This document shows positions 1-61,094 of a stretch of 61,094 bases of DNA, piece by piece. Source of the stretch: Rhodospirillaceae bacterium. GTDB taxonomy: Bacteria; Pseudomonadota; Alphaproteobacteria; Bin65. Positions within the stretch are counted from its first letter, which is position 1. The number at the start of each line of letters is the position of its first letter. The stretch spans positions 1 through 61,094 of the forward strand of contig JAPOST010000101.1 in the NCBI GenBank assembly GCA_026709535.1, given 5' to 3'. Made by a program: the position numbers and the translations under genes. The notes beneath the pieces were generated by a model that was not told the DNA's origin, searched no databases, and was given only the letters and a program-made list of their open reading frames with translations.

Positions 1-114
1 CAGAAGCTCCGGGAAGGGATCAGGGTCCTGTCCCATGCCGTCATCGCCATGCAGGACTGGGACAAAAGCAAATCTCAAGGAGAAGAAAAGACGGACTCAA
101 GGGTGGCAGATTGA
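1..114 (+). CDS. C-terminal tail of an unidentified protein (partial, enters from the left edge)
   Basis: Frame 1 is open from the window edge to a TGA at 112-114, giving a 37-residue tail that begins QKLREGIRVLSHAV and ends in a charged, disordered-looking stretch. The LREGIR.L..A pattern resembles the last helix of PLP-dependent aminotransferases and MocR-type regulators, but it is too short to assign. It could also be chance coding in a decayed strip. No function is claimed. Confidence 0.3.
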   Translation, partial: QKLREGIRVLSHAVIAMQDWDKSKSQGEEKTDSRVAD

Positions 115-117
115 TAG

Positions 118-445
118 CCGCTCGGGCTGTCGCTCGACCTGTCGGGCCGCACCCTGATCGCCCACGGCAATGACGATCTCGAGGACCGGGGGTATTCGGC
201 CTCGCTCGCCTGGGACCCCGACCCGGCGACGAAGCGCGGTCCGTCGTTCTCGCTGACCCAGGACTGGGGCGGACAGGCCAAAGGCGGGCTCGATGCCCTG
301 TTCCGGGCCGACCCGCTGGAGGATCGCACCGGCGGCGGCGAAGCGACCGCGCGCTGGCAGGCGGAGGCAGCATACGGCTTCCCGGCCTTCGGCGGGCGTG
401 GAGCCGGAGCATACCGTCGGGTTCGAAGCGATTGCCCGCTGGTGA
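118..445 (+). pseudogene. Autotransporter-type beta-barrel C-terminus, internally deleted
   Basis: From 118 the reading frame gives alternating barrel-strand sequence (LSLDLSGRTLIAH, then FSLTQDWGGQAKGGLDALF, then AAYGFPAFGG). This is the pattern of the outer-membrane barrel of large cadherin/VCBS-type autotransporter-like proteins. At about 400 the frame changes and the sequence jumps to the terminal strand, VEPEHTVGFEAIARW, stop at 443-445. The strands that normally lie between FPAFGG and the final strand are missing, so a deletion that also changed frame has occurred. No start codon or passenger domain is present; in-frame stops at 112-117 precede it. This is a non-functional 3' scrap. Confidence 0.55.
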
Positions 446-468
446 GGCGGCGGTGACCGCGCGGCCTC

Positions 469-1210
469 ATGACCGCGGGCGATCTCGCGCAGGCATGGAC
501 CCTGCTTCGACTCGACAGGGACTATCGCGCGGCATGGCAGGCCCATGCCGCCCGTCCCGTCTACGAGGACGGTGCGCCGTTCCCGGTGCGCACGCGCTTC
601 GGTACCGACCGGATCGCGGCGCGGGAGTGGAGCCTGCTCGCCTGGGAGGACCCCGAGGGCGATGCCGTCTCCGCCTTCTTCGACATACCGATGCTGGAGG
701 GCGAGGGCTCGGCGACGGCGCAGCCGCTGGCGCCGATGCTGGAAGCCGCCGGCGCGCGCATCGAGGGGCTGCGCCTCGACGGCGGCGCGCTGGTGCTCAA
801 GGTGGAGGCCGCCGGCATGGCCCGGCAGGTCCGCATCGCGGAACCCGCGCCGCTGCTGGAGGGCGGCGGGGTGCGGCTGTTCCACGACTGGGGCCTCGCG
901 CTCCCGGTCGCCATCGCCCGGCTCGGCGATCTGTGGAGCGTTTACGGCGGGGACCCTTCGGCGGGCGCGGGGCCGTCCCCTCGGCATGGGATCGGCGGGC
1001 GGGCGCACGGGAACGGAAACGGGCGGAGCTGATGACCGTGCTCGAAGCCGACCAGAAGGGGCTCACCCGGCGCCAGATCGCGGAACTGCTCTGGGGCGAG
1101 AAGCGTGTCGCGGAGGAATGGCATCCCGACAGCTGGATGCAAGGCCGCGTCAAGCGCCACCTCGCCAACGCCCGCGCCATTACCGGGATATCGCCGCCGG
1201 GCGGACGTAG
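469..1210 (+). pseudogene. DUF2285-family DNA-binding-type protein, broken by two frameshifts
   Basis: Reading from ATG at 469, the first ~165 residues match the N-terminal part of DUF2285 (T6SS/ICE 'transcriptional regulator') proteins, including the LWSVYGGDP segment. The frame then fails near 950-955. One frame over it continues FGGRGAVPSA, then KRAELMTVLEADQKG and the helix-turn-helix-like LTRRQIAELLWGEK, WMQGRVKR. A second slip near 1180 leads to YRDIAAGRT and a stop at 1208-1210. Two single-base-scale indels therefore separate three pieces of one protein. These genes are typical cargo of integrative conjugative elements in Alphaproteobacteria, which fits the integrase scrap nearby. Sequencing error is the alternative for each slip. 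Confidence 0.65.
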
Positions 1211-1374
1211 CGGTTTGCGTTCGCCGTCAATAGAAGAGGGAACCGCCCCGCATCCGCAATGGAGACGGATGGCAGGGCAACCCGGCAAAGGTCATGACGA
1301 GCGGTGTTGCGATAGTGTTGACATGCCACTTGAGAGAACCTGAATCCCGAAAATAATTTCGTAATTACAGCATG

Positions 1375-1525
1375 TTATAGAGTAGAAAGTCTCTTCATCG
1401 AAAGTTGGAAAATTAAGCCGAGACGGTTCAACTCGTCCAAGGACAGGAACCGCTTGCGCGGCTTCAGCTTGTAACGCCGCATGTTGGCGCAGGGATTGGA
1501 ACCCTGGGGAACAGCAGTCCCCAAA
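1375..1525 (-). pseudogene. Tyrosine recombinase (phage/ICE integrase) remnant
   Basis: On the minus strand the frame ending at 1375 reads NPCANMRRYKLKPRKRFLS followed by LDELNRLG. This is the linker between the core-binding and catalytic domains of tyrosine integrases (general pattern NPC..I.RY...PRERFLS..EL.RL). Sequence after LNRLG no longer resembles the family and soon stops. The catalytic Arg, His and Tyr boxes are absent, so this is a short relic. It supports the reading of 1-2100 as the collapsed end of an integrated element. Confidence 0.5.
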
Positions 1526-2123
1526 TTCGGCCTGCCGCATCATGACCGACTGCAGCGGCAGGGTCCGGTTGGCTTGTCGGGGATTCTGTTCATGGAGTCG
1601 AACCAGCACCGCACGTCGGCGCGGATGATGAAGGCTCCCCTTGGGCGCCGCATGATCAAGGACGGCGATTCAGGGGAGAGAACGCAAACTGCGCGAAGAT
1701 CTCGGCATCAGCCCGATGTAGGCCCAACCGACTGATATCATGACGAGTTTTCTCGTTGAAGACGGATTGCCCAACCTCGCTACAGGCATCCTGGATGCGT
1801 CGGGTATGAGAACCACCCACTGAAGGGCATACCTGTCGCGCTTCCGGGCCGCTCAATCCGTCAGGCGATGAAAGCCGCTTTACAACTGGCAAATTAGCCC
1901 AAGCGGCGCTTGAGCGACGGCGCCCGCCAGGCAGCTTCCCGGCGGCACTGCAGGAAGCGGGAGATGACGGATCAATGCATGAGGGTTCGCGCACCGGCAG
2001 CGGACGGGCAGGGAGATCACCCGAGGGCGGCTCACGGCAACGCGGGTGAACAGGGGCTGATACCGAGCATTGTCTACCGTCGGGACGGAACGGATTACCG
2101 CCTAGTTTTGCATATTTGACCTT
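1526..2123. other. Decayed non-coding strip
   Basis: No gene with a recognisable product is visible. Long open frames exist on the minus strand (a 279-codon frame from 2495 down to 1656) but they run antisense through the toxin gene and lack family signatures. A minus-strand piece around 1680-1820 (containing TRHDISRLGLHRADAEIF) looks protein-like, but I could not identify it. Confidence 0.4.
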
Positions 2124-2140
2124 GAGACCATAATGGTCTC
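2124..2140. promoter_or_regulatory. Palindromic operator of the higBA-type operon
   Basis: GAGACCAT-A-ATGGTCTC is a perfect inverted repeat with 8-bp arms and one central base. It ends 19 bp before the toxin start codon. A TTGACC (2116-2121) lies just upstream and a TATTAT (2142-2147) just downstream, so a bound antitoxin would sit between or over the promoter elements. Autorepression by the HTH antitoxin is the usual arrangement for HigBA systems; binding here is inferred. Confidence 0.6.
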
Positions 2141-2159
2141 GTATTATGTTGGGGCTCAA

Positions 2160-2516
2160 ATGAGGATAATTACCCGCCGCACCCTGCGGGAGTTTGTCGA
2201 GAGCCTCGCGGGGCGAAAGGATCAGCCAGCAGTGAAGGCCGCGCTTGATGCTTGGTTCGATGAAGTCGGCAAGGCGGGGTGGACGAATTCCGCCGATGTG
2301 AAAAGACACTACGCCACCGCCAGCATCTTCAACGCCGAGCGGATCGTCTTCAACATCAAGGGCAATGACTACCGCTTGGTGGCGGCGGTCGATTTCGAAA
2401 AGGGTATCGTCTGGATCAAGTGGATCGGCACCCGCAAGACATATGACAGGATAGATGCAGCCGAGGTGAGACATGGCGACCGAACTGAGACCCATCCGCT
2501 CCGAAGAGGACTATGA
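2160..2516 (+). CDS. higB: HigB-family type II toxin (mRNA interferase)
   Basis: A 118-residue protein starting MRIITRRTLREFVE. It has the HigB/RelE-like fold signatures: the W..ADVK..Y.TAS segment, then IVFNIKGNDYRLV and the core strands FEKGIVWIKWIGTRKTYDRID. HigB proteins of this group cleave mRNA, usually on the ribosome. I chose ATG 2160 over an upstream GTG because homologous toxins start MRII-like and the operator lies in between. The 3' end overlaps the antitoxin start by 44 bp, so the pair is translationally coupled. Toxin-first order is characteristic of higBA. Confidence 0.85.
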   Translation: MRIITRRTLREFVESLAGRKDQPAVKAALDAWFDEVGKAGWTNSADVKRHYATASIFNAERIVFNIKGNDYRLVAAVDFEKGIVWIKWIGTRKTYDRIDAAEVRHGDRTETHPLRRGL

Positions 2517-2856
2517 GGCGGCCCTCGAAGAGGCCGAACGCCTTTGGGGCGCCGCCGGGAGCGGCACGCCGGACGGCGACCGCCTCGATTTGCTCGCCTC
2601 ACTGATCGAAGTCTATGAGGCGAAGCACTATCCCATGGATCCGCCCGATCCCGTCGAGGCGATCCGGTTCCGGATGGAGCAGCTGGGTCTGACCCGCAAG
2701 GATCTGGAGCCGATGATCGGTCCCCGCAACCGGGTGGCGGACGTTCTCAACCGCAAGCGTGGCTTGTCGATCGACATGATCCGGAAATTGCATGAACATC
2801 TTGGGATTTCCGCCGACGTGCTGATCCGGCCAAGCCGCTTCGACAAGGTTGTATAA
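2473..2856 (+). CDS. higA: HigA-family antitoxin / XRE-type transcriptional regulator
   Basis: A 127-residue protein. Residues 1-50 are acidic and helical (SEEDYEAALEEAERLWG) and probably wrap the toxin. Residues ~55-125 form the HTH: EAIRFRMEQLGLTRKDLEPMIG, then NRVADVLNRKRGLSIDMIRKLHEHLGI. This layout is standard for the HigA group paired with the 118-residue toxin just upstream. It should neutralise HigB and bind the palindrome at 2124-2140. The operon is intact although everything around it is decayed, as expected for an addictive module stranded in a collapsed island. Confidence 0.85.
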   Translation: MATELRPIRSEEDYEAALEEAERLWGAAGSGTPDGDRLDLLASLIEVYEAKHYPMDPPDPVEAIRFRMEQLGLTRKDLEPMIGPRNRVADVLNRKRGLSIDMIRKLHEHLGISADVLIRPSRFDKVV

Positions 2857-2948
2857 TTGAGCCTCGCATGATACGCGCCACGTTCTGCGCTCGCTCAGGG
2901 TCTGGCCCCTGACCAAAAACCGAAGGTCAGCCGAACCGAGAATAAACG

Positions 2949-3170
2949 ATGACAAGTGCGAGCCATACGGGCGGAGCCCCAGTCGATACGGCCAAACCAC
3001 TACGTCCTCAGCTGTTCTTCAGGACGATCACATTCTCTAACGGGACCGAACTGGAACTGGAAGAGGATGCCCTCGTCTTGTTCGTCGGGCCAAACAACGC
3101 TTGCAAGAATGCTGCGCTGCGTGAATTGGAAGCGTGGGAGAACTCCACCCATTATACAGATCAACCAGTT
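2949..3170 (+). pseudogene. AAA/RecF-type ATPase, truncated after a degenerate Walker A
   Basis: From ATG 2949 about 74 residues are readable. The stretch FFRTITFSNGTELELEEDALVLFVGPNNACKN followed by AALRELE is the N-terminus of SMC/OLD-like AAA ATPases, which normally read VGPNNAGKSxxLRELE. The P-loop is changed from GKS to CKN, so the two residues that contact phosphate and magnesium are altered. The family match stops at about 3168, where the sequence meets the 3' end of the convergent DUF6867 gene. The frame itself runs on to 3317, antisense to that gene. The rest of the ATPase is missing, which marks the right boundary of the accessory strip. Confidence 0.6.
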
Positions 3171-3518
3171 CTAGATCTTTTCTCGCCACCCGAAAATACC
3201 CGCACGTTCATAGAGCCACGGGTATTGCATCACCATCTTGCTCGCTTGGGTCAATCGGTAGGCAGCAAATCCGACAATCAGCAGGTAAACCGTATCAATC
3301 AGATAGCCGGAGATTGATGCACCCTCCGTATGGTCGAACAGCCCCCACACCAGAAACCGATCTGCAAACCCGAGCAGGAGACCATAGGGCAGCATCTGCC
3401 AAGCCGGCCGCCAAGTATTGGCCAAGGCCCGCCCGGTCAAAAATGCCGCGAAGCCAACCAACAAGATTGTGATGAACAGGGTTATCAGCAAGTCAGGTAC
3501 ACCCAGGAGTTCAATCAT
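3171..3518 (-). CDS. DUF6867 family small membrane protein
   Basis: A 115-residue protein with three hydrophobic spans: LLITLFITILLVGFAAFLTG near residues 10-30, PYGLLLGFADRFLVWGLF near 45-63, and a third near 75-92. It ends in the family hallmark YPWLYERAGIFGWR. Such proteins are encoded directly after livF in many Alphaproteobacteria; their role is unknown. ATG 3518 is chosen because it overlaps the livF stop by one base (TGATG), a clean coupling signal. An in-frame TTG immediately upstream is possible but less likely. Confidence 0.8.
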   Translation of the reverse strand: MIELLGVPDLLITLFITILLVGFAAFLTGRALANTWRPAWQMLPYGLLLGFADRFLVWGLFDHTEGASISGYLIDTVYLLIVGFAAYRLTQASKMVMQYPWLYERAGIFGWREKI

Positions 3519-4249
3519 CAATGCCCGCCCTCCAGATAGGCCGAGCGAACTTCTGCGTTGGACAGCAGTTCCTGGCCGGTACCGCTCAATATGATCTTGC
3601 CGTTCGCCATGACGTAGCCGCGATGCGCCAAGCGCAAGGCGTGATAGGCGTTCTGCTCCACCAGGAAAACAGTGGTGCCATCCCTATTGATCTCTTCGAT
3701 CACTTCGAAGATCTGCTTCACTACCAGCGGTGCCAAGCCCAACGACGGTTCATCCAGCAATAACAGGCGTGGGCGGCACATCAACGCGCGGGCAATCGCC
3801 AGCATTTGCTGTTCTCCACCGGAGAGAGTGCCACCGCGCTGGTCCGCACGGGTTTTCAGGATGGGAAATAATTCATACGCACGGGCAATATCTTCCTCGA
3901 AATGCTCTTCATTTCCGGTCGTACCACCGAGTTGAAGGTTCTCAAGGACCGTCATGCGTGGGAAAATTCGCCGGCCTTCGGGTGACTGGGCCAATCCCAT
4001 CCGAACGATCTCGAACGTTGGTTTGTGCGTGATATCCGTGCCATCAAGCATAATCGATCCGGTGGCGCAGCGGGGATTGCCACAGACCGTCATCAGGAGC
4101 GTTGATTTACCCGCGCCGTTGGCTCCGATCAGGGTAACAATTTCTCCGCGCCTCACCTCCAAATCTACGCCGCGCAGCGCCTGGATACGGCCGTAGAAGG
4201 TCTCAACGCCCCTGATGTCGAGCATGACGTCGGCAGCGGCCTCAATCAT
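3518..4249 (-). CDS. livF: Branched-chain amino-acid type ABC transporter ATPase LivF
   Basis: A 243-residue ABC ATPase of the short (LivF) class. It has Walker A GANGAGKST, the Q-loop region MGLAQSPEGRRIFPRMTV typical of LivF, signature LSGGEQQ, Walker B LLLLDEP and the H-loop replaced by FLVEQN as in the family. It energises uptake through LivHM together with LivG. ATG 4249 is preferred over a longer form because it starts within the last codons of livG (8-bp overlap) and the family starts at about this point. It is the fourth gene of the operon. The actual substrate may be an amino acid, an amide, urea or an aromatic acid; no binding protein in the window narrows it. Confidence 0.92.
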   Translation of the reverse strand: MIEAAADVMLDIRGVETFYGRIQALRGVDLEVRRGEIVTLIGANGAGKSTLLMTVCGNPRCATGSIMLDGTDITHKPTFEIVRMGLAQSPEGRRIFPRMTVLENLQLGGTTGNEEHFEEDIARAYELFPILKTRADQRGGTLSGGEQQMLAIARALMCRPRLLLLDEPSLGLAPLVVKQIFEVIEEINRDGTTVFLVEQNAYHALRLAHRGYVMANGKIILSGTGQELLSNAEVRSAYLEGGH

Positions 4250-5105
4250 GCCGCCCACCGTCGTCGCCGACAACGGCCGGGCGGTCTTCCTCACCCAGAT
4301 AAGCGCGGATCACACTCGGATCGTTACGCACGAAATCCGGGTCGCCGTCGGAAATCTTCTTGCCGTAGTCCAGCACAATGATGTGGTCTGAAATCTTCAT
4401 CACGACGCTCATATCGTGCTCGATCAGCAGAATGCCGATCCTGTGCTCGTCCTTGAGGAAAGTCAGCAGATCGTTCAGTTCCGAACTTTCTCGCGGGTTG
4501 AGACCCGCTGCCGGCTCATCAAGACACAGCAGGACAGGCTCGGTGCACATGGCGCGCGCAATCTCCAGCCGACGCTGGTCGCCATATGGCAGACTGTCTG
4601 AATAGTCATCGGCCCGATCGACGAGATTGATCTGCTCCAGCCAGTAGCAGGCCATGTCTACAGCCTTTTTTTCCTCCTTGCCATAGCCCAGACCAAAAAG
4701 GCCGCGTACGGTGTAACCTGACGCCTTCATCAGCTTGTTGTGCTGCGCAACCACCACGTTTTCCAGCAAGGTCATCTTGGGGAACAGTCGAATGTTCTGG
4801 AACGTTCGCGCAACCTGTGCATCCCTGGCTATCCGAAATCCTTCCATGCGCTCAAGGCAGGCAGGCGGACGCCCTTCCCGTTCCAGTGTCAGACGCCCGA
4901 CGGATGGCTTGTAGAACCCCGTCAGGCAGTTGAAGACAGTCGTCTTGCCGGCGCCGTTGGGGCCGATAATGGCCGTGATTTCCTCATCTGAAGCCTGGAA
5001 AGATAGGTCATCAATCGCGACCAACCCACCGAACCGCATTGTCAGATGCTCGACAGTCAGCAACGGCGCATTGTCTGTCCGGTAGGGGATGACTTGATCG
5101 GTCAC
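4242..5105 (-). CDS. livG: Branched-chain amino-acid type ABC transporter ATPase LivG
   Basis: A 287-residue ABC ATPase of the long (LivG) class. Walker A is GPNGAGKTT, followed by the LivG-specific F(N)CLTGFY and RTFQNIRLFPKMTL. The variant signature is LPYGDQRRLEIARA, Walker B is LLCLDEPAAGLNP and the H-loop LLIEHDMSVV. It pairs with LivF at the inner membrane. GTG 5105 is chosen because it overlaps the livM stop in a GTGA motif; a longer upstream reading would run far into livM. Confidence 0.92.
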   Translation of the reverse strand: MTDQVIPYRTDNAPLLTVEHLTMRFGGLVAIDDLSFQASDEEITAIIGPNGAGKTTVFNCLTGFYKPSVGRLTLEREGRPPACLERMEGFRIARDAQVARTFQNIRLFPKMTLLENVVVAQHNKLMKASGYTVRGLFGLGYGKEEKKAVDMACYWLEQINLVDRADDYSDSLPYGDQRRLEIARAMCTEPVLLCLDEPAAGLNPRESSELNDLLTFLKDEHRIGILLIEHDMSVVMKISDHIIVLDYGKKISDGDPDFVRNDPSVIRAYLGEEDRPAVVGDDGGRHD

Positions 5106-6664
5106 CGGGCCGCCGCCTCCGCCTTCCCTGCGCACTTTCCGTCGTACAGCCGGATCGTCGGCTCCCGATGGGCCAGAAGTCCGGCCGGGCGCCAGAGCAT
5201 GACCAGCACCATGGAACCGCCGAAGAACAGCATGCGATATTCCTGGAGTTCACGAAACATCTCCGGCAGGCCGATAAGGAGGAACGACGCCACGACGACG
5301 CCGATCTGACTGCCAAAGCCGCCGAGTACGACGATTGCAAGTATGACCGCCGATTCGATGAACGTAAAACTTTCCGGGCTGACGAAAGTCTGGCGGGTGG
5401 CGAAGAACGACCCGGCAAACCCGCCGAACATGGCGCCGATGCCGAAGGCTGTCAGTTTCGTGTTCGTCGGATTGATGCCGAGCGACCGGCAGGCAATTTC
5501 ATCTTCCCGCAGCGCTTCCCATGCCCGGCCAACTGGCAGCTTGCGGACGCGTACCGTGAAAAAATTGGTGGCCAGTGCCATGATCAGGATGACGAAATAA
5601 AGCAAGATCGTCGTATGTGACTGATCAAAGGGTATGTCGAGCGCCGTGTGAAATTCAGTCGTGTTCTCAAGTGTATTCTCATCCATCCTTGCTTCGGTCG
5701 AATAGCCGAGCAGTGAGGGGGGCGGAATCTTTGATATGCCGTCTGGGCCCTTGGTCAGACTGTAGAAGTTCAGCAGTGTCACCCGAATCATTTCGCCGAA
5801 GCCCAAGGTGACGATCGCCAGATAGTCTCCGCGAAGGCGGAGGACCGGGAAACCCAGCGCTACTCCCGCTAGCGCCGCCATCAACCCGGCAAATGGCATA
5901 CAGACCCAGAAGCTGATACCCTGCGTCCAGCCCAGTTCTTGCAACAGTGGCGAGTCCGGCGAAGCCAGCAGCGCGAAGGAATAGGCGCCGACTGCGTAGA
6001 AGGCGACATATCCGAGATCCAGCAGGCCAGCGAGGCCGACGACGATGTTCAGCCCCCAGCCGAGCATCACGTAGGTCAGAACCAAGACGCCGATATCAAG
6101 ATAACGCAGATTGACGCCAGGAAGGAACGGGAAGACCGCAGCAAACAGAAAGATGATCGCGCCGATCCAGACGGAGGAACGCTGCACTTGCGCACTGACC
6201 CAATCCATAAAGGAAGTATCTTCTGCAAAACTTGCCAATCCTTCTGCCGTCAACGGCGTTGTATTCCGCTTGCGGACACCGCGGATGGCGGAGCCAACGG
6301 CAAAGCCGGCCGATACGATCGCCAGAAGCCATTGCAGCAATCCGGCCTTGAAGGGCAGATATTTCTGTACGATTGCCCCGCCGAAGATCAACGATCCGAT
6401 CAGAATGGTTGCGGTGAGGGTCGCCGTTACGCTCACCCACCAATAGTGACCGTGGCGCACCAGGATCAGCCATCCGCGGCCGATGATGGCGATGATCACC
6501 GCTGACATGACGTCGATATAGCGCAATTCCAGCGACAGACCGCCTGACACATCCTTGATGTGAAAACCGACTAGCGAGATGGTCAGAGCGAAGACGACAA
6601 GCGCAGTGGCACCAAGCTCGATCAGGATACCCCTTCGCCTGACCAACGCCCTGTCAACAGCCAT
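5102..6664 (-). CDS. livM: Branched-chain amino-acid type ABC transporter permease LivM (long form)
   Basis: A 520-residue permease. The conserved half starts near residue 195 with LTYVMLGWGLNIVVGLAGLL, then FPVLRLRGDYLAIVTLGFGE and the cytoplasmic EAA-like loop GRAWEALREDEIACRSLGIN, which docks the ATPases. The N-terminal ~150 residues add about four extra hydrophobic spans, so the protein is longer than E. coli LivM. Long LivM forms are common in Alphaproteobacteria. ATG 6664 lies 4 bp after the livH stop. Confidence 0.9.
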   Translation of the reverse strand: MAVDRALVRRRGILIELGATALVVFALTISLVGFHIKDVSGGLSLELRYIDVMSAVIIAIIGRGWLILVRHGHYWWVSVTATLTATILIGSLIFGGAIVQKYLPFKAGLLQWLLAIVSAGFAVGSAIRGVRKRNTTPLTAEGLASFAEDTSFMDWVSAQVQRSSVWIGAIIFLFAAVFPFLPGVNLRYLDIGVLVLTYVMLGWGLNIVVGLAGLLDLGYVAFYAVGAYSFALLASPDSPLLQELGWTQGISFWVCMPFAGLMAALAGVALGFPVLRLRGDYLAIVTLGFGEMIRVTLLNFYSLTKGPDGISKIPPPSLLGYSTEARMDENTLENTTEFHTALDIPFDQSHTTILLYFVILIMALATNFFTVRVRKLPVGRAWEALREDEIACRSLGINPTNTKLTAFGIGAMFGGFAGSFFATRQTFVSPESFTFIESAVILAIVVLGGFGSQIGVVVASFLLIGLPEMFRELQEYRMLFFGGSMVLVMLWRPAGLLAHREPTIRLYDGKCAGKAEAAAR

Positions 6665-6668
6665 CGCG

Positions 6669-7607
<939 letters not shown>

Positions 7608-7877
7608 GCGTTAGCGGTCGCTCCTTTGCAGCCCGGCGACCGGAAAAATCACCGACCTTTCGCCTTTTGCCCGTCTGTCTTCTTTCATCGCTGACCCGAG
7701 TTCTCGGAAAGTCCGGCTTGCTGCTGCTTGTAATCACTGCGCGGAGGCGCAACGCCTTGCAAAAGCTTGGATTTTTGCTATGAAGGAAGCAACCTTAGAT
7801 GCTGCGATGCCTGACGCAAGCGCGTTTCTGCTGCGGCAAAATCGACCCGCTGGGCTGTCGGCGAACCACGGTACGCC
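7608..7877. promoter_or_regulatory. Divergent intergenic region between livH and the DUF1214 gene
   Basis: 270 bp with no supported gene. It must hold the liv operon promoter (minus strand) and a promoter for the DUF1214 pair (plus strand). I see no strong consensus element or clear operator palindrome. Confidence 0.4.
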
Positions 7878-8459
7878 ATGTTCCTGCGAGCCTCGCCTCG
7901 ACTGCTTTTCTGGCTTGTTGTCATCCTGCTTGGCCTTCTGGTCGGAGCAGGTTCGGCTCTCTTGGTGATCCGAAAGGCTCCCTCGTCGAAGGAACCTTGG
8001 ATTGCGGGACAGCCTGCGAGGTCAGAAGAGGGAAATAGCCTCGCTCGGGCGCGGAAATCGCTCTGTTGCCTGCTCGCACCTGATCACAGGGAAGCAATCT
8101 ATTACCGGGTAGAAAAGGATAGCCGCAGTCGGCCCTTGCGTGCCGAATGCAACTATCAGGTCGTGGGCAGGTCGCCGGATGCGCGCTGGTGGAGCCTAAC
8201 AATCTATGACAGCGATTTCTTCTTGATCGAAACAAGGTTCGGGCGACATTCAGTCAACTCCGGCAACGTCGAAGTGAATAGCGATGGCACCTACAGCGTG
8301 TCCGTCGGACCATCGCAGGTTAAAGGCGCATGGCTCCCGACAAGAGGCGAGGGCCACATCTATTTGCTGTTGCGCGCCTACTACCCCGGCACGGCTCTCG
8401 CGGCGCAGCCGGAAGGCGCGCCGCCAACGACGATCCGGCTTGTTGGACAATGTGCATGA
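7878..8459 (+). CDS. DUF1214 domain-containing membrane-anchored protein
   Basis: A 193-residue protein. Residues ~8-31 form one N-terminal membrane anchor (LLFWLVVILLGLLVGAG). The remainder is the DUF1214 fold: AIYYRVEKDSRSRPL, then the diagnostic ARWWSLTIYDSDFFLI, NSDGTYSVSVGPS, GAWLPTRGEG and LLLRAYYPGTAL. The domain normally faces the periplasm; its biochemical role is unknown. Its stop overlaps the next gene start by 4 bp (ATGA), and in relatives the two are a conserved DUF1214/DUF1254 pair. Confidence 0.8.
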   Translation: MFLRASPRLLFWLVVILLGLLVGAGSALLVIRKAPSSKEPWIAGQPARSEEGNSLARARKSLCCLLAPDHREAIYYRVEKDSRSRPLRAECNYQVVGRSPDARWWSLTIYDSDFFLIETRFGRHSVNSGNVEVNSDGTYSVSVGPSQVKGAWLPTRGEGHIYLLLRAYYPGTALAAQPEGAPPTTIRLVGQCA

Positions 8460-8988
8460 GACGGCTGTTGATCGTCGCGGTCGTCCTTGCTGTAGTCAGC
8501 GTAACGGCGCATATCCTGACTGTCTGGATCACACCGCGTCTCGCGATGCGCGTGACTTGGGACCGTATTACCGAACAGTATGGCGTCAACAACGCAGGGC
8601 GCCCGCCGTTGCCTACCGCGGCTTCCCGCAGCGTGGCAATGCCGAACCCTGACCTGCTGCATGCCGTCTGCGCTTTCGACATTCCCAATGGTTATCTGCG
8701 CGTCAAGGCGAGAGTACCGCCGGGATACTGGTCTCTTGCTGTCTATGCCATGAACACGGATGTCCTATTGTCCACCAACAACAGGGTTACCGGCGAGGGA
8801 TTGGTCGAATTCCTGATTGCTCCAGAGAATGTGACCGTGCCGGTTCCAACAACAAGCTACGTTTGATCAGGGTACAAAATACTCGCGGGCTGGTGCTCGT
8901 TCGCACTTTGGTGCACTACCGAGCAAATATGGGTGATCAGAAAGCCGCACAGGCTTCGGTGGTGTGCAGCCTAGAACAAAATGATTGA
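8456..8988 (+). pseudogene. DUF1254-like membrane protein with a frameshift near its 3' end
   Basis: The ATG frame runs 136 residues: one N-terminal membrane span (LLIVAVVLAVVSVTAHILTV), then PDLLHAVCAFDIPNGYLRV and YWSLAVYAMNTDVLLSTNNR, as in the DUF1254 partner of DUF1214 proteins. It stops at 8864-8866 soon after ENVTVPVPTTS. One frame over, starting in the same place, comes the expected C-terminus (NTRGLVLVRTLVHYRA to VVCSLEQND, stop 8986-8988). A single indel around 8848-8870 therefore splits one gene. The intact part may still be made as a truncated protein. A base-calling error is possible. Confidence 0.7.
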
Positions 8989-9284
8989 AGGAAAGAGCTA
9001 CAGCATAACGCCTGCCGGCTGAATGGCCATTACGGCGACTTTCGAGCTACCATCTCTGGACGACACAAACCGCGCATGGCAGTCGAATCGTATCTCTGCC
9101 TGAGGTCACGGTCGCTACTGTCGCCACTTGCGGCAGGGGTGATCCGGAAGGAGGATTCAGCAGACACCGCGGAAACCCAAATAACCCTGCCGTGGCCTTG
9201 ACGATTGCCGTGCCGATCCATAGATAGCTCGCCTGTTCGGGACCGATGAGCCTCTGATCTCGGCGGCTGGGGCGCATGGCGAAT
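8989..9284. other. Non-coding stretch before tRNA-Val
   Basis: About 296 bp with only antisense or random open frames. It should contain the tRNA promoter; I see no convincing element or gene. Confidence 0.35.
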
Positions 9285-9359
9285 GGGCGCGTAGCTCAGC
9301 GGAAGAGCGCTGTCTTCACACGGCAGATGTCGCTGGTTCAATTCCAGCCGCGCCCACCA
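9285..9359 (+). tRNA. tRNA-Val (anticodon CAC)
   Basis: 75 nt including an encoded CCA end. The acceptor stem GGGCGCG pairs with CGCGCCC. The D arm is GCTC...GAGC. The anticodon stem CTGTC/GGCAG closes the loop TTCACAC, so the anticodon is CAC (reads GUG). The T arm is GCTGG-TTCAATT-CCAGC. It stands alone, flanked by about 296 bp of non-coding DNA on the left. Confidence 0.93.
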
Positions 9360-9522
9360 TTTTCTTTTATTTATCAGACAGTTAGCCCTGATATTTCATG
9401 ATGGCTACGCTGCGCAACCGACTTGAATTGCTTGAAGACCCATTCCCCCTGCCCCCTGAGACGGTCTCTGTCGAGGATCGCCTCCGGGGCGAACCCGGAT
9501 TCGGGAAACGGAGTGAAGACGA

Positions 9523-10716
9523 TCAACGTATTTCGCGAACCACAATCAGGGGGCCGTTCGGATGATCCGGATTCAACAGGATATTGTGGTTTATGTCATG
9601 AATCACGCGGGCCGCCCCGAACCACCCCATTCGATAGGTCTTTTCGTCAGGTGATTGAGTTTGGCAAATCTGAACTGCGCCGTTGGTCTGGTAACTTTCG
9701 GCAAGAGCTTCAGCCTCATTCCGATATTTTTCTGCGATATACGGTCCAACCGTATGATTCGTTCCGGATCTGTCATCATATCGGCATGCGCCGAATCCTG
9801 ATCGCATGATGTCGGAAAACGCCGGCAACAAACTGGCTTCAACATTGGCAACCAGTCCGCCAAAGCCGGGGCGCGCTCCATGACAAAGGCAGCGGGTCAT
9901 CAAGTCTTCGACGGTCGCATCCAGGTCGTCGGCATCCTCAAGATCGACCGTCCGGATATTCCTGAAGTGGGTATGCAGGGGAATGCCGTTTCGCTTCGGC
10001 GCAAGTGACACCATCGCTGCGGCGGCTCGGCTTCCATGGAAGTCCAGTCGCTTCAGGCCAGTTTGGCGTGTGAGGGCCATCCCGGCATCTGTCCCCGTTC
10101 CCTGGACGAGATTGAAGACGCCGCCCGCCGCGCCGGCCTGATCCAGCGCATCCGCAAAAAATACAGGTGACAGGGGGGCCTTGATCGACGGACGCACGAT
10201 GACCGTGTCGCCGGCAGCCATATCCTGACAGAGCGTTTCAACGCAAGTCTGTAGCGGATTACTCCACGACAGGATTTGCCCAATCACACCATTCACACAA
10301 GCGTTGGGGCCTGATTCGGTCGCCAACCGCAGCCGGGCGGCATTTATGGAAGCGAGCGTGTCATCACGTGCAAATGGTAGAGGTAGCCCAGTATCACGCG
10401 AAACGACTATCGCAACCTCATCAATCCGGTTCGCCAAATCTTCCAGTGCCGTGTCGACGATGTGAGCCCGATCCGCGCTGGAATACTCATTCCAGATCGG
10501 AAGTGCGCGCACCGCAGCTGCCTCCGCTTCGGCAATATCGCGATGCGTTGACAGGGGGACGGTGGCAATGACAGTGCTGTCGGCAGGATCGTAAATGTCG
10601 AAACCATAGCCTTCCCGGGTGAATTTCCATACCCCGCCGATATAGTTGCGTTCGCAGAGCTCACGCCATGAATGCGAATTGCCCGTGACCTCAGCTATCG
10701 TCAATGGTGACAGCAT
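9523..10716 (-). CDS. Aldehyde-dehydrogenase-superfamily protein lacking the catalytic Cys and Glu
   Basis: A 397-residue protein that follows the ALDH fold. It has an N-terminal NAD-domain stretch (YDPADSTVIATVPLS...), ILSWSNPLQTCVET in place of the PWNFP motif, AAGDTVIVRPS, GGVFNLVQGTGTDAGMAL and LDFHGSRAAAAMV. At the two key sites the family residues are absent. The ELGG motif carrying the general-base Glu is replaced by HTHFRN. The GQ.C motif carrying the nucleophile is replaced by GARPGFGG. The length is also ~80 short of a normal ALDH. It begins inside the last codons of the broken isoF (26-bp overlap), so it is the last gene of the iso operon. It may be a non-catalytic partner or a decaying gene. 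Without those residues it should not oxidise aldehydes by the usual mechanism. Confidence 0.65.
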   Translation of the reverse strand: MLSPLTIAEVTGNSHSWRELCERNYIGGVWKFTREGYGFDIYDPADSTVIATVPLSTHRDIAEAEAAAVRALPIWNEYSSADRAHIVDTALEDLANRIDEVAIVVSRDTGLPLPFARDDTLASINAARLRLATESGPNACVNGVIGQILSWSNPLQTCVETLCQDMAAGDTVIVRPSIKAPLSPVFFADALDQAGAAGGVFNLVQGTGTDAGMALTRQTGLKRLDFHGSRAAAAMVSLAPKRNGIPLHTHFRNIRTVDLEDADDLDATVEDLMTRCLCHGARPGFGGLVANVEASLLPAFSDIMRSGFGACRYDDRSGTNHTVGPYIAEKYRNEAEALAESYQTNGAVQICQTQSPDEKTYRMGWFGAARVIHDINHNILLNPDHPNGPLIVVREIR

Positions 10717-11081
10717 CTAAATCGAATCGGTCATGGCAGACTCGGTATCCAAGAATCAGATCGACGCACACAGCCCGAGAGATGACATCTTTCATCCTTG
10801 GGCCAGCGAGGTACATTTCTTTTCCGAAGAGACTCTGTTCCCTCGCCATCACAACATCGCCGACAAGACATTGAGCGAATGGCAGCCTCCGCTGCATTCC
10901 AGCCAGTCGCGCAGGGCGACATGGATGTTAATGGTGCCAGATGACTTGGCGATTTCGGTCAACTCATTGATGCAAAACAACTCCACCAGAGTATCGGCGC
11001 CAAAGTACAGATCGATTGGCCTGCTGCACAGGTGAACGATGTCTCGTCATGGAGCGTGACGCTGAATGTCCTGGGGAACCG
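10691..11081 (-). pseudogene. isoF: IsoF-type monooxygenase reductase, internally deleted and frameshifted
   Basis: This lies exactly where isoF follows isoE. The N-terminal strand of a [2Fe-2S] ferredoxin domain is readable (TFSVTLHDE, then TSFTCAAGQSI). At about 11012-11020 the sequence jumps to the C-terminal NAD-binding part (PIDLYFGADTLVELF, then GTINIHVALRDW). A further frame change near 10885 leads to the closing segment FGKEMYLAGP, then MKDVISRAV and CHDRFD. About 200 residues are missing, including the CxxxxCxxC iron-sulfur loop, the FAD-binding RxYS region and most of the NAD domain. No start codon is left in frame. A functional reductase cannot be made from this locus. Confidence 0.72.
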
Positions 11082-11108
11082 AACTGGTAGCTGCCTCGGA
11101 GATGCGGC

Positions 11109-12131
11109 TCAGGCATTGCCGCTTAAGCCGGCCTGCCACTTCAACTCGACCCATTTCGCGAGGACATCTTCGGCGATCGTCTGTGCCTCCAAGGCATCGA
11201 CATGCTCCGCAATCATCGCCGCGCCGGATTGAACGATTGTTTCTGCAAGGTCGTTCCACCCGCCGGCAAGGTTACGCAAGGTCTCGCGATGCGCGGGATC
11301 TTCATCAATGATGAAAGTGGTGGCGGAAACCGTCCACCGGTTATGGCGTTCGCAATCCACATAGAGATTCTCGAACACCAATGCATCGAGTTCATCTCCG
11401 GCGAGGCGCGCCGCACGGGATAGTTGATTGACGAAAAGGTTGTCACAAACCGGTCTAATCACGAGGTTGAAAGCGACAAGTGCCTCGTCCCACTTGTAGG
11501 CAATCATGAGCTTCTCGACTGCTTCTCGAACCCCTTGCCAACCTGGCGCATTTTCCCAGGTTTCCCGCTCACTGCTTCCAAATCCATGGGTCGGATGCTC
11601 AGTATCCAGCTGCCTGGTCCGGTATGCGACTCGCTGGACTCGTCGGAGCTGGTCGGCCACCTGGAAACCGGCGCAGTTGCCGATATAGGACGATGGTGCC
11701 AGCTGGTGAATGTAGGCTGACAGCATCTGCTGAACATGCGCCAAATACCGGCTGGGCGTCATCACGCTACGCAGCAGATTGAGACAGTTGTCTGAAAGCT
11801 GACTGTCGATGCTGTCCTCAGCCGTATAGGATGCGAGCAGGTTATCAACGTAGGCTTCCTGTTCGTCCTGCATCTTGACGTAACCATCGTAGGTCAGCCG
11901 GTCCGGATCGCGGAAGGCGTCCCAGTTGGAGATCTTGATCGAGATCTCGTCACGATACCGTTTAAGCCAAACGTTGCCGTGAACATTCGGCCCCATTTCC
12001 AGCGGTGTCTCGCCGGTCGTGTGGTTCATGTTGTGGGTCACGATTTCGTAGTCGTTCGGCTTGCCGGTCAATTCACCGAAAGCGCTCCACGTCTTTTTGC
12101 GAGTGCGCCGGCGCGCAGCTGTCTCTGTCAT
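11109..12131 (-). CDS. isoE: Isoprene monooxygenase, hydroxylase beta subunit
   Basis: A 340-residue protein of the non-catalytic beta subunit family of soluble diiron monooxygenases (TmoE/TouE/IsoE). It has the N-terminal KKTWSAFGELTGKPNDYEIVT, then GPNVHGNVWLKRYRDEISIKISNWDAFRDPDRLTYDGYV, the typical signature in front of the helical bundle. It packs with IsoA and IsoB to form the (alpha-beta-gamma)2 hydroxylase. The second of two adjacent ATGs (12131) is chosen because GGGAGG sits at proper spacing. It is followed immediately by the isoF wreck. Confidence 0.87.
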   Translation of the reverse strand: MTETAARRRTRKKTWSAFGELTGKPNDYEIVTHNMNHTTGETPLEMGPNVHGNVWLKRYRDEISIKISNWDAFRDPDRLTYDGYVKMQDEQEAYVDNLLASYTAEDSIDSQLSDNCLNLLRSVMTPSRYLAHVQQMLSAYIHQLAPSSYIGNCAGFQVADQLRRVQRVAYRTRQLDTEHPTHGFGSSERETWENAPGWQGVREAVEKLMIAYKWDEALVAFNLVIRPVCDNLFVNQLSRAARLAGDELDALVFENLYVDCERHNRWTVSATTFIIDEDPAHRETLRNLAGGWNDLAETIVQSGAAMIAEHVDALEAQTIAEDVLAKWVELKWQAGLSGNA

Positions 12132-12163
12132 CATTTCCTCCCGCATTGGCGTGTTGTTCGGGG

Positions 12164-12469
12164 TCAGGTGGCGTAGTACCAGCGCATCTGCTCTGTGGTG
12201 GACTGCATTCGGCCCTTGAAGGACGGCATCTCGGCTTCGATCATCGCAAGATCAAAGTTTCGACCGAGATGCTTCTCCATTGATGCCTTCGTCAGAATAC
12301 AATCGTGGTCAGTATGGATGCGGACGTAGTCGCCGCGTTCGATCACGAAGACTTCACGCTCCGGATTGTCATCGATAACCGCATCAATAACGGCCTCCGC
12401 CAAGGCACCTGTTCGGATCACCGGGCCTACCAGGTTTTCATCCATTTCAGTGTGGTCTTCGGAGTTCAT
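12164..12469 (-). CDS. isoD: Isoprene monooxygenase coupling/effector protein
   Basis: A 101-residue protein of the MmoB/DmpM/TmoD family. It reads NLVGPVIRTGALAEAVIDAV...NPEREVFVIERGDYVRIHTD, followed by LTKASMEKHLGRNFDLAMIEAEMPSFKG, which is the conserved core. It contains no cofactor; family members bind the hydroxylase and gate oxygen and substrate at the diiron site. ATG 12469 is preferred because homologues start a few residues before the VGPV motif and an AAGGAAC lies upstream. Longer in-frame starts would overlap isoC. Confidence 0.87.
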   Translation of the reverse strand: MNSEDHTEMDENLVGPVIRTGALAEAVIDAVIDDNPEREVFVIERGDYVRIHTDHDCILTKASMEKHLGRNFDLAMIEAEMPSFKGRMQSTTEQMRWYYAT

Positions 12470-12491
12470 GGTCCCTTGTTCCTTCATCGCT

Positions 12492-12848
12492 CTATTCCGG
12501 CTCGGTCCCGACATAGACACGGCCATTTTCGACCTTCACCGGAAAAGCCTGCAGGCACTCGTTCGCAGGATTGACGCCCTTGCCGTTGTCGGCCCGAAAC
12601 TGCCATTGATGGGCGCCGCAGATAATCAGGCCGTCTTCTGTCAATTCTCCATCTACGAGGGCGACACTCTGATGCGGACACAGGCCGTCATAGGCGAAGT
12701 ACTGTTGTCCAAAATGAACGAGCAGGATCTCATGGTCGCCGACGTCGAAGGCATCCATCTCACCGTCCCACAATTCATCTTCGGCACAGACTTCGACATA
12801 GTCGATATCCTTGGTCTTCTCCGTGGAGACGGCGGCTACTCCTTCCAT
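12492..12848 (-). CDS. isoC: Isoprene monooxygenase Rieske-type ferredoxin
   Basis: A 118-residue Rieske [2Fe-2S] protein. Ligands are visible as CPH (C57, H59) and CGAH (C77, H80), that is C-x-H-x17-C-x2-H, followed by QWQF. It carries electrons from the NADH reductase (IsoF) to the IsoA diiron centre. ATG 12848 starts 13 bp inside the end of isoB, so translation is coupled. Since isoF is broken here, this ferredoxin would need another reductase. Confidence 0.88.
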   Translation of the reverse strand: MEGVAAVSTEKTKDIDYVEVCAEDELWDGEMDAFDVGDHEILLVHFGQQYFAYDGLCPHQSVALVDGELTEDGLIICGAHQWQFRADNGKGVNPANECLQAFPVKVENGRVYVGTEPE

Positions 12849-13102
12849 CGGACTTCGAACCATTGGAGCGGCAGCACAGGCGTCTCCGCCATCAACTCCT
12901 CGAGGCGCTGATCGCCAGGCAAGATATCCCCGTTCAAAAGCACTTCATATCCGTCTGCCGCCGGATTCTCGGGCATCCGGCGGCCAACACTGTGCACAGC
13001 CACCTTTTCAGCGATCTGATCGAAAGTGTCTTCGGTGTCGACGGCCGCCAGATGGGGTACAAAGTCACCGGCAAAGCGGCCTATGATCGGAAAGAGAGCC
13101 AT
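12836..13102 (-). CDS. isoB: Isoprene monooxygenase, hydroxylase gamma subunit
   Basis: An 88-residue protein of the TmoB/IsoB ubiquitin-like gamma family, beginning MALFPIIGRFAGDFVPHL and continuing DTFDQIAEKVAVHSVGRR...LNGDILPGD. The initial strand-helix-strand and the length are typical. It is a structural part of the hydroxylase. It lies 49 bp after isoA. Confidence 0.85.
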   Translation of the reverse strand: MALFPIIGRFAGDFVPHLAAVDTEDTFDQIAEKVAVHSVGRRMPENPAADGYEVLLNGDILPGDQRLEELMAETPVLPLQWFEVRWKE

Positions 13103-13151
13103 AACCCTTGCTCCTCACTGGGTGTTCGCGATTGTCTTGCCGGTGCCGCTA

Positions 13152-14642
13152 TCATGCCGCCACTCGCATGTCCTTGTAGTCTTGAGCCCAAGCGTACCCG
13201 TAAGCGTCGTCGCCCATGACTTCAGGCGTGATGCTCATCCACTGCAATCCGCCTTCAAGATTCATGGGCTGGATCTGACCGGCGATGAAACGATCCACGA
13301 CGTTCATGTGTCCGGCATAGCGCTCTGGCTCCAGTTCGAAAATCCATTTCGAAACTTCACTGTCGAAGTGATAGACGCGGCCTTCATGAACAACCTGGTG
13401 GCATCCCAGATGGTGGCGGTCCAGAGCAGATCCGAGTGGCAGTTGAGTAATGTTGCAAAGTGCCGGCAGCGTCTCGGGATATGTTTTCTCCATCTTGCCG
13501 TCGTTGACGTTCTTGATGATTTCGTCCCAGAGAACACCCCAACTGTCATCCCAGCTCGGGTACTTTTCGTTCAGCCAGCGACGCTCTGCCTTCGACACGC
13601 CGGCGTTAGGTTTCCAGAACAAAGTCGGGCGCCAGAACCAGGTACCTATGTGCATGGCATGATGCCCATGCTCCAGCGCTTCCTCGAATTGCGACCAATA
13701 CCAAGGCTTCTTCAAGCCATAATCGCGAAGGATTCGCTCGTGGTGCTTGATGATCCACTCAAGCATGAACTCCTTGAATGACATTTTCCGTTTTTCGACC
13801 GGCGTGTAATAGTCCATCGATGTGCCGGTGAGTGTCTGGAACAGGCGGAAGGCTCGCCAAAAGGAAACGTCCAGAATCTGCTGTGCTCGCTTGGGGTCGT
13901 GCTTCATCACGACATCCAGGGTCGGAAAGCCGAGTTGCGCGTGGCGGGCTTCGTCCGTCTGGATGCTGGAAAGAAGACTGGAGAAATTGACATCGCCGGC
14001 TTCCATGGCGTCCGACGCCATCGCGACAAACTGAATGTTGGTGAAACCATGCTCTACGGTGAGCGAGGTTGCCAGTGCTGCCTCGACGCAATCGGCGTTC
14101 AGCATCACGTCGTCGAAGAAATTACGAACCGCCAAGACGCCCCATTCGTTGGTATGGAAAGCCTTCTGGCACCAATCGAAGCGAGGGTCCTCGTTCAGGA
14201 GATCGTGGCTGAAGCGCATATCGAGCTGCGCGTGCCGTATCTCATCAAGCATGCCGAACGCACCCAGGCTGCGCCAGCGGGCACAAGGCGCGAAGCGGGA
14301 GAAACGGGACTGCATCGTCACTGCCATCTGCTCGACCATGCAGGTCGTACCCATGTGAAGCTGTGTTGACGCCTTATGTCCGTCATCAAGTTGCTGATAG
14401 GCTTTCGCACGAACCATTGCTTCGCGAATGGCACTCACGCCGGCTTCCTTCTCACGCTGCACCATCACGTATTCTCGGTAGGAAACGCGGAACGGTTCGT
14501 CCCAGTCCTCCCAAGCTTCGAGCGGGATGCCTTTCGCACCGACCCATTCCTCCGGGAAGGCCTCATCGCGGTCGACGTATTTCAGCGTCCAGTCGACGTC
14601 GCGAGCTATGTCGTACCAATCGTCACGATTCAGTAAAGCCAT
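13152..14642 (-). CDS. isoA: Isoprene monooxygenase, hydroxylase alpha (catalytic) subunit
   Basis: A 496-residue soluble diiron monooxygenase alpha subunit. All six carboxylate/His iron ligands fall at the same numbers as in toluene-4-monooxygenase: E104, E134 and H137 (DEIRH), E197 and E231 and H234 (DEARH). The N-terminus MALLNRDDWYDIARDVDWTL and motifs such as KKPWYW and HAMHIGTWFWRPTLFW resemble isoprene/alkene monooxygenases more than aromatic ones. In isoprene degraders IsoA converts isoprene to 1,2-epoxy-2-methyl-3-butene using O2 and reducing equivalents. AAAGGA lies upstream of the ATG. The substrate is assigned by neighbours (GST, SDR, CoA-transferase); another small alkene is possible. 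Confidence 0.88.
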   Translation of the reverse strand: MALLNRDDWYDIARDVDWTLKYVDRDEAFPEEWVGAKGIPLEAWEDWDEPFRVSYREYVMVQREKEAGVSAIREAMVRAKAYQQLDDGHKASTQLHMGTTCMVEQMAVTMQSRFSRFAPCARWRSLGAFGMLDEIRHAQLDMRFSHDLLNEDPRFDWCQKAFHTNEWGVLAVRNFFDDVMLNADCVEAALATSLTVEHGFTNIQFVAMASDAMEAGDVNFSSLLSSIQTDEARHAQLGFPTLDVVMKHDPKRAQQILDVSFWRAFRLFQTLTGTSMDYYTPVEKRKMSFKEFMLEWIIKHHERILRDYGLKKPWYWSQFEEALEHGHHAMHIGTWFWRPTLFWKPNAGVSKAERRWLNEKYPSWDDSWGVLWDEIIKNVNDGKMEKTYPETLPALCNITQLPLGSALDRHHLGCHQVVHEGRVYHFDSEVSKWIFELEPERYAGHMNVVDRFIAGQIQPMNLEGGLQWMSITPEVMGDDAYGYAWAQDYKDMRVAA

Positions 14643-14737
14643 GATTTTATCCTTTCCTACGGGCGGAGCGGAAGGCGTGACCTCCCGGGTAAATATCTGG
14701 CGGAGCGCGTCTGCCGTACACCGCCTGAGTGAGTGAT

Positions 14738-15451
14738 CTAGATATCGAAGCGCTGTTTGACCCGATCCAGATAGCTGGCCAAGTTCGCTTTTCCTGCCGC
14801 ATAGTCCTTCGTATCGAAGTTGAACGGCGTATCGATGATGTGGCGCAGGATCGATGAAACGGCGGCATCAATGGACCGAGGCTCTTCACCCATCACAAAG
14901 CCATTCCCGCCGATTCGGGCATCAAGGGCATCAATGTCCTCCCGCGCTCTCTGGTAAATCACGTCGCCAGACATGCGACCCCATCCGCCATGCATGAATT
15001 CAGTCACGATGCGATGCCGGAAATCATCGGCGAATGTCTGGAGCGGCGGCGGCACATCGTCGGTGCCGGCAATGATGCGAAGGTAAATTTCCCAGTTGGG
15101 AGTCTCACGCCAACGCGGCTGAATGACGGCAGTCCAGTACAGGTGCTCGTCGATCAGCCGATTCCAGGCATGCATCTCCGCTTTTTCCTGGTCGGAGGCG
15201 TTAGAATCCAGCGGATCCCCATATTTTCCTTTGAGATACTTGATAATGGCGGTCGAGTCGGCAACGGTTTCATCGCCGTCATCGATCTTCGGCAGTTTGC
15301 CGAAAGGCGTCTCTTCGTCGAGCTTGGTCAGATCCTGGCCAACGATCTCATGCTCGATCCCCACCATTTTCATGTAGTTGATCACCTTGGTGACGTAGGG
15401 GGAAATGCACGGTACCGTCCAGGCTGGCAGGTATCGGTAAATCTTGATCAT
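14738..15451 (-). CDS. isoI: Glutathione transferase, IsoI-type
   Basis: A 237-residue GST. The N-terminal thioredoxin-like domain begins MIKIYRYLPAWTVPCISPYVTK and has FGKLPKIDDGDETVADSTAI (the cis-Pro and glutathione-contacting Glu/Asp-Ser region). The C-terminal helical domain contains WNRLIDEHLYWTAVIQPRW. This metaxin-like GST class includes IsoI, which conjugates glutathione to isoprene epoxide to give 1-hydroxy-2-glutathionyl-2-methyl-3-butene. It sits between isoH and isoA as in known iso clusters. A second GST (isoJ), usually adjacent, is absent here. Confidence 0.82.
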   Translation of the reverse strand: MIKIYRYLPAWTVPCISPYVTKVINYMKMVGIEHEIVGQDLTKLDEETPFGKLPKIDDGDETVADSTAIIKYLKGKYGDPLDSNASDQEKAEMHAWNRLIDEHLYWTAVIQPRWRETPNWEIYLRIIAGTDDVPPPLQTFADDFRHRIVTEFMHGGWGRMSGDVIYQRAREDIDALDARIGGNGFVMGEEPRSIDAAVSSILRHIIDTPFNFDTKDYAAGKANLASYLDRVKQRFDI

Positions 15452-15511
15452 GGTCGCTCCTCCGTTCTTGTCGTTGTGCTTGGCGAGTCATCGAATAACT
15501 GCTTCACGCGA

Positions 15512-16192
15512 TCACCACGCCAACTCCTCCCCGTTTGCGTGCCAGAACCGGCCGGACGTTTCGAGACTGAGTACATCCATGCGCTGGAGTAGCCCTTCGG
15601 CCGCTTCATCTGGCGTGATGTAATCGAAGTCTCCCGGGAAATCTTTCGTCAGATCTGTTGCAACCATACCTGGATGCAGGGCGGCAACGGCGATGCCACG
15701 CTTCGAAAGGTCGTGGTGGAGATTGAGAGTCACCATGTTCGCGCCTGCTTTCGAAACGCGATAGGCGTACATCTGGCCGGATCCGTTATCGGACAGAGAG
15801 CCGACTCGGCTCGTGATCACCCCGATCTTTGCATTTGGTGCCAAATGCGGCATGGCAGCTTCGACGGCGCGCAGGGGCCCGATTGTATTGATCTCGAACT
15901 GTCGACGGACATCACCGTAGTCGATCTTGCCCAACTCATCAAGGCCGAGGACGCCAGCGACATGAATGAGGACATCCATGGTTTCGCCCCTGGCGGCCAG
16001 TGCAGCAGCCATTCCGGCAATCGCACGATCAGAGGTCACATCAATATTCGGGACCACTTCGATCACTGTTCCTGAATAAGCATCGCCTGCACCCATACAG
16101 ACCGAGACGACTTTATCTCCCCGATCGGACAACTGACGGCAGATAGAGTAGCCGATACCGCGGTCCGCGCCGATGATCAGATAGGTTGCCAT
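15512..16192 (-). CDS. isoH: Short-chain dehydrogenase, IsoH-type
   Basis: A 226-residue SDR. The nucleotide-binding GADRGIG is at residues 8-14, the structural HVAG motif near 77-80, the catalytic Ser in VITSRVGS (about 128), and Tyr144/Lys148 in YRVSK. IsoH oxidises the glutathione conjugate of isoprene epoxide to the aldehyde and acid. Its start faces the divergent LysR gene, leaving a 182-bp shared promoter region. It is 60 bp upstream of isoI. Confidence 0.82.
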   Translation of the reverse strand: MATYLIIGADRGIGYSICRQLSDRGDKVVSVCMGAGDAYSGTVIEVVPNIDVTSDRAIAGMAAALAARGETMDVLIHVAGVLGLDELGKIDYGDVRRQFEINTIGPLRAVEAAMPHLAPNAKIGVITSRVGSLSDNGSGQMYAYRVSKAGANMVTLNLHHDLSKRGIAVAALHPGMVATDLTKDFPGDFDYITPDEAAEGLLQRMDVLSLETSGRFWHANGEELAW

Positions 16193-16353
16193 TCAGTTCG
16201 TTCTCAATTTGCCCCGATCTAGCAGGAAGCCTTGGATGATCACACGACACGATCCTGGTCGGATGGTTCAGGACAAGGCAGCGTCTTTGCACCCCGAATT
16301 CGACTTAGCCTATGCAGCTCGGGCAAGGGGGGCTATAGCAACTTCCCAAATGA

Positions 16354-16376
16354 ATTGTTCCGTAGGGTCGAACAAT
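16354..16376. promoter_or_regulatory. Inverted repeat overlapping the LysR start (candidate autoregulatory operator)
   Basis: ATTGTTC and GAACAAT form perfect 7-bp arms separated by 9 bp. The right arm overlaps the ATG of the LysR gene. This is the size and symmetry expected of a LysR-type operator, and the position would allow autorepression and control of the divergent isoH promoter. The half-site CGAACAAT recurs upstream of isoG (20493-20500) and at 22374-22381. Confidence 0.5.
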
Positions 16377-17283
16377 GGACTTGAGGCATCTCTATCGCAT
16401 CAGCGTCTTCCAGAAGGTCGCGGAAACCGGCAATTTCACGCGCGCCGCCCAGGCGCTCAACCTGAGCAAATCCGTTGTCAGCCAACATGTTAGCGACCTT
16501 GAACGCGATCTCAATGTCCGCCTGCTCAATCGATCGACCCGATCGGTCTCGATCACCCAGGAAGGACATTCACTCGCCGACGCTGCGGAACAGATGATCG
16601 ACATCATCGGCACGGCCATCGAGCGATTGGAAAACGAGCAGCATCTTCCATCAGGGATGATCAGGATAACGGCGTCGCAGAATCTTGCGATCGTCTATCT
16701 GGCTGGTGCCATTGCACGTTTTCGAGAGGCGCACCCGACTGTCGAGGTCGAGCTCGACACGCAAGACAGCATCACGAATCTGATCGAAAGCGGATATGAC
16801 ATCGCCTTTCGTATCGGCTGGCTGAAAATAACCGAGCTTCATGCCGTCAAGATTGCCGACTTCGAGATGGTCCCGTGCGCCTCTCCGGCGTTCGTGAGAA
16901 AGTTCGGACCGTTCGACTCACCCATGGACCTGTCACGAAAACCCTGGATTGTCCTGACCATCATGTCGGATTATGACCGGTTGACGCTCAGCAGGAACGA
17001 TCAGGACAACATGAGCGTCAAACTTTATCCGTCGATCCGAACAAACTCCGGGATGACGGCGAAGCAATTCGTTCTTAACGGAGCCGGCGCCGCACTTCTT
17101 CCGGATTACGCGGTGTCTGCAGAGATCGAAGAAGGTAACCTTGTTCGGCTCCTGCCGGGTTGGCATCATCGACCAGGCGAAATAGCGGCAACATTCGTCC
17201 ATCGACGCCGCATGCCGCTGCGTCTTCGCGCCTTTATTGATTTCCTCAAGGAAGATGCAAGGACCACGTTCAACAAGCACTGA
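16375..17283 (+). CDS. LysR-family transcriptional regulator within the iso cluster
   Basis: A 302-residue LTTR. The N-terminal winged HTH is FQKVAETGNFTRAAQALNLSKSVVSQHVSDLE (residues ~12-43), followed by LNRSTRSVSITQEG. Residues ~90-295 form the effector-binding domain (IRITASQNLAIVYLAGAIARF, DIAFRIG). It is divergent from isoH and convergent with the ALDH gene, which places it inside the iso cluster. Control of the cluster by an epoxide or glutathione-conjugate signal is an inference; the sequence shows only position and the palindromes. Confidence 0.88.
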   Translation: MDLRHLYRISVFQKVAETGNFTRAAQALNLSKSVVSQHVSDLERDLNVRLLNRSTRSVSITQEGHSLADAAEQMIDIIGTAIERLENEQHLPSGMIRITASQNLAIVYLAGAIARFREAHPTVEVELDTQDSITNLIESGYDIAFRIGWLKITELHAVKIADFEMVPCASPAFVRKFGPFDSPMDLSRKPWIVLTIMSDYDRLTLSRNDQDNMSVKLYPSIRTNSGMTAKQFVLNGAGAALLPDYAVSAEIEEGNLVRLLPGWHHRPGEIAATFVHRRRMPLRLRAFIDFLKEDARTTFNKH

Positions 17284-17292
17284 ACGCGCTGG

Positions 17293-18744
17293 TCAGTCTT
17301 TCTTGATATTCACCACGACGGTGTTCGTATATTCCGACAAGCCTTGAACGCCGCATTCGACGCCAAGACCGGACTGGCGGATGCCGCCATAAGGAATCTC
17401 CGGCCCCATCGACGGATGCTGATTGACGAAGACGTTTCCAGCCTGGAGTCTGACGGCGACCGCTGTTGCAGCGTCTATATTTCGCCCCCATACGGAGCCG
17501 GCCAGGCCGTAAAGTGTATCATTCGCCCGGGTGATGGCGTCCTGGAGATCGTGGTACTTCAAGAAAGCGAGAGCAGGCCCGAATTGCTCTTCCCGAACGA
17601 TCCGTGCCTCATCCGGCACATCCCTGAAGAGGGTAACCGGATGGTAGAAGCCAGGGCTTTGCGGCACATCACCCTTGAAAAATGCATTTGCGCCACGACT
17701 GATCGCATCTTCGACCAGTTCGGTGACGATGTCCAACTGCTGACGATTCTGGAGAGGTCCCAGTTCGACATCCGGTTCGTTCCACGGCCCCATCTTCACA
17801 TTGGCCGCTATCGCGGCCAGTCGGCTGCACAGTGCTTCGTAAAGTTCGGACGGAACGTATGCTCGCTTCATACAGGCGCATACTTGCCCGTTGTTTGCGA
17901 AACCTGCCCAAAACAGTTCTTCCGCCTGCGTATTGATGTCGAAATCGGGCATGATGATCGCAGCATCGTTGCCTCCCAGCTCAAGCGTCAGACGCTTCAA
18001 GGTTGGCGCCGCGTTCGCCATGATCGCCTTTCCGGTATCCACGGATCCCGTAAAGGCAATTTTGCCGATCCGATCATGCGCCGTCATCCAGCGCCCGAGG
18101 TCATCGCCTCCCGTCAACACATTGATGACCCCGGCCGGAAAGATGTTCTTGGCGATTTTCCCCAGCCGAAGGGCGGTGAGGGGCGTCGAAGGGGCAGGTT
18201 TGAGTATGAGGGTATTGCCCGTCAACAAGGCTGGGCCGATCTTCCACAAGGCGAGCAACGCAGGGTAGTTCCACGCAGTAATCGCACCGACTACGCCGAT
18301 CGGGCGCTTCTCGACCCGGACATACTGATTGTCGGTATCACGGAGCACCTCGGATTTCAGTTCCAGGTTCGCGAATCCGCGGACAAAGAAAAGTCCGCCA
18401 TTTGTTTCGCCGATGCCCTTGGCAAGCGGTTTGCCAGCTTCCTGAGCAACTAGGGCACCAATGTCGTCTGCTTCGGCAGCGACAGCATCGCAGAACTTGA
18501 GAACGAGCGCACGACGGTCGGACCACGGCATCGCGGCCCAGGCAGGGAATGCAGCTTCAGCCGCAGCGACAGCATCATCCAGGTCTTGTTGGCTCGCCTC
18601 TGGTGCCGAAGCAAAAGCTTGACCGGTTGCAGGGTCGAGAACATCGAAGCTGTTATTGATCTGCCTGAGCTTGCCACCGATCACCATGGCCAACCCGTCG
18701 TGCGCTCTCTGGCCGTTTTCCGGCACCGTTGTCTGGATATTCAT
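17293..18744 (-). CDS. NAD(P)-dependent aldehyde dehydrogenase of the iso cluster
   Basis: A complete 483-residue ALDH. It has AWNYP (substrate/NAD domain junction), KPAPSTPLTA, FTGSVDTGKA, ELGGNDAAI with the general-base Glu, and NNGQVCACMKR with the catalytic Cys. An ALDH (aldH1) is a regular companion of iso genes, where it is thought to oxidise the glutathionylated butenal. ATG 18744 is chosen because AAGGGAG precedes it at good distance; a longer upstream start lacks family similarity. It is transcribed toward LysR, with 9 bp between the convergent stops. Confidence 0.9.
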   Translation of the reverse strand: MNIQTTVPENGQRAHDGLAMVIGGKLRQINNSFDVLDPATGQAFASAPEASQQDLDDAVAAAEAAFPAWAAMPWSDRRALVLKFCDAVAAEADDIGALVAQEAGKPLAKGIGETNGGLFFVRGFANLELKSEVLRDTDNQYVRVEKRPIGVVGAITAWNYPALLALWKIGPALLTGNTLILKPAPSTPLTALRLGKIAKNIFPAGVINVLTGGDDLGRWMTAHDRIGKIAFTGSVDTGKAIMANAAPTLKRLTLELGGNDAAIIMPDFDINTQAEELFWAGFANNGQVCACMKRAYVPSELYEALCSRLAAIAANVKMGPWNEPDVELGPLQNRQQLDIVTELVEDAISRGANAFFKGDVPQSPGFYHPVTLFRDVPDEARIVREEQFGPALAFLKYHDLQDAITRANDTLYGLAGSVWGRNIDAATAVAVRLQAGNVFVNQHPSMGPEIPYGGIRQSGLGVECGVQGLSEYTNTVVVNIKKD

Positions 18745-19168
18745 GTTACTCCCTTCTTGCGCCGGTTGAGCCACGAGATCAGGCCAAACAACGCTTTTTG
18801 GCATTACCTACAGCGCATAATCCTTATCCGACGTCTTTACCTTTGTTTTCGCCGACAGCAGGTTTTACCTTTGCCCTCTGCGTCCCGAGGTGCAAGGCCC
18901 CTATCTGCAATACACCAGCTGGCCTAGCGCGGCAGATGATCACCGGAATTTCCCGGACGGCGATATCGTCAGACATTCTTGATCGTGCTGCTCGCAACTG
19001 GAAACATCGACCCAACGAATGAAGGAGGGCCGTCTCCACTCATCAAGAGCGATCAGCAGCTTCCGACCGTTGAGCGATCGATAGTGATCAATCACGCCGA
19101 TTCGCCGGCCAAACCCGGACCGGGAACCACAACCGGGCAAACCTTGTCCGATGAATGCCGTCGACATG
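18745..19168. other. Intergenic region between isoG and the ALDH gene
   Basis: 424 bp without a recognisable gene. Short frames exist on both strands but show no family features. It may hold a separate promoter for the ALDH gene. No copy of the CGAACAAT half-site was found. Confidence 0.35.
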
Positions 19169-20398
19169 TTACTCGGCGGCCACCGAAACGGCGTTCAAGG
19201 TGATGTCCTGCTCGCCGCCAATGACACCCTGTGCATGCAGTTCCCGAATACGGTCTTCCGCAAGGCCGACTTCCAGTAGGATGTCGGCGCAGTGCTCGCC
19301 AAGCTGCGGCGCGCCCGACCGGTTTGTCGCGGGCGATCCCTCGAACCGCGCGGCATTGCGCGTTTGTCGTATGCGGCCGGCAGTGGGATGATCGCTTTCG
19401 AAAAGTATCTCGCTCGCGACAACCTGGGGGTGATCGGCTACGTCCCGGCGTGACAGAGCCGGGGAACAGGGAACGCCGCATTTCTCCAAGATGTCCATCC
19501 ACTCGTCAGTCGTTCGCTCACGCAACACCTCCTGGGTCATTTCCAGGCGCTCGTTGACATGAGCATCGCGGGCCGCCGGACTCGCAAAGCGCTCGTCTTC
19601 CAGCCACTCCTTGCGATCCAGTGCTTCGCAAAGGCCACGCCATTCCCTGTCTGACATCACGGCGACGGTCATGAAACCGTCCTTTGTTCGGTAAATCAGA
19701 TCAATGAAACTGGCAGCAGCCTGATTGGAAACCTCTGCCTGAGGGTAGGTCTGTGCGCCAAAGTCGGAAGCCCAGAGGAAAGAGAGGATCGCATCCAGCA
19801 TGGACAGCCGGACGTGCTGCCCCTCGCCCGTGCGTTCGCGCCGGAACAACGCCGCTCCCATAGCTTGCGCTGCCGCCATCGCCGAAAACTTGTCGGGCAG
19901 GACAGTGCGCACCAGGCGTGGACGTTCTTCGTCCGAGCCGGCCTGGATTGTCGTGAGACCGGAAATTGCCTGGATGACAGGATCATAGACCGGTTTGTGG
20001 ACCCAAGGCCCCTTTTCACCAAAGCCCGAAAGCGACAAATAGACAATATCCGGTTTGACTGTTTTGACGTCCTCGAAGCCGACTCCAAGCCGCTCCACCA
20101 CGCCGGGACGAAAGTTCTGGATGAAAACATCAGCCGTTTTTGCGATCTCCAGAAGCAAATCACGGCCTTCCGGCTTCTTGAGATCAATGGTGATGGAGCG
20201 CTTGTTTCGATTGATGTTGAGAAACATCGACGACATGCCGCCGCGGCGATTGCCGAGCGAGCGAACGTGATCGCCTTTTCCGGGCACTTCCACCTTGATG
20301 ACATCCGCGCCCTGATCACCAAGTATTGTCGTCGCCCATGGTCCCGAAAGCATCGTGGTTATGTCGACGACCCGAACGCCTTCAAAGGGTCCACTCAT
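19169..20398 (-). CDS. isoG: Class III (CaiB/BaiF) CoA-transferase, IsoG-type
   Basis: A 409-residue class III CoA-transferase. It has MSGPFEGVRVVDITTMLSGPW at the N-terminus, ADVIKVE, the nucleotide-binding NRNKRSITIDLK, FIQNFRPG, and SMLDAILSFLW, a segment that usually contains the catalytic Asp. IsoG is expected to load or move CoA on the glutathionyl-methylbutenoate so that it can enter beta-oxidation; this has been proposed in isoprene degraders. ATG 20398 is preferred over the preceding TTG because GGAG lies 8 bp upstream. First gene of the iso set in transcription order. Confidence 0.85.
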   Translation of the reverse strand: MSGPFEGVRVVDITTMLSGPWATTILGDQGADVIKVEVPGKGDHVRSLGNRRGGMSSMFLNINRNKRSITIDLKKPEGRDLLLEIAKTADVFIQNFRPGVVERLGVGFEDVKTVKPDIVYLSLSGFGEKGPWVHKPVYDPVIQAISGLTTIQAGSDEERPRLVRTVLPDKFSAMAAAQAMGAALFRRERTGEGQHVRLSMLDAILSFLWASDFGAQTYPQAEVSNQAAASFIDLIYRTKDGFMTVAVMSDREWRGLCEALDRKEWLEDERFASPAARDAHVNERLEMTQEVLRERTTDEWMDILEKCGVPCSPALSRRDVADHPQVVASEILFESDHPTAGRIRQTRNAARFEGSPATNRSGAPQLGEHCADILLEVGLAEDRIRELHAQGVIGGEQDITLNAVSVAAE

Positions 20399-20700
20399 CA
20401 AGATAACTCCCGCCGAAATTCAATTGGATGAAGTTAGGCCGTTTTGCGGCGCCAGGATACGGTGGTTTCCCGAACCGATTGTGCGCCCATTTCGAACAAT
20501 CGACATATTCGAACTCCAGCGACGGACTCCGAAGGCGCAAACTCCCATTCAGTTCGTCTGCTTGGGAACCGCCTTTGCACACGGCGACAACAGCTTTGGC
20601 AGCCACAACGCAAACAACATGTCCTACAATATTGGCTGGCGCCGTATCGCCACCTTCGAGAAAAGCTCAACCGAGATGCCGCCAAACCACGCGCAGCATC
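20399..20700. promoter_or_regulatory. isoG upstream region
   Basis: 302 bp between the outer-membrane gene stop and isoG. No gene is supported. It contains the TTCGAA palindrome and probably the isoG promoter. Confidence 0.4.
20491..20513. promoter_or_regulatory. TTCGAA-N11-TTCGAA palindrome upstream of isoG
   Basis: Two TTCGAA hexamers are separated by 11 bp, about 93 bp before the isoG start codon. TTCGAA is self-complementary, so the pair forms a symmetric site of LysR size. The left copy is embedded in CGAACAAT, the half-site also seen at the LysR gene. A role as activator site is inferred. Confidence 0.45.
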
Positions 20701-21960
20701 CTAGAAACTGTAGATCAGGCCAAGCGACACAAAGCTGTCTCGGCGGGTCGCGTAGACGACCGTATCATCCCTATCAACATGGAGCATGAGCACGGCATTC
20801 GCCTCCACGGATAAAGCGTCGGTGAGGCGTCGTTCAAATTCCAATGACAACGTACGGGTGCCATAGTCGAGATCGACCACCATGCCGAGGGTGAAAGATG
20901 CGCCTTGGACGTCATTGAGCGACAGGCTCGCGCCGAGGAACAGGTCGTTCTGGTACTGGTTGTTCGCACGATGCCGCCGCCCGTCGACGATCCACTCGGA
21001 AAGCAGGCTGAGATCAGCATCCGATTCGAAGATACCGGTGAACGTGTATTCGCCACCGACGACGAAAGCAGCATAAGATTCCTTCTTGTTGGCCAGATTG
21101 CTCGCACCGCTGCGGTGGATGGCCTCCAGCTTGAGCAGCCATGATTCGATAGTGAGCTGGGCATCCAGCCCAAACTGCAGGATCTGTTCGTAGTGCGGCG
21201 CCAGCACAGGTTCAGTGGGGCTGACCGGCACGAACTTCATGGCCGGCTGCCGATTGGTGCCGTCGAACACGCTCAGGCCGAGATCAAGCGGTCCAAGACT
21301 ATGGCTGTAGCGGGCCGCGAAATCGAGATGCCATTCCTTGGCTCCGCTTTCGTAGGTCGCCAAGTCATTGTCGATTCGCAATGCCGGGCGCAGCCGACCG
21401 GCCGGACCGGGAAATGTTCGCAGCCGATGAAAGGAGACCACAAAAAGCTCGGCCACACCCCAAGTCCCCGACAGGGTGGAATGGGCCATCAACTGACCCA
21501 GTTTGGTCTTCTCGTCAGGATCTTCGACCAAGTCGGTCTGGTTGATGATATTGACCAAGTTGTGCACTTCCGCAACGCCCCAGAACACCCGGTCAATGCC
21601 CAGGCGCAATTCCCATTCGTTCTCTCCCAGCGAGCCGTTCAGCAGCAGATAGGCTTCGCGCACGTCGACATGTGTGTACCTTCGGTCTATGGCGTCATAG
21701 CGAAAGAAGGGAGCGATCGTGACGCTGAAATTCTCCTCATCCTCAAGAAACAACTGGGGTTCGACGGCGAAGCCGGCGTTATAGTTGCGTTGGTCTTCGA
21801 AGCTGGCGGAGCGTGGGAACCAACGTGTCTCCATACTGGTCCTGCCGGAGAATTGATAGTCGATGGCGGCGGCTGCATCCGCCAGACATACAGCGAGGAC
21901 CGCAAGCACAATCCGCCGTCCGCCCTGCCACACGCATCGCATCGCCGTTCGCAGGCCCAT
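20701..21960 (-). CDS. Outer-membrane beta-barrel protein (porin-like), unknown substrate
   Basis: A 419-residue protein. The first ~32 residues form a signal peptide with a hydrophobic core (IVLAVLAVCLADAAAA). The mature part is rich in alternating amphipathic strands with aromatic girdles (FSGRTSMETRWFP, FSVTIAPFFRYDA, WHLDFAARYSHSLG, LSLLSEWIVDG). It ends FVSLGLIYSF with the C-terminal Phe recognised by the BAM complex. It has no TonB box or plug domain. Location just upstream of isoG on the same strand makes a role in hydrophobic substrate entry possible, but a 300-bp gap separates them, so this is only contextual. Confidence 0.7.
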   Translation of the reverse strand: MGLRTAMRCVWQGGRRIVLAVLAVCLADAAAAIDYQFSGRTSMETRWFPRSASFEDQRNYNAGFAVEPQLFLEDEENFSVTIAPFFRYDAIDRRYTHVDVREAYLLLNGSLGENEWELRLGIDRVFWGVAEVHNLVNIINQTDLVEDPDEKTKLGQLMAHSTLSGTWGVAELFVVSFHRLRTFPGPAGRLRPALRIDNDLATYESGAKEWHLDFAARYSHSLGPLDLGLSVFDGTNRQPAMKFVPVSPTEPVLAPHYEQILQFGLDAQLTIESWLLKLEAIHRSGASNLANKKESYAAFVVGGEYTFTGIFESDADLSLLSEWIVDGRRHRANNQYQNDLFLGASLSLNDVQGASFTLGMVVDLDYGTRTLSLEFERRLTDALSVEANAVLMLHVDRDDTVVYATRRDSFVSLGLIYSF

Positions 21961-22666
21961 CAGAGAACCCGTCTCGGTCCGATTGGTGCGAGTTCGCCCA
22001 TGATGAGCGAATTCGAACCATGCAATCCCACCCGAACATGTCTCTGCTTCAGTCCGTCTGGTGATTGGCAGTTTCCATCTTGCCGATACGCCGTGAGCGA
22101 TCCAGAAACAGCTTCTGACCGTTGACCGCCGAGGTCTTCAGGCAGACGTTCCCTGGGCCGCAACAGGCGAGTTTCCCGGCGCGCACGTTCATTTTGCTGC
22201 GCCAGCTGCGTTGTTGGTGACGAGCCAAACGAATGCTGCGCCGTCGAGGCGATGTTGCCGAGACCCTGATCTCGGTTGCAGACCTTGCAAGGCGAAACCG
22301 ACTTCCGCCGCACTGACAGGTGTGCATACGAAAGCGTCAGGCTGTAGGCGCCGGGCGCGAATGACATTTTCGTCGAACAATCGTGGCGCAAGCAAAACAT
22401 CGGTTCATCCTGCCAATTCGACCATGCAAGGATATGCAGTTGGGTATTCATATTCCATTTGGCGGCCAACACAACCGTCCATGGTATACAGCCATCGGCA
22501 TTGATCCAGCAGGTATATGGCGCGCTTCCGCTCGCTTGTCTTTTACGACATCCAAGACTGCTGATGCGCCGCGCCCTATCATGAGAAGCTGGTCTGTTGC
22601 TTGATTTGGTGTAGAGTCCGAGGGTAGCGGGATAGTGTCGGACTGACTCATTACGGAGAGTGCCTC
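21961..22666. other. Intergenic region without recognised gene
   Basis: About 706 bp between the outer-membrane protein and the nuclease-like gene. Both strands contain short frames with no family signatures. It includes one CGAACAAT half-site (22374-22381) about 410 bp upstream of the outer-membrane gene start. Confidence 0.4.
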
Positions 22667-23743
22667 ATGAGCGTACTGGCTGAAGTCGTTCGGAACGGGT
22701 CGATGCAGAGCGAGCCGGCTGCAACTCAAGCGCTCGCCTATATCCTGAATTCGTCTCCCGATATCGCCCGCGTCTTCGTCCGCTTGTTACGTCCGGCAAG
22801 AGGCGACTTCGAGCCCGGGCGTATTGAAGCCGAACTTGGTCATGAAGACAGCCAACCGGACTTGACGGTCCATGACAGCCATGGACGGGTGCGGGCCTTT
22901 GTCGAGAACAAGTTCTGGGCCGGGCTGACTGACGCACAACCTGTATCCTATCTCGCGAAGCTTCGCGGTGATCCCCCGGGCTGCCTCCTGTTCATCGTTC
23001 CCCGGCGCAGAGTGGACACGGTCTGGAATGAACTCGGGCTGCGATGCAGTGAGGCTGACCTCGAATGGGAAGCCGACCCGGGCGAGACCAGCGTCCGTTG
23101 CTCCCGCGTCGACGGCAAGATCATGCTGATCACGAGTTGGGCTCATGTCCTCGAAGGGTTGCTGGACGCTGCCCGCGCCGGGGAGCACGACGCCATCCGA
23201 CACGACATCCTCCAGCTTCAGGGGCTGACGAGCCGGATGGATGCGGAAGCTTTTCTGCCCCTCCGCGGCGACGAAATCACCGATCAGGAAACAGCACGCC
23301 GCCTGATCAACTACAACGAACTGATCGAAGACATCACGTCAAAGCTCAAAGACAGCGGTGTCGCCAACACCCAGAGGTCGGTAGCCTCCAACGGGCGGCA
23401 CACTACTAAGCGGTTGGTAACCTCCCACGGGCAGCACACTAGCGGCCGTTACCTTATTCTCCACGAGAAATTCGAATTGTGGCTCGGGATCGATCTCCTA
23501 GTTTGGCGCGACTTCGGGATCACGCCTTTGTGGGCGCAATTCGCCAATAACGATTCTTCGGGCGTCGCCGGTCACCACCAAACCATCCTCGGGCTCTTCG
23601 ACGATGCACAAGTTTCTGAAAATTATTTATGCATTCCCATTCGCCTCAGGACCGGCGTTGAACGGGATCGGGTCATCGACGATGCAGCTGCACAGATGAC
23701 CCGACTCGCCGACACGCTGCGGGACCAGATCCCGGACAGTTGA
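22667..23743 (+). CDS. PD-(D/E)XK nuclease-superfamily protein
   Basis: A 358-residue protein. Residues ~54-90 carry the nuclease core: E54/E56, then QPDLTVHDS and, after a turn, AFVENKFW, so the PD...(E)xK triad is present. The pattern is shared with orphan PD-(D/E)XK proteins that accompany restriction or defence genes. A 12-residue tandem duplication lies at ~237-260 (RSVASNGRHTTK / RLVTSHGQHTSG). The C-terminal third (FELWLGIDLLVWRDFGITPLW) looks like a separate domain. No methylase, helicase or TA partner is adjacent. Nuclease activity is predicted from motif only. Confidence 0.65.
   Translation: MSVLAEVVRNGSMQSEPAATQALAYILNSSPDIARVFVRLLRPARGDFEPGRIEAELGHEDSQPDLTVHDSHGRVRAFVENKFWAGLTDAQPVSYLAKLRGDPPGCLLFIVPRRRVDTVWNELGLRCSEADLEWEADPGETSVRCSRVDGKIMLITSWAHVLEGLLDAARAGEHDAIRHDILQLQGLTSRMDAEAFLPLRGDEITDQETARRLINYNELIEDITSKLKDSGVANTQRSVASNGRHTTKRLVTSHGQHTSGRYLILHEKFELWLGIDLLVWRDFGITPLWAQFANNDSSGVAGHHQTILGLFDDAQVSENYLCIPIRLRTGVERDRVIDDAAAQMTRLADTLRDQIPDS
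23376..23447 (+). repeat. 36-bp imperfect tandem duplication inside the nuclease-like gene
   Basis: Two direct 36-bp units lie head to tail (23376-23411 and 23412-23447). They share most positions, including CGGGC.GCACACTA. The length is a multiple of three, so the reading frame is preserved and 12 residues are doubled. Such units are typical products of replication slippage. Confidence 0.75.
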
Positions 23744-24300
23744 TCCCCGGCTTCGATGGTAAGACCCACAAACACTCCGGTCCAGAAAATGGGATCGTCT
23801 CCCGATCATCCATGATGTTCAAGATTTCCGATCGCCGCGGTGGTTCGTGTGGCGACTCCTACCGTTTTGCTCATCGGCACGGCCGCATAAGTAGCTCGGA
23901 GCAAACCACTATTCGACCTTCCCGCCCGTTCCACGTTTTGCCCACCGGCACCCAATCTGCAGCGCTCCCGTAATTTTGGGCTTCATCGTCGAAATGATAT
24001 CGAGATCACCTTAGACGGGGGGCGTTCCAGCACGCATGCGCCGACGATGATCAAAAGTATACTGTATACAAAGACTGCTGGTAGTCAGAAATTCAGGGAA
24101 TCGCCTTCGTCACCTCACGCCAGCAGGAGACAGTTGACCGCCAACACCTTGATCGAGATCCTGCTGACACAATCAAGCGGATAGACAAAGCCTGACATAT
24201 AAAGCCGCCACTAGCTTGGCAAACGGCAGCTGGAACCTTTGTTGGAATACAGCGATTTTCACCCCGACACAGCTCCATCCTCGCGGCATGGTTGGAAGGT
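23744..24300. other. Intergenic region without recognised gene
   Basis: About 557 bp between the nuclease-like gene and rmuC. I see no protein family, RNA gene or clear terminator. A GTATAC-T-GTATAC symmetric element lies near 24060. Confidence 0.35.
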
Positions 24301-25449
24301 TTACTCATCCGAAACGGCACCTCGGCCCTGGCCGTCGATTTCCACCTCTGCATTGATGCCGATCGTTGGGTCCGAAACCTTGATCGGGGCCCGTTCGCGG
24401 GGGTTTTCGCTGTCCTCGTCGAGGTCCAGTTCCCGGATCTTGTCGCCGCGCTTGATGATCTTGCGGGTCGACGTCTGGATACGTTCGATATCGCCGTTAG
24501 CCCGGGTGAAGTGGGTAGTCAGATTGCCGACCCGGTCCTCAAGCCGGCCAACATCCGCCATCATCGTCTCGACTTCTTTCTGTATCACGTGAGCCTGCTC
24601 ACGCATCCGCACATCGCGAAACACAGCGCGGACAGTGTTCAGCGTCGCCCAAAGTGTCGTCGGACTGACAATGTAGACCTTCTCACGGAAACTCTGCTCC
24701 ACCACGTTCGCGTGACGGGCATGAAGGTCTGCATAGACCGCCTCCGATGGCAGAAACATCAAGGCCGCATCCCCCGTCTCGCCAGGGATGATATATTTCT
24801 CGCGGATATCCTTGACGTGTTTCAGGATATCGTTGCTGAAGTTCCGAGTGGCCCTGAGGCGCTCCTGGTCCGTCTCCGCATTCTGTAACTGCTGCCAGCC
24901 TTCCAATGGAAACTTGGCGTCGATCGCGATCGGACCAGGCGGGTTCGGCAGGGTGAGCAGACAGTCGACTCGTTTGCGATTGGACAGTTGCGCCTGAAAC
25001 TTGAAGGCGCCGGGCGGCATGATGCTTTCCACAAGATCGCGCAACTGGATCTCGCCAAACGCGCCGCGGGCCTGCTTGTTGGACAGGATGTCCTGCAGAC
25101 TCACCATCTGGTTCGAGAGGTCAATGATGTTCTTTTGCGCTTCATCCATCACGGCGAGGCGCTCACCAATATGCTGCAGCGAGGCCTTGGTTTTCTCCGA
25201 ACTGGCATCCAGGCTGGCGCCAACCCGCTGACCTACCGCATCCAGCCGCTGGTTCATCGCCCGCTCCTGGTCCAGCAGGCGGGCGTTGAAGGTTTGCTGG
25301 GTGTTTTCCTGTGTCGCAGCCAGATGGCTCAAACGGGCGTTGATTTCCGTCTGGCCTCTCAGGGTTCGAAAAGTGAAGAGGAGCGCCAGCAGGCCGAGGA
25401 AGGCTGCCAGTCCCAGAAAGATCAGCGTATTGGGGCCCATGCTTTCCAT
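24301..25449 (-). CDS. rmuC: DNA recombination protein RmuC
   Basis: A 382-residue protein: an N-terminal membrane span (LIFLGLAAFLGLLALLFTF), a long coiled coil (~30-120), and the RmuC nuclease-like domain. That domain includes ARGAFGEIQLRDLVE, the AIDAKFPLEGW box with the PD-(D/E)XK-like DAK, LMFLPSEAVYADLH and VSPTTLWATLNTVRAVFRD. RmuC limits inversions and rearrangements. It is divergent from def, as commonly seen in Alphaproteobacteria. Confidence 0.9.
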   Translation of the reverse strand: MESMGPNTLIFLGLAAFLGLLALLFTFRTLRGQTEINARLSHLAATQENTQQTFNARLLDQERAMNQRLDAVGQRVGASLDASSEKTKASLQHIGERLAVMDEAQKNIIDLSNQMVSLQDILSNKQARGAFGEIQLRDLVESIMPPGAFKFQAQLSNRKRVDCLLTLPNPPGPIAIDAKFPLEGWQQLQNAETDQERLRATRNFSNDILKHVKDIREKYIIPGETGDAALMFLPSEAVYADLHARHANVVEQSFREKVYIVSPTTLWATLNTVRAVFRDVRMREQAHVIQKEVETMMADVGRLEDRVGNLTTHFTRANGDIERIQTSTRKIIKRGDKIRELDLDEDSENPRERAPIKVSDPTIGINAEVEIDGQGRGAVSDE

Positions 25450-25611
25450 AGCGAAAACATCGTATCATACCCCCATGACGCGGTCATCGTTCTTTTTGTG
25501 TTCTCGATCCGTGACTGACATCGCAGCGCTCGTTGACCTTTCAGACAGGCTACCTAATTGGCAGGACGTTGGGGAACTCAAAGAATCAGACAATTCCATG
25601 GGAACCGCGCC

Positions 25612-26142
25612 ATGGCGCTCATGCCCATCCTGACAGCGCCTGATCCGCGCCTGAAGAAAAAAGCCCGGCCTGTCGAAGCTGTGGACAGCAAGGTGCGCCG
25701 GCTGATGGATGACATGCTGGAAACGATGTACGACGCGCCAGGCATCGGTCTTGCGGCGCCACAGGTTGGCGTGTTGAAACGGGTAATCGTGGTCGATGTG
25801 GCAGAGAAAGAGGCGGCGCCGGAGCCATTGCAATTGGCCAATCCCGAACTTGTCTGGGTTTCCGATCACGATAATACGCACGAGGAAGGCTGCCTCAGCG
25901 TCCCCGAACATTATGCCGATGTCATTCGGCCAGATGAAATCCGCCTCCGCTATCTGGACCGGGACAACAGGATTGGCACGTTGGAGGCCAACGGGATTTT
26001 GGCAACCTGCATCCAGCATGAGATCGACCATCTGAACGGAATCCTGTTCATTGACCATATCAGCGCCTTGAAGCGAAACATGATTCTCCGCAAGCTGCTG
26101 AAAGAAAAGAAATTGGCGCAAAAGGAGGCGGCAACGGCATGA
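25612..26142 (+). CDS. def: Peptide deformylase
   Basis: A 176-residue zinc/iron hydrolase that removes the N-formyl group from new proteins. All three motifs are present: GIGLAAPQVG, EGCLSVP (metal Cys) and QHEIDHLNG (two metal His and the catalytic Glu). The start at 25612 (MALMPILTAPDPRL) matches the family. It forms a cluster with fmt, which does the opposite reaction on the initiator tRNA, and truA. Confidence 0.96.
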   Translation: MALMPILTAPDPRLKKKARPVEAVDSKVRRLMDDMLETMYDAPGIGLAAPQVGVLKRVIVVDVAEKEAAPEPLQLANPELVWVSDHDNTHEEGCLSVPEHYADVIRPDEIRLRYLDRDNRIGTLEANGILATCIQHEIDHLNGILFIDHISALKRNMILRKLLKEKKLAQKEAATA

Positions 26143-26185
26143 TCGTTTGGCCGAACGGGCCGACGACCAACCATGAGAAAGTCGC

Positions 26186-27094
26186 ATGCGCCTGATCTTC
26201 ATGGGCACGCCGGATTTTGCGCTGGTATCCCTGAAGGCTCTGGCCGCCGCGGGCCACGACATCGTCGCCGTCTACAGCCAGCCACCCCGGCAAGCAGGCC
26301 GCGGCAAGGCGCTGCGTCCGTCGCCAGTCCAGGCATGGGCCGAGGCCAAAAGTCTGACGGTCCGGACGCCTGTTTCGTTCAAGAACCCGTCAGAAATAGC
26401 CGATTTTTCGAACTTCGCTGCGGATATTGCGGTTGTCGCTGCCTATGGCTTGCTCCTGCCCCGGGCGGTGCTGGGTGCGCCTACGAACGGGTGCCTGAAT
26501 ATCCACGCCTCGCTCTTGCCGCGCTGGCGCGGCGCTGCACCGATCCAAAGGGCAATCCAGGCAGGCGATACGGAAACCGGTGTCACCATCATGCAGATGG
26601 AAGCCGGGCTGGACACCGGCCCCATGTTGCTGAAGCGCGCTATTTCGATCACGTCTGACACTACGGGTGGCAGCCTGCACGACGAACTCGCCACGCTAGG
26701 TGGAGCGATGATTGTTGAAGCGCTGGAACAGCAGACCACACTCTCGTCAGTGGTTCAGTGGGCGGAGGATGTTACCTATGCCCACAAGATCGGCAAGGCC
26801 GAGGCCCGGGTCGACTGGTCGCTTCCGGCTGCGGAAATCGAACGGATGGTGCGGGCCTTCAATCCTTTCCCCGGCGCGTACTTCGAAACCAGAGGCCAGC
26901 GCATCACGATCTTCCGAGCCAACGTTGTCGCAGGAAATGGCGTTGCCGGCACCGTGCTGGATGACAGATCGACGATAGCCTGCGGTCGTGGAGCCCTTCA
27001 GCCGACAGTCGTCCAGAGGCAAGGCAGGACACCGATGACTGTCGAGAACTTGCTGCGCGGGTTTTCCATTCCAGCTGGAACGGTCGTGGCGTGA
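26186..27094 (+). CDS. fmt: Methionyl-tRNA formyltransferase
   Basis: A 302-residue protein that formylates Met-tRNAfMet using 10-formyl-THF. Seen: the N-terminal MRLIFMGTPDFAL, the 16-residue loop region YSQPPRQAGRGK, the catalytic block NGCLNIHASLLPRWRGAAPIQRAI, the folate-binding GVTIMQME and LDTGPML, and the C-terminal OB-like domain. Its stop overlaps the truA start (GTGA). Confidence 0.95.
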   Translation: MRLIFMGTPDFALVSLKALAAAGHDIVAVYSQPPRQAGRGKALRPSPVQAWAEAKSLTVRTPVSFKNPSEIADFSNFAADIAVVAAYGLLLPRAVLGAPTNGCLNIHASLLPRWRGAAPIQRAIQAGDTETGVTIMQMEAGLDTGPMLLKRAISITSDTTGGSLHDELATLGGAMIVEALEQQTTLSSVVQWAEDVTYAHKIGKAEARVDWSLPAAEIERMVRAFNPFPGAYFETRGQRITIFRANVVAGNGVAGTVLDDRSTIACGRGALQPTVVQRQGRTPMTVENLLRGFSIPAGTVVA

Positions 27095-27828
27095 AACGGT
27101 TCAAGCTCACTCTGGAATATGACGGCCAGCCCTTTGTCGGCTGGCAACGTCAGAAAAATGGCATGTCGGTGCAGCAGTGCGTCGAAGAGGCTATCAAGAA
27201 GTTCTGCGGTGAAACCGTGGTGGTCCATGCCGCGGGCCGGACCGATTCCGGCGTTCATGCCTTGGCCCAGGTGGCGCATGTCGATATCGCTCAAACGGCT
27301 GATGCCTTTCGGGTGAAGGAAGCTCTGAACCATCATCTGAAGCCCAATCCGGTCGCCGTCATCGCGTCGGAAGAGGCCCCTGACACCTTCCACGCCCGGT
27401 TTTCGGCAACCGAGCGCCGGTATCGCTATCGCATCATCAATCGACGGGCGCCGCTGACGCTGGATTCCGGCCAGGCGTGGCGAATCGGCAGGACACTGGA
27501 TGCCGATACCATGCACGAGGCCGCACAGAGACTGGTCGGTTTCCACGACTTTACCAGTTTCCGCGCCGCAGAATGTCAGGCGAATTCGCCTGAAAGGACG
27601 CTGACAGATATCCGGGTATCCCGGTATGGCGAAGAGATCGACATTGCCGTTCGCGCGCCGTCATATCTGCATCACCAGGTGCGCAATATCATCGGCACCC
27701 TCGTGCCGGTTGGCGAGGGCAGGAAGCCGGTATCGTGGCTGGCGACCGTCCTGCGTGCGAAAAGCAGGGCAAAAGCCGGTGCAGCGGCGCCAGCCTGCGG
27801 TCTGTACCTTGAAAAGGTGATCTATTGA
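27091..27828 (+). CDS. truA: tRNA pseudouridine(38-40) synthase TruA
   Basis: A 245-residue enzyme starting at GTG 27091 in a 4-bp overlap with fmt. The catalytic Asp lies in AAGRTDSGVHA (residues ~45-55). Further TruA markers are LKPNPVAV, FHARFSATERRYRYRI, HDFTSFRAAE and HHQVRNIIGTLVPVGEG. It modifies the anticodon arm of several tRNAs. Convergent with pheS, 64 bp apart. Confidence 0.95.
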   Translation: MKRFKLTLEYDGQPFVGWQRQKNGMSVQQCVEEAIKKFCGETVVVHAAGRTDSGVHALAQVAHVDIAQTADAFRVKEALNHHLKPNPVAVIASEEAPDTFHARFSATERRYRYRIINRRAPLTLDSGQAWRIGRTLDADTMHEAAQRLVGFHDFTSFRAAECQANSPERTLTDIRVSRYGEEIDIAVRAPSYLHHQVRNIIGTLVPVGEGRKPVSWLATVLRAKSRAKAGAAAPACGLYLEKVIY

Positions 27829-27892
27829 CTGCCGGAACAGACCCAAGGAACTTTTCGGCAACAGCCTGATTTCGGTGCAGTGGCGGAAACGC

Positions 27893-28981
27893 CTAGGAAG
27901 ACAGACCACCCGTAACGCTCGGGACATCCAGAGGCATGAAGCCGTAGTGCTTCATCCAACGAACATCCGTTTCGAAAAAGCTGCGCCCATCCGGAATGCC
28001 GTACTTGAGCATCGCTATCCGTTCGCATCCCATGCCGAAGGCAAATCCCTGATATTTCGATGAGTCCAGTCCGCAATTGGATAATACGTTCGGGTGCACC
28101 ATTCCACAGCCGAGAATTTCCAGCCAGTCGTCATGCTCATCGTCGAAGTGTCCAAAGCGGAGATGGCCGCCCTTCTTGTTGCACGCAATGTCGACTTCCG
28201 CCGAAGGCTCCGTGAACGGGAAGAAGGAAGGACGGAAATTCAGCTTGATGGTGTCAATTTCGAAATATGCCTTGCAGAAATCGATCAGGCAGCCCTTGAG
28301 ATGACCCATGTGCGTCGACCCGTCGATGACCAGGCCTTCGAACTGGTGAAACATCGGCGTGTGGGTCTGGTCCCAATCACTGCGATACGTTCTGCCCGGA
28401 ACCAGAATCCTGATCGGCGGCTCCTGCTCCATCATCGTACGGACCTGCACTGGCGAGGTATGCGTGCGCAGCACCATCTTTGTTCCGTCGTCCTTCGGCG
28501 GCAGATAAAATGTATCCTGCATTTCCCGCGCCGGATGGCCTTCCGGAAAGTTCAGCGCCGTGAAGTTGTGCCAGTCGGTCTCGATGTCCGGGCCCTCCGC
28601 AATCACGAAGCCCATATCTCCGAAGATCGCGCTGACTTCCTCCATCGTCTGGCTGATGGGGTGAATCCTGCCCATTGGGGTCGACCGGGCCGGTAGTGAC
28701 ACATCCACCCATTCTTCGGCCAGACGTGCGTCGAGTTCGGCATCCTCCAGGGCTGTCCTTCGTGCATCAATCGCCGCAACGACCTCGTCCTTCAGAACGT
28801 TCAGCGCCTTGCCCATGGCCTTGCGCGCCCCGGGCTCCATCGCGCCCAGGCTCTGCATCTGTCCGGTGATTCGACCTTTTCGGCCCAGGGTCTCGACCCG
28901 AATGGCGTCCAGGGCTTTCAGGTCCGCAGCAGCATCCACGGCAGAAATCAGGTCTTCTCGGAGGGTATCAAGTTCGCTCAT
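27893..28981 (-). CDS. pheS: Phenylalanyl-tRNA synthetase alpha subunit
   Basis: A 362-residue class II synthetase alpha subunit with the N-terminal coiled coil, [19 protein letters not shown], motif 2 [19 protein letters not shown] and the C-terminal motif 3 [16 protein letters not shown]. It needs PheT for activity. pheT normally follows directly but is not here: the gene ends facing truA. It is downstream of rpmI-rplT as in the usual operon. Confidence 0.95.
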
Positions 28982-29041
28982 CGGGCTCGTCCGGTGAGGC
29001 AGAGCGGAACGGCGTCAGTAACGCAGTCTCCAAGGGTCAGG

Positions 29042-29398
29042 CTAGTCGAGCGCCTTCTGCGCTGCGTCGACAACCGCCTTGAATGCATCCGTATCCCGCG
29101 CCGCCATATCCGCCAGCACTTTCCGGTCCAGTTCGATATCGGCCATGTTGAGGCCCTTGATGAAACGACTGTAGGTCAGGCCGTGTTCTCGAACGCCTGC
29201 GTTGATGCGCTGGATCCACAGACGCCGGAAGTTGCGCTTGCGAACCTTTCGGTCGCGATACGCGTATTGCAGATTTCTCTCGACCCGCTGGTTGGCCGCC
29301 CGGAACGTATTCTTCTGCCGGCCACGCGCCCCCTTGGCCTGTTTGATGATCCTGCGATGCCGAGCGTGCTTCGTAACACTCCGTTTGACTCGCGCCAT
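29042..29398 (-). CDS. rplT: 50S ribosomal protein L20
   Basis: 118 residues, strongly basic. It contains the L20 signatures [25 protein letters not shown] and [20 protein letters not shown]. It binds 23S rRNA early in 50S assembly and lies between rpmI and pheS. Confidence 0.97.
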
Positions 29399-29445
29399 AT
29401 CTGCTTCTCCGTCACTGGAGGGGAATCGATTTCGGAAACCAGCGT

Positions 29446-29649
29446 CTATTTCTTCGCATAAGGCATCATGGGCCGAATGATCTTGTCATCGCTCTTGTCC
29501 AGAATGGTCGTTCCCCGATTGGTCCGCTTCATGGTGGTGGTTCGCGATGTCAGGTTGTGCTTGCGGAAGGCAAAGTTGCGTTTGATCCTGCCGCTACCCG
29601 TCACCCCGAACCGCTTTTTGACGGAGCTTTTTGTCTTCAGTTTGGGCAT
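29446..29649 (-). CDS. rpmI: 50S ribosomal protein L35
   Basis: 67 residues beginning [20 protein letters not shown], followed by [23 protein letters not shown] 29649 is the family start. First gene of the rpmI-rplT-pheS run; the infC gene that usually precedes it is not in this window. Confidence 0.96.
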
Positions 29650-30041
29650 TTCGATCCTCGTTTCCGGAACACCCGCCAAAGTCGCGCCGGATCGTGGGGA
29701 TTGGCGATACGAGGCATGCGCCTAGCCAGCCTCAAGCGTCACACCAAAACGTCGGGAGCCTCAAGGCTGCAGCATGCACGTCTGCAATGCAGTGCAGATT
29801 GCTGAACGTAATCAGGCGACGTGCCGACAGCAAGCATGGGAAATGCGACATTTTCTGTGCCGTTTCGGGTGTTGGGGCACCAGCATTTTTTCGTCCCGCG
29901 CCTTTACCCGGTGACAGGGAGTCGCCATTTCTGGCCTAGCCACCAGCCAACCCGTGCGCTTGACGAATCTGTATGCCTGTCCGTCAGCGCATGAACGCCC
30001 TGCAGGGCGCACCGAGACAGGCCCGGGACTTTAGAACGCAC
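29650..30041. promoter_or_regulatory. Divergent region between rpmI and tldD
   Basis: 392 bp containing promoters for two divergent transcripts. No gene is supported. No L20-binding leader pseudoknot could be recognised by eye. Confidence 0.35.
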
Positions 30042-31478
30042 ATGAGCGATATGACCACCGCTGATACCCTGTTTTTTGATCGTACTGGCATGAATCGTAA
30101 CCAGGTCGAGGGACTTGTTGCAAACACCCTCCACGGAGCCGACGACGGTGAGTTGTATCTGGAATATACTCAATCGGAAAGCCTGGTATTCGACGACAGC
30201 CAGCTCAAGAGCGCGACTTTCGACGACAGCCAAGGCTTCGGCCTGCGCTCGCTGGCCGGCGAAGCAACGGGATACGCCCATGCCTCCGATCTGTCGGAGG
30301 AGGCCATCAAGCGCGCCGCGATGACAGTGCGGGCAGTGCATGCCGGTCACGGCGGATCGCTCGACGTGGGACCGCGCGGCACTAACCAGGCGCGTTATGC
30401 GCAAGTCAATCCCTTGCAGGAGATGCCTTTCGAAAAGAAGGTCAAGCTGCTTGAAGATATCAACGAGTACGCCCGGTCGAAGGATGATCGAATCCGCCAA
30501 GTTTCGGCATCAATATTTGGCAAATGGCAGGCGGTACTGATTGTCCGCGGCGATGGGCAACAGGCGTCGGACATTCGCCCGCTGGTTCGCCTCAACGTTT
30601 CCATCGTCGTCGAGAAGGACGGCCGGATGGAATCTGGATCTGCCGGTGCCGGTGGCCGCGCAGCTTACGAGGGATGGGTCGCTCCTTCCGTCTGGCAAGG
30701 GCAGGTCGACGAAGCACTGCGGCAAGCACTGACGAACCTGGAATCCGTGCCGGCTCCTGCCGGTGAGATGCCGGTGGTTCTGGGCCCGGGCTGGACTGGC
30801 GTACTTCTGCATGAAGCGGTCGGACATGGCCTTGAGGGCGATTTCAATCGCAAGGAAACGTCAACTTTCTCCGGCCGTGTCGGCGAACAGGTCGCAGCAA
30901 GAAATGTCACGGTTGTTGACGATGGCACCGTTCCAGATCGCCGCGGCTCCCTGACGATCGACGATGAGGGGACGCCGACCAGCCGAACTGTCCTGATAGA
31001 AGACGGTATTCTGAAAGGCTATATGCAGGATCGATTGAATGCCCGGTTGACGGGTGTAGCGCCAACCGGCAACGGCAGACGCGAAAACTATGCCCACCAT
31101 CCCATGCCGCGGATGACCAACACGTTCATGCTGGCTGGCCAGGACGCTCCGGAAGATATTCTGAAATCTGTCGACAACGGGCTTTATTGCGTCAATTTCG
31201 GCGGAGGCCAGGTGGATATCACCAGCGGGAAATTCACCTTCAGTTGTACTGAGGCGTACAAGATCGAAAAAGGCCAGGTTGGGCCGCCCGTGAAGGGTGC
31301 TACCCTGATCGGCAACGGCCCCGAGGTCATGAACCGAATCAGCATGATTGGTGATGACCTGAAACTCGATACCGGAATAGGCACGTGCGGCAAAAACGGT
31401 CAAGGCGTGCCGGTCGGTGTCGGACAGCCATCGGTCCGAGTCGACGGCATTACCGTTGGCGGAACCGAAGCGGCCTAG
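30042..31478 (+). CDS. tldD: Metalloprotease TldD
   Basis: A 478-residue TldD. The zinc motif is HEAVGHGLEGD (HExxxH), with the earlier FDDSQ/GLRSL and later MPRMTNTFMLAG and GGGQVDITSGKFTF family blocks. It acts with TldE (PmbA) to trim unstructured peptides such as microcin precursors or CcdA. ATG 30042 gives the usual length (E. coli 481). tldE is not in the window. Confidence 0.94.
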   Translation: MSDMTTADTLFFDRTGMNRNQVEGLVANTLHGADDGELYLEYTQSESLVFDDSQLKSATFDDSQGFGLRSLAGEATGYAHASDLSEEAIKRAAMTVRAVHAGHGGSLDVGPRGTNQARYAQVNPLQEMPFEKKVKLLEDINEYARSKDDRIRQVSASIFGKWQAVLIVRGDGQQASDIRPLVRLNVSIVVEKDGRMESGSAGAGGRAAYEGWVAPSVWQGQVDEALRQALTNLESVPAPAGEMPVVLGPGWTGVLLHEAVGHGLEGDFNRKETSTFSGRVGEQVAARNVTVVDDGTVPDRRGSLTIDDEGTPTSRTVLIEDGILKGYMQDRLNARLTGVAPTGNGRRENYAHHPMPRMTNTFMLAGQDAPEDILKSVDNGLYCVNFGGGQVDITSGKFTFSCTEAYKIEKGQVGPPVKGATLIGNGPEVMNRISMIGDDLKLDTGIGTCGKNGQGVPVGVGQPSVRVDGITVGGTEAA

Positions 31479-31858
31479 GACAAAGACGTCACGAAGAATA
31501 ACATGAGCGGTGTAGAACCAGCCCATGCCGCCTGCAGCGTCCTTGGCCGCATGAATGTTCGCTTTTTGGAGGATCGGCATGTTGCTGGCGGACAGCGGGG
31601 TTCCCCGACGACCGTGAAAGATCAGGAGGTTCGCAAGATCAATGCAACACGCGACACTCAACGTCCCGATGCAAACCGGCAACAACCCCGCCGCTTCGGC
31701 ACCTGGCCAACTCAGGGAGCAAGAAACGAGGCGGTTTTTGAGCTACCGCACAATACCTGATGAGCTATCCTTCTCTCTTTTGAATATGAAGGTGCCGACA
31801 CGGCTCAAGGGGGTTGACGCGGCAGGCGACCGCGTGAACCTGAAATAGTAGCTGCGCC
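31479..31858. other. Intergenic region after tldD
   Basis: 380 bp with no recognised gene or clear hairpin terminator. A minus-strand frame crossing it (31685 down to 30861) is antisense to tldD and lacks family features. Confidence 0.35.
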
Positions 31859-32617
31859 GTGACCGACCCTTGGCGCCAGCAGAATGAAGGCAACGGTCCT
31901 AGAGGTATCCCGGAGGGCAACACCTTTCGGGATCTGATCCCCAGTTTTGTGATTGTGGCGGCCGTAATCGGGGCGCTAGCCTTGGCGGGCTGGTTGATAG
32001 GCGATGCCCTTGGCGTCTTCCCAAGCGCCGAAGACGGGCTTCATGTCGGCTTCCTCATCGCGATTCTGGTGTTCCTGTGCAGCGGTCTGATCACCGGCCT
32101 ACGTGCCAACATCGCCGGTGCAATCAAGTCGATTCTTGCCTGGATGGCGATCGGTCTGATCGCCATCACGGGATACGCCTATCGCGACGAGTTGACTGTC
32201 ATCTGGGACCGCATTGCAGGCGAGCTGTTGCCGGGGTCGGCCGTTCGTGCCGATCGCAGCCTGATGATGCGCGCGGCGGTTAACGGCTCATTTTTCATGG
32301 AAGTCTTCCTGAACGGGCAACGGACACGCATGCTCGTCGACACAGGCGCGAGCGCGTTGGCCCTGTCGCCCGGAGATGCACGAACCGCCGGTCTTGATCC
32401 CGCGCGCCTCCGCTATGACGTGCCAATCCGGACAGCTGATGGTGCGACGCGAGCAGCAAGGGTCGTCTTGGGAACCGTCCAGGTTGGCGGCCTGACCTTA
32501 CGAAACTATCCCGGCCTTGTGCTCCGGCAAGGAACAATGTCTCTGCTTGGCGTCGACATCCTGCGGCGCTTTCGGTCATTCGAGATCAGGGGCGACCGGC
32601 TAATCTTGCGGTGGTAG
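31859..32617 (+). CDS. Membrane-anchored retropepsin-like aspartic protease (TIGR02281 family)
   Basis: A 252-residue protein with three membrane spans in residues ~28-115, then a single aspartic-protease domain. MEVFLNGQRTRMLVDTGASALALS carries the catalytic DTGAS, and GVDILRRFRSFEIRGDRLIL is the family end. The domain faces the periplasm and would act as a homodimer. GTG start, preceded by a 380-bp gap. The family is common in Alphaproteobacteria; substrates are unknown. Confidence 0.82.
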   Translation: MTDPWRQQNEGNGPRGIPEGNTFRDLIPSFVIVAAVIGALALAGWLIGDALGVFPSAEDGLHVGFLIAILVFLCSGLITGLRANIAGAIKSILAWMAIGLIAITGYAYRDELTVIWDRIAGELLPGSAVRADRSLMMRAAVNGSFFMEVFLNGQRTRMLVDTGASALALSPGDARTAGLDPARLRYDVPIRTADGATRAARVVLGTVQVGGLTLRNYPGLVLRQGTMSLLGVDILRRFRSFEIRGDRLILRW

Positions 32618-32726
32618 GCACGTCGAACACCTGGACCGGTTTCTCCCGACCGGTGAGAACTGACGGATCCAAGGAATTTCAGCGCAGAGGCCTTGAGTGT
32701 GCTGTCTGGAAGCAGATCAGGCTTGA

Positions 32727-33302
32727 TCACACGGGACCACCACCCATCATCACGAATTGTTTTACCAAACCAAGCAACAACGCGATTACGAAAGCCAGGC
32801 TTTCGATCAGCAACGCCTGAGGCCAAGAAACATCCAGAGTAAGACGAATGATCAGCGCTTCCGCCGCCAGCACGACGATAAGGCTCAGCACTATCAGATT
32901 GCTGGTCACCGCCAATGGAAACAGCGCGAACGCGATGATGATCAGGGCCATCCGCAAGCCGGAAAGGATGATCTGCGCCCAGTTATAGACTGTGATGTAG
33001 GTGGTATACTTGTCCACCAAGCCTGCACCGCGGCATATATAGTACGAAATCAGCGGCCACAGCGCCCAGTTCAATGGGTAGTTGATGATCTCGATCAGCC
33101 AGAAGCGCCCGATGCTGACATCCTGCGGTACAGGGACGCTCAGCAGAAACAGGATATAGATCGGGGCCAGATAGACAGCAGCATAGAATGATCGCCAGTA
33201 TCCGTCGATCGTCAGGTTGAAATCCTGCAGAGCGTTCGGATCCATGCGCATGACGCGGACCGCTCCCCCGACCGACTGCTTTGCCTCCTGCCAAACGCTC
33301 AT
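32727..33302 (-). CDS. Integral membrane protein of unknown function
   Basis: A 191-residue protein with about five hydrophobic spans (for example AAVYLAPIYILFLLSV, YPLNWALWPLISYYIC, ALIIIAFALFPLAVTS, LIVLSLIVVLAAEALII). The N-terminal 30 residues are soluble. I recognise no family signature beyond a general Yip1-like layout. It shares strand with tupA, 51 bp away, and may be cotranscribed. Confidence 0.7.
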   Translation of the reverse strand: MSVWQEAKQSVGGAVRVMRMDPNALQDFNLTIDGYWRSFYAAVYLAPIYILFLLSVPVPQDVSIGRFWLIEIINYPLNWALWPLISYYICRGAGLVDKYTTYITVYNWAQIILSGLRMALIIIAFALFPLAVTSNLIVLSLIVVLAAEALIIRLTLDVSWPQALLIESLAFVIALLLGLVKQFVMMGGGPV

Positions 33303-33353
33303 GGCCCGGATGTAGGCGGTTCTGCCTTCCCTGTCGATTCTGATCGGCAGAAT

Positions 33354-34193
33354 TTACGGTCTGGCCGACCGTGCGTGGGGATAAAACAGCACCTTGCCAT
33401 CGATTCGGAACGATCCGATGGCGCGCTGGCCTGAGGGCGATAACAGCCACCGGACGAAGGATTGCGCCGCGCGCACATTGACGTGCGGGTGTTTCTGCGG
33501 GTTAACCACGATAACGCCGTAGGGATTCCGCAACAGGTAATCGCCTTCGAACAACAAGACCAGTGATCGTCGGTTCGCGAACGACAGCCATGTACCGCGA
33601 TCGACCAGCGTGTAGGCTGGCATGGCTGCGGCAATGTTCAGTGTTCGCCCCATGCCTGCGCCGATTTCCCTGTACCAGCCTTGCTGAACAGACGGGTCGA
33701 TGCCAGCCATGCGCCATAAACGGCGTTCCCGTTTGTGGGTTCCGCTGTCATCACCGCGGGAAAGAAACGTAGCCATGGCATCGCGAATGCGCATCAGCGC
33801 CTGAGTGATGTCCGCGGCCTCTTTTATCTTTGCCGGATCCCGTTTCGGACCGACGATGACAAAATCGTTGAACATGAGGGGATGGCGGCGAAGGCCATAA
33901 CCCTCCCGCAAGAATTTCTCTTCGGACGGTTTGTGGTGAACCAGAAGCACGTCGACATCTCCGCGGCGTGCCAGCCGGATGGCCTGCCCCGTGCCGACGG
34001 CGACGACCCGTACGGCGATGCCGGTCTTCCTGGTGAATTGTGGGAGAATGTAGCCGAACAAGCCCGAGGCTTCTGTCGAGGTTGTCGATGCAACGCGGAT
34101 GGTTTTGTCCTTGGCGAGAACAGGCCCGGCGGGGAAACAGACCAAAGACAGGATAGCAGCACCCAGCGTCAGATACGCCCCCTCGTTTACCAC
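33354..34193 (-). CDS. tupA: Tungstate ABC transporter binding protein TupA
   Basis: A 279-residue periplasmic protein with signal peptide (LGAAILSLVCFPAGPVLA). Mature features are the TTSTEASGLF oxyanion loop, VGTGQAIRLARRGDVDVLLVHH, and FLSRGDDSGTHKRE, all typical of TupA. It captures tungstate (possibly molybdate), pointing to a tungsten or molybdenum enzyme in the cell. It overlaps tupC by 7 bp. Confidence 0.88.
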   Translation of the reverse strand: MVNEGAYLTLGAAILSLVCFPAGPVLAKDKTIRVASTTSTEASGLFGYILPQFTRKTGIAVRVVAVGTGQAIRLARRGDVDVLLVHHKPSEEKFLREGYGLRRHPLMFNDFVIVGPKRDPAKIKEAADITQALMRIRDAMATFLSRGDDSGTHKRERRLWRMAGIDPSVQQGWYREIGAGMGRTLNIAAAMPAYTLVDRGTWLSFANRRSLVLLFEGDYLLRNPYGVIVVNPQKHPHVNVRAAQSFVRWLLSPSGQRAIGSFRIDGKVLFYPHARSARP

Positions 34194-34909
34194 CGCAACT
34201 CACCCTTGAGGAAAGCTTCGAGTTCCGCCGTCCGCGGCGCGGTCAGCAACGTCGCTGCGGCGCCGGCCTCCAGCGCCCTGCCACGATGAAGAAACACGAG
34301 ATCGTCGGCCAACCGGCGCGCCATGGCGAGGTCGTGAGTCGACAGGATTACAGTCCGGCCTTCGCGGCGCAACTCGACAATAATCTCCTCGATTCCCCAG
34401 CCGGCAGCAGGATCAAGGCTCGCAGTCGGTTCGTCCAAAAACAGAACCTCCGGATCGCGCGCCCAAGCACGGGCAAACGTCAGACGCTGCTGCTCGCCGC
34501 CGGACAGGCTGCGCGCCCGTCGTCCAGCCAAATCCCCCAATCCAACCCTTTCCAACGCCATGTGCGCTCGGTGAACGGCCGCTGCCTTGTCGATCCCTTG
34601 CAGGCGTACGGCATGAACAATGTTCGACAAAACAGAGCGATTCAACAGAACCGGTTTCTGGAAAACCATGGCCTGGCGCGTTTGCGCCTTCGCCCCTGAC
34701 AGGTTGGACCAGCGAACATGGCCGGCGTCCGGGGAAATCAAACCGTGAGCGACCTTCAGCACCATGCTCTTGCCAGCGCCGTTGGGGCCCAGTACGACCG
34801 TTGTCCGTTGTCGAGCCACCAGCATGTTGATTCGATCCAAGATCGGCAAGCCCTCGTGCTGAAGCGAGATATTCTCAAGGGCCAAAGGAAGAATGCTAGG
34901 ACCTTGCAT
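34187..34909 (-). CDS. tupC: Tungstate ABC transporter ATPase TupC
   Basis: A 240-residue ABC ATPase with Walker A GPNGAGKSM, Q-loop MVFQKPVLLNRSV, signature LSGGEQQR, Walker B VLFLDEPTASLDP and H-loop ILSTHD. Position between tupB and tupA and the short length without a regulatory TOBE domain fit TupC. Confidence 0.9.
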   Translation of the reverse strand: MQGPSILPLALENISLQHEGLPILDRINMLVARQRTTVVLGPNGAGKSMVLKVAHGLISPDAGHVRWSNLSGAKAQTRQAMVFQKPVLLNRSVLSNIVHAVRLQGIDKAAAVHRAHMALERVGLGDLAGRRARSLSGGEQQRLTFARAWARDPEVLFLDEPTASLDPAAGWGIEEIIVELRREGRTVILSTHDLAMARRLADDLVFLHRGRALEAGAAATLLTAPRTAELEAFLKGELRW

Positions 34910-34919
34910 CGTCCTGCCC

Positions 34920-35642
34920 TCAACGATCCACGCCCAGCAGTGCCGCTTCCGGCATACTGCGCTCTCGCACCATCCACGCAGCGGTATTCAGGAGTATGGC
35001 CAGCGTGACCAGCACAATGCCCAAACCCAGTGCCAAGGCCAGATTCCCGCGACCGGTCTCAAGCGCAATCGCGGTCGTCATGGTGCGGGTATGGTGGGCG
35101 ATATTGCCGCCAACGATGATGACGGCGCCGACTTCGGCTGCAGCGCGACCGAAGCCGGCAAGAACGGCGGTAAACAGGGCAGCGCGGCCATCCCACAGCA
35201 GGGTTGGAATAGCTCGCATCCGGCTGCTGCCCAGTGACGTCAGTTGTTCTCGATAATCCAGCCAAAGCGCCTCGGTAATCTGCCGAGTCAGGGCGGTCAC
35301 GATAGGCGTTACCAGGATTGCCTGGGCGATGATCATCGCGCCCGGAGTAAAAAGAATGTTCAGGCTGCCGAGCGGCCCGCTGCGCGACAGCATCAGATAG
35401 ATCATCAGGCCGACCACGACCGGAGGCAATCCCATCAAGGCGTTGATCAGGATAATGAGCGCCTTGCGGCCTCGAAACCGGTAAACTGCCAAAGCGCCGC
35501 CCAAGGGCAGGCCAATCAGACAGGACAGGAATACCGCCGCCAGATTGACTTCCAGAGACAGGGCAATGATCTCCCACAGCCCGGCATCGAAGCTCAACAA
35601 CAACTGGAAGGCGGCGGCAAATCCGGCAGCAATATCCGTCAT
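34920..35642 (-). CDS. tupB: Tungstate ABC transporter permease TupB
   Basis: A 240-residue permease with about five membrane spans and the coupling loop LGSSRMRAIPTLLWDGRAALFTAVLAGFGRAAAEVGAVIIVGGN, characteristic of the TupB/ModB group. First gene of tupB-tupC-tupA. No Mo/W-responsive operator could be recognised upstream. Confidence 0.9.
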   Translation of the reverse strand: MTDIAAGFAAAFQLLLSFDAGLWEIIALSLEVNLAAVFLSCLIGLPLGGALAVYRFRGRKALIILINALMGLPPVVVGLMIYLMLSRSGPLGSLNILFTPGAMIIAQAILVTPIVTALTRQITEALWLDYREQLTSLGSSRMRAIPTLLWDGRAALFTAVLAGFGRAAAEVGAVIIVGGNIAHHTRTMTTAIALETGRGNLALALGLGIVLVTLAILLNTAAWMVRERSMPEAALLGVDR

Positions 35643-36021
35643 CGGACCGATTTATGGGAAGGAAGCACGTGCGGGATAGAGGCCAATTCGCGCCGCAGGC
35701 CCATCACGGCTTCGCATCCAAGCCGGACTTGGACACGCGCCTCGATGCGGCCTGTGAATTGGCAGCCAGCAGTTCCCGGCCACAACGGCGGACTGGCTCC
35801 GAAACGCGGGCGCCCTTGGCAGGCTTTCGCGTAAATCGCTCGCGCAAGGGTTGTGTAGTCGCATGCAGGGGCACGACCTTGACGGAAGGCGCGCCTTCGA
35901 TCTGCGCGCAAGATTCCTGGCAATCAGGACAAGGTATGCTTGATGAATGACAAAAACGGAAATCCCGCAAACACGAATCAAGTGTGATGGGAGAGACAGA
36001 CCTGGTACCTGGGCCTGCCCC
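35643..36021. other. Intergenic region between tupB and dapE
   Basis: 379 bp. A minus-strand frame (35970-35704, 88 codons) contains four clustered Cys (CHSSSIPCPDCQESC) and might be a small zinc-ribbon protein, but I cannot match it to a family. The tupBCA promoter should be here. Confidence 0.3.
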
Positions 36022-37173
36022 TCAGGCCGGAAAGAGCTTATCGAGAACCCGGACGTAAATTCGCATCAGGGCTTCCAAGTCCGCCACCGGCATCTGTTCA
36101 TCCACCTTGTGCATGGACTTGCCGATCGCGCCGAACTCGGCAATCGGACAGTACTTGTGCAGAAACCGGGCATCGGAGGTGCCACCGGTGGTTCCAAGTG
36201 CCGGTCGTCTGCCGAGTTCTGCTTCCACAGCGTCGGCAATGGCGTCCGAGAATGGCCCCGGCGGGCAGAGGAAAGATTCGCCGGATACCCGGATTGACAG
36301 GTCGTATTGCTCCCCGGCGCAGAGAGCGGTGTCGAACCGTTCGCGGATCCAGGCTTCCAGCGTTTCTCCGGACCACAGGTCGTTGAAGCGTGAGTTGAAC
36401 GTCGCGCTGGCCCGAGCCGGAATGATGTTGGAGGCAGGGTTACCGACGTCCACTGTCGATACCTGTAGCGTGGTCGCCTGGAAATGCTCCGTCCCATCGT
36501 CGATTTCGGTGCTGGTGATCGCAGCCAGCATCCGGACGAGTCGATGGATCGGGTTGTCGGCCAGATGCGGATAAGCGGTGTGCCCTTGAATACCCTGGAC
36601 GATGATCTTTCCGGTCAGGCTGCCCCGCCGGCCGATCTTGATCATGTCGCCCAGCGCCTCGGGATTGGTCGGTTCCCCGACCAGGCACATATCCAGCTTC
36701 TCACCCCGTTTATCGAGCCACTCCAGTACCTTCGCGGTGCCGTTGATGGCGTCGCCCTCTTCATCTCCAGTAATCAGAAGGCTGATTGAGCCGCCGAAGT
36801 CCTTGCCGCGGCGGTCGAGAAAAGTCGACCCCGCTGAAACGAAAGCGGCGATTGCCCCTTTCATGTCCGCGGCGCCGCGTCCGTGTAGAATCCCATCCTT
36901 GACTTCACCGCCAAACGGGTCGTGAGTCCAATCCGACGGATCGCCTTCCGGGACAACGTCGGTATGCCCGGCAAAGCAGAAATTGGGCGCAGCGGCACCC
37001 AAACGGGCATAGAGATTGTCGACCCGCGCCGCGCCGACGCCAAAGGACAAGCGATGGCAGCTGAATCCCAAGCTCTCCAGGGCCGCTTGCAGGACACCCA
37101 GGGCGCCTTCGTCCCGCGGCGTGACAGAAGGTTTTCGGATCAATTCCTGGGCGAGAGGAAGTGTTTCAATCAT
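36022..37173 (-). CDS. dapE: Succinyl-diaminopimelate desuccinylase
   Basis: A 383-residue M20 metallopeptidase. Metal-binding blocks are visible: [39 protein letters not shown] and [12 protein letters not shown]. It makes LL-diaminopimelate for lysine and peptidoglycan. It follows dapD with 107 bp between, both on the minus strand. Confidence 0.95.
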
Positions 37174-37280
37174 CTATCACCTGCACACCAGTGGCGAGAA
37201 CGCGGCGGTCGATGCCGCCGCGAGGGTCTCAACTGACAAAAGCCTGGATTCCGTCCGGCATGACGCAGGCGGAATTCCAA

Positions 37281-38135
37281 TCAGTCACGCAGCAGTTCGT
37301 TGACGGACGTCTTGGACCGTGTTTGGGCATCCACCTGCTTTACGATCACTGCGCAATACAGGCTCGGCCCGCCATCGGGATCCGGCAGAGAGCCCGGGAC
37401 AACCACTGAATAGGCTGGCACTTCGCCGCGATGCACCTCGCCCGTGGTTCGGTTCACAATCTTTGTCGAGGCGCCGATGTAAACGCCCATCGATAGAACC
37501 ACGCCTTCGCGTATGATCACGCCCTCGGCGATCTCCGAGCGCGCGCCGATGAAGCAATTGTCTTCGATGATGACCGGATCGGCCTGCAGTGGCTCCAGGA
37601 CGCCCCCGATGCCGGCGCCACCGGAAATATGGCATTTCCTGCCAATCTGTGCACAGGACCCTACGGTCGCCCAGGTATCCACCATCGTCCCTTCGTCCAC
37701 ATAGGCGCCCAAGTTGACGAAAGACGGCATCAGGACGACGCTTTTGGCGATAAAGGCCGACCGGCGAACGATACAGTTAGGGACAGCGCGAAACCCGGCA
37801 TCGCGGAATCGGCTGTCGTCCCACCCCTCGAACTTGGACGGCACCTTGTCCCACCAACTGGTCTTCTGGCCCGGACCGCCGCTGATCGGTTCCATGTCGT
37901 TGAGACGAAATGACAGCAGAACCGCCTTCTTGACCCATTGGTTGACGGTCCAGTTGCCGTCCCCGCCCTTCTCGGCCACGCGAACTTGACCGGAGTCGAG
38001 AGCGTCCAGCGCATTGTCGACGGCTTCACGGACCGCGCCGGTAGTGATTGTACCGACCGAGTCGCGGTCTTGCCACGCGGCGTCGATCGTGGCGGCGAGG
38101 GTGTCGTGGGTCATGGCGGCTGATATATCGGTCAT
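37281..38135 (-). CDS. dapD: Tetrahydrodipicolinate N-succinyltransferase
   Basis: A 284-residue left-handed beta-helix acyltransferase. Hexapeptide repeats run from [20 protein letters not shown] to [19 protein letters not shown]. The N-terminal domain ends with [17 protein letters not shown]. It catalyses the step before DapC/DapE in lysine synthesis. ATG 38135 is chosen for length; ATG 38114 is also possible. Confidence 0.94.
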
Positions 38136-38621
38136 CACAGGGACGATAAACCTTAGCTGCACCCTGTCCCCTGTCAACGCGCTGCTGCGCACATGTCCTC
38201 AAGGAGAGCCTGTCATCCCAAATCGCAGCGATCGACGCCAACAACTCCTTGCACGAACGCCAGTGCTCGTCATGGAGCGTGCGCAGTACGAGTTCCAGCG
38301 CGACGATCGACAGCCAGTGAATGGGTGCCGCGAAGTAGCAGCGGGCAAATTCGTGTCGGCTGATATCCGGCAGCTGCGAGACAGACATGGCCGCCTCGGG
38401 CGATACTTGCTCTGCGCTCATTTCGGTTCTGTTTGGTCACTAAGGTTTATCACATGCACGGCCAGTCTGTCCCGGAGCGAAGCACCGCCGTGCCAGCGTC
38501 AGACGCGCCGTGCCGACGCTTCTGTCCGGCTCAACGACGGATGATGGGTGGTCGATATGCTCGGACCCTACCGGAAGCATTTAAGTCTTCGATCAGAACG
38601 CGCCTCGGCCGCAGAGGGGAA
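38136..38621. other. Intergenic region between dapD and ptsN
   Basis: About 486 bp. A minus-strand frame beginning 38421 (MSAEQVSPEAAMSVSQLPDI..., followed by a hydrophobic HWLSIVALELVLRTL) looks protein-like for ~75 codons, but runs into the dapD leader and has no recognised family. Nothing else is seen. Confidence 0.3.
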
Positions 38622-39086
38622 TCATGCAGCCTTGCTGGAGGTTGTATCCGTCAATAGCGCATACAAGGCATCCCGGCTTTCCGAGCCGCGGAGCTTATCG
38701 CACATCGCCCTATCGCGCAAGAGTCGCGAAACCCGGGCCAATGCCTTTAGGTGATCTGCGCCGACATCTTCCGGTGCGAGGAGGAGAAACATCAGATCGA
38801 CGGGCTCGTCGTCGATTGCCTCAAAATCAATCGGTTCCTCCAAGCGGGCAAACACGCCCCGTAAATCGCTGAGTTCCGACAATTTCCCGTGCGGAATTGC
38901 GACGCCGCGCCCGACTCCCGTCGTGCCGAGTCTCTCGCGTTCCCGAAGCACCTCGAAAATGCGCCGGTCGTCTATCCCGGTCGCATCAGCACCGCGTTGC
39001 GACAACTCCTGTAGCGCCTGCTTTTTACATGTGGCCTTCAAGGACGGCACGATACTGTCAGGCGTCAAAAGATCAACTATCTCCAT
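38622..39086 (-). CDS. ptsN: PTS IIA-like nitrogen regulatory protein PtsN
   Basis: A 154-residue EIIA-Ntr. The phosphorylated His is in GVAIPHGKL, with MEIVDLLTPDSIVPSLKA at the start and VDLMFLLLAPEDVGADHLKALA in the core. It belongs to the nitrogen PTS, which in Alphaproteobacteria affects potassium transport and the stringent response. ATG 39086 is the family start. Its usual partners rpoN and hpf lie directly upstream. Confidence 0.92.
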   Translation of the reverse strand: MEIVDLLTPDSIVPSLKATCKKQALQELSQRGADATGIDDRRIFEVLRERERLGTTGVGRGVAIPHGKLSELSDLRGVFARLEEPIDFEAIDDEPVDLMFLLLAPEDVGADHLKALARVSRLLRDRAMCDKLRGSESRDALYALLTDTTSSKAA

Positions 39087-39127
39087 CAAACTCCCTACCC
39101 CGAATGCGTTCTTGGGCGCTATTTCGT

Positions 39128-39591
39128 TTACGAAACTCTTTGCGGGTCCACCCAGCCGACATGACGTGTCGTCACGGCGGTATATCATATTCAGCCCACC
39201 ATCGGCAGCTTTGTGGAACATGATGGCTGGCAGATTTGCCAAATCCATGCGCATCAAAGCTTCACCAGCTGTCAGCGAGGCTATTTTCGTCGTCATTTCA
39301 GCGACCACCACCAGTTTTCCCGACTGTCATGGGCAGCATTCGCGTCGGTCTGGCTGGATCCAGACACCTCCTCATTCGCCAGAATGTAGTCTTGCGTGCT
39401 CAGCGTCGCAAGATCTCTTGATGGGCTGGCGTGAACCTTGACATCCACGGAAAACGCATGGCCGCTCTTATCGAACGTTATGTGAGCGTCCCTGGCATGA
39501 TCAAAGAACTTGCCGACTGCCTCATCCAGCACATTTTCAACATGCTTGCGCAAGGATTGGCCGACACCCATATGCGATCCGTGACCGTGAT
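39128..39591 (-). pseudogene. hpf: Ribosome hibernation promoting factor Hpf, deleted and frameshifted
   Basis: It lies in the expected rpoN-hpf-ptsN slot. Four pieces in different frames are readable. They are ITVTDR; MGVGQSLRKHVENVLDEAVGKFF on to HAFSVDVKVHA; a linker DYILANEEVSG; and the dimerisation domain KLVVVAEMTTKIA, GEALMRMDLANLPAIMF, GGLNMIYRRDD. After another slip comes the terminal GWVDPQRVS, stop at 39128-39130. The second helix of the S30AE domain (about 40 residues, including the basic RRYKRR-type face that binds 16S rRNA) is missing. At least three frame changes plus the deletion mean no functional Hpf comes from this locus. Confidence 0.75.
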
Positions 39592-39726
39592 ATTCCTTCC
39601 GACATTCCGACGACAGTTGGCTTCCCTGTCAAGGGATAGCCGATCACAATTTGCTTCGGGGCGGCGGGCGAATACAGCAAGGACCAGATCGCCTCTGAAA
39701 TGTCGCCCTGATCGGCCTCGCAGCGG

Positions 39727-41214
39727 CTAGGAACCTGTCCCCTTCGCCAAGCCGGCTGCTCGGGGGCATTTGCGAACGACGGAGGATGGAATTCTCAGCA
39801 TTCCACGATATTTCGCAACGGTGCGACGCGCGACGTCATATCCCTCGGAACGAAGCTGACGGGTCAACGCCTCGTCAGGTGTAGGCGCTGCCTCGGCGCT
39901 GATCAACGCCTTCAGACGTTGTCGAACAACTTTCGAGGCATGATCCCGCCCTCCGTTCAGGTCGCGAACCGAATTGCTGAACAGGAATTTCAGCGGCACC
40001 AGCCCCTGAGGCGTCGCCGCAAATTTCCGGTTCACAGCGCGGCTGATCGTACTCTCGTGGACTTCGGTGACGCGCGCAATTTCTTTTTGTGTCAAAGGCT
40101 TGAGGGCTAGGGGGCCACCCTCAAGGAAGCCTTCCTGGCGACGAAAGATTTCGACACCTATCCGCAAAAGGGTCGCCGTGCGCTGTTCAATGGCTCGAAT
40201 CAGCCATGTTGCGTCCCGGGACGAAGTCTTGAGATAAGCCCGTTCCTCCTCGCGGCGTGCGCGTGCGCGCAGGATATCCAGGCCAGTGCAGTCCAGTGAC
40301 AGTTTCGGAACCAGATCCAAGTTAAGCCCAACCGTCCAGCGACCAACGGCCTGAACATGCTCGCTGTTGTGTGATGAGTGGGTGCCAATGGGCAAGACGA
40401 TAATGTCCGGAACAATGACTGGCGCGGTCTGGCCCGCGAACGCGGTGCCGGGACGAGGGTCGAGTTGGCGCAGCTTGTCAAGGCCTAGGGACACTTCATC
40501 GACATCAAGGCCCACCGCCGCCGCCAACGCAACCGGGTCGTGCTCTGCCAGGATTTCCAGGTGATCCAGAATCCGGATCATCACCTCATCCAAGGTGCCG
40601 CGATCCTTCAGCTGGAGCCGCAGGCATTCTTTCAGATCGCGGGCGAACAGCCCTGCTGGTGCCGCCTCCTGCAGCCGGGCGAGAACATGTTCGACATGGG
40701 CAGCCGGCACTTTTCGATATTCGGCGACATCTTCCAGATCGCCGGCCAGATAACCGGAATCATCGAGGAGACCAGAGAGATCCAGGGCAATTTGTCGTTC
40801 AACCGGATCGTCAAACGTGAAGGCGATATCTTCCAGCAAGGCATCCTGCAAGGAGCCGCCGTCCTGCACGCCAAGACGATCCGGGTCCGCATGTCCACCA
40901 GCCATCATGTCTGCGCCGCCAGGCGTCTGTCGGGTAACCTGCGCCGCCGAGCCGAACAGACAGATTGCCTGAGGAGAAAGGCGATACCCGGCACCAGATC
41001 GGCGCTGGACCGGTGACGGGATCGTCGGCGCAAGGTCGGTTGACGCAGCATCGGCAACCAGCAACGGGTTGGTTTCCAACGCTTCTCGCACCAAGGCATC
41101 CAGTTCAAGTCCGGAAAGCTGCAGCAGTTTCAACGCCTGTTGCAACGCCGGCGTCAGCGCTGGCGACTGAATCTGGCGTTGACCGATTTTGAGGGATAAT
41201 GCCGAAGCGACCAT
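39727..41214 (-). CDS. rpoN: RNA polymerase sigma-54 factor
   Basis: A 495-residue sigma-54. Region I is Gln/Leu-rich (SLKIGQRQIQSPALTPALQQALKLLQLS, activator and core contact). The core-binding domain is in the middle. The HTH is LTQKEIARVTEVHESTISRAVNRKF and the RpoN box ARRTVAKYR. It directs transcription from -24/-12 promoters, including nitrogen genes. Follows lptB by 37 bp, as in most Proteobacteria. Confidence 0.95.
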   Translation of the reverse strand: MVASALSLKIGQRQIQSPALTPALQQALKLLQLSGLELDALVREALETNPLLVADAASTDLAPTIPSPVQRRSGAGYRLSPQAICLFGSAAQVTRQTPGGADMMAGGHADPDRLGVQDGGSLQDALLEDIAFTFDDPVERQIALDLSGLLDDSGYLAGDLEDVAEYRKVPAAHVEHVLARLQEAAPAGLFARDLKECLRLQLKDRGTLDEVMIRILDHLEILAEHDPVALAAAVGLDVDEVSLGLDKLRQLDPRPGTAFAGQTAPVIVPDIIVLPIGTHSSHNSEHVQAVGRWTVGLNLDLVPKLSLDCTGLDILRARARREEERAYLKTSSRDATWLIRAIEQRTATLLRIGVEIFRRQEGFLEGGPLALKPLTQKEIARVTEVHESTISRAVNRKFAATPQGLVPLKFLFSNSVRDLNGGRDHASKVVRQRLKALISAEAAPTPDEALTRQLRSEGYDVARRTVAKYRGMLRIPSSVVRKCPRAAGLAKGTGS

Positions 41215-41251
41215 GTCGGCCTACGTCAGGAAAGGTGAATGACTGATACAG

Positions 41252-42049
41252 TCACAGACGGAAAGTATCACCCAAGTAGACCTGACGCACTTCCTTATGC
41301 TGAACGATGGCCTCAGGGGGGCCTTCCGTCAGAACGAAACCGTCATGAATGATATAGGCGCGATCGACGATATCCAGCGTTTCACGAACATTGTGATCGG
41401 TAATGAGGACGCCAATTCCCTTGTCCTTCAGGTGCGAAACCAGATCACGGATGTCACCAACAGCAATGGGATCAATACCGGCCAACGGCTCGTCGAGCAG
41501 AATGAAATCAGGCTTTGACGCCAGCGCCCGGGCAATTTCAATGCGCCGACGTTCGCCACCGGACAGCGCCATGGCCGGCGTATACCGAAGATGAGTGGCC
41601 GAAAACTCTGCCAACAGGTCATCCAGCATTGTTTCACGGATTTCTCGATCACCCTCCACTATCTCCAAGGCTGCACGGATATTGTTCTCGACCGTCATGC
41701 CGCGAAAGATGGAAGGTTCCTGGGGCAGGTAGCCGATACCCAGGCGTGCGCGTCGATACATGGGCAGGTCGGTAATGTCTCGGCGGTCCAGCCTGATCGA
41801 CCCTTCGTCCAACCGGATCAGTCCAGTAATAACGTAGAAGCAGGTTGTCTTGCCTGCGCCGTTGGGACCCAGAAGGCCAACAGCCTCGCCACGCTGTACA
41901 TTCAGGGAAATATTGCGCAGAATCGGCCGCTTCTTGAAACGTTTTCCCAGATTTTCTGCGACAAGGCCGGAATCCTCGGTAACGAGATGCGGACCTGATA
42001 GCGCACCGCCGGGCAACTCTGCGTCCGCTTCAGCCACGTCCGTCGCCAT
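41252..42049 (-). CDS. lptB: LPS export ABC transporter ATPase LptB
   Basis: A 265-residue ATPase. Walker A is GPNGAGKTT, then the LptB-specific [18 protein letters not shown], signature LSGGERRR, Walker [14 protein letters not shown], and the end HNVRETL...VYLGDTFRL. It powers LPS extraction with LptFG and delivers to LptC-LptA. The N-terminal ~25 residues are an acidic extension. Confidence 0.95.
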
Positions 42050-42307
42050 GAGCCCGCCAGCAGCGTTGTTGACGGTCCTTATGTCCTATCGGTGCAGCAA
42101 TTGCCACTGCACCTGTGGACACAAAGCACCTTCTCGCGTCCCGAAGACGCTGCTGCGCAACCGCCGGAGATATCTGACCTTGCGTGATTCTCCAAGCGGT
42201 TTAACGGAATCTCCGGCGTAGCGGCGTGGCGCATGGTGCTTGCCGTCTGTGGCGGCGTTGATCTTCCCACTCTCGTTGCCTCCGGCAGCGAGAACCGCGC
42301 CAGCGTT

Positions 42308-43195
42308 CTACTTGCGATCAGCATCCTGCCCCGGCTTCACATTGTCCCGTCCCGACAAACCGGGCGCAACGACATTCCCTTGTTGCCCGCCCGGAGAGTT
42401 ATCGCCTGGAACCATCAGAACTTTGACACGCCCAACCATCCGGCTCACGCCGGTATCCAGATTCACGATCGCCTTTTCACCGTTCAATTGGCTGTTGCCG
42501 CGGGTCAATTTCACGTTTCCGGTCAGAGTCGCCAGCTTGGTTTCGCCGTTATAGTCACCCAGATCTGCACGGATCACGTCGTTCTGTGTTGTAATGAGCA
42601 CCTCCCCGTGGGCTTCGACCCGGCGCATCAGCATCTTGCCGTTCGCGCCTTCTTTCAGGAAGGCGACGAGGCGACTGGCTCGTATAACCTTGTCGTCCTC
42701 GACCACTTTCGCATTGCCTATCACGTCGGCCCGCTTGTCCGCACTACGGTATTCGATCCGGTCGCTGGCCGTGATGGTTTGCGTCGTGGTTGCAAGCTTC
42801 AGGTTCCGCCCCCGCAGAATGAAGACGCCGCTTCCGACCAGATAGGTCGCCACATCGCCAGTCGCCGTTTTCTTATCGGTCCTGATGTCGACTTCGCCTG
42901 TTGCGGTGACTTTCCAGACCTGGGTCTTGCCGGCGGCGCCCTGACGGTAGTGCGCCTTCAATTCATTTGCCCGGATGCGCGTCTGGCCCTGCCTGGCGGT
43001 CGCATTCCCACGCGCGACATAGATTTTTTCCTTGCGGCGCCATTCCACACCCTGTTCTGCCTTGATCACGACGGGCGTCTTGGACTTGCCCAGCAAGCCT
43101 GTTCCCTGGGCTGCGGCCCCGCATGTTGAGGCGATGACGATCGCCATCGGAACGGCGGCGATGTGCGCCCTGATACCGCAAGATCTCCGGGTCAC
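42308..43195 (-). CDS. lptA: LPS transport periplasmic bridge protein LptA
   Basis: A 295-residue protein with signal peptide (AHIAAVPMAIVIASTCGAAAQ). The body is a beta-jellyroll of the OstA family: VEWRRKEKIYVARGNATARQG, RIRANELKAHY, ATGDVATYLV, IRASRLVAFLKEG, ITTQNDVIRADLGDYN. It is longer than E. coli LptA (185), as is normal in Alphaproteobacteria with two OstA repeats. Start overlaps the lptC stop (ATGA). Confidence 0.9.
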   Translation of the reverse strand: MTRRSCGIRAHIAAVPMAIVIASTCGAAAQGTGLLGKSKTPVVIKAEQGVEWRRKEKIYVARGNATARQGQTRIRANELKAHYRQGAAGKTQVWKVTATGEVDIRTDKKTATGDVATYLVGSGVFILRGRNLKLATTTQTITASDRIEYRSADKRADVIGNAKVVEDDKVIRASRLVAFLKEGANGKMLMRRVEAHGEVLITTQNDVIRADLGDYNGETKLATLTGNVKLTRGNSQLNGEKAIVNLDTGVSRMVGRVKVLMVPGDNSPGGQQGNVVAPGLSGRDNVKPGQDADRK

Positions 43196-43893
43196 TGGCC
43201 CTCGCCTTGCGCCGTTCCGGGCTTCTGTTTGGGAGCAGAAAGTTCCCTCATATCTTGATTGTCAGGTTGAAGGAGAACTTTCGACTTGCCGATGAAAATT
43301 ACCCTGTCCCCCCTGCCGATGATGCGGAACCCCTCGGCCGAAATCGTAGTATCGGGGCCGCTGGCATGTACCCGCTGGTCGCCCCAAGCGGCATTCGTTC
43401 TCATGTCGATGGTCGCTTGGTCTGTCCGAAAGCTGTAGTTCGGGCCCTGATGGACGCTGACCTTTCCGGTCAGGTTCAAACGATTCTTCTTGCGATCGAA
43501 ATGCCCACGCCGAGCACTGATGCGCACGTCATCACCGTCTGAAAGACTAACCGTCGCCCTAGGATATTCCAGCGCCACCGTGGTCGACTTTTGGCTCTTC
43601 AGCCATGCCTTGGTGGCTGTCAGGCGGTAAGGTCTGTTCCGGTCGTCAGTAGCCTCATATACAAGCGATTCCATTTCGAAATTGCCCAGATTTGCTGGCG
43701 TCAGGTTATCGCGTGCAATTTCTGATGCCTGCTTTCCGGTGCTGGCAAAATTCGGCCATAACAGAACAACGACGGTGATTGCGAACGCCAAACCGGGCAA
43801 CGTAAACTTCATCATGGTGACGATGCGGGTATAGCGATCCTGCGGGCGCGGCAATTCATCAGGTTTATCGCGTTTTGCAATCAGTCTCTTCAT
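43192..43893 (-). CDS. lptC: LPS export protein LptC
   Basis: A 233-residue single-pass inner-membrane protein. The span is FTLPGLAFAITVVVLLWPNFA (~30-50). The periplasmic part has the LptC pattern YRLTATKAWLKSQKSTTVALEYPRATVSL...GHFDRKKNRLNLTGKV. It connects LptBFG to LptA. It overlaps kdsD and lptA by 4 bp on either side. Confidence 0.9.
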   Translation of the reverse strand: MKRLIAKRDKPDELPRPQDRYTRIVTMMKFTLPGLAFAITVVVLLWPNFASTGKQASEIARDNLTPANLGNFEMESLVYEATDDRNRPYRLTATKAWLKSQKSTTVALEYPRATVSLSDGDDVRISARRGHFDRKKNRLNLTGKVSVHQGPNYSFRTDQATIDMRTNAAWGDQRVHASGPDTTISAEGFRIIGRGDRVIFIGKSKVLLQPDNQDMRELSAPKQKPGTAQGEGQ

Positions 43894-44963
43894 GCCACAC
43901 CTTCGCGAAGGCAGTCATGCAGGTGGATAAAGCCGACCGGTTGCATGTCTCGTAAGGCAAACAGACCAGTGACCTGTCGCGCGTTCATCAATCCCAGCGC
44001 CTCAGCCGCCAGCGCCTCAGGCCTTATCGTCAGCGGATTCCGGGTCATCACGTCCGAAGCAGACTTTGAAATCAACTCGCTGTCCATGTGGCGCCGCAGG
44101 TCTCCGTCCGTGATGATGCCAACGAGCGTTCCGGCAGCGATTGCGACACCGGCACACCCCATCCGGTGAGAATTCATGACCAGCAAGACGTCCGCCATGG
44201 ACGTTTCAGGCGCGACCAAGGGAATGTCCTTTCCGGTGTGCATGATATCGGAAACGCGCATCAGTCGTCGACCCAGCTTGCCACCGGGATGCAGAATCTG
44301 AAAGTCGTCGGCAGAAAAACCACGGCGCTCCAGAAGGGTGACCGCCAAGGCATCCCCCAAGGCCAGCATCATGGTCGTAGATGTCGTCGGCGCAAGGCCC
44401 AAGGGGCAGGCTTCCGCAGCGCGCGGCAGGATCAAGATCACCCTCGCGCCTTCCGCCAAGGCGCTCTCCGCGCCACTGGTGATGCCTATCAAATGGATTC
44501 CAAAGCGGCTGCAGTAGCCAATAATATCGCCCAGTTCAGCTGTTTCGCCCGAGTTGGACAGAGCAATCACCACATCCTCGGCGTGAATCATGCCCATGTC
44601 TCCGTGGCTGGCTTCGCCCGGATGAACGAACAAGGCAGGCGTCCCAACGGACGCCATCGTCGCCGCAATCTTGCGAGCTACATGGCCGCTCTTGCCCATA
44701 CCGGTCACGACAACCCTGCCGGCGGAGGCAGCGATCAGATCGACTGCAGCGGCAAACGCCTGCCCCAGTGCGCCGTCCATTGCCTGAGAGACAGCACCGA
44801 TCCCGGCGGCTTCAAGCCAAAGGACACGCCGAGCCGATACCAGATCGCCAACGGAATTGTCAGCGACGGAAGCAGCGTCAAGCAATCCGTCCTCCGAGCC
44901 GGCAGCGTTATCAGAACCGTATTTCAGGTCTTCAACGTGGGTTAGCGGTTCCGCCTGTCTCAT
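43890..44963 (-). CDS. kdsD: Arabinose-5-phosphate isomerase KdsD/KpsF
   Basis: A 357-residue enzyme. The SIS domain has VVVTGMGKSGHVARKIAATMASVGTPALFVHPGEASHGDMGM and ALSNSGETAEL. Two CBS motifs follow (VSDIMHTGKDIPLV... and ASDVMTRNPLTI...). It makes D-arabinose 5-phosphate for Kdo synthesis, fitting the LPS export genes behind it. ATG 44963 is preferred; a longer frame upstream is rich in atypical sequence. The AT-rich stretch at 45010-45040 is a likely promoter. Confidence 0.92.
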   Translation of the reverse strand: MRQAEPLTHVEDLKYGSDNAAGSEDGLLDAASVADNSVGDLVSARRVLWLEAAGIGAVSQAMDGALGQAFAAAVDLIAASAGRVVVTGMGKSGHVARKIAATMASVGTPALFVHPGEASHGDMGMIHAEDVVIALSNSGETAELGDIIGYCSRFGIHLIGITSGAESALAEGARVILILPRAAEACPLGLAPTTSTTMMLALGDALAVTLLERRGFSADDFQILHPGGKLGRRLMRVSDIMHTGKDIPLVAPETSMADVLLVMNSHRMGCAGVAIAAGTLVGIITDGDLRRHMDSELISKSASDVMTRNPLTIRPEALAAEALGLMNARQVTGLFALRDMQPVGFIHLHDCLREGVA

Positions 44964-45178
44964 AACTCTCTTGCCACCGCGTCCTGCTCGATTCGCAAGC
45001 GCGAAGCCTAATGCCGATATCATATTATTTATTCGGCTTTCGGGCTGCGGATGTGGGCAGATGTCATATCCGCGCCACCCCTTCCTTCGGCGATCACGGA
45101 AAGAATAGAATCAACCGTTATTCCACAAGTGTTCTATAGGGAATATCTATCTTATTAAAGATGGTTAGGGAACCGGGA

Positions 45179-45805
45179 TCACGAATGAGAAAATATGTCG
45201 CTTTCAGGCCATCCCGCTACATCCAGCCGGGCGCGGTGCGGCAAAAAATCGAAACAACGCTGTGCCAATTCCGTCCGGTTTTCACGCTCCAGAAGACCAT
45301 CCAGTTTTTCCTTCAGCCGATGCAGGTGAAGAACGTCGCTCGCCGCATACAACATCTGGTCGTCACTGAGCGTCTCTGCGCCCCAATCCGAACTCTGTTG
45401 CTGCTTGGAAAGATCAATGCCCAGAAGTTCCTGGCACAAGTCTTTGAGACCGTGTCGATCGGTCATGGTGCGGACGAGCCTTGAGGCGATCTTGGTGCAG
45501 TAGACCGGCGTGGTCAGGACACCGAGGCGCTGCAGAAAGACTGCAATATCGAAGCGGCCAAAGTGAAATAGTTTCAGCGTCGATGGATCTGCCAGCAACG
45601 TTGCAAGATTGGGAGCCTGGGTCTGACCACGGGCGATCTGAACGAGATGGCATACCCCGTCGCCGACCGACAACTGAACGAGACACAGGCGGTCCCGTTG
45701 CGGACTCAGACCCATTGTCTCCGAATCGACCGCAACCGACGATCCGGACCTGAACGTGTCCGGCAAATCGCCTTGATGCACCAGGATGTCCCGAACAGTC
45801 GTCAT
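45179..45805 (-). CDS. Ribonuclease D-like 3'-5' exonuclease (exonuclease domain only)
   Basis: A 208-residue DEDDy exonuclease. Exo I is AVDSETMGL, Exo II is FHFGRFDIAVF and Exo III is YAASDVLHLHRL. The HRDC domains of full RNase D are absent, as in the short alphaproteobacterial form encoded next to lptC/kdsD. Likely involved in tRNA 3' trimming; the role is inferred. Confidence 0.85.
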   Translation of the reverse strand: MTTVRDILVHQGDLPDTFRSGSSVAVDSETMGLSPQRDRLCLVQLSVGDGVCHLVQIARGQTQAPNLATLLADPSTLKLFHFGRFDIAVFLQRLGVLTTPVYCTKIASRLVRTMTDRHGLKDLCQELLGIDLSKQQQSSDWGAETLSDDQMLYAASDVLHLHRLKEKLDGLLERENRTELAQRCFDFLPHRARLDVAGWPESDIFSHS

Positions 45806-45883
45806 GATGGTGGCGTTTTTCCTGTCGCCCAGAGGCAGGGCTCGTCCTTAACTTAAGTGTTCCACTCAAATTCTGTGAAAAAA

Positions 45884-45970
45884 TGGTGCCCAGGAGAAGA
45901 CTCGAACTTCCACGGCCTTTCGGCCACAGGTACCTGAAACCTGCGCGTCTACCAATTCCGCCACCTGGGC
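45884..45970 (-). tRNA. tRNA-Leu (anticodon CAG)
   Basis: 87 nt including encoded CCA, type II tRNA. Acceptor GCCCAGG pairs with CCTGGGC. The D arm is GGCGGAATTGGTAGACGC. Anticodon stem CAGGT/ACCTG encloses TTCAGGT, so the anticodon is CAG (reads CUG). The long variable arm (GGCC-GAAA-GGCC) is typical of Leu. Confidence 0.95.
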
Positions 45971-46398
45971 ACTGCTTGCGGGCGCTGGTGGTTTGGGCGC
46001 CACATGAGACGCGCGACAACCGCGTCCGACTGAATGAGGGCCTGTGCGTAACCTTGGCACTCATTGCTGTCAATCGTGCCGACGATGTTCAGTTCCGGGA
46101 GCAATGTCGCGGGGTCTGGCGTAAAGGACAGATAGTCGGCACACACGCCACACGAAGGATGAGGAACCGGCGTGGCTGGCGGGTCAGTTTTGATTTTCGG
46201 TGCTCGGAGGCTTCGCAACTCTTTCGTGTGTCGCCCAAGCCGACCTGACGATCCTGTCCCTGCAGCGCTGCCCCCCGGATCAGGTCACATAAGCGCCAAG
46301 TTATCAGGGTTGAACCCATCACTTCGTCTCCAGTTTTCATCGTGTTGGCGGTTGGATGAGGGCGCGAGTGATGGTGTTCGATTCTTTGAGCATGGGGT
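45971..46398. other. Region between tRNA-Leu and the efp remnant
   Basis: About 428 bp. A minus-strand frame (46218 down into the tRNA) reads ADYLSFTPDPATLLPELNIVG followed by TIDSNECQGYAQALI, which looks protein-like, but I cannot assign it and it has no proper end. It may be another decayed gene. Confidence 0.3.
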
Positions 46399-46810
46399 TC
46401 AGACCGCGAGGCGTTTCGATGTCTCGACTGATCTCGTTGAGGACGAAGAGGCAGTCTGCCCCTTGGTCATCTCACGTCGGTCTTGACGACCCCCATGATC
46501 ACGGTGTCGAGAAGCTCGACGCGGGTGGGCGTCCCTTCGCAGGACTGGCCGCTGAACGTCAATCCTTCCTGAAGAAAATCGTCGGCGAAGAGAAACTGCT
46601 ACTGCGCTTGTCCAGCCGTACCTTTTCGACGCTCTCTGCGGCGCGGAACCGCTCGTTGAGCTTGGTGCCGTCGCGAATGTCCTTCATCTCTGCCTGGAGA
46701 TAGGCGCCGCCCTTGCCGGGCTGCGTATGCTGGATCTTGGCGACGCGCCACAGGCGACCGTTATGCTCGATAATGTTGCCAGGGCGGATCGCATTGCCGT
46801 TGATGCGCAT
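46399..46810 (-). pseudogene. efp: Elongation factor P, internally deleted and frameshifted
   Basis: From ATG 46810 the first ~50 residues are a perfect EF-P KOW domain: [18 protein letters not shown], then the modification loop [16 protein letters not shown] and GTKLNERF...VEKVRLDKR. The frame is then lost. In other frames follow QFLFADD, directly joined to FLQEGLTF (about 40 residues missing). Then come TPTRVELLDTVIMGVVKTD and, after another slip, KGQTASSS, a mark of the OB-domain junction; the stop is at 46399. A TAG also interrupts before QFLFADD. The C-terminal OB domain is gone. EF-P relieves ribosome stalling at polyproline, so a second copy elsewhere, a substitute or loss is implied. 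Confidence 0.75.
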
Positions 46811-46922
46811 AAGCAGCGCCTGTCTGGATAGCCAGCTTACCGGGGGACGGATACGGAGCAGAAAGCTGGCGCCGACGGCGACTGGGTTCAATTCTCGTCA
46901 ATCAACCGCTGAACAAGCGCTC

Positions 46923-47765
46923 TCAGCCGTTCAGTGCCTTGGCATGGTAGTCGACATGGTCGCCCATGAACGTCTGTACGAAAAAATAGCCATGATCGTA
47001 ACCCTGCTGCATACGTACGGTAATCGCTTGGCCGGCGTCCTCGCAAGCCGCCCGGAAGGCGTCGATCTTCATGGCACCCGCCTTGAAAAACTCGTCCTCG
47101 TCGCCCTGATCGATCAGGATCGGTGCGCAGTTGCGGCCGTCCTTCACAAGTTCGGTCGCGTCGTACGCGCGCCAATCCGCGCGGTCGGCACCCAGATAGG
47201 CACCGAAAATCCTTTCGCCCAAGCCGGTCTGTATCGGCGCGCAGATCGGCGCGAGCACCGAGACCGAGCGGTAGCGGTCTGGGTTGCGTAGCGCGATAAC
47301 CAGCGTGCCGTGGCCGCCCATCGAGTGGCCGAACAGACCGGACCGGGACATGTCGGCTGGCAGGCCAGCACTGACGACTACTGGCAACTCGTCGACGACA
47401 TACTCGTACATCCTGTAGTGCGCCGACCAAGGCGCCTGCGTGGCGTTGACGTAGAAGCCTGCTCCGGCGCCAAGATCCCAAGCTTCGTCATCTGCCACGT
47501 TGGCGCCGCGCGGACTGGTGTCGGGAGCGACAACCAACAGACCGTGTTCGGCAGCATGGCGCTGCACTGCCGCCTTCACTGTGAAATTTTCCTCGGTACA
47601 GGTGAGACCCGACAACCAGGTCAGCACCGGAACCGTCCTGTCCGTGGCCTGCGGCGGCACATAAGCGGAAAACTGCATCCGGCATCGTGTCACCGCCGAT
47701 TCGTGTGCGCAGACATATTGCGTACCACCGAAACATTTGCTTGCGCTGACGATCTCGAGAGTCAT
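46923..47765 (-). CDS. fghA: S-formylglutathione hydrolase
   Basis: A 280-residue esterase-D-type alpha/beta hydrolase. The nucleophile elbow is GHSMGGHG, oxyanion and N-terminal blocks are WLSGLTCTEENF and APDTSPRG, and the His is in YDHGYFF. It hydrolyses S-formylglutathione in glutathione-dependent formaldehyde detoxification. ATG 47765 is the family start (MTLEIVSASKCFGG). The partner adhC/frmA is not in the window. Confidence 0.93.
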   Translation of the reverse strand: MTLEIVSASKCFGGTQYVCAHESAVTRCRMQFSAYVPPQATDRTVPVLTWLSGLTCTEENFTVKAAVQRHAAEHGLLVVAPDTSPRGANVADDEAWDLGAGAGFYVNATQAPWSAHYRMYEYVVDELPVVVSAGLPADMSRSGLFGHSMGGHGTLVIALRNPDRYRSVSVLAPICAPIQTGLGERIFGAYLGADRADWRAYDATELVKDGRNCAPILIDQGDEDEFFKAGAMKIDAFRAACEDAGQAITVRMQQGYDHGYFFVQTFMGDHVDYHAKALNG

Positions 47766-48284
47766 GGGCGGAGTTCCCGTTGACAGGACACGGTCTCTAA
47801 CGTGACACAGACACACCCTGCGGTGCCAGCGGCTCCGGGCCGCAGGGCGCAACGAAGAGTTTCACGCTGGCCAGATGGTAGAGGGCGATCATGGGTAAAT
47901 CGAGACATGCCGCGCTTCAACTGGCCGCCATCGGCAGGACTGAGGCAAGGCGCGAAACCGACAACCGCTTCCAGCATATCAGCCGCGCCCACTGGATCTT
48001 CGAAAACTGCCTCGCCACTGGGTTCTTGATGTCACGATGAACGACGACCTCCGGCTCAACCTCACACGCCCTGTTTACTGACAGATCCAAATGCGATCAT
48101 CCTAGGCTCGGCCGGCAAAGATCAGATTATGGCAAGAGGACTTTGTCCCGCCTTGGCAGTCGGCGGCAATTGAATTCAAAGTGAGATACTACCATTTTGG
48201 GCACAGCGACTTGTCATTAAAAGAGCAGATTGCTAATCAATTGTTCCTGTCTTCGTCTTGCGCGTCTCGAGTCTTCGGGTTCCC
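47766..48284. other. Intergenic region between fghA and the NDUFA9-like gene
   Basis: 519 bp between divergent genes. No gene recognised. The right part (48160-48250) is AT-rich and probably holds the promoter for the gene at 48285. Confidence 0.35.
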
Positions 48285-49217
48285 ATGAAACGAGTTACGG
48301 TTTTTGGCGGATCTGGATTTGTCGGCCGCTACATCGTCAAGCGTCTGGCGGCGCAGGGATCCATCGTCCGGGTCGCAGTCCGTGATCCGGAACATGCCCT
48401 GTTTCTGAAACCGATGGGCGCCGTCGGCCAGATTGCGCCCGTCCACGGTGATGTCCGCAACGAAGCTTCAGTGCGCGCAGCGGCCAGCGGTTGCGATGCC
48501 GTGATCAACGCCGTCGGTTTCTGGAACTCGTCTCGCGCGGGCTTCGACGCTGTTCATCATCACGGAGCCGAGCGGGTTGCCCGCATCAGTCGGGAATTGG
48601 GCGTCGACCGGTTTGTCCATTTGTCCGGCATCGGCGCGAAAGTCTCGTCGGCGTCCGGCTATATCGTCGCCCGAGCCAGGGGCGAAGCGGCAGTACAATC
48701 GGCGTTTCCCGGCGCTATCCTGCTCCAGCCGTCCGCAATCTTCGGACAGGAAGACAGGCTTTTGAATCTTATGGGACGCATTTGCAGGGATGCGCCCATC
48801 TTCCCGGTCATAGCCGGCGACACGAAATTGCAGCCGGTCTATGTTGGCGACGTTGCAGAGGCGGCTGTTTCCGCACTCCGAAAGCAGGGTCATGTCTACC
48901 AATTGGGTGGTCCTCGCGTCTATCGGCATTCAGAACTGATTGATCTGGTGATGCAGATGTGCAGGCGGCCTCGACGTCGTATCAATCTGCCCATGGGGCT
49001 GGCGTCATTCATGGCCGGAATTTTCGCCCTCTTGCCAGGACCAACTCCGCTTTCAAAGGATACACTGGCCTTGCTTCGGGACGATAACGTCGTCGAGGAA
49101 GGAGTTGCCGGACTTGAAACACTGGGTATTACGCCGATGGCGGTTGACGCGATCGCGCCCTGCTATCTTGATCAATACCGGCCAGGGGGACGATTCCGTC
49201 CCGCCAGAATGGCATGA
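48285..49217 (+). CDS. NDUFA9-type complex I accessory / NAD(P)-binding atypical SDR
   Basis: A 310-residue atypical short-chain dehydrogenase. Nucleotide-binding GGSGFVGRYIVKRL is at residues 7-20; then VNAVGFWN, FVHLSGIGAKVSSASGYIVARARGE and ILQPSAIFGQEDRLLNLMGR. This is the alphaproteobacterial homologue of mitochondrial complex I subunit NDUFA9. It sits outside any nuo operon. Role in complex I assembly is inferred from homology. Confidence 0.85.
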   Translation: MKRVTVFGGSGFVGRYIVKRLAAQGSIVRVAVRDPEHALFLKPMGAVGQIAPVHGDVRNEASVRAAASGCDAVINAVGFWNSSRAGFDAVHHHGAERVARISRELGVDRFVHLSGIGAKVSSASGYIVARARGEAAVQSAFPGAILLQPSAIFGQEDRLLNLMGRICRDAPIFPVIAGDTKLQPVYVGDVAEAAVSALRKQGHVYQLGGPRVYRHSELIDLVMQMCRRPRRRINLPMGLASFMAGIFALLPGPTPLSKDTLALLRDDNVVEEGVAGLETLGITPMAVDAIAPCYLDQYRPGGRFRPARMA

Positions 49218-49267
49218 GGCGCGACATCGGGGTTGCCAGCACCTCGATCATCACACTGTCAAGCATA

Positions 49268-50101
49268 TCACTGAAGGCTCAGGGCAACGCCTTCGACATA
49301 GATCAGGTATAGCAGCAAGCCGCCCAGCAGGATGCGATAGATCACGAAAGGCGTGAAAGTGGCGCGGCGCAACCAGGCCATCATGATGGTAATCGCAATG
49401 AGCGCTGACACAAAAGCCAAGGCAGCCGCCACGATGGCATCAATCTGAAGCGCGAGGTTACCGGAGTTGTACAGGTCGTAACCGAATAGGGCCGACGCGC
49501 CCAGGATCGCCGGGATGGCGAGAAGCATGGAAAAACGGGCTGCATCCGATCGCTCGAAGCCCAGCGCCCTCGCCGCTGTCATCGTGATCCCGGATCGACT
49601 GGCGCCGGGGATCAGTGCGAGTATCTGAGCAAGTCCAATGATGAGAGCCTGTTCCCAGGTTGTCTTCTCCACCTTGTTGATCGTCATGGTGGACCTGTCG
49701 GCAATCCAGAGGAGGACGCCGAAGCCGATACTTGCCCAAGCGACGACTTCAACACTGCGCCAAGAAACCCCGAGAGCATCCTTGACCAGGAAGCCAGCGA
49801 CGACCAGCGGAATGCTCGCGGCCACAATCTGCAGGAACAACCGTCCGTTCGCCGTCATTCTTCCGGTCAGAAGTCGGAGGGCACCGCCGGCGAGCTGGCC
49901 GACATCGCGCCAGAAATACGATATCGCGGCGCCGAGGGAACCAAGATGTACAGCAGCATCCAGCGCCAGCCTCTCGGCGGCGTTGGCTGAGGGCAACGGC
50001 ATGTCGGCCTGTGCGAAAACCTCCCAAGCCAACACGAGATGCCCGGACGAACTGATTGGCAGGAATTCAGTGATGCCCTGAACGACGGCCAGGATGATCA
50101 T
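49268..50101 (-). CDS. uppP: Undecaprenyl-diphosphatase UppP
   Basis: A 277-residue membrane phosphatase (BacA family). The catalytic motifs are VVQGITEFLPISSSGHLVL near the start and ALIPGASRSGITMTAARALGF near residue 165-185. It recycles the lipid carrier for peptidoglycan and confers bacitracin resistance. ATG 50101 is the family start; the longer upstream frame is AT-rich leader. Convergent with the NDUFA9-like gene. Confidence 0.94.
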   Translation of the reverse strand: MIILAVVQGITEFLPISSSGHLVLAWEVFAQADMPLPSANAAERLALDAAVHLGSLGAAISYFWRDVGQLAGGALRLLTGRMTANGRLFLQIVAASIPLVVAGFLVKDALGVSWRSVEVVAWASIGFGVLLWIADRSTMTINKVEKTTWEQALIIGLAQILALIPGASRSGITMTAARALGFERSDAARFSMLLAIPAILGASALFGYDLYNSGNLALQIDAIVAAALAFVSALIAITIMMAWLRRATFTPFVIYRILLGGLLLYLIYVEGVALSLQ

Positions 50102-50490
50102 TGGCAACAACGCGGCCAAACTCTCCTCCGATGCGACTGCGTCAACATCATGCAACCTATCATATTCATCTTTGAAGCAACCATCGCCATTTAGTTCCGT
50201 TTTGGTATTATATGATGAAAAAAAAGCCAAGACTGGAGATAAAATGTCCAGATACTGGTGAATCATATTAAAATAAGACAGTATTACTGTCTTAAATGTC
50301 GCTTTTGGCCTCGCCTTTTCAATTCAGGTGGCCTAACATTTCTCTCAGGCGGTCGGAGAGACCGCATAGCGCCTGCATCATGTCGGGAACAAGTCGAATG
50401 CACGTTGGCGCTCAATCGCCGTGCGGATGCGGCCTACAACGCTTCCATGCGGTGTTTTGAAGACCTGGGAGGACGGCGACCGCCAGAGCC
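50102..50490. promoter_or_regulatory. Divergent uppP/gltD intergenic region
   Basis: 389 bp with no supported gene. It contains a markedly AT-rich segment and the inverted repeat described separately, and should hold the promoters of both transcripts. Confidence 0.4.
50274..50294. promoter_or_regulatory. Perfect 9-bp inverted repeat between uppP and gltD
   Basis: Arms TAAGACAGT and ACTGTCTTA are separated by ATT. The element lies in an AT-rich island (50180-50300) in the divergent uppP/gltD intergenic region, about 197 bp before the gltD start. It lacks a T-tract, so an operator is more likely than a terminator. The cognate regulator is unknown. Confidence 0.5.
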
Positions 50491-51939
50491 ATGTCAAACA
50501 ACATGCTCAAGTTTGTAAATGTCAGTCAGGAGATGCCGGACAAACGCGATGCTGAGGTCCGACGCAGCGATTTCGACGAGATCTACGGCGATTACATCCA
50601 GGAAGGCGCTGCCCGGCAGGCCAGCCGATGTTCGCAGTGTGGCGTACCGTTCTGCCAGATCCACTGTCCGTTGCATAACAATATCCCGGACTGGCTGATG
50701 CTGACGGCCGAAGGACGGCTGCGCGAAGCCTATGAGATATCGTCGGCCACGAACAACATGCCGGAGATCTGTGGCCGGATCTGTCCCCAAGATCGGCTGT
50801 GCGAGGGCAACTGCGTAATTGAACAGGCGGGCCATGGAACGGTGACAATTGGTTCCGTGGAGCGGTACATCACCGACGTGGCTTGGAAAAACGGCTGGAT
50901 CAAACATGTCGTTCCGGTGCGCGAACTGGACAGCAGTGTCGGGATCGTCGGCGCTGGTCCGGCTGGCATGGCCGCGGCCGAACAACTGCGCAAGATGGGC
51001 CACCAAGTGCATGTCTACGACCGCTATGACCGGGTCGGCGGGCTGCTTATTTACGGAATTCCCAACTTCAAGCTGGAGAAGCAGATTGTCGAAAGGCGAG
51101 CGCAGCATTTGATCGACAGCGGCGTGAAGTTCCATCTGCAGGTCGATGTGGGAGATACTGTGATGCTTGACGACTTGCGGGAGCGCCACAACGCCGTGTT
51201 GATCGCCACAGGCGTCTACAAGGCTCGGGACATCAAGGCGCCCGGTGTCGGCCTCGACAATATCGTGCCCGCCATGACGTATCTCACAGCGTCCAATCGC
51301 AAGGGGCTGGGCGATACGGTACCTGCCTACGATTCCGGCGCGCTGAGTGCCCGGGACAAACATGTCGTGGTGATCGGCGGCGGCGACACGGCCATGGATT
51401 GTGTCCGGACCGCTGTCCGGCAGGGGGCCAGGTCCGTCAAGTGCTTGTACCGCCGCGACCGGAACAACATGCCCGGCTCCATGCGGGAAGTTTCGAACGC
51501 CGAAGAGGAAGGGGTGGATTTTGTCTGGCTTTCTGCTCCCAATGCATTCGATGGCGGCAAAGCGGTGTCGACGGTGCGGGCGCACCGCATGCGCCTCGGC
51601 GCCCGGGACACCACTGGCCGAAGCGCGCCAGTACCATTGGAAAAGAGCCAGTTCACACTAGATGCAGATTTGGTCGTGAAGGCCCTGGGGTTTGATCCGG
51701 AACCGCTGCCGGACCTCTTCAACTGCCCTGATCTTCAAGTCACGAACTGGGGCACCGTGAAAGTCAACCATCGCACCCTGATGTCAAATTTGGATGGCGT
51801 GTTCGCCGCCGGTGATATCGTGCGCGGCGCATCCCTTGTAGTTTGGGCAGTTCGGGACGGTCGCGACGCGGCTGCCTCCATCAACGCCTACATAGGCGCG
51901 CAGAAAGCCGGTGTGCCGAAGTCGGCGCTCGCTGCCTGA
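50491..51939 (+). CDS. gltD: Glutamate synthase [NADPH] small chain
   Basis: A 482-residue flavoprotein. N-terminal Cys clusters CSQCGVPFCQIHCPLHN and CGRICPQDRLCEGNC bind [4Fe-4S]. FAD-binding VGAGPAGMAAAEQL is near 150 and NADPH-binding VIGGGDTAMDCVRTA near 293. It delivers electrons from NADPH to GltB. Gene order gltD-gltB is the reverse of E. coli. Confidence 0.96.
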   Translation: MSNNMLKFVNVSQEMPDKRDAEVRRSDFDEIYGDYIQEGAARQASRCSQCGVPFCQIHCPLHNNIPDWLMLTAEGRLREAYEISSATNNMPEICGRICPQDRLCEGNCVIEQAGHGTVTIGSVERYITDVAWKNGWIKHVVPVRELDSSVGIVGAGPAGMAAAEQLRKMGHQVHVYDRYDRVGGLLIYGIPNFKLEKQIVERRAQHLIDSGVKFHLQVDVGDTVMLDDLRERHNAVLIATGVYKARDIKAPGVGLDNIVPAMTYLTASNRKGLGDTVPAYDSGALSARDKHVVVIGGGDTAMDCVRTAVRQGARSVKCLYRRDRNNMPGSMREVSNAEEEGVDFVWLSAPNAFDGGKAVSTVRAHRMRLGARDTTGRSAPVPLEKSQFTLDADLVVKALGFDPEPLPDLFNCPDLQVTNWGTVKVNHRTLMSNLDGVFAAGDIVRGASLVVWAVRDGRDAAASINAYIGAQKAGVPKSALAA

Positions 51940-52041
51940 CAGAGACGGTGGAATGAACGATGCATCTAACGCGATGAACGGCGGGTATTTGCGCTGGCTG
52001 GCCCGGTGACTGCCGGGCCTGAAAAGGCGCAGGGGAAAAAC

Positions 52042-55000
52042 ATGAGTACAAAAACCAATCCGAGCTGGATGGACCAGCGGGAGCAATTGGCCGCCGAAGG
52101 GCTTTACGACCCAACGCAGGAGCGCGACGCCTGTGGTGTCGGTATGGTCGTATCCATCGACGGTACTCCCAGCCGGACTGTCGTCGAAGGCGGAATCAAC
52201 GCGCTGAAGGTGCTATGGCATCGCGGTGCGGTAGACGCCGATGGCAAGACCGGCGACGGGGCAGGCATTCATGTCCAGATTCCCCAGGATTTCTTCGCAG
52301 AACACATCGCCCGTACAGGACACAAGCTGCTGCCCGGGCAGATTGCAGTGGGCCAAGTCTTCTTGCCGCGTACCGACTATGGCGCCCAGGAGACCTGCCG
52401 TACCATTGTGGAATCCGAGATCCTGCGGTTCGGTTACGTGATCTACGGTTGGCGGCAAACGCCCGTGGAGGTCGCAGTCATCGGCGAGAAGGCAAACGCC
52501 ACACGGCCCGAGATCGAGCAGATCATGATTGCCAACACGCGCGGCGTCCAGGAAGCACAGTTCGAACTGGACCTTTATGTCATTCGCCGTCGCATCGAAA
52601 AGGCGGTCATCGCTGCGCAGATCAAGGACTTCTACATCTGTTCGCTCAGTTGTCGGTCCATCATCTACAAGGGCATGTTCCTGGCGGAGCAGTTGACAGC
52701 CTTCTATCCGGATCTTCTGGACCATCGATTCGTCTCGAACTTCGCCATCTATCACCAGCGCTATTCGACCAACACGTTTGCCACCTGGAGTCTGGCGCAG
52801 CCGTTTCGGGTACTGGCCCACAATGGCGAGATCAACACGCTGCGAGGCAACGTGAACTGGATGCGCAGCCATGAGGCACGTCTGGAACACGACTGGTTCG
52901 GCAGCAATATCGAAGACGTGAAACCAGTCATCCAATCCGGCAGTTCAGATAGCGCTGCCTTGGACACCGTAGCCGAACTGATGGTTCGCGCCGGAAGATC
53001 CTTGCCCATGGTCAAGACGATGCTGATCCCGGACAGCTGGACTTATCGAAAGACCGTGCCGGAAAACCATCAGGCCTTATATGCATATGCAAACGGCGTG
53101 ATGGAGCCTTGGGACGGCCCGGCCGCGATTTGTGCCTTCGGCGGGCGATGGGCAGTGGCCGGCATGGACCGAAACGGTCTTCGGCCCCTGCGCTACACGC
53201 TGACCAGCGACGGCCTGCTGGTCGTCGGCTCGGAGACCGGCATGATCCCGGTAGGAGAGCAGCGCGTTGTCGAAAAGGGCCGCGTTGGTCCCGGCGAAAT
53301 GATCGGCGTGGACCTGGTCGAAGGCAGGTTCATGCGAGATACGGAAATGAAAGATTGGCTGGCGGGCCGGCAGGACTATGCCAGTTGGAACAGACGGGCG
53401 ACTCATCTTGATGCGCTCATCAACGACGGCGCGCCGGCAAAGCCACAATTCGATCGCCAATCACTTCGTCGACGACAGATTGCGGTCGGCTGGACGATGG
53501 AAGAACTGGAACTGATTCTCCATCCCATGGCAGAAGAAGGCAAGGAAGCGACTGGCTCCATGGGCGACGACACCCCGCCCGCGGTCCTTTCCGATTACTA
53601 TCGGGGCCTGCACCATTTCTTCCGACAAAGTTTCAGCCAGGTCACCAACCCGCCAATCGACTCGCTGCGCGAACGGCGGGTCATGTCTCTCAAGACCCGC
53701 CTCGGAAACCTGGGCAATATCCTGGCCGAAGAAGCCAGCCAATGCGACATGCTCCAACTGGAGACCCCCGTTCTTCTGAACGCCGAGTTCAATGCGCTGG
53801 CACACTATGTCAAGGACGAAGCCGTCGAGATCGACTGCACATTCGACCCGACGCAGAATGGAGCCCTGCGCGAAGCGCTGAACCGGATTTGTCTAGAGGC
53901 GGAGCATGGCACTCGCGGCGGTCGGAAGCACATCATTCTGAGCGACCGGAACGTCGGCAACGAGCGTGCACCTGTTCCGATGATCCTGGCAACCGGAGCG
54001 GTTCACACCCATCTTGTTCGACAGGAACTGCGGACGTATACGTCACTGAACATCCGGTCCGCGGAATGCTTTGACGTCCATTATTTTGCCGTCTTGATCG
54101 GTTGCGGCGCCACCACGATCAACGCCTATCTGGCGGAAGAATCGATTGCCACTCGGCATGCGCAAGGTCTGTTCGGCGACCTCGACTTGGCCAAGACGTT
54201 GCAGAACTACAAGACAGCTGTCAGCAACGGTCTGCTTAAAATCATGTCCAAGATGGGCATTGCGGTCATCAGTTCCTACCGCGGTGGCCTCAATTTCGAG
54301 GCGGTCGGTCTTTCTCGCAATCTCGTGGCGGAGTTCTTCCCGGGCATGCCGTCCCGCATTTCGGGGATCGGCCTGCCGGGCATTCAGCACAAAGTTGCGT
54401 TGGCACACAAACGCGCCTGGAGCGATCATGTCGAGACGTTGCCAGTGGGCGGATTTTATCGGTACCGCCGGTCCGGTGAACAACACGGCTTTGACGGCAC
54501 GCAGATTCACATGCTGCAGAATGCAGTCTCCATTGACTCCTATTCGTCCTACCGGAAGTATTCGCAGGCAGTACACGCCATGCCACCGGTCCATTTGCGG
54601 GATCTGATGGATTTCGATTTACCCGAGGTCGGCGTGCCGCCGGAAGCGGTCGAATCAATCACCAAGATTCGCAAGCGTTTGGTCGCTCCAGGAATTTCTC
54701 TCGGCGCCCTGTCACCGGAAGCGCACGAAACCCTGTCGATAGCCATGAACCGTATCGGCGCGAAGTCCGATTCCGGTGAAGGCGGCGAAGACCCGGCGCG
54801 TTACCAACCACGGGCAAACGGTGACAATGCATCCTCGGCGATCAAGCAAGTCGCGTCCGGACGCTTCGGTGTGACGGCGGAGTACCTCAATAATTGTCGG
54901 GAAATCGAGATCAAGATCGCCCAAGGTGCAAAACCGGGCGAAGGTGGACAACTGCCCGGCTTCAAGGTCTCGAACCTGATCGCGAAGCTTCGGCATTCGA

Positions 55001-56571
55001 CGCCGGGCGTCACCCTAATCAGCCCACCGCCACATCATGACATCTATTCCATCGAGGATCTGGCACAACTGATCTACGATCTGAAGCAGATCAACCCGGA
55101 TGCCAGCGTCTGCGTCAAGCTGGTAGCGCAGAACGGCATCGGCACAGTCGCCGCCGGCGTCGCAAAGGCTATGGCCGATGTGATCCTGATTTCCGGGCAC
55201 AACGGAGGCACGGGCGCCAGCCCGCAGTCGTCGATCAAATATGCTGGCATTCCATGGGAAATGGGCCTGTCGGAAGTGCATCAGGTCCTGTCATTGAACC
55301 GCCTGCGCCATCGTGTGCGCCTGCGGACGGATGGCGGCCTGAAGACCGGCCGCGACGTTGTCATCGCTGCCATGCTGGGAGCTGAGGAATTCGGGATAGG
55401 CACAACGGCGCTCGTGGCGATGGGCTGCATCATGGTGCGCCAGTGTCACATGAATACCTGCCCTGTCGGCGTGTGCACGCAGGATGATAGCCTGCGCGAG
55501 AAGTTTGCCGGGACGCCAGAGAAAGTCATCAACCTGTTCACATTCATCGCGGAGGAAGTGCGCGAGATCCTGGCAAAGCTCGGTATGCGATCTCTGGAAG
55601 AGGTGATCGGACGAACTGACCTGTTGTCTCAGGTCAGCCGTGGTGCGGCACATCTCGACGATCTTGATCTCAACCCGTTGCTGGTTCATGCCGATACTGA
55701 CGGCTTGCCTGCCTTCTGCACGCTGGAAGAACGCAATCCGGTGCCCGAGACCCTGGAAGCCCAGATGATGAAGGACGCCAAGCGGGCGCTGGAGGCGGGC
55801 GAGAAAGTGCAGTTGGCCTATAACATCAGCAACACGCAACGGTCGATCGGCACACGTCTGTCCTCCTTCATCACGCGCAAATACGGGATGACGGGATTGC
55901 CTGACGGCCACATCACCCTGCGGCTGCGTGGCTCGGCTGGCCAGTCGCTTGGCGCGTTTGCCGTTCAGGGCGTTCGAATCGAAGTTCTGGGCGATGCTAA
56001 TGACTATGTCGGCAAAGGCCTCTCGGGCGGCACGATCATTGTCCGACCGCCAGCATCATCACTGTTGCAGTCCCATCACAATGTCATCATCGGCAACACC
56101 GTGATGTACGGTGCTACATCCGGCACGCTCATGGCAGCCGGTCAGGCCGGTGAACGGTTTTGTGTGCGTAACTCCGGCGCAACGGCGGTGGTCGAGGGTG
56201 TAGGGTCAAACGGCTGCGAATACATGACCGGTGGGCTGGTCGCCATTCTTGGACCGATCGGTGATAACTTCGCGGCAGGCATGACAGGCGGAATGGCTTT
56301 CGCCTATGATCCAGACAATCGGTTGGAAGACCTGATTAACGACGAAACGGTCGTTATGCAGCGGGTCGAGACCCTGCATTGGGATACAGTGCTGCGCAGC
56401 CTCGTGAAGCGGCATGCCCAACTGAGCCATTCGGCCCACGCTGAAGGGCTGCTTCGGGAATGGGATCTGCAAGTCGGCAAGTTCTGGCAGGTTGTACCGA
56501 AGGATCTCATAGCCATAGGCGCTCTTGATGCGCCATTGAAGGATGAAAGCATGGACCAGAAATCGGCCTAG
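52042..56571 (+). CDS. gltB: Glutamate synthase [NADPH] large chain
   Basis: A 1509-residue enzyme. The glutaminase domain begins at the catalytic Cys in RDACGVGMVVSIDG (after a ~30-residue leader that is normally cleaved). The FMN domain includes GHNGGTGASPQSSIKYAGIP and the [3Fe-4S] cluster CIMVRQCHMNTCPVGVC. The C-terminal beta-helix has GLSGGTIIVRPP and GATSGTLMAAGQAGERF. It makes two glutamates from glutamine and 2-oxoglutarate. ATG 52042 is preferred; a GTG at 52006 is in frame but has no better signal. Confidence 0.96.
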   Translation: MSTKTNPSWMDQREQLAAEGLYDPTQERDACGVGMVVSIDGTPSRTVVEGGINALKVLWHRGAVDADGKTGDGAGIHVQIPQDFFAEHIARTGHKLLPGQIAVGQVFLPRTDYGAQETCRTIVESEILRFGYVIYGWRQTPVEVAVIGEKANATRPEIEQIMIANTRGVQEAQFELDLYVIRRRIEKAVIAAQIKDFYICSLSCRSIIYKGMFLAEQLTAFYPDLLDHRFVSNFAIYHQRYSTNTFATWSLAQPFRVLAHNGEINTLRGNVNWMRSHEARLEHDWFGSNIEDVKPVIQSGSSDSAALDTVAELMVRAGRSLPMVKTMLIPDSWTYRKTVPENHQALYAYANGVMEPWDGPAAICAFGGRWAVAGMDRNGLRPLRYTLTSDGLLVVGSETGMIPVGEQRVVEKGRVGPGEMIGVDLVEGRFMRDTEMKDWLAGRQDYASWNRRATHLDALINDGAPAKPQFDRQSLRRRQIAVGWTMEELELILHPMAEEGKEATGSMGDDTPPAVLSDYYRGLHHFFRQSFSQVTNPPIDSLRERRVMSLKTRLGNLGNILAEEASQCDMLQLETPVLLNAEFNALAHYVKDEAVEIDCTFDPTQNGALREALNRICLEAEHGTRGGRKHIILSDRNVGNERAPVPMILATGAVHTHLVRQELRTYTSLNIRSAECFDVHYFAVLIGCGATTINAYLAEESIATRHAQGLFGDLDLAKTLQNYKTAVSNGLLKIMSKMGIAVISSYRGGLNFEAVGLSRNLVAEFFPGMPSRISGIGLPGIQHKVALAHKRAWSDHVETLPVGGFYRYRRSGEQHGFDGTQIHMLQNAVSIDSYSSYRKYSQAVHAMPPVHLRDLMDFDLPEVGVPPEAVESITKIRKRLVAPGISLGALSPEAHETLSIAMNRIGAKSDSGEGGEDPARYQPRANGDNASSAIKQVASGRFGVTAEYLNNCREIEIKIAQGAKPGEGGQLPGFKVSNLIAKLRHSTPGVTLISPPPHHDIYSIEDLAQLIYDLKQINPDASVCVKLVAQNGIGTVAAGVAKAMADVILISGHNGGTGASPQSSIKYAGIPWEMGLSEVHQVLSLNRLRHRVRLRTDGGLKTGRDVVIAAMLGAEEFGIGTTALVAMGCIMVRQCHMNTCPVGVCTQDDSLREKFAGTPEKVINLFTFIAEEVREILAKLGMRSLEEVIGRTDLLSQVSRGAAHLDDLDLNPLLVHADTDGLPAFCTLEERNPVPETLEAQMMKDAKRALEAGEKVQLAYNISNTQRSIGTRLSSFITRKYGMTGLPDGHITLRLRGSAGQSLGAFAVQGVRIEVLGDANDYVGKGLSGGTIIVRPPASSLLQSHHNVIIGNTVMYGATSGTLMAAGQAGERFCVRNSGATAVVEGVGSNGCEYMTGGLVAILGPIGDNFAAGMTGGMAFAYDPDNRLEDLINDETVVMQRVETLHWDTVLRSLVKRHAQLSHSAHAEGLLREWDLQVGKFWQVVPKDLIAIGALDAPLKDESMDQKSA

Positions 56572-56756
56572 CCCGGAGATTTCAACGCGCCGTGCAAAGG
56601 CGTGTTGTCCTGCTGGATGCGAATCCCTTCAGCCCTTTCCGCTTCGGTTGCCAACAGCCAGAGCCGGTTATGGGGGTAACGGTTTAGAACAGAAGGTCGA
56701 TATCTGGTTTTCAAGGGAATGCTGACATCCCCTGCTCCACTCATTGTCGTCTGTTT
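56572..56756. other. Intergenic region after gltB
   Basis: 185 bp with no gene seen. At its right edge (56758-56775) TAACCCG and CGGGTTTA form a hairpin with a TTT loop; it coincides with the end of the IS630 remnant. Confidence 0.35.
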
Positions 56757-57028
56757 CTAACCCGTTTCGGGTTTATCGTATCGGGCATTCTTGATGTGGT
56801 TGTGGCCCCTCTTGGGCTTCGATGGTTTCGATGAGGTGTCGGAGATGACGTCGGGTTTCATCAAGAGAACGCTTTCAGGCATCGCGCATAGAGCGCTTGA
56901 TTTTGGCGAATGCCTGCTTGATCGGGTTACAGTCGGGCGCGTAGGCCGTCAGGAACTAACGATGGACATCGGCACGGCCGGACCGGCCTTTGTCGAGGAT
57001 GACGTGATCGCCGGGCTCCAGGGTCAGG
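56757..57028 (-). pseudogene. IS630-family transposase C-terminal remnant
   Basis: On the minus strand LEPGDHVILD is followed after a gap and stop by FLTAYAPDCNPIKQAFAKIK, then KRSLDETRRHLRHLI and, in another frame, NHIKNARYDKPETG with the stop at 56757-56759. This is the DDE end of IS630 transposases (usual FLPAYSPDLNPIEQ.FAK.K). Part of the segment between the second catalytic Asp and LPAYSP is deleted, a stop and a frame change are present, and the N-terminal half is missing. Confidence 0.7.
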
Positions 57029-57119
57029 ATGAGAAGCTGCCCGACCGGGATATTACGCTCTGCAAAGATAATTCCCTGATGGCCGTCTCTTGCGCAAAAT
57101 TCTGTGAGGGTCGCCAGCT

Positions 57120-57920
57120 TCACCCGGTTCGGGAAGAATGGAACCTGCGGCGGGGATTGTAGCTCCAGACCGCAGCGATGAAAAACACCATGGTGCATGC
57201 CAGACAAACCCCCAATGACATGACGTTGAGTTTTCCATACAAGGCAAACCGCAATAACTCCACAGCATGAGAGAAGGGATTGATGGCGCAGATCCTTTCC
57301 AAGAGCGGACTGGACTCAGCCATCTTCCAAAGCGGATAGAGCGCTGTCGAGAGGAAGAACATCGGAAAGATCACGAAATTCATCACGCCGGCAAAATTTT
57401 CTATCTGAGTGATGAGCGACGACAACAGCAGACCCAACGCGCCCAACATCAGGCCGCAGAGAATCAACGCAGGCAAGACGCCGACAAATCCATCCAGCGG
57501 TATATGTACGCCATATACCCTCGAAATCAGGAGAAAGGCATAGACCTGAAGCAGCGAAACCGCGACGCCGGCAAAGAGTTTCGCCAGCAGCAGGAACCAA
57601 CGCGGCAGCGGTGCCGTAAGCAACAGGCGCATCGATCCCATTTCCCGGTCATAGACCATGGAAAGGGATGACTGCATGCCGTTGAACAACTGGACCATGC
57701 CTATGAGACCCGGCACGATGTAAACCTCGTATGTCGTGTATGTCTCATAAGGTTCTTCTATCGACAGCCCAAGCGCCGCGCGGAAGCCCGCCGCGAAGAT
57801 GACGAGCCAGACCAGCGGCCGCACCAGCGCAGCAAGGAACCGCCCCCGTTGCCGGAAAAATCGCAGGACTTCGCGCAGGGCAACACCGCGAAAGGCACGC
57901 CAAGCCATGGCCGCGTTCAT
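57120..57920 (-). CDS. ABC-2 type permease of the PQQ-dependent alcohol system
   Basis: A 266-residue ABC-2 permease with six membrane spans. It has RPLVWLVIFAAGF, YIVPGLIGMVQLFNGMQSSLSMVYDREMGSMRLLLTAPLP (the conserved ABC-2 loop) and FPMFFLSTALYPLWKM. With the ATPase, beta-propeller and binding protein upstream it forms the set that accompanies PQQ-dependent alcohol dehydrogenases. Its substrate is unknown. The next gene downstream is the IS630 relic. Confidence 0.82.
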   Translation of the reverse strand: MNAAMAWRAFRGVALREVLRFFRQRGRFLAALVRPLVWLVIFAAGFRAALGLSIEEPYETYTTYEVYIVPGLIGMVQLFNGMQSSLSMVYDREMGSMRLLLTAPLPRWFLLLAKLFAGVAVSLLQVYAFLLISRVYGVHIPLDGFVGVLPALILCGLMLGALGLLLSSLITQIENFAGVMNFVIFPMFFLSTALYPLWKMAESSPLLERICAINPFSHAVELLRFALYGKLNVMSLGVCLACTMVFFIAAVWSYNPRRRFHSSRTG

Positions 57921-57933
57921 CGTTCCAGCGCGG

Positions 57934-58674
57934 TCAAGCCTTTGCCGTGCGATAGTATGCAAAGGCTTCAACCAGATCGGCCTTGCCCGACTGCTTGACC
58001 AGTTCGCCGGCGGCGCCAGCAGCCAGAAGACGCCCTTTATCCAGAATGAGCAACGTATCGTCTTCCCGGACCTCGTCAATCAGATGTGTCGCCCACAACA
58101 AGGCGATGTCATTCCGGCGCACCAAGTCATGCAATTGCGCAACTAGCGATTTGCGAGCGTCGATATCCAGCCCGACGGTTGGCTCGTCCAGCAGCAAGAG
58201 CGAAGGCTGGTGCATCAGTGCACGGGCAATTTCCAGGCGCCGGCGATGCCCGCCGTTCAGGGTGCGGACCTTGTGGTCCAGCCGATCGGCAAGATCCAGG
58301 GCCTCCAGTTCTTCGGTCATTCGCAAGACGGCTTCCTTTCGACCCATTCCCTGGAGCGCCGCAAAATACAGCAGGTTCTGCGCGACCGAGAGATCAAGAT
58401 CTAGCGTCGTCTGCTGAAAAACGATACCGACGTGGCGCAGGGCGCTGCTTCCCGTCTGATGAAGATCCATGCCGAGAATCTCAATTCGCCCACTGTCGGG
58501 CGCAAACAACCGGGTCAGCAGCGAGAACAGCGTCGTCTTGCCCGACCCGTTCAGACCCAAAAGAATCGTCACGACGCCGGAACAAACATCGAAACTGAGA
58601 GAATCGAGCGTCGGCGTTTTCCCGTAACGAAACGACAGACGGTGAACTGCCAAGGCTGGCGACGGCCCTGTCAC
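57934..58674 (-). CDS. ABC transporter ATPase of the PQQ-dependent alcohol system
   Basis: A 246-residue ATPase: Walker A GLNGSGKTT, Q-loop IVFQQTTLDLDLSV, variant signature LNGGHRRR, Walker B LLLLDEPTVGLD, H-loop ATHLIDEV. The LNGGHRRR variant (usually LSGGxRRR) is typical of this PQQ-associated group. The GTG at 58674 overlaps the preceding stop in GTGA and is preferred to ATG 58701, though both are possible. Confidence 0.85.
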   Translation of the reverse strand: MTGPSPALAVHRLSFRYGKTPTLDSLSFDVCSGVVTILLGLNGSGKTTLFSLLTRLFAPDSGRIEILGMDLHQTGSSALRHVGIVFQQTTLDLDLSVAQNLLYFAALQGMGRKEAVLRMTEELEALDLADRLDHKVRTLNGGHRRRLEIARALMHQPSLLLLDEPTVGLDIDARKSLVAQLHDLVRRNDIALLWATHLIDEVREDDTLLILDKGRLLAAGAAGELVKQSGKADLVEAFAYYRTAKA

Positions 58675-59648
58675 TTGGCTGGCCGGATTCTCACACCCCA
58701 AGGAAAGCGCCCGACCTTGATTGTCCTGATGGCTCTCAGCGCCCTGACATCAATCACTGTCACGTCCCCGGAAACGCCGTTGGTTGTGAATACCTTGTCG
58801 CCTTCAGGCGTGACAGCGAGATGCCAAACGCGCCGTCCGACCAGAATGTATTTCAAAACCGCCAGTGTCTTCACGTCCACGACAGCAACATGATTGGCTG
58901 GCCCCAACGCGACAAAGGCCAGACTTTCGTCTGGCGTGAGAACAATCCCCACAGGCTGGATGCGGTCCTTCGCAATTCCGGGAATGGTGAAGGAAATCTT
59001 GTTCGTGATCCGGCGACTCAGCACATCGATGAGCGCAACCGTACCGCCGATTTCTGACGACACGAAGAGCCGCTTTCCATCTCTCGTGAACTCGGCATGG
59101 CGTGGTCGCGAATCGACCAGGGTGTTGGCCGTCAACTTGAATGTCCTGGCGTCGATCCAATGCACCATATTGGTTGTTTCGGACGTGGTGACTGCCAGCT
59201 TTCCATCAGGGCTGATGGCCATGCCTTCAGGCTCGACACCAACATCGATTTCGGCAACCACCTTCTTGGTCAGGGTATCGATCACCGTCGTGATCGAATC
59301 GTCTTCGTTGGCGACATAGAGGTGCCGGTCATTCGGGTGCAGCGCGAATTGCTCTGGATCATCGCCGGAAGGCAACGTCGAAATGATCTTGCCGGAACTG
59401 ACCTCCAGAACCTGCACCGTGTCCGAATCCGACGCGCAAATGTAAAGTTTCGTGAAGTTCTTGTTGAAGATGATGCCGCGCGGCCGTAACCCGACATGGA
59501 TCGTCTGGACAACCTTGTACGTGTTCGTGTCGACCACGGTGATCGTGTTGTCTTTTTCGTTTGAGACATAGGCGAGGTGGGCATGCGCGGTCGACGTCAG
59601 AAAAACCGCCACAAGAAGCGTCATCAGACTTTTCCCGAACCCCGACAT
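58671..59648 (-). CDS. PQQ-dependent catabolism-associated YVTN beta-propeller protein
   Basis: A 325-residue protein with signal peptide (LMTLLVAVFLTSTAHA). Seven YVTN repeats follow, such as AYVSNEKDNTITVVDTNTYKVVQTI, LYICASDSDTVQVLE, LYVANEDDSITTVID and VFTTNGVSGDVTVIDVRALRAIRTI. The family (TIGR03866 type) is periplasmic and always clusters with PQQ-dependent oxidation genes. Exact role unknown. ATG 59648 lies 2 bp after the previous stop. Confidence 0.87.
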   Translation of the reverse strand: MSGFGKSLMTLLVAVFLTSTAHAHLAYVSNEKDNTITVVDTNTYKVVQTIHVGLRPRGIIFNKNFTKLYICASDSDTVQVLEVSSGKIISTLPSGDDPEQFALHPNDRHLYVANEDDSITTVIDTLTKKVVAEIDVGVEPEGMAISPDGKLAVTTSETTNMVHWIDARTFKLTANTLVDSRPRHAEFTRDGKRLFVSSEIGGTVALIDVLSRRITNKISFTIPGIAKDRIQPVGIVLTPDESLAFVALGPANHVAVVDVKTLAVLKYILVGRRVWHLAVTPEGDKVFTTNGVSGDVTVIDVRALRAIRTIKVGRFPWGVRIRPAK

Positions 59649-59650
59649 GA

Positions 59651-60853
59651 TCAACTCCCGCAATCCGTTTCGGCCCTGTCGAACCCCAAGGTATCAAGTT
59701 CCGTGCGGCGGTGCAAGAATCCCTCCAGCGGCGCCAGGGAAACGAGCGCTCTTGCGTGGACAAGAGGAATCGGCTGCCGCAATTGCCCGTTCCACGAGCG
59801 GAAACTCAATTTCCGTCCCTTGAAGCCGGCGAGGGAGAAGTCCCGAGAACGCATGTAGGCGGCTATTTCGGCGGGGTTGTCGGTCTTCAGACGGGTCACA
59901 GCCGCGCTGACCGAACGAACGGCAGCCCATCCCGCGTAATCAAGGCTTGTCATCTGACGTTTCGCGAGACGGCGAAAGCGGCGTTGAAGCTGCGCAGCGC
60001 CCCATTGCTCGACGACTGCAGACCAACCGACCGGCCTCAAACCATGGCTCAGCGCCACCGGTCGGGGCAACCATGTATTGTAGAGGAAGTACTGGCCGAA
60101 ATCGCGATCCTCATCGGCGACAACGACGGCGTCATAGTCGGCGCCTTGCGTGAAAAGCGGAACTTCCTGACCGGCGTTGCGGCGGATATCCGCGTCTGTC
60201 AGCCACTTCCTGTCGGAGACAAGTCTGGCGCGAAACTTGTCGACCGATCGACGAAAACTGCTTGCCAGCTTCTTGTCTCCGGCACGTCCCCCCTCGACCA
60301 GCATCAGTCGGGTCCATTGCCTCTTGACCAGATACTGCACCAGCGCATCAGTCAACATGGCTCGGCTGGGCGCGGTGTGAAAGACATTCGGTTGACACAA
60401 ACTCCGCCGCAGCCCGTCGTCCAGGCTTCCTGCGTTGATCAGGACGGCCGTGCCCCCTTCCACCACAGAACCGAAGCGTTGCGCGAGCTGTCCGAACATG
60501 GCGGCAGGCGTATTGAAGACAATAAATCTTCGTCCGGCTGCCAAGACGGCGTCAGCCACTTTCTGAAACCCGGTTTCCGGCGAAAAGATTAGTGACTTGA
60601 GCGTATAGCGGTGCTTGAGAAAACGACCGGTTGACTGGCTGTCACGAATCCCCAGCCGGGCGCCTTGAAGCCCGGCGTCCGAAGGTGGTTTGAACAGGTT
60701 GGAGAGGGTTGGCCGATCAAGACGCTTGACTTCAAGATACAGCATGTCAATCGACAGCGGCTGAGCGTTGGCCGGTTCGAAACGCCAGGCGGTCAGAAGA
60801 AGCACGAAGAAGGCGGAGAGCAGAAATCTGGACATAACCTTGTATCGCACCAT
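59651..60853 (-). CDS. ABC binding protein-like component of the PQQ-dependent alcohol system
   Basis: A ~400-residue protein of the LivK-like periplasmic binding fold. It has a signal peptide (FLLSAFFVLLLTAWRFEPANA), then IDMLYLEVKRLDRPTLSNLF, ARLGIRDSQSTGRFL and DYDAVVVADEDRDFGQYFLYNTWLPRPV, characteristic of the TIGR03863 group. It probably senses or delivers the substrate for the ABC pair downstream. Start is uncertain: ATG 60853, the adjacent GTG, or ATG 60835. The frame also continues upstream, but that part belongs to other, decayed sequence. Confidence 0.82.
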   Translation of the reverse strand: MVRYKVMSRFLLSAFFVLLLTAWRFEPANAQPLSIDMLYLEVKRLDRPTLSNLFKPPSDAGLQGARLGIRDSQSTGRFLKHRYTLKSLIFSPETGFQKVADAVLAAGRRFIVFNTPAAMFGQLAQRFGSVVEGGTAVLINAGSLDDGLRRSLCQPNVFHTAPSRAMLTDALVQYLVKRQWTRLMLVEGGRAGDKKLASSFRRSVDKFRARLVSDRKWLTDADIRRNAGQEVPLFTQGADYDAVVVADEDRDFGQYFLYNTWLPRPVALSHGLRPVGWSAVVEQWGAAQLQRRFRRLAKRQMTSLDYAGWAAVRSVSAAVTRLKTDNPAEIAAYMRSRDFSLAGFKGRKLSFRSWNGQLRQPIPLVHARALVSLAPLEGFLHRRTELDTLGFDRAETDCGS

Positions 60854-61019
60854 TCTCCTGATACGTACACCATGCTTGCCAGACAGCCCGTGAGGCATGG
60901 TCACAAATCCGATCTTGACATCCGATTTTCCAAAGAGGCTCATCTCAAAATTGGCGACGGCCTCAAGCGAGTTTATGCAAGAAAGTACCAGCGTCTCCCG
61001 CAACCCCGCGTCTTCCAGC

Positions 61020-61094
61020 AAAGCCTGCAGCCAGAAAACAGATTCCCATGCTTGCCAAGGCATGGTTGGGGTCGCCGGGGATCGGTTTTGGCGC
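61020..61094 (-). pseudogene. Possible ADP-glucose pyrophosphorylase (glgC) fragment at the right edge
   Basis: Entering from the edge on the minus strand, PKPIPGDPNHALASMGI is readable; the ALASMGIYVF block is a hallmark of GlgC. A frame change follows, giving VFWLQALLEDAG, which continues the GlgC pattern (F...L...L..DA). After that no GlgC-like sequence is seen before the binding-protein gene. The stretch is short, so the call is tentative. Confidence 0.4.

Follow-up and report, generated by a model that had tools for sequence, protein, structure and literature searches.

A decayed isoF beside otherwise intact isoprene monooxygenase genes suggests electron supply by a reductase encoded elsewhere

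The isoprene cluster and its broken isoF

The window (the whole stretch of 61,094 nucleotides that was analysed, from a Rhodospirillaceae bacterium) carries an isoprene-degradation cluster on the minus strand of positions 9523-20401, in which genes for a CoA-transferase and an aldehyde dehydrogenase are followed, past a divergent LysR gene, by isoH, isoI, isoA, isoB, isoC, isoD, isoE, a broken isoF and ald. The closest relative of this cluster is L031, from Rhodospirillales bacterium RHO3_bin_58 (genome G061; IsoA 88%). The features are as follows.

19169..20401, minus strand: isoG-like family III CoA-transferase (Pfam CoA_transf_3; 82% to L031)
17293..18804, minus strand: aldH-type aldehyde dehydrogenase (catalytic-cysteine motif NNGQVC present)
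16375..17283, plus strand: divergent LysR-type regulator (Pfam; present in L031 too)
15512..16192, minus strand: isoH, 1-hydroxy-2-glutathionyl-2-methyl-3-butene dehydrogenase (NCBIfam NF049951 equivalog, 352.4 bits, cut-off 350)
14738..15451, minus strand: isoI, isoprene-epoxide glutathione S-transferase (NCBIfam NF049950 equivalog, 339.5 bits, cut-off 300)
13152..14642, minus strand: isoA, oxygenase alpha subunit (diiron ligands E104, E134, H137, E197, E231 and H234 all kept)
12836..13102, minus strand: isoB, oxygenase gamma subunit (Pfam TmoB, 2e-24)
12492..12863, minus strand: isoC, Rieske ferredoxin (Pfam Rieske; CPH..CGAH motif intact)
12164..12526, minus strand: isoD, effector protein (Pfam MmoB_DmpM, 3e-23)
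11109..12146, minus strand: isoE, oxygenase beta subunit, 345 aa (Pfam Phenol_Hydrox, 1e-63; open; 72% to L031 IsoE)
10724..11116, minus strand: isoF remnant (start codon at 11116; ferredoxin piece 11066-11010; NAD-domain piece 11019-~10910; C-terminal piece 10867-10724)
9523..10716, minus strand: ald, aldehyde-dehydrogenase-like gene without the catalytic cysteine, conserved after isoF

The four glutamate and two histidine ligands of the alpha subunit, the A-B-C-D-E gene order and the accompanying isoI and isoH are those of a group 2 soluble diiron monooxygenase, and the one element of that class missing from the operon is a dedicated NADH reductase, IsoF. As judged from its sequence, the enzyme is classed as an IsoF-less variant rather than as a complete IsoMO, with a predicted activity of converting isoprene to epoxyisoprene. 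The same gene order, diiron and Rieske ligands are found in the IsoABCDEF and isoGHIJ systems of Rhodococcus AD45, Variovorax WS11 and Gordonia OPL2, with which the window also shares the IsoI and IsoH equivalogs, the CoA-transferase and the aldehyde dehydrogenase; it differs from them in its isoF pseudogene and in the single glutathione S-transferase found in its cluster. All 11 of the surveyed clusters of confirmed degraders contain isoA-F (PMC12917321). The XamoABCDEF system of Xanthobacter autotrophicus Py2 (pXAUT01), whose alpha subunit is 78% identical to the window's IsoA, has the same order with ald after F, but combines an intact XamoF with a coenzyme M epoxide pathway, where the window combines a glutathione pathway with no F.

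The remnant lies between isoE and ald (window 11116-10724, minus strand), and the isoE stop is overlapped by the surviving isoF start codon at 11116 (ATGCCTGA), an arrangement that is also found in the related cluster L032 and in Py2. When XamoF (Xaut_4862 of Py2) was aligned to the locus by tblastn, only three collinear pieces in differing frames were recovered, corresponding to residues 26-44 (window 11066-11010, the N-terminal ferredoxin piece), 255-~291 (11019-~10910, the NAD-domain piece) and 304-353 (10867-10724, the C-terminal piece), with a joint E of 2e-12 for the latter two against a 6-kb target. The reading frame that begins at the isoF start runs for 50 codons before a stop. About 30 isoF codons are kept after the start and ahead of a deletion of approximately 210 codons, which removed the whole CxxGxCGxC loop of the [2Fe-2S] cluster, the FAD site and GGSGLAP. 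Reading of the sequence further reveals a frame shift of ~17 bp after codon 11, a loss of ~12 codons accompanied by a frame change, an in-frame loss of two codons, and the loss of the normal stop. The isoF of the window is a pseudogene broken by several lesions. The first-pass annotation of this DNA, which had described an isoF with a large deletion and a later frame change, was correct on all three counts; the span that it gave (10691-11081) lay at the right locus, fell slightly short on the 5' side and overran into ald.

The remnant is 43% identical to XamoF, 40% to the L032 IsoF and 31% to an IsoF encoded in trans in G061, the genome of L031. At conserved columns it keeps 28 of 51 residues, compared to 31 of 51 in that trans IsoF, a presumably functional protein, and dating of the loss from remnant substitutions was abandoned because such counts cannot tell decay from fast evolution. 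The earlier suggestion was of a pathway that had recently died, but a recent date was not established, given that several lesions are present and that the sister cluster likewise has no isoF. A sister relationship of the remnant and the G061 trans IsoF was not rejected (p-AU 0.135).

The adjoining ald has no catalytic cysteine in any cluster aligned (window 9523-10716; L011:19596-20759; L031:13669-14844; L032:7100-8206; L033, L036 and L037). Clusters of alkene-oxidising group 2 monooxygenases nevertheless keep the gene behind those of the enzyme, as has been remarked previously (PMC13188929), and the product appears to be a conserved aldehyde dehydrogenase without catalytic function; scanned with PADLOC, ald gave no match. 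Directly past the end of the cluster is a tRNA-Val gene (window 9285-9359), tRNA genes being common integration sites.

Selection on the remaining genes

Across isoABCDE, isoI and isoH (seven genes, 4.9 kb) there are no internal stops and no frame shifts, and the ligand residues of the monooxygenase are kept, which bears out the earlier statement that the rest of the enzyme is intact. Lineage-specific changes were counted for the window and L031 with L032 as the outgroup. For isoA through isoE, the window has 14, 4, 12, 11 and 27 private changes (68 in total), and L031 has 30, 13, 7, 10 and 16 (76 in total), such that no gene of the five is significantly faster in the window. The comparison of dN/dS proposed at the outset gave, for the window against L031, ~0.05 for isoA and 0.10-0.16 for isoB-E, values that are rough since dS is high. 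Neutral drift at 0.04 substitutions per site, simulated on the seven genes, produced stops in 200 of 200 runs, with approximately seven stops expected. IsoABCDE, isoI and isoH are thus under purifying selection, part of which may be older than the loss of isoF. The one gene that has changed faster in the window than in L031 is ald (42 changes versus 16; chi2 11.7). Third-position GC content is 0.59-0.69 in the cluster, close to the 0.69-0.74 of its surroundings and below the L031 genes (>0.8), and the iso genes have therefore probably resided for a long time in a genome of such composition.

The isoF position in related clusters

Among IsoA-type clusters on genome contigs, a sample that comprises few clusters and mostly metagenome bins, isoF is present in L032, L036, L037, L038, L041 and Py2. 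By sequence comparison, several other relatives have, like the window, lost, moved or swapped it. L031 shares the neighbours of the window cluster and also has no isoF in its operon (its isoE-ald gap is 143 bp and does not contain it); unlike the window, it has no C-terminal isoF remnant, and its genome encodes an IsoF-type reductase on a separate contig. In Rhizocola hellebori (L033), isoE is followed directly by ald, and in Parafrankia (L034) there is no reductase between isoE and the contig end 0.6 kb further on. A transposase-like start after isoE and before that contig end (Parafrankia EUN1f, L034:13683-14311) was recognised by eye. In Acetobacteraceae bog_899 (L035, IsoA 71%), IsoABCDE again lack an operon IsoF, but here, unlike in the window, the exact isoF slot is filled by a glutathione-reductase-type (GR-type) ferredoxin reductase (L035:5037-6263) that begins within the isoE stop (ATGGCTGA). 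Loss of isoF is recurrent, because the clusters without it occupy at least three positions on the IsoA tree: one shared by the window and L031, one of L035, and that of the actinobacterial clusters L033 and L034. A search across the class, covering 385 genomes, yielded no second close IsoA, a scan of viral contigs with IsoA yielded no relative, and open-access papers contained no account of reductase-less four-component clusters.

Candidate electron donors and rival explanations

Without IsoF, it is IsoC that would require another source of electrons; its nearest solved structures are T4moC and then the naphthalene dioxygenase ferredoxin, TodB and BphA3. The draft assembly to which the window belongs (203 contigs, 96.2% complete) was searched for an IsoF-like flavoprotein, as the first-pass annotation had proposed, and contains no FAD_binding_6 protein and no IsoF-like match better than E 0.005; one GR-type and one phthalate-type reductase were found instead. 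The former (C91; L029:7724-8950) is the sole Reductase_C protein of the assembly, and with its Pyr_redox_2 and Reductase_C domains and ~410 aa it corresponds to a GR-type oxygenase ferredoxin reductase, sharing both Pfam domains and length with TodA, BphA4, ArR and putidaredoxin reductase. GR-type reductases are the class that serves Rieske dioxygenase and P450 chains; C91 differs from the four named enzymes in that its gene stands alone in the genome with no oxygenase adjoining. Its scores place it nearer to ArR and putidaredoxin reductase, the reductases of P450 ferredoxins, with TodA and BphA4 further off. It is 35% identical to the L035 reductase. Its counterpart is single-copy in six of six congeners, so that the gene belongs to the core of the genus, and isoA is absent from all six; the branch of C91 is longer than those of the congeners' copies, and the whole genome may likewise be long-branched. 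The phthalate-type reductase (C139; L030:8662-9627), in which alone among the proteins of the assembly NAD_binding_1 and Fer2 are combined, is encoded divergently beside a LigXa-type Rieske oxygenase. These two are the best donor candidates in the genome, with C91 first in line. All six congeners encode a Fer2-FAD-NAD reductase (G005, L084:4940-8258; equivalents in G001-G004 and G006) for which the window's genome yielded no counterpart; in G005, the genome inspected for its surroundings, it adjoins a haem-oxygenase-like protein, an aldehyde dehydrogenase and a thiolase.

In the scheme that we favour, electrons would pass from NAD(P)H to a reductase encoded elsewhere in the genome, from that reductase to IsoC, and from IsoC to the diiron oxygenase IsoABE, assisted by the effector IsoD. 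The last of these steps, from ferredoxin to diiron oxygenase in the presence of an effector, are established for the family. The cis reductase could have become redundant because C91 is a core gene that congeners lacking iso genes carry as well, and isoF, once redundant, would then have decayed. That some reductase in trans, of IsoF type or not, serves the enzyme is probable; that the IsoF-less monooxygenase is still in use, with IsoC reduced in trans and the likeliest donor encoded by C91 in the assembly, we put at about even; and the specific identification of C91 as the donor is offered more tentatively. Precedents in relatives speak for the earlier suggestion that IsoC is fed by another reductase, and for the window itself we infer it. 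A GR-type donor has a precedent in the L035 reductase that occupies the isoF slot, and is supported by the homology of IsoC to the Rieske ferredoxins TodB and BphA3, which are reduced by the GR-type enzymes TodA and BphA4, respectively. Across six genomes, all four without any IsoF have a GR-type reductase and both without a GR-type reductase have an IsoF (exact p ~0.07, post hoc). In vitro, a foreign reductase, T4moF, can serve the IsoC of Rhodococcus AD45, and the Py2 enzyme has also been reconstituted with it; in cell lysate activity was not lowered when no reductase was added, although that lysate came from the native host strain (PMC9004368). The acceptance of T4moF is no proof for a GR-type donor, T4moF itself being of the IsoF class.

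Several other explanations must be weighed against this scheme. Electron supply could be ordinary and merely unlinked, as in the sister genome, if an IsoF-type reductase in trans were present but had escaped assembly or binning. G061 has followed that course: having lost isoF from its operon, it carries on another contig, beside an alpha/beta hydrolase, a single FAD_binding_6 protein that groups with XamoF and the L032 IsoF (starred branch), and a GR-type reductase was not found in it. The window assembly is, moreover, a draft, but its 96% completeness yielded no FAD_binding_6 protein or IsoF-like stretch elsewhere, and the remnant is no nearer to the G061 trans gene than to XamoF or the L032 IsoF; we consider this explanation unlikely, while giving it some weight. 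The phthalate-type C139, although alone in its domain combination, has in the neighbouring Rieske oxygenase an obvious partner, and phthalate-type reductases normally reduce their oxygenase directly, so that its feeding of IsoC is very improbable.

A pathway that in this lineage has already died, or is on the way to it, with isoF lost first and the remainder yet to decay, would account for the broken gene, for the dedicated reductase that is not seen and for the faster change of ald. It is nevertheless disfavoured, because the other iso genes are open, their ligands are kept and they show no acceleration relative to the nearest relative; neutral drift at 0.04 substitutions per site would have left approximately seven stops, isoF itself bears several separate lesions, and the sister cluster keeps its remaining genes without a cis isoF. 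The claim that the pathway had died is accordingly doubtful, albeit still deserving of a minor share of belief. Finally, the remnant is known from the assembled contig alone, and a full-length isoF collapsed in assembly would mimic it; that candidate was rejected on the strength of independent lesions in different frames, the ~43% residual identity, and the cleanly different isoF losses of the sister cluster and others, and its probability is close to nil. The reading that we retain is that the decayed isoF beside intact other parts suggests that electrons now come from a reductase encoded elsewhere.

It is conceivable, though somewhat short of an even prospect, that in four-component diiron monooxygenases the reductase is a freely exchangeable module that has been lost repeatedly, that a GR-type enzyme feeds the Rieske ferredoxin in lineages such as this one, and that the one IsoF-type reductase of G061 serves three diiron monooxygenases (that genome encodes two further Tmo-type enzymes, with no reductase following their beta-subunit genes). 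IsoF-type reductases resist purification, which limits work on the enzyme (PMC9004368). Natural clusters that lack IsoF, or bear a GR-type reductase in its place, point directly to substitutes that could be worked with and open the specificity of the reductase to testing. Their existence also means that possible degraders of isoprene will escape any survey in which a full isoA-F set is demanded.

Reductase-less Tmo-type operons may be common in the alphaproteobacterial relatives. In the stretches read, four-component operons without a reductase after the beta subunit were noted at L142-L145 (G061), L146, L147, L149, L152 and L154, and operons with one at L148, L150 and L153. Two of these loci (L147:1260-4583 and L152:8620-11920) have two tandem alpha-subunit genes ahead of a single C-D-E set.

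Follow-up and report, generated by a model that had tools for sequence, protein, structure and literature searches.

A lone nuclease gene in the window

What does a PD-(D/E)XK nuclease do when it stands by itself? The question is raised by one gene (22667..23743, + strand) in the window, i.e., the whole stretch of 61,094 nucleotides that was analysed. No restriction, methylase or known toxin–antitoxin gene is seen next to it, an orphan status which the sequence-only reading of this DNA had remarked upon and which our searches bear out. The open reading frame starts with ATG, specifies 358 amino acids followed by a stop codon and has no internal stops; a probable ribosome-binding site, GGAGAG (22655..22660, + strand), was recognised by eye 6 bases 5′ of the ATG. 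The G+C content is 0.595 for the gene and 0.582 for the window, and the gene is a single copy in its genome (G000; 3.67 Mb assembled into 203 contigs, with a completeness of 96%). As judged from its sequence, the enzyme is apparently intact.

The gene is intergenic. Upstream lie genes for a DUF1302-like protein (below the Pfam cut-off) and a CoA-transferase (Pfam search); downstream is rmuC (Pfam search), followed by def, fmt and truA, which were named by eye. No methylase, as a type II restriction–modification system requires, was found among the nearest neighbours with Pfam or among the farther genes by eye, no cognate methylase, GTPase or specificity subunit was seen beside the gene, and a by-eye reading of the neighbouring open reading frames (ORFs) gave no convincing adjoining antitoxin gene. 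The RmuC neighbour (window 24301-25449; Pfam RmuC, E 1.3e-62) also matches the PADLOC model RTasRmuC at 1.3e-14, likely a cross-hit of a housekeeping gene. Farther upstream, we take the run at 9523-20401 to be a diiron monooxygenase-like cluster (by eye), with the alpha subunit at about 13152-14642 and a second subunit at 11109-12146. The same run presumably encodes a glutathione transferase, an SDR, aldehyde dehydrogenases and a family III CoA-transferase, and to us is reminiscent of isoprene/alkene degradation loci; Pfam confirmed in it the CoA-transferase only.

Recovery of the family

The window protein has no match at E up to 1 in the Pfam, NCBIfam, PHROGs and PADLOC 2.0.0 models. Exact peptide words retrieved no match to it from genome contigs or viral contigs, tblastn found none in plasmids and annotated phages, and a PDB sequence search returned one match with the window protein (E 1.2) and one molecule with the family profile (E 0.82). 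Homologues were gathered from genome contigs with a degenerate DNA pattern for the motif KFWA(G/A)LTxxQP, which reads KFWAGLTDAQP in the window protein (22910..22942, + strand). At least 117 loci were recovered; as they were selected on the motif, its conservation is given by construction and the counts are lower bounds. Among the matches listed, 119 motif genes were extracted, namely the window's and 118 others, in 117 loci. The full alignment has 80 rows: the window protein and the 79 of the 118 homologues that measure 300-480 amino acids and have no open end, with long N-termini trimmed. A smaller alignment, A1, holds 56 members, 55 of them from the 118 homologues.

The 79 full-length homologues align end to end with the window protein at 21-57% identity, and a profile built from them, with the window protein left out, scores it at 347 bits over residues 1-356. 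Closest to it among the matches listed are L122 and L092, both from alphaproteobacterial bins. We found no paper on the family in the open-licence literature searched on restriction, anti-phage and sponge-symbiont topics, and we know of no activity or functional test for any of its members.

Nuclease core and C-terminal domain

A PD-(D/E)XK core followed by a separate C-terminal domain had been proposed from the sequence; the former is now backed by the profile, the conserved residues and the predicted fold, and the latter by the AlphaFold model. The Asp of the PD motif (D65; 22859..22861, + strand) and both E80 and K82 of the (D/E)XK motif (E80-N81-K82; 22904..22912, + strand) occur in 80 of 80 full-length members. 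The conserved acidic residue of the first core helix, E16 (22712..22714, + strand), occurs in 79, with one gap. The catalytic residues are, thus, not lost in the family. Q91, P112, R115, W158 and P287 are likewise found in all 80 rows, Q183 and W289 in 79 each and P64 in 75. Two of these residues, K82 and Q91, lie within the motif used for the search, so that their conservation reflects selection; E16, D65 and E80 lie outside it.

The AlphaFold model, obtained with 56 sequences, has a pLDDT of 91.5 and a pTM of 0.78. The PD-(D/E)XK core comes first, then helices (175-229 in the main), then an alpha/beta domain. The predicted core elements (helix 15-29, strands 50-55, 66-70 and 75-81, helix 93-98, strand 106-111) fit the alpha-beta-beta-beta-alpha-beta core of the superfamily. 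We delimited the nuclease domain to about residues 7-180 (22685..23206, + strand) and the C-terminal alpha/beta domain to about residues 205-358 (23279..23740, + strand), using the model and structural comparison with VIA-align. For residues 7-176, the best solved structure was Nt.BspD6I (Z 8.1; rmsd 3.6, 131 aligned residues), with EcoT38I (6.4), MspJI (6.0), McrBC (5.7), BstEII (5.6), and NgoMIV and HindIII (both 5.0) further down. Since best Z scores of 7-8 are typical without a clear match, a caution line lies at about Z 8, which is where the Nt.BspD6I score falls; what identifies the domain as a nuclease is the set of conserved residues together with the run of nucleases in the list. With Foldseek, no match in the PDB or among viral models had an E below 0.001, YaeQ proteins heading its rows at about 0.01. 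Taken together, membership in the PD-(D/E)XK nuclease superfamily is firm.

The C-terminal domain (residues 205-358) aligned best with 1yb3 (Z 7.1), the C-terminal DNA-binding domain of T4 MotA (6.2 and 6.0) and type III secretion chaperones (5.5-5.7), all below the caution line. This domain would most likely bind DNA or mediate assembly. We infer that DNA is the substrate of the enzyme, and that DNA binding or target choice falls to the C-terminal domain.

A private 12-codon duplication

The in-frame 12-residue duplication noted from the sequence is real. It is an imperfect tandem in which 29 of 36 bases are identical: the first copy, TQRSVASNGRHT (23369..23404, + strand), covers codons 235-246 and the second, TKRLVTSHGQHT (23405..23440, + strand), codons 247-258. 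None of 1000 codon-shuffled versions of the gene reached 29/36, the best tandem match being 25/36; general repeat finders did not list the 36-bp duplication at the thresholds used. Amongst the 80 full-length members, the corresponding segment measures 16 residues in 65, 12 to 26 in 14 others and 28 in the window protein. The 28 residues, equal to 16 + 12, are the longest form of the segment, and the 12-residue addition is private to the window protein among those compared. By eye, the second copy is closer to the relatives (e.g., SKKGLKPTHGYT in L087), and the first copy is therefore likely to be the added one.

The duplication had been taken for part of an evolving linker between two domains. 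As that reading implies, family members differ in the length of the segment, but here it is predicted to be structured: AlphaFold models the duplication mostly as beta strands at the entry of the C-terminal domain, with a block mean pLDDT of 90-94. We therefore do not place the duplication in an unstructured linker but in the first part of the structured C-terminal domain.

Distribution and mobility

The loci (at least 117) come from 16 named phyla: 24 from Pseudomonadota, 21 from Chloroflexota, 16 from Acidobacteriota and the others from 13 further named phyla, except for six without phylum. One archaeal member, in Methanoregula, is among the loci listed. Close to home the gene is rare. None of 60 relatives, including six congeners, carries it in a single-protein search at E 0.001, and a profile search at 1e-8 of 398 sampled genomes of the phylum, which we take from the relatives to be Pseudomonadota, found it in the window's own and in none of the 397 others; the two samples overlap. 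Four weak matches in these 397 genomes (E 2.6e-4 to 0.007) were judged to be chance, as they lie in or opposite unrelated genes and the profile, at 1e-8, picked up none of them.

Both rmuC and the DUF1302-like gene are present in each of the six congeners, but never as neighbours: they lie on different contigs in five and about 236 kb apart on one contig in G003. Since the genes flanking the window nuclease are not neighbours there, no clean empty site can be read from the congeners. In two of them, def and fmt stand beside rmuC (by eye).

The phylogenetic tree of the family mixes phyla. It groups the window protein with L122, L092, L022, L024 and L068 in a clade (support 100/98) whose six rows are all associated with Pseudomonadota. 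One to four family matches per genome were found in 34 of 34 host genomes, several of them fragments or sequences carrying stops. At L009, L099 and L020, the gene stands in tandem with a second copy, or a copy fragment, of the same family, some of them in one frame or with stops. The homologues occupy many different settings and are not consistently in housekeeping contexts, even if the copy in the window does have housekeeping genes as its neighbours. From these patterns, the family appears to spread horizontally and to be often gained and lost.

At least 28 of the 117 loci come from bins with sponge-project names, 12 of them jk18x bins and 16 with the initials RHO, COS, IRC, CAR or APA. We take a further 26 loci to be from sponge bins as well. 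According to the part of PMC9531527 that was available, jk18x bins are from Ircinia sponges, and the five sets of initials match sponge species in the available part of PMC8163846, from which we infer that those bins are sponge-symbiont bins. In the same parts of both papers, defence genes are reported as enriched in sponge symbionts. The link to sponge symbionts is a lead only.

Recurrent partner genes

Clustering of the ORFs within three positions of the nuclease gave one recurrent partner, in 15 loci, which a hidden Markov model raised to 19 of the 117 loci listed. This partner, helper one, is a PHEY...YWTMG protein of about 110 residues, with A20, T22, P28, H29, Y31, F58, W74 and N87 invariant in 18 aligned sequences. 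It is encoded downstream on the same strand in 10 loci, overlapping the nuclease gene or within 10 nt of it (in L113 as a fragment), upstream on the same strand in five and convergently in four. The other 98 loci listed show no adjacent helper one. Flanks are often partial: at least 600 bp are available upstream of 99 of the 118 genes, downstream of 85 and on both sides of 66.

In six of 18 cases, helper one forms a single protein with a class I SAM methyltransferase (Pfam Methyltransf_12/25); the Pfam families matched by these fused enzymes are of the kind that modifies small molecules, RNA or proteins and not of the DNA methylase kind. For the helper domain itself no Pfam family was found, and its PHROG rows are methyltransferases or unnamed. 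Its model (pLDDT 92) has no structural match above Z 4.1, which is not evidence of a new fold.

Eleven of 30 host genomes carry a helper one gene, beside the nuclease in six, loci which had been picked knowing of the pair. The five helpers located elsewhere have no nuclease directly beside them (by eye); one of them was missed by the ORF script, and a thermonuclease-like ORF lies about 2.3 kb off the helper in L187. At E 1e-8, neither G000 nor the genome of L122 has a helper one gene. It is present in four of the five tree rows nearest the window protein (L092, L036, L068 and L024), three of these being SAM-fused and convergent. Mapped on the tree, with rows with short flanks scored as lacking it, helper one requires 14 changes, at least nine of which are forced by starred branches, versus a shuffled mean of 16.5; 34 of 500 shuffles were as low. 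Helper one is, thus, scattered and weakly clustered, and we read the scatter as probable repeated gain or loss, to which missing flanks would add. A single viral contig, L182, has the exact nuclease motif. Helper one ends there 9 nt before the nuclease gene, and we take the pair (4638-6014) to lie between genes resembling those for phage tail sheath and tail tube (by eye).

A second partner has the signature WN...LQE...GDxN...SDH, for which we assume the family name EEP (DNase I-like). It adjoins the nuclease in seven of the 117 loci listed: downstream in L070, L104 and L077, next to a nuclease copy that is broken in L014 and in L035, on the opposite strand in L057, and fused to the PD-(D/E)XK protein in L106 (1640-3685), where one continuous frame of 682 amino acids encodes both. 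At E up to 1e-15, 13 of 24 host genomes have EEP relatives, mostly one each, and seven of the 24 had been chosen for the adjacency; with about one relative per genome, adjacency by chance in seven of 117 loci is unlikely. G000 has one EEP relative, interrupted by a stop, on contig 201 (L198, 75-850). Overall, 26 of the 117 loci listed show one of the two helpers and 91 show neither, with flanks that are often partial.

In a further viral contig (L197:1089-2295), an EEP gene precedes helper one by 16 nt and no family PD-(D/E)XK gene was detected in the stretch examined, which suggests that the same parts recombine. The family might even lie at the heart of a new immune toolkit, modular and transferred horizontally, in which the nuclease would act alone, with the PHEY/YWTMG domain (plain or SAM-fused) or with the EEP enzyme; we would put this at clearly short of even odds. 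If it is true, the window protein would be the lone-nuclease version, with its private 12-residue addition at the putative DNA-contacting domain. The partner modules are the more interesting finding on the family, and the window copy has none beside it. The recurring helpers give one-gene and two-gene constructs that are testable against phage.

Defence genes in the neighbourhood

From 189 ORFs adjoining homologues, 138 were retained as the neighbour set after helper and nuclease pieces and ORFs of less than 110 amino acids had been dropped. The control set consisted of 103 ORFs from 17 genomes. The ORFs were picked by a simple script, and some of them are spurious. PADLOC matched 155 families on the neighbour ORFs and 66 on the control ORFs, these being counts of families and not of proteins. 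The best 25 of the 155 neighbour rows include Avs2, R and M proteins of types I and II, IetA and SoFic, and the control rows listed are largely helicase-type models. Pfam identified mostly ordinary enzymes amongst the 138 neighbour ORFs (best 25 of 99 rows). We have rejected a claim of defence-island enrichment: the comparison gives no rate, and the controls match too.

Function of the window nuclease

With a rough probability of 0.55, we read the window gene as a PD-(D/E)XK endonuclease of a mobile unnamed family that cuts invading DNA and acts without helpers. An anti-invader role is plausible; that the gene by itself makes up a defence system, as the sequence-only reading had put forward, is possible. 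Its catalytic domain, N-terminal and presumably metal-dependent, carries E16, D65, E80 and K82; helices connect it to the C-terminal domain, and it would cut the DNA of phages or other mobile elements in a restriction-like manner. In its logic, the enzyme would be nearest to type IV or other solitary nucleases, since a lone copy that has no methylase at its side needs its own means of leaving the host chromosome uncut. The accessory genes that a minority of the relatives have may modulate the nuclease or add to its action; the copy in the window presumably works without them. The reading is supported by the best-aligned folds, which are those of restriction-type nucleases, by the conservation of the catalytic residues in 80 rows and 16 named phyla, and by the PDDEXK_4 matches among A1 members. 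In its favour are also the sporadic distribution with intermixed phyla and decayed copies, the two helpers next to the nuclease, the pair on a viral contig and the neighbours of homologues that match defence models. Counting against it are the one viral contig with the exact motif, the lack of any defence-model match for the window protein, its housekeeping neighbours, the ordinary enzymes that prevail among the Pfam rows listed for neighbours, the PDC-S26 match confined to two A1 members and the best Z score at the caution line. Of the first reading as a whole, the lone nuclease core and the separate C-terminal domain stand, whereas the evolving linker is half right.

The best placed of the alternatives, doubtful yet worth weighing, would cast the nuclease as the effector in a system of two components (self-marking or toxin–antitoxin-like), with the PHEY/YWTMG protein or its SAM fusion as the partner and the window copy as an orphan that has lost it. 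The 10 loci with helper one close downstream on the same strand suggest such a unit, as do its pairing with the nuclease in a viral contig and its spread over the tree (at least nine forced changes of 14). As four of the five rows nearest the window have helper one, the lone state may mean its loss. Nevertheless, adjacent helper one is missing from 98 of 117 loci listed (partial flanks), the helper label is hardly more clustered than when shuffled (14 changes versus 16.5; 34/500), and the fused methyltransferases are not of the DNA methylase type. G000 and the genome of the closest relative, L122, have no helper one gene at E 1e-8, yet the nuclease is intact.

Less probable still is a selfish, homing-like mobile endonuclease, cutting target sites that lack it. 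Scattered gene positions, intermixed phyla and decayed and tandem copies would suit such an element, as would the viral-contig copy lying between two phage-type genes. It is improbable in view of the helper gene in 26 of the 117 loci listed, the restricted number of matches per host genome (1 to 4, in 34/34), and the viral record, where the window protein has no annotated-phage match and one viral contig has the motif.

An action on RNA or another substrate by a protein with the nuclease fold is brought to mind by the EEP protein (DNase I-like or phosphatase) attached in some relatives; we hold it to be very improbable, as it is with solved structures of DNA endonucleases that the catalytic domain aligns best. 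A role in chromosomal repair or housekeeping, to which the position beside rmuC, def, fmt and truA might point, is hardly credible, being already contradicted by the distribution: the gene was not found in the six congeners, all of which keep rmuC, or in the 397 other sampled genomes of the phylum.

Relation to known systems

The endonuclease that we propose belongs to a family found in 16 named phyla, yet the window member has no match in four protein-family libraries and is missed by ordinary similarity searches. At the level of sequence, the unnamed family appears to be distantly related to Pfam PF14281 (PDDEXK_4), with which it shares the arrangement of the PD...ExK core. PDDEXK_4 is matched by 23 of the 56 members of A1 at E up to 0.1 (best 7.9e-7), and a profile made from two members of the class to which the window belongs aligns with its core over 55 columns (E 0.0018, but a probability of only 15%). 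The window protein, however, is below the cut-off of PDDEXK_4 and does not match it even at E up to 1; nor does G000 contain a match at 1e-8. The family has, moreover, features of its own: the KFWA(G/A)LT..QP signature (by selection), the conserved P112, R115, W158 and P287, and its C-terminal domain.

The predicted fold of the nuclease domain resembles those of restriction-type nucleases (Nt.BspD6I, EcoT38I, MspJI and McrBC; Z 8.1 to 5.7), whereas the window protein has no meaningful sequence match in the PDB. The PADLOC candidate PDC-S26, which is not mentioned in the open-licence literature searched, weakly matches two of the 56 A1 members (best 7e-5) but not the window protein, and the match may reflect just the shared nuclease core. 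In the part of PMC11514479 that was available, lone, scattered "phage defence candidate" (PDC) genes are termed candidates; the window-type nuclease is, likewise, a single scattered gene.
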